Both the position numbers and the translations under genes were made by a program. From Diphasiastrum complanatum (taxonomy: Eukaryota; Streptophyta; Lycopodiopsida; Lycopodiales; Lycopodiaceae), in NCBI GenBank assembly GCA_029204225.1, contig CM055108.1, forward strand, positions 3,124,473-3,188,472: 64,000 nt of DNA, written 5' to 3'. The notes beneath the pieces were generated by a model, which worked only from the letters and a program-made list of their open reading frames with translations, ran no database searches and was not told where the DNA came from. Of the stretch, positions 1 through 64,000 are shown piece after piece. The stretch's first letter is position 1. Every line of letters starts with the position of its first letter.

Positions 1-1166
1 ACATTTACATGGTGCAACTTGAAGGTTACAATATTGAAGGTAAACACAATCATGTGTGTAAATTCAATAAGACACTTTATGGCCTGAAGCAATCTGCTCG
101 AGCATGGTTTCAAAGGATCAATACTTTCTTTATTGATCACGGCTACACACCAAGCACTTCAGATTCCAATGTTTACTTTAAGACAGTGCAACAGTCTCTT
201 ACTATCATCACTTTGTATTTGGACAATACACTGCTTTTCAGCAACAATATCGATTTGATAAAAGAAACTAAGACAATGCTATCTTTCAAATTCGACATGA
301 CTGATCTGGGCGAAGCTCATTTTTGCCTTGGTATTCAAATCCAAAGAGACAAAAATTGAAAGTTGATTTACATTACTCAGCAGAGATACATCTACAATAT
401 CTGGTTAATTGCAAGTTAGCTCTCTCACCAATGGAACTAGGTCTCAAATTGTCAAAGGACCAGAGTCCTCAAACAATTCAAAAGAAGGAGCAGATGCGTG
501 AGTATCCTTATCATTCGATAATAGGATCTCTTATGTACGACGTTATCTATACCAGACCATATATAACTTTTGAAGTCAGCTCATTAAGTCAATTTATGAC
601 CAATCCTGGTATAACACATTAGAAAGCTCTTATTGGAGTATGAGATATCTTTGAGCTACTATGGATTTTTGCATTTGTTATGGAGCAGTCGACAACGACA
701 GACTCAATTTACTCAATGGTTACACAGATGCAAGTTGGTCAAAATATGTAGACATTCTTCCTCAACAATGGTCCTATTTCATGGAACAATCGCAAGCAAT
801 CATCGATAGCTCTATCTTCCACTGAATCAGAGTATATCGCAGTCTCTCAAGCTACAAAAGGAAGCAATTTGGTTGAGGAACTTACTCTCAGATATCAGTC
901 TAAATCAATATGCTCCAACGATTTTATTTCGTGAGAATCAAAGTGCCATTGCCTTATCAGCCAACCCTAGGTTTCATTCTAGGAGTAAGCACATTGAAAT
1001 CAAGTATCACTATGTCAGAAGTCTCAACAAAGAGGTTAATTTGCAGTACTGTCGAACGCAAGATATGACATCAAACATTTTTACCAAAGCATTAAGCTTG
1101 GATGCACACAGAAAGTTCTGTGAAGAACTAAGTTTGAAGCCCAAGGCATTCATGGATTCAGATTAA
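1..1166 (+). pseudogene. Ty1/copia pol fragment (RT and RNase H)
   Basis: This is the 3' part of a copia polyprotein entering from the left edge. Residues reading LYGLKQSARAWFQR (near 80-115) and the catalytic-core position LYLDNTLLF (near 220) are copia reverse transcriptase signatures, but the usual YVDD is LDN, so the active site is damaged. Frame changes near 350 and stops near 620 break the chain. The RNase H end at 873-1166 keeps NQSAIALSANPRFHSRSKHI and FTKAL. The frame ends just before a polypurine tract, as in intact copia elements. It is a dead copy; family membership is clear, the exact lineage is not. Confidence 0.9.
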
Positions 1167-1173
1167 GGGGGAG
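1163..1173 (+). other. Polypurine tract of the copia element
   Basis: The run ttaagggggag lies directly before tgttgga. A purine run followed by TG is the usual plus-strand priming site and 3' LTR boundary of copia elements, and it sits three bases after the end of the RNase H frame. Confidence 0.8.
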
Positions 1174-1660
1174 TGTTGGATTATTCTCCTACTAATCAAC
1201 TAATCAACTTTTAATCTTCATCCAACTTCATTTATCCAAACCTGCAAAATTCTTCGTGTTTCTACACAGTCTGCAGAACTACTCGGAAATGGCTCAACAG
1301 GAGGTTCTGATGTTTATTGACATCATCGACAAACTTTGAAGACTTCAGGCACTTCGGTGACTTCGGAGACTTCGGTCACTTCTACGACTTCGGCCACTTT
1401 GGTAACTTTAGCCACTTCAGGGACTTAGCCACTTCGGCCATGTCTGCTCATATTTCTACGTTATCATAATGGATTGAAGCATAGTTAGCATCTCTCTCAA
1501 GCTTTCAAGCTTGAACACTCTTGAGCATTCTAGCTCAATTCTTTAGAGTTGATTTAGAGTTTGCTATTGCGCTTACTGCTTATTAGCAGGAGTGCTTAAT
1601 TCAGACATGTACACTTCAAGTAGCTTCATTATACCTATTCACTTACTACATCAATATGTG
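1174..1660 (+). repeat. Copia 3' LTR (right end uncertain)
   Basis: Begins TGTTGG immediately after the polypurine tract. No second LTR copy is in the window, so the right end is a guess. Inside, at about 1336-1442, a 9-base unit around acttcggtg recurs roughly ten times with changes. Confidence 0.6.
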
Positions 1661-2299
1661 ATTTTATTTTTCTTATATCCGTTGTGATTGTGTATTGAAT
1701 ATTCATGCTTACTTTCCTTCTAAATCTAATCCATTTAATCTCCATTGATTAATGTTGAATATAAGATTGAAGAATGCATGGATGCCTTAGAGGCATAAAT
1801 TACCTACATTCATCATAGGTGTCTTAGATGCCTACTATGATATTTAACTAAAATCAATTGAATGCTATCAAATAATCGAATCAATTTGAACAGTAAAAAA
1901 TGATTTTTGTATAGGTAATCATTCCTTCTTTCTTTTGGAGAGACAATCAATTTTTGCCATAACCCCAATCACCACCTATCCAAATAGTGACAACCACGAC
2001 TGCCGCTCACCCAGAATAGTGACAACCATGATTGTCGCCAAGATCCACCTTAGACGACATAGCTCAACGTCTTTATGCATTTGCATATATCTGAGTAAAA
2101 TGTACAGCTTATAAGTCGGTATTCGTCAAGCACATATTTCAAGAACCTCTCGCAACAAATGGCCGATGTCAGATGAAGACGTAGATATGACAATCAGATC
2201 TAACTCTCTCAAAGAGTTATCACTATGTTATTATAGGAAGAAAATAAAAAAAAATGGGGCTTCCAGAACCTAGAATGCTCTATTTGTAAATAAAGAACA
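1661..2299. other. Stretch without a recognised gene
   Basis: AT-rich sequence between two copia pieces. It could be the leader and start of gag of a second decayed copia element whose zinc knuckle appears further right, but I see no open frame or primer binding site in it. Confidence 0.4.
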
Positions 2300-2737
2300 A
2301 GAAAGGCCTGAAACCATTCAAGTCAAATCAGAAGCTGACATAGAGTTAAGGGCACTTATTGAATCCATAGACAAAAAAGAAGATGTTATGCAAGTACTGC
2401 AAAGTGCACCAACCATGAGATTCAAGATTGCAGGATATGGAAGGTAAAGAACAACAACAAGAAGGAATCGAATCAACAAGCGAATGCGACTACAGAAACA
2501 TTCCATGCCCCCAATCAAGAATTGGATGAAGATAAATTCATGATCAACCGTCAGAAAACATCAGACGATAGATCTTGGTTTCTTGATTTCAGAGCTAGTC
2601 AACATATGACCAGTCATATCAACTATTTTCAGTCCTATACGTCTTATAGTACCATAAAGTATGTTCACCTTGGTTACAATAGCACTCATGTTATCGAAGG
2701 TGAAGGCACTATAAGATTAAACTTCCAGAATGATTAA
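2300..2737 (+). pseudogene. Copia gag zinc knuckle and protease start
   Basis: A degenerate copia gag-protease piece. Near 2380-2440 a CCHC-like cluster (CKYCKVH, then QDC) can be read with one frame change. After an Asn/Gln-rich linker, residues around 2570-2620 read WFLDFRASQHMT, the copia protease signature normally written WxLDSGASxHMT; here SG is FR, so the catalytic motif is lost. The frame stops at 2737 and no integrase follows. It may belong to a different copia insertion from the one at 1-1660, because gag would then lie downstream of an LTR. Confidence 0.75.
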
Positions 2738-4216
2738 AAAAACCTCTTTAAAAGTTTGGATATTTTGTAGTACAAAACATGTAGTTGAGCAATATCTCTA
2801 AAATTTGCATGTTAAAAATTGGAAGTAGTCTTATAGTAATTAAAAGACAAGCTTGTCCTAAAAGAACGATAAGGCATCTCTTTTACAACTCTAGTATTAA
2901 ACCACTTATGCATTACACATCATACACAAATTAATGACAAAACAATTCAAGTAAAGACGATTTTTGATTCTGTAATATTGAAGTCATGGAAAATAAGACA
3001 TGTACATGGAATGTATGTTGGAGTAACTTCGTGTCTCAAAGAAGAAGCTCTTTCCAAATCCACACTACGACTTACATCGAACCCAAAACAATTGGAGATT
3101 ACTCTATGTAATACTCATCTTACATTTTTATTAGACTTGGTTAAGTCATAAAGGCTAGTCATTTTTGTGACCCTATAGATATCTAACCACTTATGTTACA
3201 ACTACTTTTCAAACTTGAATTATCAAGATTGTATCTACTTTTTCACAATGGTGACCCACTAATCTAGAAAGTAATACTCATTTAGACAAAGCTTTTGTAT
3301 TCAGTGACTTGTCAAAACTAGGCTAGCTTGTAAGCTTTCTCTTTACAAAATATTTCAGAGCTTTGTGCCCCAAAGTACATAAAAACTTATCTTATCTATA
3401 GCAACTATCCTGGTCGTGATGAGGTGTTTAGCATTCATTGGAGAATGATTTGGCTTGTGAAAGTTGCTATTTCTCTTAAATACTTAAAACTTTAAAAGAA
3501 AAAAAAACCCTTTCATAATATATAGCGGTAGAAGCCTTTGGCAGGTAAGCAAGTTCTTCTTGCACTACACATGAAATAAATAGCAGTACAAGCATTTGGC
3601 AGGCAAAAAGTTCTGCCTGTACTAGTACACATGACTAAGAGATCAACAGGGAATCACATTCAGTTGTAGATAGGTACACCAATTATCTAGTAGTAGGACA
3701 TGAGTGAAATAGCAATTGATCTCTAACAGGCAAAACATCAGAAAAACTGCAGCCATTGATGGTAATCATAGAAGATCAAACTTCTATAAAGGATGATTTT
3801 TTCACTTGTTCTTCTCTCGGTATAGTAGTTTGTCAGCTGTTCTTCTTTGAGCGAGAATACAGCTTCCTTAATAGCTTGAGAAGCAACAATGTCTCATTAA
3901 AGCTACAGCCAGTCTTACATGCTTTTCACTGTAAGCTACAATTGATAATCCACCAGCTTCGGACCACGAGTGCATCAATCAACACAAGCATATCAGTTTG
4001 CCTCATATTCCCAAGGGAGAGGAGTCAGGACTTTCACTTTCCATAATATCAATAGATCGAAACTCGTCAGCAAGCAGTACGTCTTACTCTCTATGATTGT
4101 TTGCTTACCAAGCTTTTATGCCTCACATTAAAGGATACTTACTGTCAAGAATAGAACATATGGCTGACCTACCTTTTCAATTTATGCAGTAAAGTATAGG
4201 TATAGCTTCAGTGTAC
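2738..4216. other. Stretch without a recognised gene
   Basis: About 1.5 kb of AT-rich DNA with no coherent coding frame. At about 3524-3620 a segment of some 55 bases (tagcggtagaagcctttgg and a related copy) occurs twice with changes. The right end includes the region 3' of the minus-strand RING gene; I could not identify a clear poly(A) signal. Confidence 0.4.
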
Positions 4217-4795
4217 TTAGCTAGTTGGTAATGAAGGGGAAGAACTCAGTGACACCGAAGTAACCTGCGGAGGGCTAACTTGGTCGTGTAGCTGCTCAGG
4301 AATCTGTTCATCGCAGGCCCTGTCAGAGAGCGCAGCACCTTGCACGGTACTGTGTCTACAAGCGGGACAGGATGTGTGGAGATGGAGCCAAACATCAACG
4401 CATTGCACGTGAAACAAGTGCCCACATATTGGTAGCAATCGTACCATCTCTCCATCCTGAAAGTCGCTCAGGCAGATCATGCATTCACTGCACAAACGCT
4501 GCCATTCTACTTGAGGCGAGTGAGAAGCGTTCTTATCATACTGTATAACGGGCATCATGTTCACAACAGCAGGCTTCTCATCTTCATGTCTCTGCGACTC
4601 CTGGGGCCGTCGCATGTGTTCATCAGAATCAGAATATACATCGCCAAGAAACCAGCGGAGTATGGAGTCCCAGCGAACTTGAATGCAGAAAAGCAGTATC
4701 AGCAATGAGCCCACAACTATCATGGTTACTCGTAAAGCTGTTTTTCCGTCTAAAAATGGGAAATCGGAGTCTGATCCAGCAAACCCAACAGGCAT
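4217..4795 (-). CDS. ATL-type RING-H2 finger E3 ubiquitin ligase
   Basis: Intronless 192-residue protein. Numbered from the Met at 4795 it has one membrane helix at about residues 22-40 and a RING-H2 domain with C105, C108, C124, H126, H129, C132, C143 and C146. The spacing C-x2-C-x15-C-x-H-x2-H-x2-C-x10-C-x2-C, the Pro two residues before the third Cys and W136 match the plant ATL family, membrane-anchored E3 ligases that recruit E2 enzymes. The frame is open up to 4885, but the extra 30 residues come from the edge of a CT/CA repeat and lack ATL character, so I chose the inner start, which gives the usual short N-terminus before the membrane helix. A clear GLD motif is not seen. The Ser-rich tail (residues 180-192) is probably disordered. 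Substrates cannot be inferred. Family call strong, start moderate. Confidence 0.9.
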
Positions 4796-4907
4796 GTTTG
4801 GTTGTGAATGCTGAAATGCAGCACAAATAGTTCTCAGGCATAAGCCTTTGAACACACACCCTCGTTCACTTTCCCTCTCGTTCACTCTCTCAGACTCTCA
4901 CACACAG

Positions 4908-4908
<1 letters not shown>

Positions 4909-4962
<54 letters not shown>

Positions 4963-4970
4963 CACACACA
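4909..4970. repeat. Compound (CT)n(CA)n microsatellite
   Basis: Eleven CT units run straight into about twenty CA units with one CG interruption. It lies just 5' of the minus-strand RING gene, so on that strand it reads as (TG)n(AG)n in the likely 5' untranslated or promoter region. Confidence 0.95.
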
Positions 4971-4981
4971 AAAGGAATGCA

Positions 4982-4989
4982 TTACGTCA
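4982..4989 (-). promoter_or_regulatory. TGACGTAA (bZIP/as-1-like) motif upstream of the RING gene
   Basis: The plus strand reads ttacgtca, which on the gene strand is TGACGTAA, a core bound by plant TGA/bZIP factors. It sits about 190 bases upstream of the chosen start, between two microsatellites. Eight-base matches occur by chance, so this is only suggestive. Confidence 0.25.
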
Positions 4990-5009
4990 TTGATTACGAC
5001 GACAAAACA

Positions 5010-5012
<3 letters not shown>

Positions 5013-5083
<71 letters not shown>
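5013..5083. repeat. Second compound (TC)n(CA)n microsatellite
   Basis: About 16 TC units followed by about 20 CA units, the same order as the array at 4909-4970 and separated from it by about 42 bases of unique DNA. The pair probably arose by duplication of one compound microsatellite. Confidence 0.95.
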
Positions 5084-5085
<2 letters not shown>

Positions 5086-5316
5086 TGATTGATTGTAATG
5101 ATGCAAGTATGTTACATGTTTCATAGAAATAAGAGATATGATGGTGTTTATTGAGGGAGGACATATAGGGAGTCATGTTCTTGCCATGAGATGTCCCATG
5201 GTGTGGGCATTGTCATTGATTGAGAGATGTTTTAGATGATGTAACACATCCACCAAGATTGGATGGTGGAGGACTAGGCATGATTGCACATGTACCCATC
5301 TTTGAATGTACATTCA

Positions 5317-5434
5317 TCCTTGTTTTCTTGCAATATTTGGTAATTAAATATGTGGTGAATGAAGAAAAGAAAAGATCCTTGTTTTCTTGCAATATTTGGT
5401 AATTAAATATGTGGTGATTGAAGAAGAGAAAAGA
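5317..5434. repeat. Tandem duplication, 59-base unit, two copies
   Basis: The segment starting tccttgttttcttgcaat at 5317 recurs at 5376, including the ggtaattaaatatgtggtga stretch and a purine-rich tail. Only a few differences separate the copies, so the duplication is recent. Confidence 0.9.
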
Positions 5435-7165
5435 TCTAGACCACTGAAAATATTGTGTTGAAGGTAGTTAAAGATGCAAAATGCCAAAGTGTCACCACCA
5501 TGACCTTAAGTTGTTTTTTACTTAAATATTCAACTTTATTTAATTTGTCAGGATGAATAAGATAGAAGATCTAATGAACTAAGATGTATAAATCTTAAAA
5601 TGCTATTTGTCACCTGAAGTGGGCTGGTTAAAGAGCACAACTTTCATGATCTATGTCATCATTGTGGGGCACATAACTATCTCAGTTGTGCTTGCAGCTT
5701 TTTGGCTTCATGTGTTGTCAACACCACCTTTTAGACAAATGCCCCTCCCTAAGCCCTCCATCTATTTTTCATCTATAAGAGTGAAGATGTTGATTATATG
5801 AGTTAAGTGTACAAAAAAGCAAATAATACAATATGATTTCTTTATTATTTTGTTCAAGAGGGTGGGCTTTCCAGGCCTAAAAAGCTTGACCCATAGTCTA
5901 AACTCTTTTGCACCAATTACATTACTCTTCAATTGTGACCATAAGGCAACATTCCTAGTGGCATCACTATATAAAGCAAGTACATAAGGTCCCTAAGGAC
6001 AAGCTACAATTATCTATTTTGTGCAAGGCAAAATACATTGATCTCAAAAGGTAGACATCATTCTAGTTAACATCCACTTTGAATTGGGGAGTAGGAGTAT
6101 AACTACAAAGTACCATTCAAAATAGTTTGCATTCACTCTAGAAAATGAGGACAAAATTCTTATAAAGGTAAGATGAATGATTCGCATTGGGTATATGACT
6201 CAAAATGAGTTGAAAGTATCGATACACAATATCATTCAAATTAACTAATAAGCATCTCAATATACAACTAGTATTGACACATAATGGTCAATGATAGCTT
6301 ATGAAGATTCAATAAGCATCACTATTATCGCCAAATGTTTTAATGATGTAGGTACCACTTCAAAATGGGAAAACAATGATGCTAATTCACTTAAATGCAA
6401 AATCTTATAACAAGAGAATTGGTATGTACAGAAATGATTTGTAACTTTCTTCTAGATAGAAATTAAGATTGAAAATTTTGCAACAATCTTTAACATAAAT
6501 GTTATTTTTTTATTTAAATTTTAAAAGAAGAAAATGTGTTGAAACATAGAATGACTTCATATTTAAACTATTCAAAACATTCAAATCATTAAAAAATAAA
6601 TGAAAGTCATATTTTGAACTGGAGATAAAATTCTCTTCTCCAAATTATTGTATCATTATTCAGACTATTTTTTTGAAAAATAGAAAATTCATAATTTTGA
6701 CTGAAAAAAGGTATAGCTTTTCCAAACTACATAAAACTTACTGAAAAATCGATGAAAGTTAATCATGTGCTTAAAAATTCCATTTCAAAGAAAATAGCTA
6801 GTCTCATGCAAACAATTGTGTCAAAACCTTTGGTAAATAGCAAAGAACAAACATTAGAATTACAATAGCACAATGTGCACAAAAGTGTGCATTTTAAAGC
6901 TTAAAAAAAAAAATCAATTTTTCATCCTTCACAAAGGGGTGAGTTGGGTAGGCTCACTATCTTCCATGAACAAATAGTGAGTTGGGATGAATTGGGTACG
7001 AACAAACTAAAATTGTATCATTGATGTGTATATTAAGCCTTGTGCTTCATGCTTAATCACTTGATCTATATTGTATTTTTATACAAACTCATCTAGTTTC
7101 TGTTAGATTTCTTATGCCCAGCCTTAACAAATTGTTCAAGTAATGAGCATCTTGAAAACAGCCGA
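5435..7165. other. AT-rich stretch without a recognised gene
   Basis: About 1.7 kb of AT-rich DNA with many stops in all frames. I see no LTR end, inverted terminal repeat or protein motif. Confidence 0.4.
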
Positions 7166-7690
7166 AGGCCAACAACATATTTCGGACCTTCGCATTTTTC
7201 CAAAAAAACTTCGTTTTCCCCTTGAAACATTTTTCCGTTTTAAAGCACTGTCGCCTTTTTCACACCTTCGGAAAAAATGCGACATTGTCGAGTTTTTCAC
7301 GTTTTCTGCACCTTAGAGATTTTTTTGTGCCTTGATTGGTTTAGGGCACTCTTCGCCTTTTTACACTGTCAGAAAAAAGCGACACTATCGGGTAAAAGCG
7401 ACACTATCGAGAAAAAGTGACACTGTCGGAAAAAAGCGACAGTCGGGATTTTCGCATTTTTGCGCCTTCAGAAAAAATGCGACACTGTGACCAAATTTCA
7501 TTTTAAGGGCACTGTTGGGAATTTCACACCTTCCGAGAAAAAGTGACACTAACCAAATTTCATTTTAAAGGCACTGTTGCCTTTTCACATTTCTCTGCCT
7601 TCGCTTTAAAGGCACCTAATTCGGGATTTACATTCTTTCTCTGTTCAAGGGAACCTTCGCGTTTTTCGGATTTTTCCAACAGTGGTAGAC
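7166..7690. repeat. Degenerate tract of gcgacactgtcg-like units
   Basis: Phrases such as gcgacactatcg, gtgacactgtcg, ttcgcctttttcac and cattttaagggcactgt recur throughout. At 7366-7445 four units of about 20 bases (a purine run, then gcgacactatcgg) stand in tandem. Many cores are near palindromes (cgacactgtcg). No coding frame is present; it could be part of an LTR or a decayed satellite. Confidence 0.65.
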
Positions 7691-8559
7691 CGATGTCGCC
7701 AACTTATCATCAACCCTAAAAACAGCTGGACCGCTAAATATCCCAGGGGCAGTTACCCACTTTGTACATATACAAAGACTGGCGTAAATAGCATTCAAGG
7801 CTTGTAAGATATTTTTGAAGACACTTGTAAATATATACTACTAGCTGAATCAAGCAATGTAAGTGTTTGTAATATTATAATCAGAGTTCTTTTGTAGCTA
7901 GCATTATCACGCTCAACAAGCTGAAGTTATCACTTCAAGCCATTGTACTCACTGGTGATATCAATGGCATAGGCCTAATAAATGCATGAAATTCATTGTT
8001 GGCCTCTACGTGTCATTTTAGGCTATATACAGGTAAACTCCCATTATCGGCCCGGTACAAGCCTCCGGGCTGGCTTCTTAACTAAAGCCTACTAAACTGA
8101 ATCAGTTCATACCAATCGTAAACTACACTAACTATACAATCACAGTTGAGCTTACGAATTCTCACTGGAAGCACATGGATATAGTGGCAAATTGGTGGAA
8201 TGCTCTTCAAAGGTGCTGGCAAATGATTTCTACCAGTGCATTCAATTAGTTTTATTTATGTATTGAAGACCTTTCTAATTTTGTGTTCCATTGTCAATCG
8301 TCAAGGTGCACCAATGCAAATGCCGAGTTCATGTTCCTCATCTTCAAATGATGAGGTAGGACCATCACATATTGGATCAGAGGCCTGGCTACACCAGAGA
8401 ATACCATGCCCATGTACATGATGTAAGTATGCACTATGACGAGAGCAACGTACTACTATATCACATGTTCGCATATATGGACAGACTGAGAGAGAGTCAT
8501 TATTTGTGCGGACGAAAGTTAGTTCTTCGGTGAGTTCTAATTTGCAAAGCACTTTGTAT
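7691..8559. other. Unassigned stretch, possibly LTR or 5' part of the CACTA element
   Basis: No gene is recognised. From about 8295 the plus strand has short open segments including a Ser-rich run, followed by sequence leading toward the TNP2-like region, so the right part may be the start of that transposase gene. The left part has some LTR-like character (tgtaaatatatact, a palindrome-rich region near 8050-8080) but I cannot define its ends. Confidence 0.35.
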
Positions 8560-9620
8560 TGCTAAAAAACATGATTGCATGCTAACTTTCCATGTATGTT
8601 ATTTGGCACCCTTCACGATTGGAGGAATATTTTGTTATTCTCGACTATTGTTGCACTTGTATTTTTGGGGTTGGCGATGGATGGTGTGAATTCATTTAGT
8701 TTGTGCTCCACATCATGGTCCACTTGGCCAGTTGTCCTTATAAATTACAACATCCCCCCTTGGCTAAGTATCAAGAAGGGACACCTAATGCTCACCTTCT
8801 TATCACAGGAAAATACAAGGCAAAAAATACGGACATGTATATGGCTCCCTTGATAGATGAGCTAAAGATTCTATGGCAAGGAGTTCAAGTGAGCGATATA
8901 TCAAGACCACTGAGACAGAGATATTTTGTGATAAAGGGGATCTTGATGTGGACGATACACGACTTTCTTGGATATGGGAAATGTTCAGGTGAGATATCCT
9001 TGCTATTGGTTCGATTCATGGTATTATATTAAATTTTATGTGCATTCACAAATTTTCTTTCAATTTGAACATTGGACCCACGATTAAGTTGTTTGTTTTG
9101 TCTCAATGTAGGGCTCCAGAGTAATGGCTACATGCATGCCTCGTTGGTGGTGAGTATTTGCAAGCACGTCACGCACAACATCCATGAAAGATGGTTTATG
9201 AGGGCCACACTCGATACCTTCCACCCGATCACCCTATGCATGATGGGCTAATTGGTCAACGCCCTCATTCCATGAAGATACAATACAAACTTGGGCCAAT
9301 TAATGGTACATGTCATTTATTTATTTTATGATTACTTTCTTATATTTCTTTTAACGATATATAATCTGCATTAAATGTGTGTGCTTGTTTGTTAATATTG
9401 TAGGCAAGCAATTGGCTTCAGATTTGGAGATCCAATCAAGATCTAGGACGACTCTCTCTCAGCATGAAGAGGTTATTAATATTTCATGAACTCCCATATT
9501 GGGGGGAATTGTTGATAAACTATCTTCTGGACCCGATGCACATATTCAAAGATGTCGAGAGTATGATTTGGGAGCACTTGACCGAGTCGAAAGATATACC
9601 CTCACCAGATAGATAGATAA
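8560..9620 (+). pseudogene. CACTA (En/Spm) transposase TNP2 remnant
   Basis: Three separated segments match the TNP2 transposase family in its usual order. At 8640-8800 the reading LGLAMDGVNSF followed by STWPVVLINYNIPPWLSIK corresponds to the conserved LGLA.DGFNPF ... STWPVVLVPYNLPPW block. After a frame change, 8815-8990 reads DMYMAPLIDELKILW and LMWTIHDFLGYGKCSG, the DVYLxPLIxELKxLW and LLWTINDFPAYGxLSG blocks. At 9470-9590 LPYWGELLINYLLDPMHIFK matches the family's LPYW...LDVMHxEKN block. Two GT-AG intervals (about 8991-9110 and 9304-9402) fall between blocks and look like introns. Frameshifts and stops make it non-functional. I did not find the terminal inverted CACTA repeats. Confidence 0.8.
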
Positions 9621-10857
9621 TAGACATAATGACAAGTCAAAGAGCATCAAATGATTACTTTGCTTTTAACATAGCAAATGCACAACCACATACAACTCCG
9701 ACTTAGATCTAGACTCCCATGACAAGATAACATGCAAGCCCACACACACTCATGCAAACCAACATGAATGATAAGGCGTCAAATACATGACCAAGGCTTG
9801 CCCATAAGTGGTATCCTATCGTACAACACCTGTGCCACATGTAGATCCACTACTACACCATTGGTCTCCAAATCAGGTCCTCAACTATGGCCTGCACCTA
9901 TAACAAGATGCCCTCACGTCCAAGCATATCCAGCTGTCCAATAAGCCCTAAAAGCTGATCCCCATCCATTTTCCATGCTCCAAGCACACGAGTCTACTAA
10001 GGACTCAATTAATGTACGCAAAACTCACCATAGGCTATATTTGAGTAGCTCGCCCAACTCCTAGAGATACTGATGATGATTTGTCTCTCCTACATCTCAT
10101 GTAGGCTCAACTTCCCATGATTAACGTTGCCAACTTTGATTTGACCAGTATATAGGCCTCCCACCAAGGAGCCTATCCACAACACTGCCACCAACCTGGA
10201 GACAACTGTGCATATAACCATGCAGCTCACTTTATCACTCGCCAAAGTATCAACTGTCACTCCTTGAGCAACCATCTCCATCCCTATTGGCTCACAACCA
10301 TGGGCATGCTGGATCCACATCACCTCGTAATGCACTCCATGCCCTCAGGATATGTACCACATCTAGGTACACTCCATGCCACTTACCTCCAAGTAGGCAT
10401 GACCTATTCCTAGGTTACCACATGATGCACCAACTGAAGAACATCCACTATGCCTACAATGACGTATCATACCTGAGCAACTGTAGCATCTCCTTGAGTG
10501 CCACCCCAATGGACTCGTCATCCACATATGTCTATGCTCACCTGATGTCTCCGATCCTGGTCACCATCCTACTAGACAAGCCGAACTCCAAAACATCACC
10601 TGCTCTACTTGGCTCCTAGCATCTATTCGCTCTCCCTGGCTATGTGCCACCCAACACCATGCCAACGCAAGCCTATCCCTAAGTCGTCGCTCATGGGATC
10701 CCAAGACCACTGTCTCCCTGATCGTACTGAGGTATATGGCTGTGAGTGACTCCCTCTAGGCTTCCCCATGATCTCACCACCTGAGAATCTGCACCATGGA
10801 AATTCCAACACCTGTGCCAAGCCTAGACTTTTGCAAATACAGCCAACTGCATGAAAG
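9621..10857. other. Unassigned C-rich stretch after the CACTA remnant
   Basis: About 1.2 kb relatively rich in C on the plus strand, with short open frames on both strands (for example 10287-10619 plus) that show no motif I recognise. It may be the rest of the CACTA element or its terminal repeats. Confidence 0.35.
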
Positions 10858-11238
10858 CTATAGATAGCTTATCCACACCCGTGATGGTAGATGCCTCCCC
10901 ATCGATGCCAATGCCAATGACTGCCCCCCTGCTTCTTCTAACTCACCATTTAGAAAAGCAGATTTCACATCCATCTGATGCAAAGGCCAACCAAAATGTG
11001 AAGCTAAAGCAACAAGTAGACGTAGAGTATTCCACTTACAAACTGGCGCAAAGGTCTCCTCATAGTCGATGCCTTTACTTTGTGCATATCCTTTGATCAC
11101 CAATATTGCCTTGTGCTTTTCTATACTTCCATCTGCATGGTACTTAGTCCTGTGTATACCCATTTGCATCCAATGGATTTCTTACCAACTGGTGGTTGTA
11201 CTAAGTTCCATGTGCTATGGTTGGCAATTGACTCCATC
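10858..11238 (-). pseudogene. Copia RT 5' fragment (outer half of a split element)
   Basis: On the minus strand this reads, from 11238 down, MESIA, STWNLVQPPVGKK, GCKWVY, then KGYAQSKGIDYEETFAPVCK and HQMDVKSAFLNGELEE, the start of copia reverse transcriptase. It ends near 10870 after the first catalytic-core block (MDVKSAFLNG). A two-base insertion after KWVY (11151-11160) shifts the frame, and the same insertion is present in the RT piece at 23297. Its right edge abuts the Ty3 LTR remnant. Orientation, order and family fit it being the continuation of the copia piece at 14997-17006. Confidence 0.85.
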
Positions 11239-11239
11239 T

Positions 11240-11290
11240 AGATTGATTAGATCTTGGATTGAGGTTAGGCAAGGAAAGGAACCCACTACA
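11240..11290 (+). repeat. Truncated end of a Ty3/gypsy 5' LTR
   Basis: The 51 bases starting agattgattagatcttgg and ending cccactaca match the last 51 bases of the complete LTR at 17547-18290 almost perfectly. The rest of the LTR is missing and replaced by copia sequence. Confidence 0.85.
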
Positions 11291-11294
11291 ATTT

Positions 11295-11312
11295 TGGTGC
11301 CATTGCCAGGGA
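11295..11312 (+). other. Ty3/gypsy primer binding site
   Basis: tggtgccattgccaggga lies four bases after the LTR end. The better-preserved copy at 18295 reads tggcgccattgccgggga, the TGGCGCC-type site common in plant Ty3/gypsy elements of the Tat/Athila group. Confidence 0.75.
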
Positions 11313-12508
11313 GCTACGCCAAATTTTCAGTTTGCAGCATGTTTATTGGATGGTTAGCTTGCATTAGACATCTTGTCGTTGCATGAATAGTGTTAGATCT
11401 GCATTTAGAGTTAGTTTGGGAGTGATTTTGCTTAATTTGAGTGGATTTGCTTGTTTGAAATCTAATCTACTTGTAGAATAGGAAAAGCTATTCAGATCAC
11501 CAATCTTAAAATCCATTTGGATCTGAGATATCAGAAAAAACAACAAAAATCGGTCAAATCTGTCAACTTTTGGTCAAAAGGAGACAAAAATCATCATCAG
11601 AGCTGATAACTTTTTGCTCTATTTTAGGAAACCTTCGTCGAGTTGCAGACACCTTCGATTTTGATCACAACATCTTCAGTTTGAAGGGTGAACAATCCTT
11701 CCTAGCAAATTTTTACAAACATCAGAAAAACCATAAAAAAACACCAAAAAATCACCAAAACCCTAAAAAATATAGAAAAAGAACCTTTGCTCGATTCACT
11801 GTGCATAGGTGTGATTCAGATCTATCTACTACCAGGTTGGCGAAAAATAATACCAGAAATAGAAGGTTTTTTCAGAGGATCAGTTGTCATATTGTCATAT
11901 TTTTGTCAAAAAAGTCTCTTTTTTGCAAAAATACTAGTATGACTCTTGATTCTTCGCCAAAACCTTCACCGAGTCTTCAAAACATTCTATTTATAGTAAA
12001 ATACTATTTTTGAGTTCGACAAACATTCTTCTTGTCCAGATCATAGAAAATCTTGATTTTTACCCTCGCCAAACTACATAAACTGTATTTTGTTAGGTCC
12101 AAAAACTTCGTCGGGTTTACCCTAGTTTTATTTCTGTCAGATTTTGAATCTGAGAGTTCAGCAAAGGTTATTTTCTTAGAAATTGTCAGAAAAGCCTGAT
12201 CATAAATTTTTTTCCAAAATAGCAGTACTGTGCCGAGCCAATCTTTGCCAGTACTATTTTTAGGTTCTGATTTTCTAGATCAAGTCTCTATCAAAATTTG
12301 GGTCAAATCTGATACATTCTAATTTGGATTCTGAGAATTTTTTTTTTTTTTTTGAGAAGTATCGATTGATTGAATCTCAAATTTTTTTTGACGATATAGA
12401 AATCTGATTCTTGAAAATTGGAATAAATCTAGCAGATTTGCTCTGAGATAGTTTTGATTGAAAAATCTAGATCCAATCTCATTGTCTGCTTGATTTGAAT
12501 CTGTGAAG
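11313..12508. other. Ty3/gypsy 5' untranslated leader
   Basis: Long AT-rich leader between primer binding site and gag. Its first 480 bases are closely similar to 18313-18770. No convincing protein frame; a homopolymer run of about 18 T occurs near 12340. Confidence 0.7.
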
Positions 12509-14049
12509 ATGGCTGCCCCTGGAGGTGCTCCTCAAGAAGTCAATCCAATCATTGTTACAAGAGCACCCCGTTTGGATCTACCCAAATACAATGGATTAAT
12601 AGATCCAGTTAGATTTCTTCAGATCTATGTTGAATCCTATGAAGTCTATGGCAAAATATTTTGCCAAGATAAACTTAAGCTTTTTCCTATGGCCTTAACA
12701 GACGCAACAAAAGATTGGTACTATAATCAAGATGAAACTGAGCGTGCAGATTGGGAGATTGTTAAAAGAGCCCTTATCACACGGTTCAAATCGCGGAAGT
12801 TTATGGAAGACCCTTTTCTACTTTTAAGTAAAATAAATTGGGAAAGCAGGAAATGGTTCGAGATTACATTGAATGGGTGAAACGCTTCAGATCTGAGTGT
12901 GAACCTGAGCTGATTAACAAAAATGCCATGATTATGTGGTTTTGTCAGGTTTACCTAAACGATTTAGACGTGAGATGAAACGCCATAATGAGTATGCACT
13001 TTTGCAAAATGCTATGGATGATGCAATTCGGGAGGAGGATGAAGATTCAGATGATGAGCTGAATATCAGTATGTTCTCTTATATAGCAGGGCAGACCACT
13101 ACGACATCCACCACTATTGCATCAACGAATGTCAATGCTACTGCAGAAATGATGCTCAATGAGTTCGAGAAACTCGGGAAGAACCAACATAAATAGATGA
13201 AAAAGTTGCAGTTGCAATTTGATGAGAAGATCAAAGCATTGGAAGATTTCCACGGATGAGCAAACAAGGAACCTGAGAAGTTTGCAAAGACTTTTCCTAC
13301 TAGGGAAAATGTCTGGTGTTCTATTTGTACAGGAAACTACACAATGAATGAGTGTCCTCAATTGAAAAAACGAATGGAAATCAATGTATGCCATTTGTGT
13401 AATTCGCCTGGTCATGAGACTTCTTTTTGCAACTTCAATCCTCGGATAATTCAGCAATGGTATGTCCAAATGGGATATCAAGAACCACAGTACGGAGGAA
13501 ATCCGACAGCCAGACCTCGACAATCTGCTCTTGGATACCTAGAATGCTTAGCCTTACCTGCCTCACCAAAGCACTCTACTGCTCCTACCAATCTGATGAA
13601 ACCAGAACTGTATAGAAGTGCTGAGCAATGGAACTATGGTAATGATCAAGCAGGTGGATCTTCATAACAGTATGCTATTTATGCTGCCGCACAAACAAGC
13701 ATCTAAAAACTGGACCAGAGCACCACTTGGATGCTTTGCATGTGGAGAAAATCACAGAGCTGCAGAATGTCCAAATAAAGAAAAATTTGTACCATTCTTT
13801 CATGATTGTGGTTATGGGCATTTCTATAAAGACTGTCTAGCAAGACCGAAGCCACCACCATCTATAGCTCCTATAAATTTGATAACAATCAAGCGAAGAA
13901 CAGTAGCTCAGAATAAATCAAGTGTACCCTTGATGGTGGTCACCAGAGCACAGAAGCAGAAAAAACCAGTAGCGGATCCAGTACCTGCTGATTCTATACC
14001 ATTAACCGATATACCAACAACATCTGGTGCAAGAAGAAGAGGAGTTTGA
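12509..14049 (+). pseudogene. Ty3/gypsy gag with CCHC zinc knuckles
   Basis: The likely start is the ATG at 12509 (MAAPGGAPQ). The capsid part at 12580-12960 reads LPKYNGLIDPVRFLQIY and LFPMALTDATKDWYYN, typical of the plant retrotransposon gag domain. Frame changes near 12850 and 12930 and stops at 13196 and 13668 break it. The nucleocapsid part has CHLCNSPGHETSFC (13390-13432) and CFACGENHRAAEC (13733-13771), both complete CCHC knuckles, plus two that have lost a ligand (CSICTGNYTMNEC near 13318 and FHDCGYGHFYKDC near 13800). An ADP-rich, basic tail follows. Gag would package the RNA in the particle; this copy cannot make the full protein. Confidence 0.85.
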
Positions 14050-14399
14050 GGCTGATAAAGCAACAGCCAGAGTTCGTTCTTCACCATTGCAACCTCCAAG
14101 AAATTCACGTACATATATGAATGATCAGTTGCATCATCATGAAGAACCCTTCAAGATGACTGAACCGAAGCACTGCAAACAAAATTGCTCATGAATATTT
14201 TGTCTAGTAAGATCAATATGTCAGTGGGAGAGTTTCTGAAGTTGGTGCCAAAAGCCAAAGAAGTCTTAGCGCAAAAATTAACTCAAGCAGAACCAGAAGT
14301 CCATTTGGAGGCACTTTTTTGTGCTGGATTTGAAGAATCTAATGAAGTACTCCATGTCAGAGCAGCTTGAAAAAGTGAACAAAAAATTATTACCCTGCC

Positions 14400-14691
14400 G
14401 ATACAACATAGACAATTTCCTAAGGAAACAGCTGTGATAGATGGCAGTTCAGGAGTTAATCTGATTTCTACAAAGCTATGTGCAAAATGGGGCCTTACAA
14501 AGATCAAGCCTGTAACTTTTGCCATTAAGCTAGCTGATCAAACGACAGTTCATCCACGAGGAATGGTTGAAGATATACCTATCAGAATTGCGAGAGTACA
14601 CTTCGTCATTACTTTTGTAGTAATGGATTTACCAGAAGCACCAAATGTCTACCGAGTCCTCTTGGGACGTCCATGGTTACAAGTTGCATAA
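14400..14691 (+). pseudogene. Ty3/gypsy aspartic protease domain
   Basis: Residues near 14428-14460 read AVIDGSSGVNLIS and the domain ends with YRVLLGRPWLQVA (14650-14690), the two hallmarks of a plant Ty3-type retropepsin: the active-site loop after a hydrophobic strand and the LLGRPWL end. The catalytic triplet is D-G-S instead of the usual D-[ST]-G, so activity is doubtful unless this lineage tolerates it. A stop at 14690 follows directly. No RT follows; the element is cut short. Confidence 0.8.
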
Positions 14692-14874
14692 GTAATTCAT
14701 AACTGGGGTACCGGGAAAATCACTTTTGAAAATCATGAACGTGCAATCAAAGTTGATCCTGCAACTTGGACTATCAAACCAGTGGTTCAAAAAGAAGATG
14801 ATGATTCATCAACAACGAATCATACCTGTGACCGACCAGAAAAAAATTTGGGAGTTCATTACGATTCTCAAACG
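14692..14874 (+). pseudogene. Linker after the Ty3 protease
   Basis: After the stop, the frame continues with HNWGTGKITF, as in Ty3 elements between protease and RT, then an acidic Ser/Thr stretch. No RT domain follows before the sequence changes near 14875. Confidence 0.55.
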
Positions 14875-14996
14875 GATACTCATGCCCATGGAGTTCAGAA
14901 ACGATTTGCTCTCTTTTGTTTTACTGTCTTCATGATTCGTGGGAGTTCTGAGCTCTACAAGGTCATGTCTTGTTGGAGTTCTAAGTTCTCTAATGA
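14875..14996 (+). pseudogene. DUF3504/tyrosine-recombinase-like fragment
   Basis: The plus strand reads HAHGVQKRFALFCFTVFM then IRGSSELYKVM. The first part is nearly identical to the end of the minus-strand remnant at 25040-25110, and the second resembles the FxLRGxxEL motif seen where DUF3504 (ZMYM/QRICH1/Crypton-type tyrosine-recombinase-derived) domains begin their catalytic half. It is squeezed between a Ty3 linker and a copia integrase end. Family call is by eye and tentative. Confidence 0.4.
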
Positions 14997-15780
14997 AAAC
15001 ATCTATAGACCTTCACACGATCATCATATGCTAGGAATATACACTTGATTTACGTCTCTCTTCCTTAGAAATGTGTACAAAGGCCTTACATCCAAATATT
15101 TGCAAGTGGTTCACCTTTGGCTTCTTCTTCGTGAATGCCTCCTCAAGTGTTATCTTTGGTATGACAATGGCAGGACTTCTATTTTGAAGATAGACTATCG
15201 TACTGCATGCTTCTGACCGAAAATCCTTTGGTAGTTTCATCTCAGCTAGCATAGATCTGGCACTTTCTACAATCATACGATTCTTGCGCTCAGCTACACC
15301 ATTGAGAGCAGGAGTATGAGCTTGTGTAAATTGTCTTTTGATCCCACATTGATCACAAAGATCATTGAAGTCATTAGACTTATACTCACCTCCACTATCT
15401 GATCTTAGAACTTTGATCTTTCTACTTGTCTAATTTTTGACCAATGCGTTGAAGCTCTTGAAATTGTCAAATGCATCCGATTTCTTCTTCAAGAAGTAAA
15501 TCCACATCTTACATGACATATCATCAATAAAGGTCATGAAATAGAAGGCTTTACCTAAGGACATGGTCCTCATAGGCCCACTTAAATCTATGTGGATCAA
15601 ATCCAGGATGTTCTTTGCCCTGCAACACTACCTTTATTGAAATTCTCTCGATGCTGCTTCCCATATACACATGATTCTCACATTGATTTCAAGTGGTCTT
15701 CTATGGTAGGCAATCCTCTTACCATTTCCAATTTCCTCATCTGAGGCTTCCTAAGTTCAAGTAACCAAGCCTCTTATGTC
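14997..15780 (-). pseudogene. Copia integrase (copy A)
   Basis: Minus-strand copia integrase. TQAHTPALNGVAERKNR (near 15290-15340) carries the catalytic Glu region, and RSDSGGEY (near 15390-15410) the second Asp. NHLQIFGCKAFVHI follows near 15100, as in copia. A TAG stop at 15430-15432 interrupts the core and is also present at 26745-26747 in copy B. The left end at 14997 is an abrupt break; the sequence matches copy B from 26303 onward. Small indels are scattered through it. Confidence 0.85.
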
Positions 15781-16199
15781 ACAACTCAGTTTGCGATGGA
15801 ATGGATGAGACAAGTCCATGTTGCCCCTTGATTGTAGCACAATTTAGTATTGGGCTCCCTTACTCCATCTGCAATAATTTTGAACTTTTGGCTCACATCC
15901 TTCACAAAGCAACAATCATGGGCAAATTCTACTTTATCAGTAATGACTCCAACAGAAAGTAGATTTTTCTTCAAACTTGGTACGTAAAGTACCTCCATGA
16001 TCATCCTGCTTTTGCCATCCAGTAGTTGGATGGAATCGGTGCCTATCCCCGTGATCTTGTACACATCACCATTTGCTTGTGAAATAGACGTTCCATTATC
16101 AAACACTCTCAAGCTACTGAACCAATCCTTGTTACTTGTCATATGTCTTGTGGCTCCCAAGTCAATATACCACGCTTGATCATCTTGATTAGATGACAA
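15781..16199 (-). pseudogene. Copia protease and gag-pre-integrase (copy A)
   Basis: Near the start (16140-16180) WYIDLGATRHMT replaces the canonical WYIDSGATxHMT, so the catalytic triplet is D-L-G. VLYVPSLKKNLLSVG at about 15950-16000 is the hallmark pre-integrase motif. The frame stays open to about 15786. Copy B has the intact DSG triplet at the same place, so the change here is private to copy A. Confidence 0.9.
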
Positions 16200-16440
16200 T
16201 GCAGATATGAAGATGCTAGAGTCTTCAATCTCACCCTTATCGACAAGGTTACCTGCTTGCTTTGGTTTCTCCTTTTTTTGTTCTTCCAGGAATTTGCAAC
16301 ATTCACTCTTCCAATGGTCCTTTTTACCACAATGGAAGCACTTGTCTTTCTTCTTGGTCTTATTAGAAGATCCCTCATCCTCTTGAGTCTTGGCAAATTG
16401 TTGTTTAGACTTCTTCTTGCCCTTGCCCTTGCCTTGTTTT
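16200..16440 (-). pseudogene. Copia gag zinc knuckle (copy A, gag deleted)
   Basis: A CCHC knuckle (CFHCGKKDHWKSEC) can be read near 16300-16345, preceded by a Lys/Gln-rich stretch. At 16440/16441 the gag capsid part is missing: about 770 bases present in copy B (27775-28543) are deleted, joining the knuckle linker to the untranslated leader. Confidence 0.8.
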
Positions 16441-17006
16441 GGTGTCGCCTTCCGAAATGCACTCTGTCATCAACTCCCAACTACGTGCCCAATGGAATGG
16501 TGAAATCACTTTTGGCACACTTGGAACACTTTCTCCACTGCAATCACTCTGTTTCGCTATACCATACTTGTAGGTACAGTCCGAATGCTCTTCATTTGGA
16601 GTTCGTAGCCCTTCGTTTGGGTCAAAACATATAAAAGAGACGAATTTAAGGGCTTTTTCACTTTTTGAACTATTTTTTCAATTTGAAGAGACTTCAACCT
16701 TTAGTGAATTTGCACCAAACTCAACTTTCAAAATGAAGATTTTTATTGAAATTGAATGGCTAAATGCCCTTCAGCCCCTTCTAATGAAGTTTCCCATGGA
16801 AGGAAGGAGATCCAACGATCTCTTTGCATCTCACAGTCCCTGTTTCTTGTTGAGGGTTCAATCGCCACCATCCATTCTCCCCAACCTTCATCTAGCGGTC
16901 CAGATTTAATCAACGTGTTTGATCCTCCTCCACCAGCCACTAGCACCCTGGAGACACAATGGCCTCCCTCACACTGGTCGCGCGTGAGCTGTCTGCCCTT
17001 CTCCAT
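16441..17006 (-). other. Copia untranslated leader (copy A)
   Basis: Closely matches 28544-29105 of copy B over its full length, including the tttgggtcaaaa and cttcagccccttctaatg stretches. Open frames here are on both strands and differ between the copies, so it is treated as leader. The match ends sharply at 17006, where the copy is truncated before its primer binding site. Confidence 0.75.
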
Positions 17007-17546
17007 GTATTCATGACTAGTTTATGCATGCAAATAACTTAGTCCAAGGAATCACTTGTAGATCCATAGGATTAAAAGTTTGTACAAAAGGTTTTATGAT
17101 CATACAAAGATTCACTACACAACATATCTATACAAATATCATCTGATTTGTACACAATACTTTTTTAACCGAGAATCCTATAACTTGGTTATCCTCTAAG
17201 AGAGAATATTTTTCCAAGAGTGCTATTTCACATCCAAAATCTCAACTGGAGATTATCTCAAAAGAATATACTATTAGTGTGAATCTCCTTCCCACGGATC
17301 TCAATCAGGTTGATTACCAATAGCAAGGAACAGGTTTCTTCAAACCACTATCTTGCAATAGAATTCCCAAGTTCTGACACAAATCAATCAGACTTGTAAT
17401 CAACAACTCTTCTACTACAACAATGTTTTCTAATTTCCTTCCCTTACATCTTCAAATCCGATATCTACTATAATCCTTAAAGAATTTCTATAATATCAAA
17501 ATATCCCAACGTTTCTGATTCTTGAAACAAGTCTGTTACTATTCAT
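17007..17546. other. Unassigned 540-base stretch between two retrotransposon ends
   Basis: AT-rich with no open frame of note. It lies between the truncated copia leader and the start of a Ty3 LTR and may be old host DNA or the missing 3' part of another element. Confidence 0.4.
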
Positions 17547-18290
17547 TGTTATTGGTTTGCAGATCCCAATAAAACCCTAACCCTAGTTAATAAGTGAGAG
17601 GGATTTGGCACCCTACGTGTGTAAGTCCAACCTGATGATCACATATTTATTTGATTAGAAAGTCAATAAAAGGACTTTAGGCCTTTTTGCGGGACTTTTA
17701 ATGTCCCAGGGCCTAAATGTCAAGTTAGTGAATAAAGTTGGGTTTCTCTCCAATTTGGATGGTTCCCACTCTTTTTTTAATTTGGATAATTAGGGAGGCA
17801 AAAATGGACCAATAGGATTCAGAGGCCAGGGTCCTCCTCTCTACTATTAAAAGGGACCAACTCAAGCTCCTATACATGTTCATTTCCTCATTTCTATAAA
17901 GCAGATTGGTTCCCTTGTGAAATGGATTGAAGAATGTCCTTGCTCTCTATCACTTTTCCTCCATCTCTCATGTTTTATTTGTGTTTTAGTAATTGTTGGA
18001 TCTGATTGTTATTAAGATTGCATGTTATTATACTTTTTATGAGGGAGAGAGGGAGAAAGAGAGAAAGAGTAAGCTATATTTGTTGTGGATTTAGTGTTAG
18101 TGGATGTAGTGTTAATGCTTAGGGTTAATGGATGTTAGAGTTAGATGTGAATCTTCCAATCATGCTGAAATCTGAACTATACTATCGCTCTCATGGGAAT
18201 GAATCTATGCGTGACAACTAACTCCGTCTCTTTGATGCTAGATTGATTAGATCTTGGATTGAGGTTAGGCAAGGAAAGAGACCCACTACA
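17547..18290 (+). repeat. Ty3/gypsy 5' LTR (744 bases)
   Basis: Starts TGTTAT, ends CTACA, and is followed at 18295 by the primer binding site. A second, inverted copy lies at 56960-57732 and matches along the whole length, including the agttaataagtgagaggg and cattttattg-type blocks, which confirms both ends. A GA-rich run at 18041-18070 precedes the 3' third. The copy at 11240 keeps only the last 51 bases. Confidence 0.9.
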
Positions 18291-18294
18291 ATTT

Positions 18295-18770
18295 TGGCGC
18301 CATTGCCGGGGAGCTACGCCAATTTTTCAGTTTGCAGCATGTTTGTTGGATGGTTAGCTTGCATTAGGCATCTTGTCGTTGCATGAATAGTGTTAGTCTG
18401 CATTTAGGGTTAGTTTGGGAGTGATTTTGCTTAATTTGAGTGGATTTGCCCCTAATCTAATTGTAGAACATGAAAAGATATTCAGATCAATAACCTTAAA
18501 ATCCATTTGGATCAGAGATATCACAAAAAAAAAAAAATCGGTCAGATCTGCGAGATTTTGGTCAAAAGGAGACAAAAATCGTCATCAGAGCTGATAACTT
18601 TTTGCTCTATTTCATGAAACCTTCGCCAAGTTGAAGACACCTTTGGTTTTGATCACAAAATCTTCAGTCTGAAGGGTAAACAATCCTTCCCAGCAGATTT
18701 TCAGAAACATCAGAAAAATCGTCAAAAAACACCAAAAAATCACCAAAACCCTAAAAAATATAGAAAACAA
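18295..18770 (+). other. Ty3 primer binding site and leader, truncated
   Basis: tggcgccattgccgggga at 18295-18312 is the primer binding site. The leader then matches 11313-11790 until an abrupt break at 18770, where copia sequence of the opposite strand begins. Confidence 0.85.
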
Positions 18771-19034
18771 CACAGTCAATTACGTAGCCACCATCTATGA
18801 TTTTCCCCGAAACCACCGAAACTGCAAGTTTCTCTATGAATCCTCCCCAGAATCCACCTACGATGATCGTTCTGATCTTTCCCGAAGCTTCGATCGAAGG
18901 AACTTTGCTGTCTCCTGCCATCCGGACTACCGATACTCCGTATGGAGTCCTCTCTCCTGAGATGCTCTGAGTGCTATTTCTCCTGGTGAAAGACGCTATC
19001 CCATAGCTCCACCGGATCGTGCATTCTTGCATCA
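18771..19034 (-). pseudogene. Copia gag N-terminal fragment (another family)
   Basis: Minus-strand frame containing MAGDSKVPSIEAS, a typical copia gag start, followed by about 50 residues before the junction with Ty3 leader at 18770. It lies just inside a primer binding site and LTR, the expected order. Upstream in-frame residues (from 19035) are probably leader. The sequence differs from copies A and B, so this is a second copia family. Confidence 0.55.
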
Positions 19035-19040
19035 CCCTGA

Positions 19041-19055
19041 AGCTTTGATACCAAG
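19041..19055 (-). other. Copia primer binding site (minus strand)
   Basis: The plus strand reads agctttgataccaag, the complement of the ACTTGGTATCAAAGC-type initiator-tRNA-Met primer site. The LTR begins directly to the right with TGAAATTTCG. Confidence 0.75.
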
Positions 19056-19056
19056 T

Positions 19057-19450
19057 TGAAATTTCGATAGAATCTAGTGCAGCATGCAGATCACATCACA
19101 CAATCACCATAGCCACTCCTCACAAGCTCTCATAGATGGCACAACAAAAGTTATTAGATTACAAAGAAACACTATACATATAGAGTATTCACAAACTGCA
19201 TGAAAAGGCAGGTGTTCTAAAACTGGCCTACCACCTGTCAACAAACTAAGGTCGGGCCCAGTATGGCCAAATTCGACCGACAAACTTGGGACATGCCCCC
19301 AAGTATAGCAAGTACTGTAAATAGCTCTGTACAGGCTAATTTTTCCTACGTGTGGCTACTTGGCTAACCCAAGTAGCCGGCTACGGGATCAGTGCCCGAT
19401 TAATATATCCTAGCGGGTCACGTCCCGATCACAACTATATACAGTAAACC
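19057..19450 (-). repeat. Copia 5' LTR (right end uncertain)
   Basis: Begins TGAAATTTCG next to the primer site. Similar in design to the LTR at 29675 (a run ending in tacatatagag or tacatatagttg, then a GC-rich gctggccgatgg-like part) but not the same family by eye. No second copy lies in the window, so the end is approximate. Confidence 0.6.
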
Positions 19451-20336
19451 AAATAAATTGTACACTAATTACATCATCAGAATTAGGACTTATACTAATG
19501 AATCAAATCACAACCTGATTTCTAACTATGATGATGTTGAGCGTCGACGATCTCGATCTCACTCTTTGTCCCCATCGCCATTAGCTTTTGAAGATCAGCT
19601 TATTAATGATGAAGCTATAAGAGATTTTTGGGTAGAATTAGAAATAGACTCATTTGATTGGCATATTTGTCACATGATGATGTGGCAAATGATAATAATG
19701 AGCCACCAAATGAATAAGTGAGACAATACGATTTATTTCAACGCATTGTAATATTAATTACATTGCTCATAGATGCAATTACACTTGATTAATTGACTAG
19801 TTGACAGCGAGCAAGAAGTTGATGCATGCGAGTACACAATTTGTGATCATCATTTTTTTGTGATACATAAATTTCTTTATTCATTTGTGCATATGGCAAG
19901 CAATGTTGATAGAAAATAAAATTCAATGTGTTGATAGGTAACAAATTCCTAAAGTGAGATCCATATACATTCTGTTTTATACCGTTGTTTATACCAAGGG
20001 GCCTTTTTTTTTATCAGTCTTGGTATTACCCTCGGTTAGCAGAGTGTTCTGGATGCCTCTGGTCACCTGGAACCTCTTTATAACCCTCTCTATAAATGTA
20101 TCAAAAACAAGTTCAAATTTGGTAGGCTTATACCAACGTCAGCCTCGGTATACCCCTCAAATTAGCTTCAGTACTCCAATGTATGTTCTGAGGCCCTCTA
20201 GTGAATTTATAACCCTCTCTATATTTCTCTCTATGAATGTTTCAAAAACAAGTTAAAATTTGGTAGGCTTATACCGAGGCCAAACACTAGACCCGAGGCT
20301 CGAGCATTCCGATCCTCGTGTGACTTATTTTAAAAA
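19451..20336. other. Unassigned stretch with a partial duplication
   Basis: No gene is recognised; the frame 19458-19721 (plus) has an Arg/Ser-rich part but no family signature. A segment of about 75 bases around ataaccctctctata ... tttggtaggcttatacc occurs near 20079 and again near 20209. Confidence 0.4.
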
Positions 20337-20600
20337 CTATCTTTCAAAGAAACGCTCAAAAAAAGCCTTGGTAATCGCCCGCCCTGTTGTAGTGTTGCTC
20401 ACCTCACTATAACCAACAAATCTAACTTTCTTTGAAGATGGATCCTCCTTTGTCCTATCATCAAGGGCAACGTTGATATAGCATACACATCCAAAAGCTT
20501 TTAGATGCTTTACACTTGGCCTCATCCCAAATAGAATCTCAAAAGGTGTTTTTCCATCTTAAACAACACTTGGCCACCTATTACCTATGAAAAAAATCAG
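20337..20600 (-). pseudogene. Copia integrase C-terminal fragment
   Basis: The minus strand reads SVKHLKAFGCVCYINV then SSKKVRFVGYSE, the KHLxxFGCxxYxxVP and KxxFxGYS blocks that end copia integrases. Only about 90 residues remain. Its residues differ from copies A and B, so it is a third copia insertion. Confidence 0.8.
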
Positions 20601-21406
20601 ATTCAAAACATGCTTAATGGATCATTAGATCTTGGCCTAAATTTGGATGCACATCTAGAATCATTCACAAGCTAGAATTTGTACACCTACCATGCTAAAA
20701 CTTAGAAATTCGTGTAGATCAGATCAAAATCACTAAGATATGATATAGTACTATCCCTGTCCGACAACAACAGTAGCACACTATCCTTCAAACGTGTGGA
20801 TTCAAGTACAGCAAAAAAATTCACATTTTATACATTAAAACTCAAGATATCATGAGAAATATGAAATAGATGGACATATAATCAAAAGAGTAAATTTCTT
20901 CACATAAAATGAGAACAACAAGATCAGTTCTTCATGCTCGTACAACTATTTATAACAGCGATAATATCACTTGGCCACTTGCCCTAAACTTGTCCTAACA
21001 TAACAACTTTTAGGTACTTCACCAAAAACCTATTTTTTAGTGACTAAATGTAATGTATTTATATTAGCCAATTAAGATAGGTCCAAATCCGACATTATCC
21101 ACTTATATACTTACATCAATTTTACATATGAGGATGAAAAACCAACATAGAATGCATAGCTATTTGTAGGTGCTATAAGCAATTATGAGAGTCAATAAAT
21201 CCACATGGATGTAATCTCAGCTGTGTGCCATGGCAATTTTCAATTTTGGTTATAAACTGTAAGAATGTTGAAGCTGGAGAACGTATATGTGGCAACTTAT
21301 AGTGTCATATACAGAATTTCAAGATTGGCTTGTTTGTGTGCATGCAAATGTTGTACATGGTCTTGAAATCCTTTTGCTGCACGTCAAAAGAATTCCAGGA
21401 CAACCC
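20601..21406. other. Stretch without a recognised gene
   Basis: AT-rich DNA 3' of the sugar-transporter pseudogene. No protein motif or element end seen. Confidence 0.4.
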
Positions 21407-22638
21407 TTACTGGCTTTGAACCATCACACTCGATCTTTGCTCTGCAGCATATGTATCTACGGCAGGAATAATCTGCTTCCAAAACCAATGCTGCCTCCAC
21501 ACATTTATCATTTCTTCAATAGGCACATTTGTTTGTCTCCGGTGGGAAAGAAGTACACAAACAAGCTCATGACGAAAACCCATGCGGCGAAGAATAGGAA
21601 GATACCATACTGGAAGTGGCATTGCTAGAAATGATTGTGCAATAACGAATCTGAAAAGCATGTTCGCTGAAACTGTGTTCCCTATGACGACCTGCATCCC
21701 AGACAGCAAATAATTATTAAAGACCTAGTTTTTATGATCTCATATTTCAACAACAACAAACATGTCTACAAGAGTTGTATCTCGTCCTGAAACCGAAAGA
21801 CGGTAAATTAGCGCTACCATCGAAAGGCTTCAAGTAAAAAAAATTTCTCTATATTCAATCAAGATCGTAATAGGGATGATGCGCACCAAGAATAAATTTG
21901 CAAATCACCAACAAAACACCAAAAAGTATCTAGTTTCAAGGTCTAAAATCAGCTGAAATGGAGGGAACCCCAGCTAAAACTGACTAGAAAAATTATAACA
22001 GCTCAAAGGTGTTACCTGTGAAAGGAAAATTTGAACACCAGCCTCAAGAAACAGAACTCTCCGTCCCCATTTGTCCACAGTAAAGATAGACACAAGCGTT
22101 GCAACCACATTGACCGCACCTATAATAACTGCAGAATAAAGAGATGCGTTTCCTCCAAACCCAATTGATTTGAGTAACACGGGTGCATAAAACATGATGG
22201 CATTGATTCCTGTGAGCTGTTGGAGAAAAGGGATTAGAGTAGCCATGATAAGTTGAGGACGATTCCTCTTTTCCAAAATATTCCGAAATGGATTCTTCAC
22301 TGCATTTGCTTTTTCACTGGCCTGCACCAGATCTTCAAATTCTGCATCTTCAGTGTTTGTTCCTCTAATTCTTTCCAGCAAGGCTCTCCCTTTATCCAGG
22401 TTACCCGGTTCTATAAGACTACTAGGTGTCTCTGGCAGGAAAAGCCCACCTACAAACAGAGCAGAGCAGGAACACCTGCCAAGCCCAAAGAAATTCTCCA
22501 GCCCCAAGGTCTGATCGTAGCTGTTCCATAGTTTATCATATTTGCAACAATCCCAATAGTGATAGCTAACTGAAACATGATATTCAATGCACCACGAAAC
22601 ATTGCAGGTGCCATTTCAGACAGATAAAGAGGAATAGC
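21407..22638 (-). pseudogene. Sugar transporter (STP/monosaccharide-proton symporter) pseudogene
   Basis: Two exon remnants of a plant STP-type hexose/proton symporter. The first (22638-22016) starts after a TTGCAG acceptor and reads [54 protein letters not shown] and DKWGRRVLFLEAGVQ: the middle of the family from helix 4 through the QQLTGINAIMFY signature and helix 8. It ends at CAG/GTAAC. The last exon (21691-21407) reads FVIAQSFLAM, then in another frame FFAAWVFVMSLFVYFFP, then NVPIEEM and HWFWK, the C-terminus. At least three frameshifts (near 22457 and two in the last exon), loss of all N-terminal exons, and loss of about 130 residues between the exons make it non-functional unless the assembly is wrong. 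Family is certain. Confidence 0.92.
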
Positions 22639-22676
22639 CTGCAAGGTAGTGACACACACAACCTTATTATGACTAT

Positions 22677-22735
22677 GGGCGTGAGCAGGCCCGCTACTGA
22701 CCACCATGTGCCCGCTAGCGGGCCCGCTCACGCCC
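22677..22735. repeat. GC-rich hairpin at the STP truncation point
   Basis: 20-base arms at 22677-22696 (gggcgtgagcaggcccgcta) and 22716-22735 pair with one mismatch around a 19-base loop. It is far richer in GC than its surroundings and sits where the transporter's upstream exons should begin. Confidence 0.85.
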
Positions 22736-22768
22736 GGGCGTAATTTGCAGACAGCTGTGTTTTTTGAA

Positions 22769-22950
22769 AGAGATCTCTTCCCGTCTCTCTTCTGAAAACG
22801 TTAGAGATCTCTTCCCGTCTCTCTTCCGTTCGTATATGCAGCAAGCTCCTACGGCCTTAAGAGATCTCTTCCCGTCTCTCTTCTGAAAACGATAGAGATC
22901 TCTTCCCGTCTCTCTTTCGTTCGTATATGCAGCAAGCTCCTACGGCATTC
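22769..22950. repeat. Tandem repeat, 91-base unit, two copies, with internal half-repeats
   Basis: agatctcttcccgtctctct occurs four times; pairs separated by ctgaaaacg, then by gttcgtatatgcagcaagct, form a 91-base unit seen at about 22769 and 22860. Short cagcaatctcctacg repeats follow to about 23013. Confidence 0.9.
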
Positions 22951-23236
22951 GTTTTCCTATTATGCAGCAATCTTCCTATTATGCAGCAATCTCCTACGCA
23001 GCAATCTCCTACGGCTATGAATCTTGATAAGATGGGTTCCTCTGTTCGCTTTCATGAGGATATGTAGGACAACAATAAAGCTCCTCCAAGATCTCTCATG
23101 GCCACCCTCCTTCAACAAAAAAACTGATCCAAACTCCACTTGAAAAGATCAGCAAGATGCTGAAATTTCAGAACAAAAAGTAGAGACGTCCTCTTCTGGT
23201 AGGGCGCCAGCATACAAGCTTGCTGCCAATTCGGTA

Positions 23237-23296
23237 GCTCTGATACCATGTAGGAAAGGAAGAGTCAAGTGACCAAGATCTAGTTATCAATCAATC
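23237..23296 (-). other. Copia primer binding site and start of LTR (minus strand)
   Basis: gctctgatacca at 23237-23248 is the complement of TGGTATCAGAGC, and the plus strand continues TGTAGGAAAGG, an LTR edge. Only about 48 bases of LTR-like sequence remain before plus-strand RT sequence starts at 23297, so the LTR is cut. Confidence 0.7.
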
Positions 23297-24303
23297 TCCA
23301 CAGAAAACAAGAGCACATGGGACTTAGTAGAACCACCAGTTGGTAAGAAACCCATTGGATGCAAATGGGTATACACAGGACTAAGTACCATGCAGATGGA
23401 AGTATATCAAAGCACAAGGCAAGATTGATGATCAAAGGGTATGCACAAAGTAAAGGCATCGACTATGAGGAGACCTTTGCGCCAGTTTGTAAGTGGAATA
23501 CTCTACATCTACTTGTTGCTTTAGCTTCACATTTTGGTTGGCCTTTGCATCAGATGGATGTGAAATCTGCTTTCCTAAATGGTGAGTTAGAAGAAGAGGT
23601 GTTCATGGATCAACCTGAAGGCTTTGTAGCGAAAGGATAGGAGAATAAAGTATGTCGCTTGAAGAAAGTGGTTTATGGTCTTAAACAGGCACCACGTGCG
23701 TGGTATAGCAGGATTGATGCCTACTTTCATTCAAAGGAGATGGTGAGAACACATTCTGATCCAAATCTGTATGTCTTATGCTTTGATGGTATGGTTGCTT
23801 TGATTGCTCTTTATGTTGATGACTTAATTATTACGGAAAATAATCAAGAGATGATAGACATGATCAAGAAAGACCTCATGGAACAATTCGAGATGACAGA
23901 TCTCAGCCTGATGCATTATTGCCTTGGAGTAGAGGTGTGGCAAGAAGGACACGAAGTGGGTTTAACATAGGTGAAGTATGTCAAAGAGTTGCTACACAGG
24001 TTTAGGTTGCAGGATTGCAAACCAGTGAATACTCCTATTGAACCAGGGAAAAAGCTTTCTAAGCTTGATGAGTCACAGTTATTTGATGCTACGCGCTGTA
24101 TAGGAAGCTAGTAGGGAGCTTGATTTACCTTACCACGACTACACCAGATATATGCTATGTTGTTGGTATTGTAAGTCAGTTTATGGCAGCACCTACGGAA
24201 ACACATTGGAAGGCAACTAAACGCATTTTGCGCTATGTCAAGGGCATTTCAGATTATGGCTTGATTTATAGGAAGCATGAGGATTTACGTGAGTTGTGTG
24301 ACT
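23297..24303 (+). pseudogene. Copia RT (inverted half of copy B)
   Basis: Plus-strand copia RT starting exactly at ENKSTWDLVEPPVGKK. Key blocks: KGYAQSKGIDYEETFAPVCK, MDVKSAFLNGELEEEVFM, VVYGLKQAPRAWYSRID and the intact catalytic ALYVDDLII at about 23805-23830; later DICYVVGIVSQFM and WKATKRILRYVKG. It carries the two-base insertion after KWVY (23371-23380) seen also at 11151, plus stops at 23638, 23968 and near 24105. RNase H is missing beyond 24303. The first residue follows directly on the MESIA at which the minus-strand pol at 25742 stops. Confidence 0.9.
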
Positions 24304-24418
24304 AACATATCAATTCTTACAACTAATTGTGAAACTAAGTATTCAATCATTGCACATTGCTACATCAAAAAAGAATGCCAATGAACATTCCTAAAAACAG
24401 TTTGCTCGGAGTATACTA
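24304..24418. other. Junction between RT and recombinase-like remnant
   Basis: Short AT-rich stretch, no motif. It is the truncated end of the copia RT piece. Confidence 0.4.
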
Positions 24419-25700
24419 TCAGCTGTTCCGGCCACCTTCAAGTCCTTGCAGAAGTCCACGTGGCTGGTTTGCATCAACTAACGTAAAATTGAAAACATTG
24501 TGTGAAAAATTGCCACTAAGGTGAGAAACATTGGATGAAACTCTTGTTGAAGGTGATGATGATATGGGAGCCAAAAAAGTAGTAGATGGCACTGAAGATA
24601 TAGCAGCAAGAGTGGGTTGCTCATATGTTGTATTTGCCAACAGAAGCTGATGAGTTGCAATCTGTTTGCACATCAACTTGGACCTCAACCCTGCCTTTTA
24701 CAATGTCAAGCATGGTCATCTGTAGATTCTCCCAATCAATGTTATCCCAATCGAAGTTGTCCCAAAATTGATGATATTTTTCAAAATATTCTTCTTGAAC
24801 CATTTCTTTTTCCTTGGAAGTCTTGATTGGAACCTTTGAAGTGCTAGAATCATGAATAGTTTAGCCAACAAAATCTTCGCTTACACAATGATTGGTTGAA
24901 GGATGTCTGCCTTACTAACCACGTTAGATTGCATAGATATGTGGAAATCTACATGTACAAGCTCAACAAAAATGGTCACATCAAAAAAAGCAGATTGAGC
25001 GGCAACCTCAATAGAAGCAGGTTCAATGGCTGAAGAAGCAATTTCTGAAGACAGTAAAACAAAAGAGAGCAAATAGTTTTTGAACTCCATGGGCATGAAA
25101 TACTTGGTGAGCAGGATGATCAAGTATCTTCCTCTCATCATCAACAAAGAGCTCATCTTTGCGACATGATTTATTGGCTCCTGAGTCGCAACTCTTCTGC
25201 ATAGATACCTGGACAGCTTTGTCGGTAAAAATGAAGAATGGGTGGTGTTGTATTTGAAATGGTAGTTCTTGAATGCCTGTATGATTCACACGTGCTTGTT
25301 GAGCACGCACAAGAATGCGATTGATGCTCATGTACAAGTTCATAATACTTGTTGTAGGATACCTCTCCCCAGATTCCTTACATACCATAAGAAAGAATTT
25401 ACAAAGAATTTGTCCAAAATTTTGTAGCGGAATCTCTTCGATCTAATTGAAATAGTCCATATGACAATGAGGCCTCCACGTATCAAATCTATTCTGACAC
25501 CGTGATTCATTTCGAGCGCTGGGATTTTCTGAATTTCTGATGAAATGATCTCATTCTTGCTTTTCCAAAGGAATAAGCTCCGTAGGTTTAACAGGACCAA
25601 CATCAACACGACTTTCCTTGTACAACACAATTTCCATGCACGCAGATGATACAGGTTGAGCAACCTGATCGACACACAACATGTCCTTTCTAGTTTGTGA
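24419..25700 (-). pseudogene. DUF3504/Crypton-like tyrosine-recombinase-type remnant
   Basis: On the minus strand, one frame with two stops runs from about 25690 to 25023. It reads RFDTWRPH, IEEIPLQNFGQILCKFF, SGERYPTTSIMNLYMSINR, DSGANKSCRKDELF, DDERKILDHPAH and GVQKLFALFCFTVF. The order and spacing (W in an N-terminal helix, LxxxLCxFF, GxxYxxxSI, an AV..SM.KS block, an E-x-x-LxxHP-like helix, then the start of a catalytic half) resemble the SAM-like and core parts of DUF3504 proteins (ZMYM, QRICH1, KCTD1-related), known to derive from Crypton tyrosine recombinases. The catalytic R-H-R-Y region is not present. A further part at 24880-24419 has an Asp/Trp-rich stretch (FWDNFDWDNIDWENLQ) and a Ser/Asn-rich tail. 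Broken by frameshifts. Family assignment is tentative. Confidence 0.4.
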
Positions 25701-25740
25701 GAGATTTCTCTTCTAACTTTTAGATTGTATCCCATGATTG

Positions 25741-26369
25741 AGCTAAGCAATTGACTCCATCTCTTCTCCCATGGCCTTGACCCAAATGTCATCATCCTTC
25801 GCTTCACCATAAGTCGAAGGTTCTTTGCTTTGAATAATGCTAGATAAGAGAGCATAATTTGCTTCATACCTTTCAGGTTGTGTCTTCTCTCTTGTTGATC
25901 TTCGTAGCTCTCCCTGGCTAGATGATCTTGGAAAGTCATCCATGTTGCGGCTCTCCAACAATCTCTCAAACCACTTAGGGAGCTTCCTGGCAGGTGATCG
26001 GCTTCCTGGTGAAAATGTATCCAAAGGCACATCCTTCTCCTTGCGTTTGTCACCTGCAACTTCAATCCTTCTCGTACCAAAAGGTCTATCTCTACCTCTC
26101 CAACCTACTTCTTGAGGTTGAGTAGTAGTATTTTGAGATGTATCCTCATGTTCATCACTTGGAAAGTCAATAAATGGATTATCATCAGGAGGTATCCGTA
26201 CTATACCACCACTGGATGTGTCTATCTTCTCAGCATCCTCGTCTTCATACATCTTGGATTCATCAAAGATGATATCACGGCTTACATGGATTTTGTTTAC
26301 TGGATCAAAACATCTATAGCCCTTCACACAATCATCATACCCTAGGAATATACACTTGATAGATTTCAT
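25741..26369 (-). pseudogene. Copia integrase C-terminus and linker (copy B)
   Basis: 209-residue open stretch: IFLGYDDCVKGYRCF and SRDIIFDE are the end of copia integrase; a Pro/Asp/Arg-rich linker follows, then EANYAL, IWVKAMGEEMESIA, the start of the RT module. The frame then enters foreign sequence at 25740. In an intact element the next residues would be those found at 23297 on the opposite strand. Confidence 0.9.
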
Positions 26370-27182
26370 ATCAAGTTTATGTCTCTCTTCCTTAGGAATG
26401 TGTACAAAGGCCTTACATCCAAAGATTCACAAGTGGTTCACCTTTCGTGAATGCCTCCTCAGGTGTTATCCTTGGTATGGCAATGGTAGGACTTCTATTT
26501 TGAAGACAGACTACCGTACTGCATGCTTCTGACCAAAATCCTTTGGTAGTTTCATTGCAGCTAGCATAGATCTGGCACTTTCTACAATCGTACGATTCTT
26601 GCGCTCAGCTACACCATTGAGAGCAGGAGTATGAGCTTGTGTAAATTGTCTTTTGATCCCACATTGATCACAAAGATCATTGAAGTCATTAGACTTATAC
26701 TCACCTCCACTATCTGATCTTAGAACTTTGATCTTTCTACGTGTCTAATTTTTGACCAATGCGTTGAAGCTCTTGAAATTGTCAAATGCATCCGATTTCT
26801 TCTTCAAGAAGTAAATCCACGTCTTACGTGACATATCATCAATAAAGGTCATGAAATAGAAGGCTTTACCTAAGGACATGGTCCTCATAGGCCCACATAA
26901 ATCTATGTGGATCAAATCCAGGATGTTCTTTGCCCTTGCAACACCACCTTTATTGAACTTCTCTCGATGCTGCTTCCCATATACAGATACATTGATTTCA
27001 AGTGGTCTTCTATGGTAGGTAATCCTCTTACCATTTCCAATTTCCTCATCAAACTGAGGCCTCCTAAGTTCAAGTGACCAAGTCTCTTATGTCACAACTA
27101 AGTTTGCGATGGAATGGATGAGGCAAGTCCATGTTGCCCTTGATTGTAGCATTCAACCTGTATAATTTAGTATTGGGATCCC
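26370..27182 (-). pseudogene. Copia integrase core (copy B)
   Basis: Same layout as copy A: HTPALNGVAERKNR near 26595-26640 and RSDSGGEY near 26695-26720. The TAG stop at 26745-26747 is at the same codon as in copy A. A few indels shift the frame near 26400-26460 and 27060. Without the stop and indels this would cut and join element ends to the host chromosome. Confidence 0.88.
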
Positions 27183-27620
27183 TTACTCCATCCGCAATAG
27201 CTTTGAACTTTGGTTCACATCCTTCACAAAGCAACAATCATGAGCAAATTCTACTTTCAACTTTTGATCAGTAATGACTCCAACAAAAAGTAGATTTTTC
27301 TTCAAACCTGGTATGTAAAGTACCTCCCTAATCATCCTGCTTCTGCCATCAGATAGTTGGATGGAAGCGGTGCCTATCCCCTTGATCTTGCACACATGAC
27401 CATTTGCTTGTGAAACAGACGTTCCATTATCCAACACTCTCAAGCTACTGAACCAATCCTTGTTACCTGTCATATGTCTTGTGGCTCCTGAGTCAATATA
27501 CCACGCTTGATCATCTCGATTAGATGACAATGCAGATATGAAGATGCTAGAGTCTTGAATCTCACCCTTATGGACAAGGTTACCTGCTTGCTTTGGTTTC
27601 CCCTTGCCTTGTTCCGCCAT
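27183..27620 (-). pseudogene. Copia protease and gag-pre-integrase (copy B)
   Basis: Open for 145 residues. AWYIDSGATRHMT near 27475-27515 has the intact catalytic D-S-G, unlike copy A. VLYIPGLKKNLLFVGVI is the pre-integrase motif. Protease would process the polyprotein; a frame change at about 27620 separates it from gag. Confidence 0.9.
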
Positions 27621-28400
27621 GAATTTGTGGCATTCACTCTTTTAATGGCTCTTTTTATCACAATGGAAGCACTTGCCTTTCTTCTTGGTCTTACTGGAAG
27701 ATCCCTCATCCTCCTGAGTCTTGGCAAATTGTTGTTTAGACTTCTTCTTGCCCTTGCCCTTGCCTTGTTTTTGGCCTGTTGCAAGTGCCTGATCATCAGT
27801 ATTTTGATGTCTTGCTTTTACCAATTCTCGCTGTTGCTCTTCTTGCATCAAGATTCCTATGAGCTCATCAAAGGTTGGCAATCTTTATCTTGATGCTATT
27901 CTGCTCACAAACATCTGATAGGGTTCTGCAATGCCACACAATGCATTGTGCACCAGCTCCACATCACGTATGCGCTCACCAATAGAATGCAGTTCATCTC
28001 TCATTGTCTTGATTTTGGTCATATAAGTCTGAATGTGCTCTCCTTATTCCATGCGGGCACTATTCAGTTTTGACTTCAGAAACATGATTCTTGATGGATT
28101 TGATGTCTTGAACTTCTCCTTTAGCACATCCCATGCTTGTCTGGGTGTAACAGCATCACAAAGGTGAGTAATGATGTGATGCATCATTGACAAGTTAATG
28201 AAGGTCAAAGCTTTCCTCATCTTCTTGTCGAACACTTTGATGTTCATTTCATTTGACGGCCTTCTCTCATCACCTGTGACGACTTCCCACACGTCTTTCT
28301 CCATCAGTATGTTTTTCATTTTGAATTTCCAAACCGCATAGTTGGAAATCCCGTCCAATTTATTACTTTCACTCAAAATGGACTCTCCCATATTTGTCAT
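27621..28400 (-). pseudogene. Copia gag (copy B)
   Basis: Starts at the ATG at 28400 (MTNMGESILSES). KLDGISNYAVWKFKMKNIL and VWEVVTG near the N-terminus, then QAWDVLKEKF, are typical of the copia gag UBN2-type domain. A frame change near 28040 and a short gap precede a Lys/Gln-rich stretch, and the zinc knuckle CFHCDKKSH near 27640-27670 is interrupted by a stop at 27643. Copy A lacks most of this gene. Confidence 0.88.
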
Positions 28401-29659
28401 CGCAAAACTGCTTGAAACTTCTGTCGTAGGCTAAAAGTAGTATGCCGAGGCCAACTGTGATGTCAGAAGTTAAAAATAATGACCTGCACTTTTTCTCTTA
28501 CTAGGCCACTTGCCGATTTTCCACCAAATTGAAAGCCAAATCGGCGTCGCCTTCCGAAACGCACTCTGTCATCAACTCCCAACTACGTGCCCAACGGAAT
28601 GGTAAAATCACTTTTGGCACACTCCGAAAACTTTTTCCACTGCAATCTTTTTTTTTTTTTGTATCGTACTTGCAGGTATAGTCCGAGTGCTCTTCGTTTG
28701 GAGTTTGTAGCCCTTCGTTTGGGTCAAAATGGATAAAGGAGATGAATTTAAGGGCTTTTTCACTTTTTGACCTATTTCTTCAGTTTGAAGAGACTTCAAC
28801 CTTTCGTGAATTTTAACCCAACTCAGCTTTCAAAATAAAATTTTTTATTGAAATTGAATGGCTAAATGTCCTTCAGCCCCTTCTAATGAAGTTTCCCATG
28901 GAAGGAAGGAGATCCAACGATCTCTTCGCATCTCACGGTCCCTGTTATTGCTGAGGGTTCAATCCCCAACATCCATTCTCCCCAACCTTCATCTAGCGGT
29001 CCAGATTTAATCTGCATGTTTGATCCTCCTCCACCAGCCGCTAGCACCCTGGAGATACAATGGCCTCCCTCACACTGGTCGCGTGTGAGTTGTCCGCCCT
29101 TCTCCACGAGCTTTCTCCTTCAAGCTTGGGTATGGCTGCCCTCAAAGATTCCTTATGGTTCCTCAGATTCAGCGCAGCTGTCCACGACCACTTCAGATCT
29201 ATTTGAACTGATCAGGGCATCCTCCTTCCAACTTTTACAGCAGCAGAAAATGTTGAGTATAGAGAGAAATCCACGTTTTTGAGCTTTCAGACCCTAGGCC
29301 AGAGTTTTTCTCAGAGAACTGATCTTGACCTTCTGTTCACAGTTCTCTGACAGACCAATCATCTTCCTCTAAGGTCGCCCTACTGCTAGGAGTGTGTTGT
29401 TTCAATTCGTTTGTCAAACGGTGTTTGATTGAATGCACACTAACTGCAAACTCCAAGTAGCCTTCCTTTGAAATTTCAAAATTCTGTTTGCTGAGGTTTT
29501 GATTCACTGACAATTCTTGTCTCTGAATCCTCACACAGTCTCAAGCTCACCAGTGCTTCTCTTTCCATCTTCAACCCGCCGTAAACCCCAAACTCTTAGA
29601 AGACTATTCTCTCGAAGCTCTTTTCAATGGCGACCTTGTACTGTGTACACTCCTGTACG
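28401..29659 (-). other. Copia untranslated leader (copy B)
   Basis: 1.26 kb between gag start and primer binding site. The part 28544-29105 is conserved with copy A, but short frames on either strand are not, supporting a non-coding leader. A run of 11 T occurs near 28649. Confidence 0.75.
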
Positions 29660-29673
29660 ACTCTAATACCAAC
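29660..29673 (-). other. Copia primer binding site (copy B)
   Basis: The plus strand reads ctctaataccaact, the complement of AGTTGGTATTAGAG, a mutated form of the initiator-tRNA-Met primer site. It lies between leader and LTR-like sequence. Confidence 0.65.
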
Positions 29674-29674
29674 T

Positions 29675-29985
29675 TAGAATCTGCTTCAAACAGGAACACA
29701 GATCATGCTACATAGTAACACAAATAGAAAACACTCTCCACAACAAGCTCACATAGCAACTGTTTTTCTCAAAATAAAATTACATTGTACATATAGTTGT
29801 TCACTCAAGCAACCCATGCATGACCCAGGTTGCCGTTGGCAGGATGCATGTCCCGTCGACTTGCCTCATGGCAAGGCCAACTAATCCTTATCGACTAATA
29901 GGACCCATAGTATAGTAGCACAATGATTCTACTTTAATTCTAACTATTTGATCGTATGAGTCTCTTCCAAAATAACTAATATAGG
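29675..29985 (-). repeat. Copia 5' LTR of copy B (right end uncertain)
   Basis: Follows the primer site. No clean TG edge is visible (mutated) and no partner LTR is in the window, so the extent is approximate. Confidence 0.5.
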
Positions 29986-31148
29986 TTCAAAACAATACAT
30001 AAGCATGAACGGGCTATAATCGGTAGCTAAATGCTTACTACAAATCAACCTCCATTGAGGACTTCCTCTTCGAGGAGATTGCAATCAAAATGCAGATATC
30101 ATCTGATCTTTTAATCACATAGGTAATCATTCTCTTAAACAATCAAGTATAACTAGAATTTGAACTATGATTTGTCAATCATAATTCATTGGATTCTTGT
30201 CCTATACTCAATAAGAGAATGTGATACCCTAGCATAGGCAACTCAATCAAGAGTAGATACACTTCCCAATGAGATTGTTGCCAGAAAATATGCTTGAGGC
30301 ATTTTCTCCCTCACCTAATTTGTTCTTTTCGTCTAACCAATAGTCAGAAGAACTTAAGCCCAAAGTCGTTAGCGAATATGGGCAACTGAAAGTGATCGGT
30401 AAACTTCGAATCGCGAAAGTTCATGATGTCACTAGGTAATCCAAAAATACCTGAGCTAAATTAGATGCTTTCATGGTAATCATAAGAGTGCATCACAATT
30501 CTTAGAAGACACATGAGTTGTTCCAAAAAGTCCTTTTTATCAGAAAAATTTCAGACTTTTCCAACTCACTTATGGTGCCTATATAAGGATTGAAATCCAA
30601 ATAATGCCCTTACTTTAGCCATGCACAAAGTGTCATTCCAAAGTTAGGGTCCTATCTAGAATGGGTCTAGATTCAATTATTCTTAAGTTCCTATCTAGAA
30701 TAACTCAAGATTCATCGAAACCTCATTACGTGAAGTTCTAACTTCTGGCTACCATCAACTATCCAACTCTCCTGAGTCCTCCGGGATAGCATTCCATCCT
30801 TTCCAACTGGGAAAGGATAAGGCCAAAAGTTTGTGTGTATTCTATGCACCTAAACCTTTAAATGAATCCAAAATTGACCCATAAAGGTTGCGACTTATAA
30901 TCAATACATTTCAACAATAATATCCCTAAGTAAGATCATAATGTTGATTCAAATAACTAACTTAGAAGTAGCACTTTTGACTCAGTTAGCTATATCGGAT
31001 TTAGAAAATTTTTGAATGTACAAGTGTGGATACAAGACACCACATTCAGTTTGATTCTAATTCCACCTAGGTCAATAACAATTCTCAATGAGAAATTACT
31101 ATAACCTAGTGAGAAATTGTCTCTATACAATTCTCATCAATATGCCTA
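29986..31148. other. Stretch without a recognised gene
   Basis: AT-rich DNA between two retrotransposons. No open frame, motif or repeat edge seen. Confidence 0.4.
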
Positions 31149-31463
31149 CTACTTGGAAATCTTCTAGAAATCAAAATTTGCCTACTTCAGTTTATTCCAC
31201 ATGTGTGAGATGTCCTCTGCACATGGGATATGACACCTAACCAAAGGATGTGGCTCATGCAATCAATAGATTGATGCCATGTGTCATATGTCTAGAAAAC
31301 TATTTTAGCCACTAGAACTTGAATTAAATCATATGTACAACATATATGATTATGGTACATGACAAGTACACTAGTTTCACACTTGGATAAGGCTCCACAC
31401 ATGTGTGTTTATCTATATACAAGATTTTTGGCCTCTACCGAGCTTATTTTTGCATTTTTCACA
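31149..31463 (-). repeat. Partial 3' LTR of a pol-less element
   Basis: Matches the last 315 bases of the full LTR at 35463-36293, in the same orientation, and ends with the same ttttcaca edge. The left 500 bases are missing. On the minus strand it follows a purine-rich tract (gagaaggag at 31464-31475), as expected for a 3' LTR. Confidence 0.85.
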
Positions 31464-31603
31464 CTCCTTCTCAAAAATCTAGCTTGGTAAATCTAGCTTG
31501 ATGGAAAACATGATGATCTTGAACTTGACTTCATGGGCTGAATTGGTCTTTGCTGGTTCAAAAGGTGTGAAGATTAGCCAATGAGATTGATGTTGATCTG
31601 AAA

Positions 31604-32497
31604 TCACCATATCCTTGATAGTGCTTCTTTGATGTTGACATCTTTGATGAGCTTGAGAGCTTTGCACCATCCTAGATTCCTTCCAGTTTTCATGTAGATG
31701 CTTGCTCCACATGAGATATGCTCCTCTTTCCCTTGAGATGTGAGCCACATGGGTTCAACCATGTTTCTTGAGTTTCTTTTTGGAATCACAACTTGAGAAT
31801 GTCTCTCCTCCTCAATCCTAGGCACACTTGAACCTTGGGATGACTCCTTAAGATCCTCTTCATGATGCTCCTTCTTGATGGAAATCCGAGACATCCATGT
31901 CTCATAATGATCACAAAAAGTATGACCATTCAATATGCACTTCCTATGATTATCAAGATTACTTATGCTAGAAACATAAGTCCAAAAATCACCACAACTT
32001 GGCATGATTTTTTCAATATTGAAATCAAAAGGTATTTCCATCTCAATAAGGCTAACTACTTGCTTATGGATATAAGTGTCCACTTTGGATGCTTCACTTA
32101 TTCTGATAAGAAGTTTACAACTTGCCTTTAGGATTGAAAACATACAATTTTCATCTTTATGAATGAACTCATCATTCATGATCTTATTGAAACCAAAAGA
32201 TCCTACATCATGAAGATATTTCCATTTCCTTGACTTCATAACTAATGTAAGCTTACAAGGAGAACATATTTTGCTATCTTTTAAGGCATCAGACTCAACT
32301 AGTATTGCCTTAATCCACCTTTGAGATTCAAAAATCTCTTCAAAGCAAAATGGTTCTTCATAAGTTGACATGATAGCATAAATGAAACTATTTTCATTTT
32401 GTGACTGCTGCTCCTTATTCTTGATTGATTTCTCTTGGATCATAACAATAAGTTTGAAATTATCTAAAGTTCCAAGCAAAATACTTTCCAAGGACAT
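31604..32497 (-). CDS. Open frame of unknown function inside an LTR element
   Basis: A 297-residue frame from the Met at 32497 (MSLESILLG) to 31604. The frame extends a further 45 codons to 32632, but those residues are read from the arm of a foldback repeat and also appear in the other arm at 33522, so they are not part of the original protein. EEPFCFEEIFESQRWIKAI (near 32330) faintly resembles the EPxxxEEA..xxxWxxAM start of copia RT modules; nothing else in it matches RT, integrase or gag. It has no signal peptide or membrane helix. It lies between the LTRs at 31149 and 35463, on the element's coding strand. Function unknown; it may be a decayed element protein. Confidence 0.4.
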   Translation of the reverse strand: MSLESILLGTLDNFKLIVMIQEKSIKNKEQQSQNENSFIYAIMSTYEEPFCFEEIFESQRWIKAILVESDALKDSKICSPCKLTLVMKSRKWKYLHDVGSFGFNKIMNDEFIHKDENCMFSILKASCKLLIRISEASKVDTYIHKQVVSLIEMEIPFDFNIEKIMPSCGDFWTYVSSISNLDNHRKCILNGHTFCDHYETWMSRISIKKEHHEEDLKESSQGSSVPRIEEERHSQVVIPKRNSRNMVEPMWLTSQGKEEHISCGASIYMKTGRNLGWCKALKLIKDVNIKEALSRIW

Positions 32498-32506
32498 AAA
32501 ATAAAT

Positions 32507-33647
32507 AGATAAACCAATTACACTAAAATTCAAAATGAAAAGGGTGGGAAACCCGAGGCCGTGTCCTCGCGCATATGTCCTCGCGTCGCGTCGTGCCTCG
32601 CCACATGCGGAAGGCAGGTGGAGTGAGCACATGTGGAGGAGGAAAATAGATTGCCTCTAGTAAAATAAGTGTAGCATCTCTTTACATCATTACATAGATT
32701 ATGAAAAATTGCACACTTTTTCTTTTTGGATCACTTCAATCCGATGCATGGTTAAAAAGTTATGGCAGTTTGAAGATTCATACCCTACTTGATATCGGAG
32801 CCGAGCGACCAATGACCTGTTCACATCGAACATAATGATCTGGTCGCATGGCTGAGATATTGTAGCATATGTTTACACAATTGCATAGATCATGAGAAAT
32901 TGCACACTTTTTTTTTTGGATCACTTCAGTCCGACACATAGTTAAAAAGTTATGGCCATCTGAAGAATCATACCCTCCTTGATATCGGAGCCGAGTGACC
33001 CATGGACTCTTCTCACTGAACATAATGCTCTGGTCGTGCAGCTCCGATATTGCAGCCACGGACCCATGGCCTTTTCTCACTGAACATAATTCTCTGGTCG
33101 TCTGGCTGCGATATCGGAGCTGCGCAACCAGAGCATTATGTTCAGTGAGAAGAGGCCATGGGTCGCTCGGCTCTGTTATCAAGGAGGGTATGAATCTTCA
33201 TATGGCCATAACTTTTTAACCGTGTGTCGGATTGAAGTGATCCAAAAAAAAAAAGTGTGCAATTTTTCATGATCTACGCAATTGTATAAACATATGCTAC
33301 AATATCTCAGCCATGCGACCAGATCATTATGTTCAATGTGAACAGGTCATTGGTCGCTCGGCTCCGATATCAGATAGGGTTCAAACTGCCATAACTTTTT
33401 CATCGTGCATCGGATTGAAGTGATCCAAAAAGAAAAAGTGTGCAATTTTTTGTAATCTACGTAATGGTGTAAAGAGATGTTACACTTCTTTTACTAGAGG
33501 CAATCTAGTTTCCTCCTCCACATGTGCTCACTCCACCTACCTTTCGCATGTGGTGAGGCACAACGCGACGCGAGGACATATGCGCGAGGACATGGCCTCG
33601 GGTTTCCCACCCTTTTCATTTTGAAACTTAGTGTCATTGGTTTATCT
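32507..33647. mobile_element. Foldback element, 1.14 kb near-perfect hairpin
   Basis: Two arms of about 550 bases (32507-33062 and 33107-33647) are inverted copies with a spacer of about 44 bases. Outer ends pair as agataaaccaat / attggtttatct, followed by gaaaagggtgggaaacccg and its complement. Within each arm a shorter cassette (ggtcg ... cgatatcggagc ... gaacataatg) recurs, so the element is also internally repetitive. No transposase frame. No clear target duplication flanks it. Confidence 0.85.
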
Positions 33648-33764
33648 CAGAAGTGGCTTCCCGAAATTGAAGTTGGGCAGTCTAATGATGTTCTCTCTCT
33701 ACATTCAAAAAGGCCCATATTGAGTCCGAAGTTCCCCTAATGTTATTGTGAAGATTGATTCTTA

Positions 33765-33790
33765 GGTTTAGGGTTTAGGGTTTAGGGTTA
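33765..33790 (+). repeat. Interstitial TTTAGGG tract
   Basis: ggtttagggtttagggttta continuing to ttagggtta, about 3.5 copies of the plant telomere unit. Too short to be a functional telomere; short tracts also act as promoter telo-boxes in plants. Confidence 0.85.
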
Positions 33791-35450
33791 ATTGAAAATG
33801 GGCCGCCACCGTTACGATCTAGCACACATGGAAACACACCATTGGGCCATGTGGACATAAAACTTTTGAAAAGTCAGAAAAAGCATCTTTACAAAAGGCC
33901 CTTTTGGATTCAAGAGTTCCCCTAATGTGACTAGTCACTTGGAAACTTTGCTTTGATCATTAAGACAAAAGCACACAATCTTTGAATCAAATCACTAAAG
34001 AAATCAGATATCCACTCTCCTATTGGACTCATCAAATACCAATGATTCATTCTTTTGAAAGTTGAAATGGATATGAAAAGATTTGACACCTAGATTTTTC
34101 TTTTCACTTGACTAGTTCTCTCAACACTTGAGATTCTTGAACAAAAGATGGGTTTTGTTTCAAACACCTGAAAATCAAACTTAATCACTTCTTTTGGACT
34201 CACTCTTGACCCAAATAATCTCATTCTTGAGATTTAGAATGAATTTGATTTGATTTGAGAACAAACTATACCACCAATTTTTCACACAACTTAAAAATTA
34301 GACAACTAGAGATTCACAAAGATCTCAACCATGCTTGAATATTCAAATATGGACTCCTCCTCATTCTAGACATCAAATGGGATCACAAATTGACCCTCAC
34401 ACTCTCACAAAGAAAGTTGAATAGAACTAATTTGAGTTTCATACATACTATGTCAATTTTTGCTCAATAAATTGAATTCAATCACTTCTATTGGATTCCA
34501 CCAATTACTCTACTTTTTAAGACTTGGAATGAAATTCAAGATCAAAAGTTGTGATTTTTCTCACTAAGATATTGTGTTTCAAAGAGATAATGCCACTTAG
34601 AAAGATTTGATCACTTAGGAAGAGACAAACTCTCCACCAATAACAACACAAAATGAGCTTCTAGATCTTGCCCTCTACAAAGGAATGAACTCTTAGAAAA
34701 TTGGATCTCTCTCTACACATTTGCCATAGACACCTTAATGACTCTTTTCAAACCTTACAATCACTCAAACAAATTGATTAGGCTTGAACAATGTGACTTG
34801 GATCTCAATCTCTTTTCTAGAACTCTCAATTTAAGCCAATCTATGTCAAATTCTACAATTTGCATAGATGCTCTATATGCACTAGAAACTCTCAAAGGTT
34901 TCACTTGGAGGACAAATCCAAGGATGTTTTCTAGCAAATTGATGCTTCTAAATTTTACCCTATCACTCTTGAACAAATCTAGAGTGATGGTACAATGGAT
35001 TTCATCCTCTAACCTTGCATCACTCTTTAATCTATGATTTTTAGCAAAATCTCTCTCAACTTCAACATGCACTCAAAAAATCAGAGATAATCAATTAATG
35101 CACCTAATTCAAGCTTCAAATTTAATTTCTTGGTTGATCTAATCCAATAACTAATCAAGGGATTAAATTTTCTATAGAAAATGCTTGATTTTGCACCGAT
35201 AATCACTCAATTTGGGTATGTGAGTCAAATTCTACAAATTTTTGAAATTTCTCAGTCAAAATCGGAGCTGTACGGCCTCACACATGTGAAAAGGGTTCCT
35301 ACAACCCATAACAAGATCTGGACCAAAATTTTTGAGGATAGCTATCAAATCCAACTTGCTACACAAAATTTGACTAGTTTCCTAAAAACTGCTAATTTTG
35401 GCTTTGATTTGGATTAACCCTATCAATTTCAACAAAACCTCTTGTACTAG
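33791..35450 (-). other. 5' internal region of the pol-less LTR element
   Basis: AT-rich and without recognised protein domains. The frame 34761-35072 (minus) is open for 103 residues (MHVEVERDF) but has no known motif. The segment 35037-35117 recurs at 36294-36370, just outside the LTR. Confidence 0.5.
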
Positions 35451-35462
35451 GCTCTGATACCA
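35451..35462 (-). other. Primer binding site of the pol-less LTR element
   Basis: gctctgatacca is the exact complement of TGGTATCAGAGC (initiator tRNA-Met 3' end). It abuts the LTR edge TGTGAAAAAA at 35463, fixing the element's strand as minus. Confidence 0.85.
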
Positions 35463-36293
35463 TGTGAAAAAAGTAAAAAAAGGACCAAGAGTGGATTATA
35501 ATCTGATCCTCAAGAGGGATTGGTTGTCAGATTACTTGATCTATCAATCTACTTGAGATTAAGATCAATCTAGATCAATTCTAGACACAAAATTCTAACA
35601 AGAACGATCATTAATTGAAGGTAGGTGTACTTTCTGGTTTCACACGTGTGAAACATTGTTTGATTATGGACTCCAACCTGAAAATCAAGTACACATTGAT
35701 AGAACCTCAAAACAATCAAAACAAATGTAGACAAATGGAGAGAATCACTCAAAATTGCTTCCGAAACCAAGATTGGTGTCTCACAATGATTATGGCCAAA
35801 TGTGGCTTTATATATACAATAAGTGGGAGCTCGTGGTATTGATAATCCCTCTGATCCCACATGTGTGAAGGTGCTTTGTCATATGATGATTCATCATGCA
35901 AAACTGACACTTGGACAAAACCTTCTATTTTGAGCACTTTTGGTCCATTTTCCTTCTATATGGAGATCTACTTGGAAATCTTCTAGAAGTCAAAATTTGC
36001 CTACTTCAGCTTATTCCACACTGTAAGTTGTCCTCTACACATGGGATATGACACCTAACCAAAGGATATGGCTCATGCAATCAATATATTGATGCCATGT
36101 GTCATATGTCTAGAAAACTAGTTTTTGGCCATTTTAGCCACTAGAACCTGAATTAAATTATATGTACAACATATATGATTATGGTACATGACAAGTACAC
36201 TAGTTTCACACGTAGGAATGGGCTCCACACATGTCTGTTTATCTATATACAAGATTTTTGGCCTCTACCAAGCTTATTTTTGCGTTTTTCACA
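35463..36293 (-). repeat. Full 5' LTR of the pol-less element (831 bases)
   Basis: Edges TGTGAAAAAA and TTTTTCACA form the short inverted ends of an LTR. The right 320 bases match 31149-31463. Presence of primer site and polypurine tract but no pol suggests a large non-autonomous (LARD-like) element or one that lost pol. Confidence 0.85.
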
Positions 36294-36370
36294 GATTTTT
36301 GGCAAAATCACTCTCAACTCAAAAAATTAGAGATGATCAATTAATGCACCTAATTCAAGACATCGATAAG
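36294..36370. repeat. Copy of internal element sequence outside the LTR
   Basis: 77 bases matching 35037-35117 (aaaaatcagagataatcaat and neighbours). This places internal sequence on both sides of one LTR, as left by recombination between LTRs or tandem elements. Confidence 0.7.
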
Positions 36371-38493
36371 CAAGAGGAGCTACAACAGTAGCATGATATT
36401 ATAGATGAGCATGACGAGGAGCTACAACAGCAACGTGAGCAACAGGATGAGTAGGCTTATGTAGCAACAGCCAAGGCCAATACTAGCGGCATGCAGCATG
36501 AGTACGAGCACGAGCAGCAGCCAAGGCCAATACTAGCGGCATGCAGCATGAGCACGAGCACCATCAACTACCTCTTTGGACTTTAGAGGATGGTGGACAT
36601 TAAGTGCTCATCAAGGTGGAGGACAACAATCAACAAGAGGAGCTGCAGCAACAACATGATATTATAGATGAGAATGAGGAGGAGCTACAGCAACAATGTG
36701 AGCAACAGGATGAGCAGGCTTATGCAGCAGCAGCCAGGGCCGATACCGGCCGCATGCAGCACGAGCACGAGCAGCATTCTCCAACAGCAGCCATGGTCAG
36801 TACCAGCGGCATATAGCACGAGCACGAGCACCAGCAGCATCCTCTTTGGACTTTAGAGGAGAGTGGACATCGAGGGCTCGTCGAACTAGAGGATAGCGAT
36901 CAGCAAGAGGAGCTGCAACAACAACATGATATTATAGATGAGCATGAGGAGGAGCATGAGCAGTAGGGTGAGCAGACTTATGTAGCAGTAGCTAGGGCCA
37001 ATACCAATGGTATGTAGCACGAGCATGAGCACGAGCGCCAACAACATCCTCCAACAATAGCCAGGGCCAGTACCAGTGGCATGCAACATGAGCACGAGCA
37101 CTAGCAACATCCTTTTTGGACTTTAGAGGAGGGTGGACATCGAGTGCTCGTCGAGATGGAGGACAATGATCAGCAAGAGGAGATGTAGCAGCAGCATGAT
37201 ATTATAGATGATCATGAGGAGGAGCTGCAGCAGCAGCAGGATATTATAGATGAGCATGGGCAGGCTTATGCAATAGTAGCCATGACCAATACCATCAGCA
37301 TGTAGCACAAGCACAAGCACGAGCAGCAGTAGCATCCTCCAGCAGCAGCCAGGGCTAGTACCAGCGATACGCAGCATGAGCATGAGCACCAACAACATCC
37401 TCTTTGAAAATTAGAAGATGGTGGACATCGAGTGCTTGTCGAGCTAGAGGACAACGATCAGCAAGAGGAGCTGTAGTATGTTATAGATGGGCATGAGGAG
37501 GAGCTGCAGTAGCAGCATGAGCAGCAGGATGAGCAAGCTTATGTAGCAGCAGCTAGGGCTAGTACCAATGGCATGCAGCACGAGCATGAGCACGAGCACG
37601 AGCAGCATTCTCCAGTAGTAGCCATGGCCAGTACCAACGGCATGCAACACGAGCATGAGCACTAGCAGCATCCTCTTTGGACTTTAGAGGAGGGTGGACA
37701 TCGAGTGCTCGTCGAGCTAGAGGACAACGATCAGCAAGAGGAGCTACAACAACAACATGATATTATAGATGAGTATGAGGAAGATGAGCAGGCTTATGCG
37801 GCAGCATCTAGGGCCAATACCAGCGGCATGCAGCATGAGCACGAGCACCAACAACATCCTCCAGCAGCAACCAGGGCCAGTACCAACGGCATGCAGCACG
37901 TGCATTAGCACCAGCATCATTCTCTTTGGACTTTAGAGGAGGGTCGACATCAAGTCCTCGTCGAGTTGGAGGACAACAATCAACAACAGGAGCTGCAGTA
38001 GCAACATGATATTATAGATGAGCATGAGGAGGAGCAATAGCAGCAGCGTGAGCAGCAGCACCAACAACATCCTCCAAAAACATCAGCATGCAACACGAGC
38101 ACAACCACCAGCGATCAGCAAGAGGAGCTGCAGCAGCAACATGATATTATAGATGAGCATGAGGAGGAGTTGCAGTAGGGCCAGTACCAGCGGCATGCAG
38201 CACGTGCATGAGCACGAGCACCAACAACATCTTCCAGCAGCAGCCAGGGCTAGTACCAACGGCATGCAGCATGAGCACGAGCACCAGCACCAGCAGCATC
38301 CTCTTTGGAGTTTAGAGGAGGGTGGACATCAAGTGCTCATCGAACTGGAGGGCAATGATCAGCAAGAGGAGTTGCAGCAACAACATGATATTATAGATGG
38401 GCATGAAGAGGAGATACAACAACAGCGTGAGCAGTAGAATGAGCAGGCTTATGCAGCAGCAGCCAGGGCTAGTACCAGCGCCATGCAGCACAA
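36371..38493 (+). repeat. 270-base coding-like satellite, block 1 (plus)
   Basis: The landmark ggtggacatcgagtgctcg recurs at about 36592, 36862, 37132, 37420, 37693, 37942 and 38321, giving spacings of roughly 250-290 (one 379). In one frame each unit reads EELQQQHDIIDEHEEELQQ, a second QQ-rich part, QAYAAAARASTSGMQHEH, a similar ASTNGMQHEHEHQQH and PLWTLEEGGHRVLVELE. Because the unit is near 270 bases, the frame often carries through, but stops and shifts break it. Rich in Gln, Glu, His and Ala codons, hence the CAG/GAGCAC look. No host gene features (start context, introns) were found, so I treat it as a satellite. Confidence 0.9.
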
Positions 38494-39222
38494 TGTGAAG
38501 ATTATTAAAATATTATTTTCCTATCTCGAGTTTGAGATCATGTCCATGATGATTTCCACTAGATTTCATGTTGTACATATAAGGAGCATGAATTGAGCAC
38601 ATATCCTTCTAGTGTAGCTCAGATTTAAGTTAGATAGGTTCAATTATGATGACATGCAAATGTTTAGATAGCATGCAAAGTCTTATTGTATGCATGCAAA
38701 CCACATGCAATCAGTGCATGCAACATGCAAAGTAGTTTTTGTGATCTACACATGTCTAGGCAATTTTATGAGTTGACATGCAGTACATGCAACACACATG
38801 CATGCAATTACACATGTGGATCTCTGGTAGGTGAATTAGTTTAGTTAAGTGGACTTTCCATGCAACTCCACTGTAGGAATTCGAGTCTCTCTCATGTAGG
38901 GAAAGCTGGGCATGTTTTGCCACATTGTGAATATTGAGATTTTGGTGTTTTGGACTTATTCTCTCTCTACTCGAGTTTTCTAGGTATGATTTTCTCTCTC
39001 TACCCAAGAGCAACCTCTTTTTCACATACTGAACACTTAGAATTATTTCTAACATTCATTTATCATAGCGAAGAGTTAGACTTTTCATCAGATGTATGCC
39101 ATTGTGCTCTTGCCTTAGATTTTTCAAGCATACTGTTCTTTGATCAATCTTGTGCAATCACAACACCTCAGTAAAATCCTGTAGGGTGTGTGGTAAAGTT
39201 CACACATGCTAAAAACTTCACA
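38494..39222. mobile_element. Solo LTR (729 bases) inside the satellite
   Basis: Starts TGTGAAG and ends CTTCACA, a matching inverted edge, and is flanked by the 4-base target duplication acaa (38490-38493 and 39223-39226). Removing it and one acaa restores a continuous satellite phrase (atgcagcacaagcacgagc). No internal coding; hence a solo LTR left by recombination. Confidence 0.8.
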
Positions 39223-39226
39223 ACAA

Positions 39227-39801
39227 GCACGAGCATGAGCACAAGGAGAATCCTCCAGCAGCATCCAAGGCCAGTAATGAGGAGCTACAGCAGCAGCATG
39301 ATATAATAGATGAGCATGAGGAGGAGCAACAATAGCAGCATGAGCAGCAACAGCACCAACAACACGAGCACGAGCACGAGCACCAGCAGCATCCTCTTTG
39401 GAAATTAGAGGAGGGTGGACATCTTGTGCTCATCGAGCTGGAGGATAGCGATCAGCAAGAGGAGTTGCAGCAGCAGCATGATATTTTAGATGAGCATGAG
39501 GACGAGCGACAGCAGCAACGCGAGCCGCAAGATGAGCAGGCTTATGTAGCAGCAGCCAGGGCCAGTACCAACGACATGCAGCATGACCACGAGCATGAAC
39601 ACAGTAGCATCCTCCAGCAGCAGCCAGGGCTAGTACCAGCAGTATGTAGCATGAATACGAGCTCAGTAGCATGCTCTTTGGACTTTAGAGGAGGGTGGAC
39701 ATTGAGTGCTCGTCGAGCTGGAGGATAGCGATTAGCAAGAGGAGCTACAGTAGCAGCATGATATTATAGATGGGCATGAGGAGGAGCTGCAGCAATAACG
39801 T
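39227..39801 (+). repeat. 270-base coding-like satellite, block 2 (plus)
   Basis: Direct continuation of block 1 after the solo LTR, with landmarks near 39413 and 39695. It is cut at 39801 by the copia LTR. Confidence 0.9.
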
Positions 39802-40730
39802 CCAAGTACCATGGGATACAAACATTTGATCTGATATCGTGACATCAGCAAAAGTACTTTAGGACGTGGCTAATCTGCCACTCTTGTAATCCATGGTTAG
39901 TTATAGATATTTAATCTTTTTGATCAGGGACACGAAAAAGTTCACGAACTATATACTTTCTGTTTAATGTAAGACGAAAATATATAGGATACATGTCCGC
40001 CTATGTGCGAGACAATTTTGTAAGAGGATCAGCAGATCCAGAAGTCCGCTAGTAAGTGAGACACTATTCATGAGAGAATTGTATTTCTCTCACACCAATG
40101 CATTGTCTGGATTTGTCACACAGTGCTTGAAATCAGAAGATCAATAGATAATATTGTAGCTGTTATGCGCATATTATTCTGAATGATTGTATGATCTTGA
40201 ATGAATATTTGTCTGCTACTATTCATGTATCTCATTTACTTGTTTATTCAATTCCGCACATTGGTTTGATTTTGTTAAAAGCTATATTAATCTATAATGT
40301 AGAATCAGCAATGTCTGTCTACATTCTAGAGGATTGTAGGAATGATATAGCCGGCAGTGACCAGCAATCATATCTGAATGCCACACTAACTGATTTTGTT
40401 CGCAAATGTTTTCACTTCGTGTTTCGTTTCATTTCGCTTCGCGATCACTTGGCTTTCAGCATAAATAAGTTTCAGAGCTCATTCAAGTTTCATTTTGCTT
40501 CGCTTCATTTCATCTAGTTTTGTTTCATTTCGTTATAGAGCCTGATTAATCTTTTTTGCAAATTGTTCTCGTTTCGTTACAGAGCTTGATTGATCTTCTC
40601 GCGAGTTCTTCTCGAGCAGAAATTATTCGTGATCAGAACAATTTTGCGAATAATTTCGTGAATCATTTGAAATACTCCCATCAGTTCATCACTAAAATTT
40701 TACTGGAATTTTAATTTGCACTTTTCATCA
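39802..40730 (+). repeat. Copia LTR (first copy, left end truncated)
   Basis: Matches 42440-43393 with the same order of features: ccaagtaccatggg, the tgcgagacattttgt block, a long AT-rich part and a tract of tttcgtttcatttcgct. It ends cttttcatca, one base before the primer site. The left edge joins satellite DNA without TG, so the first bases are missing. Confidence 0.85.
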
Positions 40731-40731
40731 G

Positions 40732-40743
40732 TGGTATCAGAGC
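40732..40743 (+). other. Copia primer binding site
   Basis: tggtatcagagc, exact complement of the initiator tRNA-Met 3' end, one base after the LTR. Confidence 0.9.
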
Positions 40744-42342
40744 GAAGTGGGGGTCTTGTACGAGCAAGTGGAGTGTACTTCACCCTGTGCTTGCATGAGT
40801 GGGGGTGTTCGAGGGCAAGCTACGCATAGGCCGGCTGCCTCCGTGGATGCACCAGAAGGAGTGCAATCATCATCCCATAAGTAAATGGAGACTAAGACAT
40901 CACCCAAATATAAGTTGAAAGTAGACATAATACCCTTGTCCCTTGGTACCACCCTTTTGGGGTCAAGTGGAAAAGAGACGGGTGGCTAGGCGGTGGGGAT
41001 GGGATCTCACGCGTGAATCTCCTAGAAGGTTGACAAGAGAATGAAGAGCGCCAGCAAGATTTGTGCCCAGCTACTCAGCTTCTATGTCAATAGAGTTTTG
41101 TGGATTCAGTGGTGAACCACAGACATTCGAGGAGGCAGTTGAATGTCTAGAGAAGGACAAATGGATCCAAGCCATGAATGAGGAGATGGAGTCCATGAAA
41201 AAAAAAGCAAGTATGGACGTTGCAGCCATTACCAGATAAGCGAAAGACTGTAATATGCGAGTGGTTATACAAGTTGAAGTATGGACCGGATGGAGATATC
41301 TCAAGGTATAAAGCAAGACTTGTAGCAAGGGTATTTTCTCAGCTAAGGTGAAGTATGATATCTCGAAACATTTCAAGATTGCAGACTTGGGAGAAGCCGG
41401 ATGTTATCTTGGCTTACAAACTGACAGAGACTATGAGGGAGGTAAATTGTACCATCATCAGTCCAGATATACCCAGAAAGTCCTAGAAGATTATGGGATG
41501 CTGAGTTGCAAAGGAGCAAATACTCCAATGCTTCCAGGAACAGTCTTGACGAATGAAGACTGTTTGAAAACTGAAGAAGAGAGATAATTGATGTAGCATA
41601 CACCACCGTACAAGAAGCTGATCGGATCACTGATGTATCTTGCAGATAACACATGTCTTGAAATTGCTTATGCCGTGTTCAGGATGAGACAATTCTGTAC
41701 GAATCTAAGCTCAACTCATTGGAAGATTGTGAAATGAATTTTTCAATACCTTCAATTAACGAAGGAATTTGGATTGTGTTATTCTCATGATGCAGGGTCC
41801 CAGATGCTTTCCTACAGTGATGCTAGCTAGGCATCTCTCAAGGACGACTACAAGAGTGTCTCAAGAGGATGCACCATCGCGTCAGGAGCAGCAATTCTCT
41901 AGGTCATCAAGAAACAGACCATTGTGGCTCAATCATCCTGCGAAGCAGAATATGTAGCGGCAGCAAAGATGGCCAATGAAATCATTTGGCTCAAACAGTT
42001 CCTTGACGAACTGGATGAAACGAGAAATGAACCTCTAGTTTTGCAGATAGACAACACATCTGGACCCTGTGTTTCACTCAAGGATGAAACACATTGCAAT
42101 CAAGTACCACTTGATAAGGAATCTGATCGGGAAGAAGATGTTGTAGACTACTTTCATTGGAACGAAAGAGATGGTTGCTGACATTTTGACAAAGGCCTTA
42201 GACAAAGGTCTGTTTGAGAAACGGAGGAGCAGTCTTGGAGTCATCAAGCTATCATGCTTTGAGAGAGAGTTGAAGAAACAAAACGTTTCAATTGCCAAAG
42301 CTTTGCTAGCTTTCCACCCTGATTTTGACACAGAAGACACAT
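40744..42342 (+). pseudogene. Deleted copia internal region (RT and RNase H)
   Basis: After 270 bases of leader, gag, protease and integrase are missing and the sequence enters the RT module start near 41050. A second deletion, near 41335, removes the RT core with the catalytic YVDD: sequence jumps from SRYKARLVAR to KVKYDISKHFKIADLGEAG. TPMLPGTVLTNEDC and the RNase H part (CEAEYVAAAKMANEIIWLKQ, 41940-42000) follow with frame changes. It ends at the stop at 42340-42342 (DTEDT). Same family as 48436-50246, which keeps the RT core. Confidence 0.88.
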
Positions 42343-42439
42343 GAAGCCAAAATATTCGTGAAAAATTTTGTGACACACGACACAAAATTGTTAAGCGACA
42401 CAAAATCATTCGTGCTCCACAAAAGACCAAGAAGATCAA

Positions 42440-43393
42440 CCAAGTACCATGGGGTACAAACATTTGATCTGATATCATGACATCAGCAGAAGTACTTTAG
42501 ATGGCTAATCGGCCACTCTTGTAATCCATGGCTAGTTATAGATATTTAATGTTTCTGATCAGGGAAATTACACGACGCAACACAAAAAAGTTCGCGAACT
42601 ATACACTTTCTGCTTGATGCATAAAACTGTAAGACGAAAATATACAGAATACATGTCCACCTATGAGCGAGACATTTTGTAGAAGGATCAGCAAATCCAG
42701 AAGTCCGCTAGTAAGCAAGACACTATTCGTGAGAGAATTGTATTTTTCTCACTCCAATGCACTGTGTGGATCTGTCACACAGTGCTTGAAATCAGAAGAT
42801 CAATAGATAATATTGTAGCTGTTATGCACATATTATTCTGAATGATTGTATGATCTCGAATGAATATTTGTCTACTACTATTTGTGTATCTCATTTACTT
42901 GTTTATTCAATTCCGCATATTGGTTTGATTCTGTTGAATGCTATATTAATCTATAACATAGAATCAACAGTGTCTGTCTACATTTTGGAGGATTGTAGGA
43001 ATGATATAGCAAACAATGAACAACAATCATATCTGAATTTCACACGAACTGATTTTGTTCATTTTCACTTCATGTTTCGTTTCGTTTCGCTTCGCGATCA
43101 CTTGGCTTTCAACATAAATCAATTTCAGAGCTCATTCAAGTTTCATTCCGCTTCACTTTGTTTCGTTTAGTTTCGTTTCATTTCGTTTAGTTTCGTTAAT
43201 GAGTCTAATTGATTTTTTTTGCAAATTGTTCTCGTTTCGTTACAGAGCTTGATTGATCTTTTTGTGAATTCTTCTTGAGCAACAATTATTCATGATCAGA
43301 ATAGTTTCACTTATAATTTTGTGAATCGTTCGAGAAACTCCCATCAGTTTGTCACCAGAATTTTACTAGAATTTCAATTTGCACTTTTCATCA
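42440..43393 (+). repeat. Copia LTR (second copy)
   Basis: Partner of 39802-40730. The true left edge probably lies up to 100 bases further left (gaagccaaaatattcgtg), where the first LTR has no counterpart. Ends cttttcatca like its partner. Confidence 0.85.
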
Positions 43394-43394
43394 G

Positions 43395-43745
43395 TGGTAT
43401 CAGAGCCAAGTGGGGGTCCTCTACAAGCAAGTGGGGTGTACTTCACCCTGTGCTCGCTTGAGTGGAAGTGTTGGAGGGCAAGCTACGCATAGGCCGACTG
43501 CCTCCATGGATGCACCAGAAAGAGTGCAATCATCATTCCATAAGTAAATGGAGACTAAGACATCACCCAAATATAAGCTGAAAGTAGACATAATACCCTT
43601 GTGCCTTGCTACCAGCCCTTTTGGGGTCAAGTGGAAAAGAGGCGGGTGGCTAGGCGGTGGGGGTGGGATCCCACGCGCGGCCTGTAGGTGTGCGCATTGC
43701 ATGAGAGTGTCTACTGCACTAGAATGTTTCCGCTACTGACAAACT
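43395..43745 (+). repeat. Primer site and leader outside the second LTR
   Basis: tggtatcagagcc at 43395 and about 290 bases after it repeat 40732-41020 nearly exactly. An LTR followed by primer site and leader again indicates a tandem LTR-internal-LTR-internal arrangement, the second internal region being cut near 43680. Confidence 0.85.
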
Positions 43746-43748
43746 CTG

Positions 43749-44015
43749 ACAATAGGAATTTGGTGGGCCTTCAACGGATACAACTTAACCTTTCTGGTTC
43801 AGAGGTTGCACCGTGATGCAACTTAACCTTTCTAGTTCAAAGGTTGCACCACAATCATGGAGCCTTTTGCCCCTTATGTCAGCCGCATTTCGGGATCCCA
43901 TCCCCGGATGCCTAGCCGCCCACTTCTACCTATGGAATTTCTTTGAGCATGGACTGTGGCTCCACTTTGCCATTCCAGCACTCCCTCTCAAAGTGGGGCA
44001 CATGTCACGTTGCTT
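43749..44015. repeat. Direct repeat, copy 1 (ggtgggccttcaa unit)
   Basis: Contains acttaacctttctggttcag twice in tandem and tcatggagccttttgcccct; it recurs at 44739-45060. It ends in gctctgatacca at 44016. Confidence 0.8.
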
Positions 44016-44371
44016 GCTCTGATACCACCTCAGAGTTTGTCGACAATGGGGAGTGGTCCAATAAACGATGTGGCGTGTCGTTCGCGCCTGCAGGCTGCGT
44101 GCGGGATCCCATCCCCACCGCCTAGCCACCCGCCATCATTCCCCTTTGACCCCAAAAGGGCTGGTACCAGGGGACAAGAGTACATTGTCTACAATGAGCT
44201 TATATGTGGGTTCTGTTATAGTCTCCATTTGCTTATGGGACAAATGCACTCTTTTTGGTGCCTTTTCGGATGCAGCCGGCTTGCATCCTCCAACACCCCC
44301 ACTCGAGTGAGCATAGGGCGAAGGAAACCCCCACTTGCTCGTTCAGGACCATAACACTTGATTTGATACCA
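44016..44371 (-). repeat. Short primer-site unit 1 (minus strand)
   Basis: Bounded by gctctgatacca at 44016-44027 and gatttgatacca at 44360-44371, with ggtaccagggga and cacccccactcgagtgagc between. It is a diverged inverted copy of the leader at 43395-43745. Confidence 0.7.
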
Positions 44372-44727
44372 TGTTAGAGTTTGTTGGCAGCGGAAACATT
44401 CCGGTCCAGTAGACGCTCTCACGCAATGCGCACACTGTGGGCCGTGCATGGGATCCCATCCCCACCACCTAGCCACCCGCCTCTTTCCCACTTGACTCCA
44501 AAAGGGTTGGTACCAAGGGACAAGGGTATTATGTCTACTTTCAGCTTATATTTGGGTGATGTCTTAGTCTCCATTTACTTATGGGATGATAATTGCACTC
44601 TTTCTGGTGCATCCATGGAGGCAGTCGGCCTCTGCGTAGCTTGCTCTCAAACACCCCCACTCAAGCGAGCACAGGGTGAAGTACACCCCACTTGCTCATA
44701 AAGGACCCCCACTTGGCTCTGATACCA
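44372..44727 (-). repeat. Short primer-site unit 2 (minus strand)
   Basis: A closer inverted copy of 43395-43745, ending in gctctgatacca at 44716-44727 and the edge TGTAGGAG. With the plus copy it forms an inverted repeat with arms of about 350 bases. No coding frame. Confidence 0.8.
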
Positions 44728-45069
44728 TGTAGGAGTTTGGTGGGCCTTCAATGGATACAACTTAACCTTTCTAGTTTAGAGGTTACACCATGATGCAACT
44801 TAACCTTTCTGGTTCAGAGGTTGCACCAAAATCATGGAGCCTTTTGGCCCTTCTATGAGCCTCGTTCCAGGATCTCCTCCCCGGATGCCTAGCCGCCAAC
44901 GAATCCAAGTGCTCCCCCTTATCCACAAAGGGGCTGGTACCAGAGGACATTAAACACTTGGATATTTATCACTTATATCCACTTTGCACAAAGTTCCACT
45001 TCATTTTTGAGATTTTTTTAAGCGTGGGCTAAGGCTGCACATTGTCGTTCCAACACTCTTGATAATTGC
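44728..45069. repeat. Direct repeat, copy 2 (ggtgggccttcaa unit)
   Basis: Second copy of the segment at 43749-44015, with the tandem acttaacctttctggttcag motif, ending where the minus-strand satellite begins. Confidence 0.8.
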
Positions 45070-48000
45070 AATCCTCCAGCTCGACGAGCACTCGATGTCC
45101 ACCCTCCTCTAAAGTCCAAAGAGGATGATGTTGGTGCTCGTGCTCGTGCCGAATGCCATTGGTACTGGCCCTGGCTGCTGCTTGAGGATGCTGTTGGTGC
45201 TCGTGCTTGTGCTGCAAGCCGCTGGTATTGGCCTTGGCTGCTGCTGCATAAGCCTGCTCATCCTGCTACTTACACTACTGTTGCAGATCCTTCTCATGCT
45301 CATCTATAATATCATGTTGCTGCTGCAGCTCCTCTTGCTGATCGTTGTCCTCTAGCTCGACCAACACTCGATGTCCACCCTCCTCTAAATTCCAAAGAGG
45401 ATGCTGCTACTACTCGTGCTCATGCTGAATGCCACTGGTATTGGCCCTGGCTGCTGCTGGAGGATGTTTTTGGTGTTCGTGCTTGTGCTCGTCCTGCATG
45501 CCGCTGGTACTGGCCCTGGTTGCTGCTACAAAATCCTACTCATGTTGTTGCTCATGCTGCTACTGCTGCTCACACTGCTGCTGTTGCTGCTACTCATCTA
45601 TAATATCATGCCGCTCCTATAGCTCTTCTTGATGATCGCTGTCCTCCCAGCTCAACGAGCACTTGATGTTCATCCTCTTCTAAAGTCCAAAGATGATGTT
45701 GTTGGTGCTCATGCCCGTGCTGCATGCCACTGGTACTGGCCCTTACTGTTGCAAAGAGAATGTTGCTGGTGCTCGTAGTCATGCTGCATGCTGCTGGTAC
45801 TAGCTGTTGCTACATAAGCTTGCTCATCCTGTTGCTCACGGTGCTACTGTAGCTCCTCCCCATGCTCATCTAGAATATCATGCTGTTGTTGCAGCTCCTC
45901 TTGTTGATTACTGTGCTCTACCCCCCTCTAAAGTCCAAAGAGGATGCTGTTGGTGCTCGTGCTTGTGCTATATGCCGCTGGTACTGATCCTGGCTGTTGT
46001 TGAAGAATGCTGCTAGTGCTCGTGCTCATGCTTGTGCTGCATGCCGCTGGTACTGGCCCTGGCTGCCACTGCATAAGTCTGCTCATCTTGCTGCTCACGT
46101 TGTTGTTGTAGCTCTTCTTCATGCTCATCTATAATATCATGTTGTTGCTGCAGCTCCTCTTGATATCGCTATCCTCCAGCTCGAGGAGCACTCGACATCC
46201 ACCCTCTTCGAAATTCAAAAGAGGATTCTGCTGGTGCTCGTGCTCATGCTGCATGCCATTGGTACTGGCCCTGGCTACTGCTGGTGCTCGTGCTCATGTT
46301 TGTGCTACATGTCGCTATTACTGGCCCTGGCTGTTGTTGCATAAGCTTGATCAGACTCATAAATAATATCGTGTTGCTGCTGCAGCCCCTCCTCATGCTC
46401 ATCTATAATATCATGCTGCTGCTGTAGCTCCTGTTGATGATCGCTGTCCTCCAGCTCGACAAGCACTCGATGTCCACCCTTTTCTAAAGTCCAAAGAGAA
46501 TGCTGCTAGTGCTTGTGCTCGTGCTGCATGCCGCTGGTATTGGCCTTGGCTGTTGCTAGAGGATGTTACTGGCGCTCATGCTCGTGCTCGTGCTGTATCC
46601 CGCTGGTACTGGCCCTGGTTGTTGCTGCATAAGCTTGCTCATCTTGCTGCTCACGTTGCTGCTGTAGCTTCTCTTCTTGATCGTTGTCCTCCAGCTCGAC
46701 GAGCACTCGATGTCCACCCTTCTCTAAAGTCCAAAGAGGATGCTGCTCATGCTCGTGCTCGTGCTGCATGCCGTTGGTACTGGCCCTGGCTGCTGCTGCA
46801 TAAGCCTGCTCATCCTACTGCTCATGCTGTAGCTGCTGCTCCTCCTCGTGCTCATCTATAATATTATGTTGCTACTGCAGCTCCTCTTTCTGATTGTTGT
46901 TCTCCAGTTCGACCGACCACTCGATGTCCACCCTCGTTTAATGTCCAAAGAGAATGCTGCTGGTGCTCGTGCTCATGCTGCATGCCACTAGTACTGGCCC
47001 TAGCTGATGCTACATAAGCCTATTCATCCTGCTGCTGCAGCTCCTCCTCATGATCATCTATAATATCATGATGTTGTTGTAGTCCTCTTGCTGATTGTTG
47101 TCCTCCAGCTCGATGTCCACTCTCTTCTAAAGTCCAAATAGGATGCTGCTGGTGCTCGTGATCATGCTGCATGTCGCTAGTACTGGCCTTGGATGCTGTT
47201 GGAGGATGCTGCTGGTGGTCCTTCTCATGCTCATGCCGCATGCCGCTGGTACTGGCCTTGGCTGATGTTGCATAAGCTTGCTCATCCTGTTGCTCACGAT
47301 GCTGTTGTAGCTCCTCCTCATGCTCATCTATAATATCATGTTGTTGCTGCTGCTCCTCTTGCTCATCGCTGTCCTCCAGTTCGATGAGCACGCGATGTCC
47401 ACCATCCTCTAAAGTCCAAAAAGGATGTTGCTGGTGCTCGTGCTCGTGCTATATGTCGCTAGTACTGACCCTTGCTGTTGCTAGAGGATGTTGTTGGTGC
47501 TCGTGCTCGTGCTAGTGCTGCATGCCGCTAGTATTGGCCTTGGTTGTTGCTCAATAAGCCTGCTCATCCTGTTGCTTACGCTGCTGCTGTAGCTCCTCCT
47601 CATGCCCATCTATAATATCATGCTGCTATTGTAGCTCCTCTTGTTGATCGCTGTCCTCCAGGTTGACGAGCACTCGATGTCCACCCTCCCCAAAGTCTAA
47701 AGAGAATGCTGCTGGTGCTCGTCCTCATGCTTCATACTACTAGTACTGGCCCTGACTGCTGCTGCAACTCATCCTCATGGTTATCTATAATATCATGTTG
47801 CTACTACAGCTCCTCTTACTGATCGTTGTCCTCCAACTCGACGAGCACTCGATGTCCAACCTCCTCTAAAGCCCAAAGAGAATGTTGTTGGTGCTTGTGC
47901 TCGTGCTGCATGCCGATGGTACTGGGCCTGGCTGCTACTGGAGGATGTTGTTGTTGTTGTTGGTGCTGCTGCTCACGCTGCTATTGTTGCTTCTCCTCAT

Positions 48001-48435
48001 GCTCATCTATTATATCATGTTGCTGTTGTAGCTCCTCGTTATTGGCCCTAGATGTTACTAGAGGATGCTGCTGGTGCTCATGCTCGTGATTGTGCTACAT
48101 GTCGCTGGTACTAGCCTTGGCTGCTACTGCATAAGCCTGCTCATCCTGTTGCTCACGCTGCTACTGCAGCTCCTCCTCATGCCCACCTATAATATCGTGC
48201 TACTGCTGCAGCTCCTCTTGCTGATCGTTGTCCTCCAGTTTCACGAGCACTCAATGTCCACCCTCCTCTAAAGTCCAAAGAGGATGTTGCTGGTGCTGGT
48301 GCTCATGCTGCATGCTGCTGGTATTGACCCTTGCTGCTACTGGAGGATGCTGTTGGTGCTCATACTCATGCTACTGCTGCATGCCGCTAGTACTGGCCCT
48401 GGTTGTTGCTGCATAAGCCTGCTCATCCTGTTGCT
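45070..48435 (-). repeat. 270-base coding-like satellite, block 3 (minus)
   Basis: The same satellite as block 1 but inverted: the landmark appears as cgatgtccaccctcctctaa, about a dozen times. On the minus strand it reads the same Gln/His/Glu-rich units; the longest open run is 47020-47391 (123 residues). Leu/Cys-rich frames on the plus strand are just the complement. Confidence 0.9.
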
Positions 48436-50246
48436 AATTGTTTGCAAACATTTTGGCTTCGTGTGTCCTATGTGTCAAAATCAGAGTGGGAAGCTAGCAA
48501 AGCTTTGGCAATTGAAACGTTTTGTTTCTTCAGCTCCCTCTCAAAGCATGATAGTTGACGACTCCAAGATTGCTCCTCTGTTTCTCGAACAGGCCTTTGT
48601 CTAAGGCCTTTGTGAAAATGTCAGCAACCATCTCCTTCGTTCCAATGAAAGTAGTCTGCAACATCTTCTACCCGATCAGAACCCTTATCAAGTGGTACTT
48701 GATTGCAATTCGTTTCGTCCTTGAGTGAAACACATGATCTTTTGTCAGATGTATTGCGGATGTGTTGTCCATCTGCAAAACTAGAGGTTCATTCCTCGTT
48801 TCGTCCAGTTCGTCAAGGAATTGTTTGATCCAAATGATTTCATTGGCCATCTTTGCTGCTGCTACGTATTCTGCCTCACAGGATGATTGAGCCACAATGG
48901 TCTGCTTCTTGCTGACCCAGAGAATTACTGCTCCTAATGGGATGGTGCATCCAACTGAGACACTCTTGCAGTCATCCTTGAGAGATACCCTGCTAGCATC
49001 ACTGTAGGAAAGCATCTAGAACCATGCATCACGAGAATAACACAATCCAAAATCCTTCATTAACTAAAGGTATTGCAAAATTTGTTTCGCAATCTTCCAA
49101 TCAGTTGAGCCTAGAATCGTACAAAATTGGCTCATCCTGAACACGACATAAGCAATGTCAAGACGTGTGTTATCTTGAAGATACATTAGCGATCCGATCA
49201 ACTTCCTGTACGGTGGTGTATGCTGCATCAATTCTCTCTCTTCTTCAGTCTTCGAACAATCTTCATTCGTCAGGACTGTTCCTGCAAGCATTGGAGTATT
49301 TGCTCCTTTGCAACTCAGCATCCCGTAATCTTTTAGGATTTTTTGGGTATATCTGGACTGATGAAGGTACAATTTGCCTCCCTCATAGTCTCTGTCAATC
49401 TGTAAGCCAAGATAACATTTGGCTTCTCCCAGGTATGCAATCTCGAAATGTTTTGAGATATCATACTTCACCTTAGCAATAAGCTCCTCACTCTTGCATG
49501 ATATCAGAGTATCGTCCATATACACAGCTACAATGATGATCTTCCCATCTGTAATTTTTACATAAACATTGGAATCAACCATTAGTGGCTCGAATCCTAA
49601 GAATTTTAGGGCTTGATCTTTCTTTTTATACCATTGTCGTGCTGACTGCTTCAGACCGTAGATACTCCTATGCATCCTGCATGCATAAGTAGGAAATGAA
49701 TTCGAGATATAGCCTGGGGGTTGATCCATGTAGACTTCTTCATCTAGTTCACCATGCAAGAAGGCTGTCTTTTCATCCATGATGTGAATTCTGAGATCAT
49801 AAGCAACTGCATATGCAAATAGTAAATGTAAGGATGAGTGTTTCATGACAAGAGAGAAAGTCTCAGTATAGTCAATTCCATATCTTTGAGAAAATTCCTT
49901 CGCTACAAGCCTTGCTTTATACTTTGAAATATCTCCATCCGGTCCATACTTCAACTTGTATACCCACTTGCATATTACAGTCTTTCACTTATTTGCTAAT
50001 GGATACAACGTCCATACTTGGTTTTCTCTCATGGATTTCATCTCCCCATTCATGGCCTGGATTCATTTGTCCTTCTTTGGACATTCAATTGCTTCCTTGA
50101 ATGTCAAGGGTTCACCACTGAATCCACAAAACTCTTCTGACTTAGAAGCTGAGCTTCCTGGCACAAATCTTGCTGGCGCTCTTTGTTCTCTTGTCGACCT
50201 TCTAGGAGATCCTCCTAGAGCTGCAATGCTCTTGCCTTTACCTACT
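48436..50246 (-). pseudogene. Copia RT and RNase H, best-preserved RT in the window
   Basis: On the minus strand 49954-49064 is open for 296 residues: KARLVAKEFSQRYGIDYTET, the first catalytic block IMDEKTAFLHGELDEEVYMD, RSIYGLKQSARQWYKK, and the intact catalytic VYMDDTLIS near 49515-49540, then GANTPMLAGTVLTNEDC and LIGSLMYL. After a stop near 49016, RNase H continues (48668-49015) with CEAEYVAAAKMANEIIW and QMDNTSAIHLTKDH. The RT could be near-active in sequence but gag, protease, integrase and LTRs are missing; both ends abut satellite DNA. Same family as 40744-42342, in the opposite orientation. Confidence 0.92.
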
Positions 50247-51260
50247 GAGGAGCTGCAGCAGCAGCATGATATTATAGATGAGCATAAGGAGGAGTTGCAG
50301 CAGCAGAGTGAGCAGCAGGATGAGTAGGCTTATGCAACAATAGCCAGGGCCAGTACCAGCGGCTTGCAGCATGAGCATGAATACAAGCATCCATCAGCAG
50401 CATCCTCCAACAGCAGCCAGGGCCAGTACCAACGACATGCAGCATGCGCACGAGCACCAACAACATTCTCTCTGGACTTTAGAGGAGAGTGGACATCGTC
50501 GATTGAGTTGGAGGACAACAATTAGCAATAGGAGTTGCAGCTACAACATGATATTATAGATGAGCATGAGGAGGAGCTACAACAGCAGTGTGAGCAGCAG
50601 GATGAGCTGGCTTATGCAGCAGCAGCCAGGGACAGTACCAGCGACATGCAGCATGAGCACGAGCACCAACAACATCATCTTTGGAATTTAGAGGAGGGTG
50701 GACATCGAGTGCCCATCGAGCTGGAGGACATCGATCAGCCTACAACAACAGCATGATATTATAGATGAGCATGAGGAGGAGCTGCAACAGCAGGATAAGC
50801 AGACTTTATGCAACATCAACCAAGGCCAGTACCAATGGCATGCAGCACGAGCACGAGCACGAGTGACAACAGCATCCTCCAGCAGTAGCCAGGGCTAGTA
50901 CCAAAACGGCATGCAGCATGAGCACGAGCACCAGCAGCATCCTATTTGGACTTTAGAGCAGGGTGGATTCGAGTGCTCGTCGAGCTGGAGGACAATGATC
51001 AACAAGAGGAGTTGCAGCAACAACATGATATTATAGATGAGCATGAGGAGGAGCTACACCAACAATGTGAGTAGCATGATGAGCAGGCTTATGCAGCAGC
51101 AACCAAGGCCAGTACCAGCGACATGCGGCACGAGCACGAGCACAAGCACCAGCAGCATCCTCCAACAACAGCCAACACCAGTACCGGCGGCATGCAACAC
51201 GAGCATGATCACCAGCAACATTCTCTTTAGACTTTAGAGGAGGGTGGACATCGAGTGCTC
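50247..51260 (+). repeat. 270-base coding-like satellite, block 4 (plus)
   Basis: Begins gaggagctgcagcagcagca and ends cgagtgctc at 51260, where the RT remnant starts. About four units with landmarks near 50490, 50697, 50962 and 51243. Confidence 0.9.
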
Positions 51261-51970
51261 TGACAATTTTTTGCCCCATGACCATATAAATATTTCACGT
51301 GTATGATTCCATTTGTAATACAATAGATCATGTTTAGAATGTTTGAAAGCATATTTAATGGCTTTTTTCCGGACCATCTAAGGGTATATTCTCGTAGCCT
51401 TTTGGAATATCTGCAACCCATACATTGGTGATCAAGGATGGTAGATTTCGATAGAAGTCCATAGATAACTCACATTGCCAATGTAGCATAGTGTCTACTC
51501 TTAGGATACTCTTGTATGTATTTAGGCTTAAGGCCTGCACCTTCCATGAGGAACGGTGACAACAAACCAAGAGCTCTTGTGAGAAATTTGGCAAGTTTAG
51601 TAAAACAGCAATTGTGAGCATTGGTAATCCATCTAAATGAATCTTTGTGAGCTTTAAAAGTGCAAAGGAGGTAAGGTAGAGAATCATTTCCCAATATTAT
51701 TTCTGGTAAAAATTTATCAGTAATGTCTGATATATAAGCAAGAGAATCCTCAACAGAGTTAGATAATTCATTTGGAGAAGGTGTAAAATCTGGGCTATTG
51801 AGTCTTTGTATGGCTAGCTTTTGTGCAAAGAATTTACACATAAAGCATGGGTTGTGTTGTGCTTTATCAATCCCATTAACATAAAGAAACTTGGTAAGCA
51901 ATTGTAGTGCATAATTGGCAATCCTAGTCCTTCGTCTTCGATTTTGAGATTGGCTTGTCAATAACAGCAC
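51261..51970 (-). pseudogene. Non-canonical reverse transcriptase, central part
   Basis: On the minus strand 51970-51470 is open for 166 residues: LLTKFLYVNGIDKAQHNPCF, LNSPDFTPS, DSLPYLLCTFKAHKDSFRWI and TNAHNCCFTKLAKFL. After one frame change near 51480, WVADIPKGYENIPLDGP follows (51420-51365). This order, a K-x-HK-x-x-x-R(W/F)-I-T block then a hydrophobic strand with D and YEx-IPL, corresponds to RT motifs before and including the first catalytic Asp (near 51410). It is unlike copia, Ty3 or LINE RTs and reminds me of large RT families in algae and seedless plants and, more loosely, of Penelope-like RTs. The second catalytic block is lost, cut by satellite at 51260. Family name uncertain. 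Confidence 0.5.
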
Positions 51971-51974
51971 TAGA

Positions 51975-52740
51975 CAGTTTAGTCTTCATGATTTCATTGT
52001 CCCCTTCCTCGAACGTGACCACCTTCTCTGCAACAGTTGACTGAAGTTCAGTGTTGATAATCTCTTTTGCTTCTACTGAGATATCTTTTGCAAATAATTT
52101 TGCAGCATCGCGGTCATAGTCGGGGTCATCTTTAAGATCTTCTTTGGTCGTAGATTTGTTCATTGACTTGCTAGAAGATTTCCTCTTCGAGGATTTTCTG
52201 CGCTTCGTTGAAGATTTCTGTTCAAGTTTCGAGGAGTCTTTGCTTCTCTTTGTGACTTTGAATATCTTCTCTACGTCACTTGGCTAGGACTGGTCATCTG
52301 TCTTCACCAATTTTCCTTCAATAACATCAATCCTCTGCACAACATCAGTCAAAGCTTTTGCTTTCGAGTTTGCAACAGCTGGTGTTGCTACATACTGATA
52401 TTTGGGTCATAGCTTCTACGACTGAGGGCAGTCAGGATACTTGTGGCCAAGCTCCCCGCAGTTCGAGCATAACGGTACATAACCAATCGGCGTTTAATCG
52501 GCTGAGGACAGTTAGGAGAAAAATGTCCCGGCTCTCCGCAGTTGTAATAGTTGCTCGTTAGTCGCGGTTTGAGACTTCGTTGGTCCAACAAATTCAGGAG
52601 GATTATGTCTTCTTGGTGCGAACTTTGGTCTATCCTGCTGGGCTGATGGTGCAGTTCCTTGAACATAGTTAGTAGTCGCATCATTATGAAAGGGATAATA
52701 AGTATTACGAGTGCTTAGATCATCTCATTTTGTAATGTAT
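51975..52740 (-). pseudogene. Zinc-knuckle and Lys-rich part of the same element
   Basis: Two gag-like CCHC knuckles: CSNCGELGHKYPDC (near 52430-52470) is complete; NYYNCGEPGHFSPNC (52505-52550) has lost its first Cys. They are in different frames. After ALTDVVQRIDVIEGK the chain is basic (KRRKSSKRKSSSKS near 52195-52240), then acidic, ending at 51925. It overlaps the RT frame by about 46 bases in another frame. It separates two parts of the RT, so it is either an insertion or a domain of this family. Confidence 0.55.
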
Positions 52741-52923
52741 GCTACTTATGTTGATCTGAGTAAGCATGAAAACTATGAGCTATTGGATTCATACAAAAGA
52801 AGAAAATTGTTATCCTTGAAGTTGCTTGTCTACATTAAGGCCTTCTCTTAAGTTGTTCATTATCTGACCTCAGTGCTTTGATTCATTTGCCAGTTTGATT
52901 CTCAGCATGCATTTTGAATTGTC

Positions 52924-53460
52924 TTAAGAGAAGCTACAATGAAGCCATTTACCCTTTCTAATAAAGCTTAGTGCAGTATTTTTGTAGAAAACAACATGCT
53001 TTACTTTTGTAGTTTTGTCCATAGAGGCATAAGAAGGTAAAAATTCCATAAGTCTAAGCCCACCGTCATAAAGTTCGGAAGCAACCTCATTCACATTAGT
53101 TTGTCTTAAAGTAATATGGTTTAGGCCGTTTTTCAAAAATTTTCGTAAAAGAGTACTTTTGATGATATTACAGTCTGTACATATGACACGACCAAAGTTT
53201 TTTGATATGCCAGTTTTTGAAATGTTTAAAAGTATGACAATGATAGGAATGTAGGTTATCTATATGAAATTCACAAAAAACGTCATAAGAAAAATACCAT
53301 TTGCATTTTATACTTGGTAGGTATGAATAGCCAAACGTAATATCATCAAAGAGATCATCTACAGTACCAAAAAGTTTGCGTAAAACGTGAGAATAAAAGT
53401 TCTTCACATGGATAACTTCAAAAACTCTATTTAGGTAACATAAGTGCAGCAAAAAAAGAA
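52924..53460 (-). pseudogene. Non-canonical RT, N-terminal part
   Basis: Minus-strand readings include VIHVKNFYSHVLRKLFG and DDLFDDITFGYSYLP, then in another frame FLKNGLNHITLRQTNVNE (near 53090-53130) and KHVVFYKNTALSFIRKGK. The GLNHIxLxxTN phrase is, from memory, a recurring N-terminal feature of the same RT type. Assignment depends on that memory and is tentative. Confidence 0.4.
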
Positions 53461-53589
53461 ATTTCCTGTGTCATGGCTAGTGGAAAACTGAAGTCGGCCC
53501 GTCGTTGAAGTACTGATTGCTCTTCTAACCATCCCATCTTCATCCTGCACATCGATCAAGATATATAAAAGTTCAATTTTTTGACTGGT

Positions 53590-54960
53590 AGATCATTCTT
53601 GGTGCCCTACTTGCCCTTCCTTTTCTCTAAAATTTGAGAATCGTTTTTTCTTTCCTGCTCCCGAACTAGAGATAACTGAGTTTGGATTGTTATGATTGAA
53701 CGAGCCAGATCTTTTGTTCGAGTTTTGAAAGTATTTATCTTGGAGGGTAGAAAAGCTAGGTTGTTTTAAAAGGCACTCAATTTCTCGGATATTTTCAACA
53801 TCTCCCAGGGGTGCAAGGAGTTTGGCGGAGGAGTCTTTGGCAAGTTCAATGGAAGCATCGATCATGTATTGGTGAATAAAGGGAAAAGTGTGAAGCATCG
53901 ATCAAGTGTAATTTCACTACATCCCTAGCAGGTTATGAAGCCATATAAAAAAAGCGTTCATCTGATTTTGAAGGGAAGCACCAGGAAAAAACTTAGCAAG
54001 ATTATTCATTATGAACCAGATGGCATGGTCAAACCAGATGATAGAGGAACTATTTTTGCATTTTCACCACATCTACATTTGAAAAAGGGTCTTTTCCAGA
54101 TCCAGATCATGGCTTGGTGTAAATTCATTCTATTAAAGCCAGTTTCAAAATGGCCTCTGGTACGAGCCCAAGTTTGCTCAGAGGGACACCGAGAAGGTTC
54201 AAATTTGTTCATACGAATAATGGTGTCGAAGGCTATAGGGGTCTCAAGAGAAGGATTTTTATGCAGGGCAGCCAACCTGCAGACTTGTATCTCTTTTTCT
54301 ATCATATGAGTCATCATAATTCAAATATCGATAAGGATGGGTGCAAGAAAGTTGATAGATGGAAGACTCCAAAGTTTGTAAGACGTAAGAGCAGATTTGT
54401 ACTCAATAATTCTACTGGGGACAAAAGGAACCTGACAACTTTTAGATTGGCAAAAATCATAAGAAAAAAGGTCACCAATATTGCAAATGTCTTGGGAAAA
54501 GATCTCCAGTTGAGAGGAACTATCCTCATCAAGGTCATCAGTAAAGACAAGAGGATGTGGTGAAAGAGGTGCATCAGAAACAGAAGGGGAAATAACAGCA
54601 GGAGTGATACCATTTTCATTTTCCAGGCACATGAACACTTTTCTAATGTGTAAATTGTAGAACTTTTCTTCTTCTTCAAATCTTTCGATGAAATCATTGA
54701 GACGACTATTGAGATTTTCCACTAAACTCAAGAGTATCTTTCTTCTTAACAAACTCAAGATAAATCTTAACCCAGTCAATGGTCTCAAGTAAATCAATAA
54801 GACAGAGAATCTTATCCTTAATTCTGGCAGAAGAACAAGTGGCACTATCAGTATCAATGACAAAATTATGCATCTCAACGACCTTTTTCATACAACAAAT
54901 CAAAGTCTGAACAAAATGGTTAGGCGGAGGAAGGGGCTCTCCATAATCCAAAGAAGCAGC
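53590..54960 (-). pseudogene. Gag-like upstream region of the same element
   Basis: Several minus-strand frames follow one another: 54951-54706 (MDYGEPLPPP), continuing by a frame change to 54321, then 54317-54009 and 53898-53593 (a Ser/Asn-rich, basic end). They are on the strand of the RT, in the place of a first open reading frame, and have helical, charged character, but no domain I can name. Confidence 0.4.
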
Positions 54961-55731
54961 TTCCTGAAACCATCTTGTGGACTAAATCATGCAAATGGAC
55001 CTTTGTTAGCTTATGAATCGGATAAAAGGTAAGAGCTTCAGTACTATCCCAACCAAGGAATAGTCAGATTTACACCACCAGGATGCATATAGAGAGATAC
55101 AAGACTGCACTTAGTTCCTCTTGACAAAGCAAGACTGAAGCTCTTTGAAGCCTTTATTTATAATCCAACAAGGTAAATACAACTGAAAAGTAAAATACAG
55201 TACTAGAAAGCACCACAAAGCATAACCACTCTCAAGACGTCTAGCTGATACCTGCCACCATCCCACAAAACAAAACCGCTCAAGTTAGTTTAGTGAGGAA
55301 GACAGGTGTCATAGCTGAACGATAGTTGTTATTCATGTCCAAAAGAAGTTATACTACTTAACATCTTTGAATAGCATTGTAAAGCATAGTCCAGTCTTCC
55401 CAAACACAGGATGTTTTAGCGATAGGCCAAGCCGTTATATCACCGTATCAGGATGAGTGCCATACTAATCAGCTTACGGGCGTCCATATCAGTTCGTTTT
55501 ATGCATAGAAGAGTATGAAAATTTTTAACCGTTTAAAGTTTTACTTAGCCAAAAGACCTGGTGTGAACACATGTGCTTGTATTAGAGCAAATCCATGCTC
55601 TACTGACCCAAGTGACCCTTACAGAGTGAGGTATGTCATGCACTACTATCCATACTCCTGAGCATATCCATGCTTTCCAGTTGTATCTCACCAAGGGTCT
55701 AAAGTAGCACTTGACAAGGTAGGGTAAGGCA

Positions 55732-55774
55732 ATACCATGATCGTTATATAGGAATCACATAACGACCATGGTAT
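55732..55774. repeat. Short inverted repeat
   Basis: ataccatgatcgttat at 55732-55747 and ataacgaccatggtat at 55759-55774 pair with one mismatch around 11 bases. No T run follows. Confidence 0.7.
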
Positions 55775-56770
55775 GTAGACACTATTTTGGATAGATAGAT
55801 TGGGTTATTTAGTAGGTGATTTCCAATGTCTTTCCTAGGTATTAGGACAGATCCGTGCCATTCTAACCCTTTCGTAAAGACAACGTGTCTTATGCATTTT
55901 CATGTTGTCTAAGACCATCTTATTGGAGCCCTTATTGTGAAGTTTAGTGACCAAGGTTTCATTGAAAGTTAGTAATAGCGCTTTTAACTAGAGTCATTTC
56001 TTTTTGTAGAAAGGAAGAAGCGTATTGAAGAATTGTAATAGGGGTTATTATTTTTTAACAAACCGTAACTCGTTTGTGTGTTGTATAGCATTCGCATCTA
56101 AAGTGATAACAAAAACTGATAACTGAATGTTTGCAGAGGAAGCTTCTCGAGATGCTGCCATAGTTGTTTTTCCATGAGAGTACTATCTTTTCACCATAGC
56201 GACAACCAATGTGGTTACTTAATTATGTTTTTAGAGTTGAAAGGCATGTAAGCAGAATGTATTTTTTGTTTTGCAGAATATCAGTAGAAAGTGTACCTTT
56301 GTTCCGAATACGATAACGCTTGGTTCGAGTGAGAACTGGAGTGTAGTAAAAGAGTCCGTAGTCACAGATGTTGCTACATTATCACATGCACCGATAGTCA
56401 TTCAGTTTATTAGAATGAGACTGGCAAAAAGTAATAGAACTTCTAGTATATAGTAAGAACAGAGAACTTAGATCATTTCTTACACGTAAGCTAACTCAAT
56501 TCCTTCTATCCATATAGTAGAAGGAGCGAGTTTAGAGACCACTAAGCACATGTAGAGCATATATGTTGGTTTCTACACATTAAATAGAGCATCCTTTCTC
56601 ATGCTATGATCAAGCAAGAGGAGAGCAACTATAGTAGAGAGCAAAGAGAAAAAGAAAGAGATCATACCAAATAGATCTTCATGAAAGCATCCTTTCGGTA
56701 GGGCGCACTTTCCGTAGGTGAGAGATCGGAGAAGCTCTTCACAGTATTGCGAGGAGAAAGTGTTTGCAGG

Positions 56771-56780
56771 TTTATATAGA
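56771..56780 (-). promoter_or_regulatory. TATA-like box (minus strand)
   Basis: On the minus strand ctctatataaacc, a good plant TATA box, followed downstream by a pyrimidine-rich leader-like stretch. It could drive a transcript toward lower coordinates; no gene is recognised there. Confidence 0.35.
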
Positions 56781-56959
56781 GTCACATACCGAAGTTTCCC
56801 GGAAGGTGATGTGTGTTCAAAAAAGGGTGGGAAATTAACTTTCCTTCCATTATAATTATAGTTTGAGAAAAATTTTGTAGAGTTTTTCAAAAGATTTTTT
56901 AGTTTCTTCACTTCTTAAAGAATTTTTTCTTTAATTGTAGAAGCTTGGGTAAGTTAAAT

Positions 56960-57732
56960 TGTAGTGGGTTTCTTTCCTAGCCTAACCTCATCCCAAGATC
57001 CAAGCAATCTAGTGTCAAGGAGAAGAAGTCAGTTGTCATGTGTAGGTTTGTTCCCATGAGAGCGATAACATATCTCAAATTTCAATATGAATGGAAGATC
57101 CACATCTAACTCTAACATCCATTAACCCTAACCATTTAACACTACGATCCACAACGAAGATAGCTTACTCTTTCTCTCTCTCCCTCTCTCTCTCACAAAA
57201 AGAATAAGAATTAGCAATTCCAATAATAGTCAGATCCAACAATTAGCAAATACAATAAAGCATGAGAGATGGAGGAAAAGTGATAGAGAGCAAGGACATT
57301 CACAAATCCATTCCATAAGAAAACCAATCTGCTTGTATTGAAATAAAGACATGAACATGAGGAGCAACTCGAATTTGCCCCTATTTATAGTAGAGAGGAG
57401 GACCTTGGCCTCAAAATCCTATTGGCCCATTTCTACCTCCCTAACTATTCAACCTTAAAAAAGAGTGGGAACCCATTCAATAATTGAAAAAAACCAATCT
57501 GAATTTGAAATAGAACCAATTTTGGTGGGAGTTCCAACTTTATTCACTAACTTGACATTTAGGACATGCGACATTAAAAGTCCCGCAAAAAGGCCTAAAG
57601 TCCTTTTATTGACTTTCTAATTATCAAATAACTATGTGATCATCGGGTTGGACTTACACACGTAGGGTGCCAAATCCCTCTCACTTATTAACTAGGGTTA
57701 GGATTGCCTCGAGATCCGCAAACCTTCTAACA
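56960..57732 (-). repeat. Ty3/gypsy 3' LTR (773 bases)
   Basis: Inverted copy of 17547-18290. The plus strand begins TGTAGTGGG and ends TCTAACA. On the minus strand it is preceded by a purine tract, so it is a 3' LTR. It carries a TATA-like ctataaatag (minus strand near 57391-57402) and a GA-rich run (57169-57196). Confidence 0.9.
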
Positions 57733-57734
57733 GT

Positions 57735-57746
57735 ATCCCCCACCAA
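57735..57746 (-). other. Ty3 polypurine tract
   Basis: The plus strand reads tcccccaccaaa; the minus strand is therefore tttggtggggga, next to the LTR edge. Confidence 0.75.
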
Positions 57747-59156
57747 AACTGGTGGCGGTCCCACGACACCTGCGAGATGAAGTTACTGTGGGCCTTTATT
57801 TGCATCACATCGAATCTTTATTAAATGATACTGCCCCTTCTCCATGAAGTCGAGTCGGGCAATGTTGAAATCTAGGTTGTGCGACAAGAAACAACGATGG
57901 GCTCCGGCGATACACTTTGAGTCATCCAAGCTGTGAACCGAGATTTCCAGGATCCTCCCATCACTTAATTGTTTGGCTACGTAATCACTGTAATACTAAT
58001 GATTTCAAAGTTAGTTACTATAAGATCAAACATGATTTATAGCACTATTGTTTTTGTTTGAAATTGATGGGCGTAGTCATGCATTGAGAGAGAGGAAGAT
58101 AGTTTATTCCGCCATCGACCTATCTTCTGCACACCTCTTTTCGACAAGCACTTGTCTTGTAGCTGGCTATTTGGATTAGCCGGGTAGCCACACTCGTAGG
58201 GAGATCGTATGTATAAGTAGTTTATGACTGCATTTGCTATGCTTTTCTGCAATCAAAACAAGCATTTTGAAGATAGATGCAACAAAACCCATAAAAGTTT
58301 TTCATGTATCTTATTGGTTTCCACATATCTTTCTCATTGTGAAGAATGTGCAGTACTGTAAAAATAGGCTATAAAAATCTCGGCAAAGGTTTCTAGGGAT
58401 CTGAACCTATCAGGCGAACGTTTTCTAGGGCTGGCGAAGGATGAACCTTCGCCCAGGTACTGTCATAAATGCATTTTTTCACAATCTGAACCTATGGACA
58501 ACCTAATCTTGACATTTTAAGATCATCTAGCAGGTCGACGAAGGTTCATAATGAGGTTATGATGCTCAGCGATCACTAATTTTATTTTTGGATCTCGGTC
58601 TCTTTGCGATTGTGATTATCAAAAGTTCATGCCAAATTTCAATTCTCTCATGCCCTCCTTTTTGACAAATGACACTCTTCCATTGGCATGTAAACATCAA
58701 AATTCTATTATTTTTATAAAATTTTAACTATACATAACATAAAGATCGTTTTATTTTCAGAAATCTTCATTGTGCTGATGGATACTACATTATGTTTTTT
58801 ACTCTCCCCCCTCAAGAAAGGCAGAATCTGCTTCCAAAAACCATAACTTCCCTACATCGATGTTTGAAGAGACTTTTTCTGTGAGCTGAGGGATAAAAGT
58901 TGACCAGTAAAAAAGTATTCAGTGCTTGGGAAACTCTTCTATGATTATCCTGGAAAAAAAACTTGCATTTTTTAAGCTTCTCGGTTTTTTTAAGACTATT
59001 TATCAACTAGGAAGGGGCATATGTGCCAAAAGGGTCTCAGACTTGTTCAATTGCTCGTCTTCATCCAAAGATACAACTGGGCATCAATTCTTCTCAACCA
59101 CAGCAGAGTGGGTATCTATGGTGGATGATATATATGAGAAATCCAAAGCTTGATCC
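57747..59156. other. Ty3 internal remnant and unassigned DNA
   Basis: 57747-58000 on the minus strand can be read as an open stretch (LSDGRILEISVH) that would be the end of the element's internal region; I do not recognise a domain. Beyond 58000 nothing clear is seen. The Ty3 body and its other LTR are missing. Confidence 0.4.
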
Positions 59157-59266
59157 AGCACTCTCTCATACACTCACTTCTTCCTAGTCACCAAAGCTCA
59201 TTAGACACAGACCCAATTCTCATACAGCACTTTCTCATACACTCACTTCTTCCTAGTCACGAAAGC
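59157..59266. repeat. 68-base-period duplication upstream of the SEC14 gene
   Basis: A 42-base phrase (cagcactctctcatacactc and following) at 59157 recurs at 59225; the shorter phrase cattagacacagac recurs near 59199 and 59301. Probably in the promoter or 5' untranslated region. Confidence 0.85.
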
Positions 59267-59318
59267 CAATTGCTTTTTCATTCTCCAACAACCCAATTCG
59301 CATTAGACACAGACAGAC

Positions 59319-59532
59319 ATGGCTTGCAAGCTTGTGTTTCCCCTCTGGAGTACTGTTGGAGCAGCAGGTGGTTGCAAGTCCCAGCTCCTGCAATCACCTG
59401 AAGCAAACAAAGCTGCAGGCTTGCAATTGGTGCAATGCACGAGCTTCTTTCCTGCCCAATCTGACAGCCCTGTGCCAACATCGGACCTGTCCAACAAAAG
59501 AAACTTGCTCTTGCAACGAAGGCGTTCCAGTG
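59319..59532 (+). CDS. Candidate first exon of the SEC14 gene
   Basis: From the ATG at 59319, 71 codons (MACKLVFPLW) to a donor at 59532/59533 (agtg/gtaagc). The product is rich in Ser, Leu, Ala and Arg with few acidic residues, as in organelle targeting peptides. The phase is a problem: one base is left over here while the next exon at 61158 needs two, so another small exon may be missing, or this exon is untranslated. Confidence 0.4.
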
Positions 59533-59880
59533 GTAAGCTATCATCACAGTTTCTTCTACAATTCATAGCATTCCGTGGCTAACGAATATCATATATTTTC
59601 ATGAGTAAATCTGAGATCAACCTTTTCAAAAACAAAAAAATTATCAAGGGTGGTATTTGGCACCCAATTGTCAATACTTGTTGCTCTCCACCTGCCAGTA
59701 ATATTTTTAGATCTTAGTCTGCTATAGCTGGGCCTAGTTCGTGAGGGCAAGCTGTCCCTATTGCACTTCAGTAAGCAAAAGTGGATTAACAGTCATATCC
59801 GTCACAAATGTACTTTCTTGCTAACCACATCATAAAGTATTATTAGTTTGCAATCTTTTACCGGGCATATAATTTGTTAT

Positions 59881-60276
59881 TATTCATTGTATTGCATCTG
59901 TTATTGGGTGAAGAAGAGATGTCCGTGTCAATTGTGCACTTTCATTCCCTTGTGTATGCATTCAGGTCGCCATCTGCAATAGAGTATGTTTGGACTTGTA
60001 GTCTGCCCTAGGTGAACAAGTCCACTGTACGTTTTGTTGAAAATATATTCCTTCTTCCACGGACTGCAATAGCAATAGTGATTGTATTACCTCTGATATT
60101 GTATTAAGAAGAATAGATGTCCGTGTCAATTGTGCACTTTCATTCTCTTGTGCATGCATTCAGTAACCATCTGCAACAGAGTATGTTTGGATTTGTAATC
60201 CACCCTAGGTATAGTAGTCCACTGTAGGCTCTGTTGAAAATATATTCCTTCTTCCACCTACTGCATTATCAACGTA
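59881..60276. repeat. Tandem duplication, 198-base unit, two copies
   Basis: gtccgtgtcaattgtgcact at 59921 recurs at 60119 with the neighbouring cattct/cccttgtg, gagtatgtttgga and tgaaaatatattccttcttc stretches in the same order. Lies in the presumed first intron. Confidence 0.9.
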
Positions 60277-61157
60277 AGATGCAAGATTTAATTTCTGTAC
60301 AGTTCAAAAGTACCGGCCTTATGTGCAGTTCTTGAAATCTGGCTTTTCTACATTGAACGAATGAGAAGACAGATTCAGGAGAAATGAATTCTACTCAAAA
60401 TCATTGAAGGTTAAACTTATGTTACTATCTTTATGTTGTGCTTGTTTACAAACAAACGGTCTTGTACAACATAGTGTATAATAGCTGATAACTACTTCTG
60501 TGAGGAGCTCCTTCACCTAAACTGATTCTCGGGTGTCCAGTTCTGGAAACACATGAAGAAACCATGCTCTTTCATCTCTGCTAACGTTTTGAAGTCGTGT
60601 AATTCGTCTTTTGCCAGAACTGCATCTCACTTTTTGGTGGTGTGTTAATTTCAATAAATCAGATCCCAAATAAGCAGCAGAGCATTGCAATTTGTTTCAC
60701 CATTTTTCTCAAAGCATCAATTTCTGATGTTTGGTATACTCAAGTAACCATTTGAATTCAATCCAACTATCAACTGGTCCTCAGGGAAAACGTTGAATGT
60801 GTCTCTATTGCAGAGTTCATTGGAAGCGGTAAACTCTGTCAAGGGACTAGAGCACCTCATAATAGGAGGGTTTCAAACTTGTAAGGACAAATTGTGATTC
60901 CTATTTGATACAGCACCTGTCAATTCTGTACCCTCACTATATACAGCATCAGATTAAGGTCTTAAAAATAAATAGCTGTTGGTGAAAATGCTTGACCAAT
61001 CTGGCTAACTTGAAACTTGTATACTATGGCATGTGCATGTCAAATGGGACTTGTTGAAAAGAGATTCTTAGGACTATGAATTTGTTAACAAGAATTTCTG
61101 TATTTAAATGGCATATTTATGTTGCCCTCATTATTCTTAATTTTTTTTTGTTTTCAG

Positions 61158-62745
61158 GCCCCAAGCCACTTTGGATTCAGTCTTGCAATCCATGCAAGAA
61201 GCCGTGCATAGAGAAGGTGGAAACTTGAAGGTTTGACTCTAATTAGCCTTCTCAGTTTTACATGATGCTACTTGAAACTAGAAATTAATCTTTTCTTTTC
61301 ACATTTGAGTCTGTTCATAGATACATAATATTTAAGCACAAAAACACTCCATTTATTTTCTCAGAATATCGAGGACAAAATTCTGTTGCGTTTTCTACAA
61401 TCAAAGGATCAAGATGTATATCAGGCAGCTCGAAAGTTTATAGCCTACCAAAAGTGGAGAGAATCCTTTCTTCCGCTGGGTTACATTCCTGAGTCCACAA
61501 TTGAATCAGAATTGGGGCTAAAACAATCATATTTGCAAGGCCAAGACAAGAAGGGTCATCCAGTCCTTGTAACTTTTGCAAGCAAGCATGAAGCCAACAA
61601 AGGCGACTTTGAAGAATATAAACGTATGAATGAAACACTCATTTTGTTCTCTTAAATTACTCAACTCAATTGATATTTTTGCTGTTATCTTTATTTAGGC
61701 ATGTGCGAAGTGGAGAGAATTCTCCCACATCTTTGAAGAGCTCGCCCAGATTTATCTAGTTCGTGAGTTTATTTCTCTCAAGTGCAGAAGGATGAATTAT
61801 GCCAGATGAGTCCTCCTAATAGCTAAGTCCTGTTTGTGCAACAGGTTTCCTTGTGTATACTTTTGAGAAGACACTTGCGAGGTGATTTTTAAAAAAATCA
61901 ACTACGGCTTTTTTTTTTAAGTACTTCTGCCTCTGTATGAAAGAGAACAGTTAACTTTAATAAATCAGAAAGGCTTAAATGTTCATGCCCTCTTTAGGTA
62001 AGCATTAAGATTTTTGTGCTTGTTGGAATGGCTTTATCATAATTATGCAATAGCAAAGCCTTTGCTTCTCAGGATTGTGCTGGCATTTTATTTTAGATGT
62101 ATATTTTACTTGCATATTCAAGAATCAGTAAACGATTCTGGAAGTTCTGATGATTTTATCATTCACTTCCCGAACTGCAGTGCACCAGCAGGGGTGGACA
62201 AATTTGTAACAATAGTGGATTTGAAAGATCTGGGTTTAAAAAACCTAGATTCTGCTGCATTTATAGCTGCTTTACAAATTCAGCAGGTACTGCTGTGGAA
62301 TAGCTGTGATTCAGGAAAAGTAGGTTGAATTGAAAAAGGAGATTGTGTTGGTTGTATCTTTATTTTGTTCAGTGTCCCTGAACACAAACAGATGTTCTTT
62401 GTGTCAATTGTTAGTTTATCTCGCTCAGTCAACTCTAATATTAATGGTGCCACTTTCTATTATTTTTCTTATTCCTCCTCAATCATATGTAAACGGTAAA
62501 ATATATTATTGAAAAAATTAATGTCATGGGTGGCAACTTCAAATTGGAATGTTTCCTAAGTGGTTATTTATAATTATTAATAGTTGTTAATGTCAATCGC
62601 TGAACTTGACATGCATGTTTCTTCTTCTTGGCAGGACTACTATCCAGGTACTCTAGAAAAGGCATTCATGGTTAATGTGCCATTCATTTTCTATGGCCTT
62701 TGGAAAATTGTTTCTCCATTTTTGGAGGAAGCTACTCGACAAAGA
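61158..62745 (+). CDS. SEC14-like protein with CRAL-TRIO lipid-binding domain (partial)
   Basis: Five consecutive exons join in frame: 61158-61230, 61365-61623, 61845-61881, 62181-62286 and 62635-62745, each with AG before and GT after. The product reads SVLQSMQEAVHREGG and DKILLRFLQSKDQDVYQAAR (CRAL-TRIO N-terminal helices), KWRESFLPLGYIPES, LVYTFEKTLARS, KFVTIVDLKDLGLKNLDSAA (the conserved core strand), DYYPGTLEKAFMVNVPFIF and WKIVSPFLEEATRQR, the typical order of SEC14 lipid-transfer domains. Such proteins bind and move phosphatidylinositol or other lipids between membranes. About 200 residues are seen; the C-terminal strand (usually ending near YGG) is not found by 64000, so the gene continues beyond the window. 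Ligand and localisation cannot be told, though the candidate first exon hints at organelle targeting. Confidence 0.9.
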
Positions 62746-64000
62746 GTAAGGAACCTTTTCTTGATTTTAAGTTTCTTTGATTGTGACAAGTTTAAATTCA
62801 CAGTTTTCTGGTTAATGGTACAATCTCTATGAAATGTTTTGGGGATCCCTTGCAATATATTATCCAGTAAATGAAGCTACTACTTTCCCGTAAAACTTGA
62901 CATAAATGCTGCAAGATTTTGAATGTTTTCATGAGTGGGAAGAAAGGAAAACCTATGCAAGAGTTTCTCAGATCTAATTTAAAACACAGAAACAAGTAGG
63001 TGTTCAAGGAATGTTCATGTATGAACAATAATCTGTGTGATCAAGGCAATGGTCAATCTTTTGAAAAGTGTTTGCTTCATGGAAGTGAGTCACAGAATAG
63101 TGGAAAGTAGCGTAGTCCTTCATCCATGAGATTACATGCATTAACCTGCAATGCTGTTTACGAGATGAGGGACACATCGAAAGAGTTGACCAAGGTTTTT
63201 CCGAACTAAAATCTAAAAATAGTAAAAGTACCCAGCATTTTCTCTTGTTGAATTATGTAAATATAATGTTTTAGGAAGATTTTATTTACCGATAATTTCT
63301 GCTGAAAAAGAAAATCATCCAAAGTAAGGGAATCTTCTTATCAATGTATCATAATAGTATAAAAGCTTTACTAAGACAGATAAAAGCAAAAACCAAGAAC
63401 AGTAATGTAGTTCAATTGTAAATCAATGGAGAAGCAAAATAGGAAGAAAAGGATGGCTGCTTAGACGGGCGGAAAAGTTTATAGTTATTTGACGTTAAAA
63501 TAGCTGAGAGTTTTCTGTGTATGCTGAAACAACTTTGCATCCTTTTGAAACTTTTTATAAAGGGCTTTCTGGCCAGTGCATACTACATTGTCATTAGACT
63601 TTCTACAAACGATAGACTTTCTCTCCATCTAGAGGCATTCCTTAAAGCATCATAGAAAATGTTTCTCTAGGGTAGTTCCTGATACTAGAATTTGCAGAAG
63701 CATATTCTTGCTCAAGAATGGGGCAAAAGGCTGTCATCCCATAACCACTTGACCCATGGATTGAAGGTTCTTGGGGACATTGCAAGTTCACCTATGTGTT
63801 TTTCAAGCATAATTTACTGCTCTTAACCTGTATGCTGTACGGAAGGTATTTTGATATTCAATCAACGTCTATAGAGATCTCAGATACCTGTCATGCTTTA
63901 GTAAGGTATTCACTCAATTTTCAGAAAGATATTTTTCATCACTTTTTATTTCATCTTGTAACTTGTTCTTTCTCGGCCTTTTGAATTTGTGTAGTCAAAT
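62746..64000. other. Intron of the SEC14 gene (continues off the window)
   Basis: Starts with a GTAAGG donor. No further CRAL-TRIO exon and no transposon motif is recognised; the next exon must lie beyond 64000. Confidence 0.55.

Follow-up and report, generated by a model that had tools for sequence, protein, structure and literature searches.

Organization of the locus

The window, that is, the whole stretch of DNA analysed in this study, is 64,000 nucleotides of the genome of Diphasiastrum complanatum. The part of interest, 51261-54960, is decayed coding DNA. It is read in this way because the open frames on its minus strand exceed those found in all 500 dinucleotide shuffles. That is, the five longest minus-strand frames sum to 726 aa, a value reached by 0 of the 500 shuffles (mean 351, maximum 503). 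The longest minus-strand ORFs are 188 and 171 aa. The longest ORF of the shuffles had a mean of 89 aa and a maximum of 175 aa, and a length of at least 171 aa occurred in 1 of the 500. The plus strand of 51261-54960 carries frames of 146 and 126 aa. The features of this part and of its neighbourhood, in the order of the minus strand, are as follows.

53593..54981, minus strand: decayed coding-like stretch with ORFs of 188, 103, 102 and 91 aa, family unassigned
52924..53470, minus strand: upstream coding-like pieces with GLNHITLRQTN (ORFs 53470-53168 and 53259-52924, in different frames)
51924..52724, minus strand: gag-like scrap with one exact and one damaged CCHC knuckle and a Lys/Ser-rich tail (PF00098, regular expression and three-frame reading)
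51261..51985, minus strand: reverse transcriptase (RT)-like remnant with DKA..N...C, LPY.....K.HK...R.I (RT motifs 1/2) and VADI...YE.IP (RT motif A), read by translation
50247..51260, plus strand: minisatellite array, copies spaced about 282 bp
49984-49064, minus strand: Ty1-copia RT (RVT_2, PF07727, E 5e-62)

The preliminary description of this DNA had presented the whole as one element extending over 3.7 kb of one strand. Translation of the minus strand from 53.13 to 51.38 kb recovered every peptide that it quoted, and the shared strand thus holds; the idea of a single element does not follow, as the pieces need not belong together. For the outermost piece, 53593..54981, the best Pfam match was a sub-threshold RhoGEF (E 0.005, obtained with concatenated pieces), and the profile search of 53.5-55.0 kb gave no family above threshold.

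The minisatellite array forms the end of a composite block, 36359-51260, in which arrays with a spacing of about 282 bp lie in both orientations (36359-38491, 39279-39801, 45056-48435 and 50247-51260). The block also holds copia-derived DNA in two inverted copies that are 87-89% alike (41017-42367 and 48436-50210), together with a direct repeat of 1.2 kb (39802-41013 and 42440-43677, 87%). Elsewhere in the window, a palindrome of about 1.15 kb with inner repeats (32507-33647) matches its own reverse complement at 90%, and repeat DNA copies about 90% identical, holding copia-type frames, lie at 14993-17005 and 26304-29106. A frame overlapping the edge of the latter repeat (26426-25743) matches a retroviral SH3-like domain. 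Fragments of a sugar transporter gene are found on the minus strand at 21974-22800 (PF00083, E 7e-36), with a 91-bp tandem duplication (22768-22949) at their edge, and a minus-strand ORF at 4217-4897 contains a RING finger domain (PF13639, E 7e-14). The copia elements and gene fragments of the window are in keeping with plant DNA.

The RT-like remnant and the pieces upstream of it

In the remnant, the K.HK block begins at 51655 and WVADIPKGYENIPL lies at about 51420-51379, both on the minus strand. The two peptides DSLPYLLCTFKAHKDSFRWI and WVADIPKGYENIPL had been described as standing in RT-like order, and translation agrees with this: RT motifs 1/2 are followed by motif A, though the two are in different frames within 51985-51261. 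There is an in-frame stop after DSLPYLLCTFKAHKDSFRWI. The distance from the Arg of motif 2 to the Asp of motif A is 74 residues. A second stop comes soon after motif A, and motifs B and C are not reached.

The motif A string VADIPKGYENIP resembles VKVDVTGAYDTIP of telomerase. A telomerase probe gave exact matches to three distinct telomerase sequences in PDB, where telomerase reads VKVDVTGAYDTIPQ. To judge how readily such strings arise, we shuffled the residues of the 208-residue read-through 200,000 times. The pattern K.HK.{3,5}R.[IV] arose in 42 shuffles and D[IV]...[YF][DE].[IV]P in 7, but no shuffle (0/200,000) had the two together in the right order, figures that overstate the case for an RT because the patterns were written after the sequence had been read. 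Each pattern occurs once in the six frames of the window, both times within the remnant. The K.HK pattern alone was found 27 times in 852,766 six-frame residues of the window and the loci collected in our scans, many of which had been pre-selected for a similar pattern. An AlphaFold single-sequence model of the read-through had a mean pLDDT of 39 and is meaningless.

The remnant is cut off before motifs B and C by the right edge of the minisatellite array (51260). A motif search through the whole window did not recover the missing part of the RT. Of the nearest minus-strand [YF]xDD strings, one (49522) belongs to the copia RT, and the other, which is riddled with stops, lies at 41914 within copia-derived repeats; the catalytic motif C (YxDD) of the remnant itself was not found within the window, which the truncation at 51260 would explain. 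This copy is incapable of activity, because it is cut before RT motifs B and C.

Other parts of a retroelement were also sought. One regular expression for a GIY-YIG endonuclease gave no match in the six frames of the window. At the gathering threshold, the whole window had no Rfam match of any kind, and when E values up to 10 were admitted for 44-64 kb, none of the seven weak matches was a hammerhead ribozyme. Around 51.3-55 kb, no terminal or flanking repeats (pLTR) appeared among direct families of 25 or more bases or blastn matches of 90 or more bases, and no inverted flanking repeats among the 25 longest of 74 inverted pairs.

Upstream of the RT-like motifs, GLNHITLRQTN lies at about 53127-53095 on the minus strand, as had been stated. 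The profile search gave no family match above threshold for 52924..53470. The GLNHI piece seems to resemble the N-terminal part of Penelope-like proteins, and 52924..53470 may represent the N-terminal part of the same RT protein.

The CCHC block has the GLNHI piece on one side and the RT-like piece on the other. Two CCHC knuckles had been reported here. One of them is exact (C..C....H....C at 52469, by regular expression); the other, YYNCGEPGHFSPNC, lacks the first Cys, yet ORF 52714-52388 containing it matches zf-CCHC (PF00098, E 3.4e-6). Thus a CCHC zinc knuckle, the mark of a retroviral-type gag, was found both by PF00098 and as an exact knuckle. The two knuckles are in different frames from each other, and the frames of the block differ from that of the RT-like piece. 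The Lys-rich region of the preliminary description is confirmed as ORF 52283-51924 on the minus strand, the end of which shares about 60 bases with the beginning of the RT-like frame (51985). The flanks of the block share only 7-base matches, and no convincing target-site duplication was seen at its junctions, where matches reached no more than 7 and 8 bases. The simplest reading is that the CCHC/Lys-rich block is probably a gag scrap distinct from the RT, and that it came to this place by nested insertion. Gag-like frames with Cys/His knuckle-like motifs also occur on the plus strand at 13260-14049 (exact C..C....H....C at 13389). These knuckles are unlike those at 51924..52724, and 13260-13667 had no Pfam match.

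Searches for related sequences

The collections scanned were prokaryote genomes, viral contigs, phages, plasmids and PDB, in which eukaryote RTs are represented by PDB chains only. A profile search against RT families had been proposed in the preliminary description. For the pieces tested, no RT family matched in Pfam, NCBIfam, PHROGs or PADLOC, and no RT matched among PDB sequences. That is, an ordinary LTR or LINE RT did not appear as best match, and there was also no RT profile match at all. RVT_2 was absent from the RT-like pieces in Pfam, and the same library detected the copia RT next door at E 5e-62. Against the telomerases in PDB, the RT-like pieces gave no sequence match up to E 10.

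Plasmids and phages each yielded 5 records, none of them better than E 2. In IMG/VR, none of the 43 candidates for the 111-aa GLNHI ORF was confirmed, and the four motif patterns were found in 6, 0, 6 and 5 contigs; when translated at the match and judged by eye, none of these 17 resembled a relative. The GTDB motif scan gave 28 contigs, none resembling a relative by eye.

Several candidates were rejected. With the 171-aa ORF, one of three IMG/VR candidates was confirmed (locus L001, E 2e-4); the match is on the strand opposite to an ORF in a phage-like contig and was rejected by eye. When the RT and N-terminal pieces were compared with loci L001-L035 by tblastn, the best value was E 0.011 (L001), and all scan matches were judged to be chance. 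Locus L028 gave a tblastn match at E 0.087; the frame that holds its motif match spans just 37 aa, and the tblastn match was gone at a tighter limit. Among profiles, Ig_TMEM131L_3 (E 0.05) and AFG1_ATPase (E 0.1) were weak matches to unrelated families. CagZ (E 0.06-0.15) and phrog_16080 (E 0.004) were discounted as chance matches; the latter covers residues 37-76 of the 113-aa ORF and lies upstream of motif A.

Interpretation of the remnant

On the basis of the motif order and the telomerase-like motif A, we think that the remnant is probably what is left of a Penelope-like retroelement (PLE), now dead and truncated, both its RT identity and its PLE class being inferred from sequence. The preliminary description had said that it loosely recalls Penelope-like RTs. 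By motif order and motif A, this is the best available reading, and profile support for the RT identity is absent. The statement that it differs from the usual plant elements agrees with our finding that no ordinary RT profile matches the motif pieces.

We considered whether the stretch is instead a decayed host gene or a non-RT mobile-element protein, with RT-like motifs that are coincidental and were seen after the fact. No RT profile and no solved RT matches at a useful E-value, the motif patterns were chosen with the sequence already read, and the K.HK pattern by itself turns up easily, all of which would fit such an origin. In contrast, both motifs stand in order, and the Asp, Tyr, acidic residue and Ile-Pro of motif A are at telomerase-like places. 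We regard this explanation as rather unlikely. An ordinary LINE or LTR retroelement RT, decayed beyond profile detection, is more doubtful still. It would suit the copia RT lying just 1.3 kb off and the CCHC knuckle close by, but Pfam readily finds that copia RT and finds nothing RT in the RT-like pieces, and the spelling of the motifs, K.HK...R.I and DI...YE.IP, is not known from copia. The copia RT shares the strand and the neighbourhood of the remnant; in contrast to it, the remnant has no PF07727 match.

It is also conceivable that the gag-like CCHC/Lys-rich ORF and a PLE-like (telomerase/Penelope-type) RT are the two ORFs of one gag-bearing plant retroelement lineage. The two are on the same strand, the Lys-rich frame runs into the start of the RT-like frame, and no convincing target-site duplication speaks for a nested insertion. 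However, the GLNHITLRQTN piece, which seems to come from the N-terminal part of the RT itself, lies beyond the CCHC block, and the arrangement is represented by a single copy only. We consider such a lineage highly improbable.

If the remnant is derived from a PLE, the intact element would have used a telomerase-related RT to copy its own RNA onto a chromosomal 3' end. In endonuclease-less PLE forms, copying takes place at exposed chromosome ends. PLE copying probably occurs by target-primed reverse transcription (PMC11167929). What would have survived in the present copy is a piece of the N-terminal part together with RT motifs 1, 2 and A, and the remainder would have been lost at the edge of the minisatellite/copia composite at 51260. 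The gag-like CCHC scrap would have come to lie between the two RT-like pieces, probably via nested insertion.

Among known systems, telomerase reverse transcriptase shares with the remnant the motif A pattern D[IV]...Y[DE].IP; the remnant differs in being a decayed fragment with no PDB telomerase match up to E 10. Chlamys-group PLEs carry an N-terminal GIY-YIG, which was not found in the window. They belong to the same PLE class, as read here, and their motif A spelling is presumably similar to that of the remnant. They are reported in Ectocarpus (PMC12477816), and Craig et al. 2021 reportedly describe them in the green lineage. EN(-) PLEs, which have no endonuclease and are likened here by description, would agree with the remnant in their telomerase-like RT motifs and in that no GIY-YIG was found in the window; unlike them, the remnant is without motifs B to E, and no flanking repeats were found.

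One source names Selaginella moellendorffii, Pinus taeda and Picea abies as species with EN(-) PLEs and describes PLEs as present in plants with a patchy distribution (PMC9033089). The preliminary description had proposed a poorly described RT lineage of seedless plants, to which the remnant may conceivably belong; Selaginella, from which PLEs are thus already known, is itself a seedless plant. The word "penelope" has zero counts in the available portions of the genome papers on Ceratopteris (two) and Alsophila (one). Since PLEs have already been reported from plants, a PLE scrap in a plant genome would be a known kind of element. Thus, if the remnant is a PLE, it would be one more dead plant copy within this already known patchy distribution.
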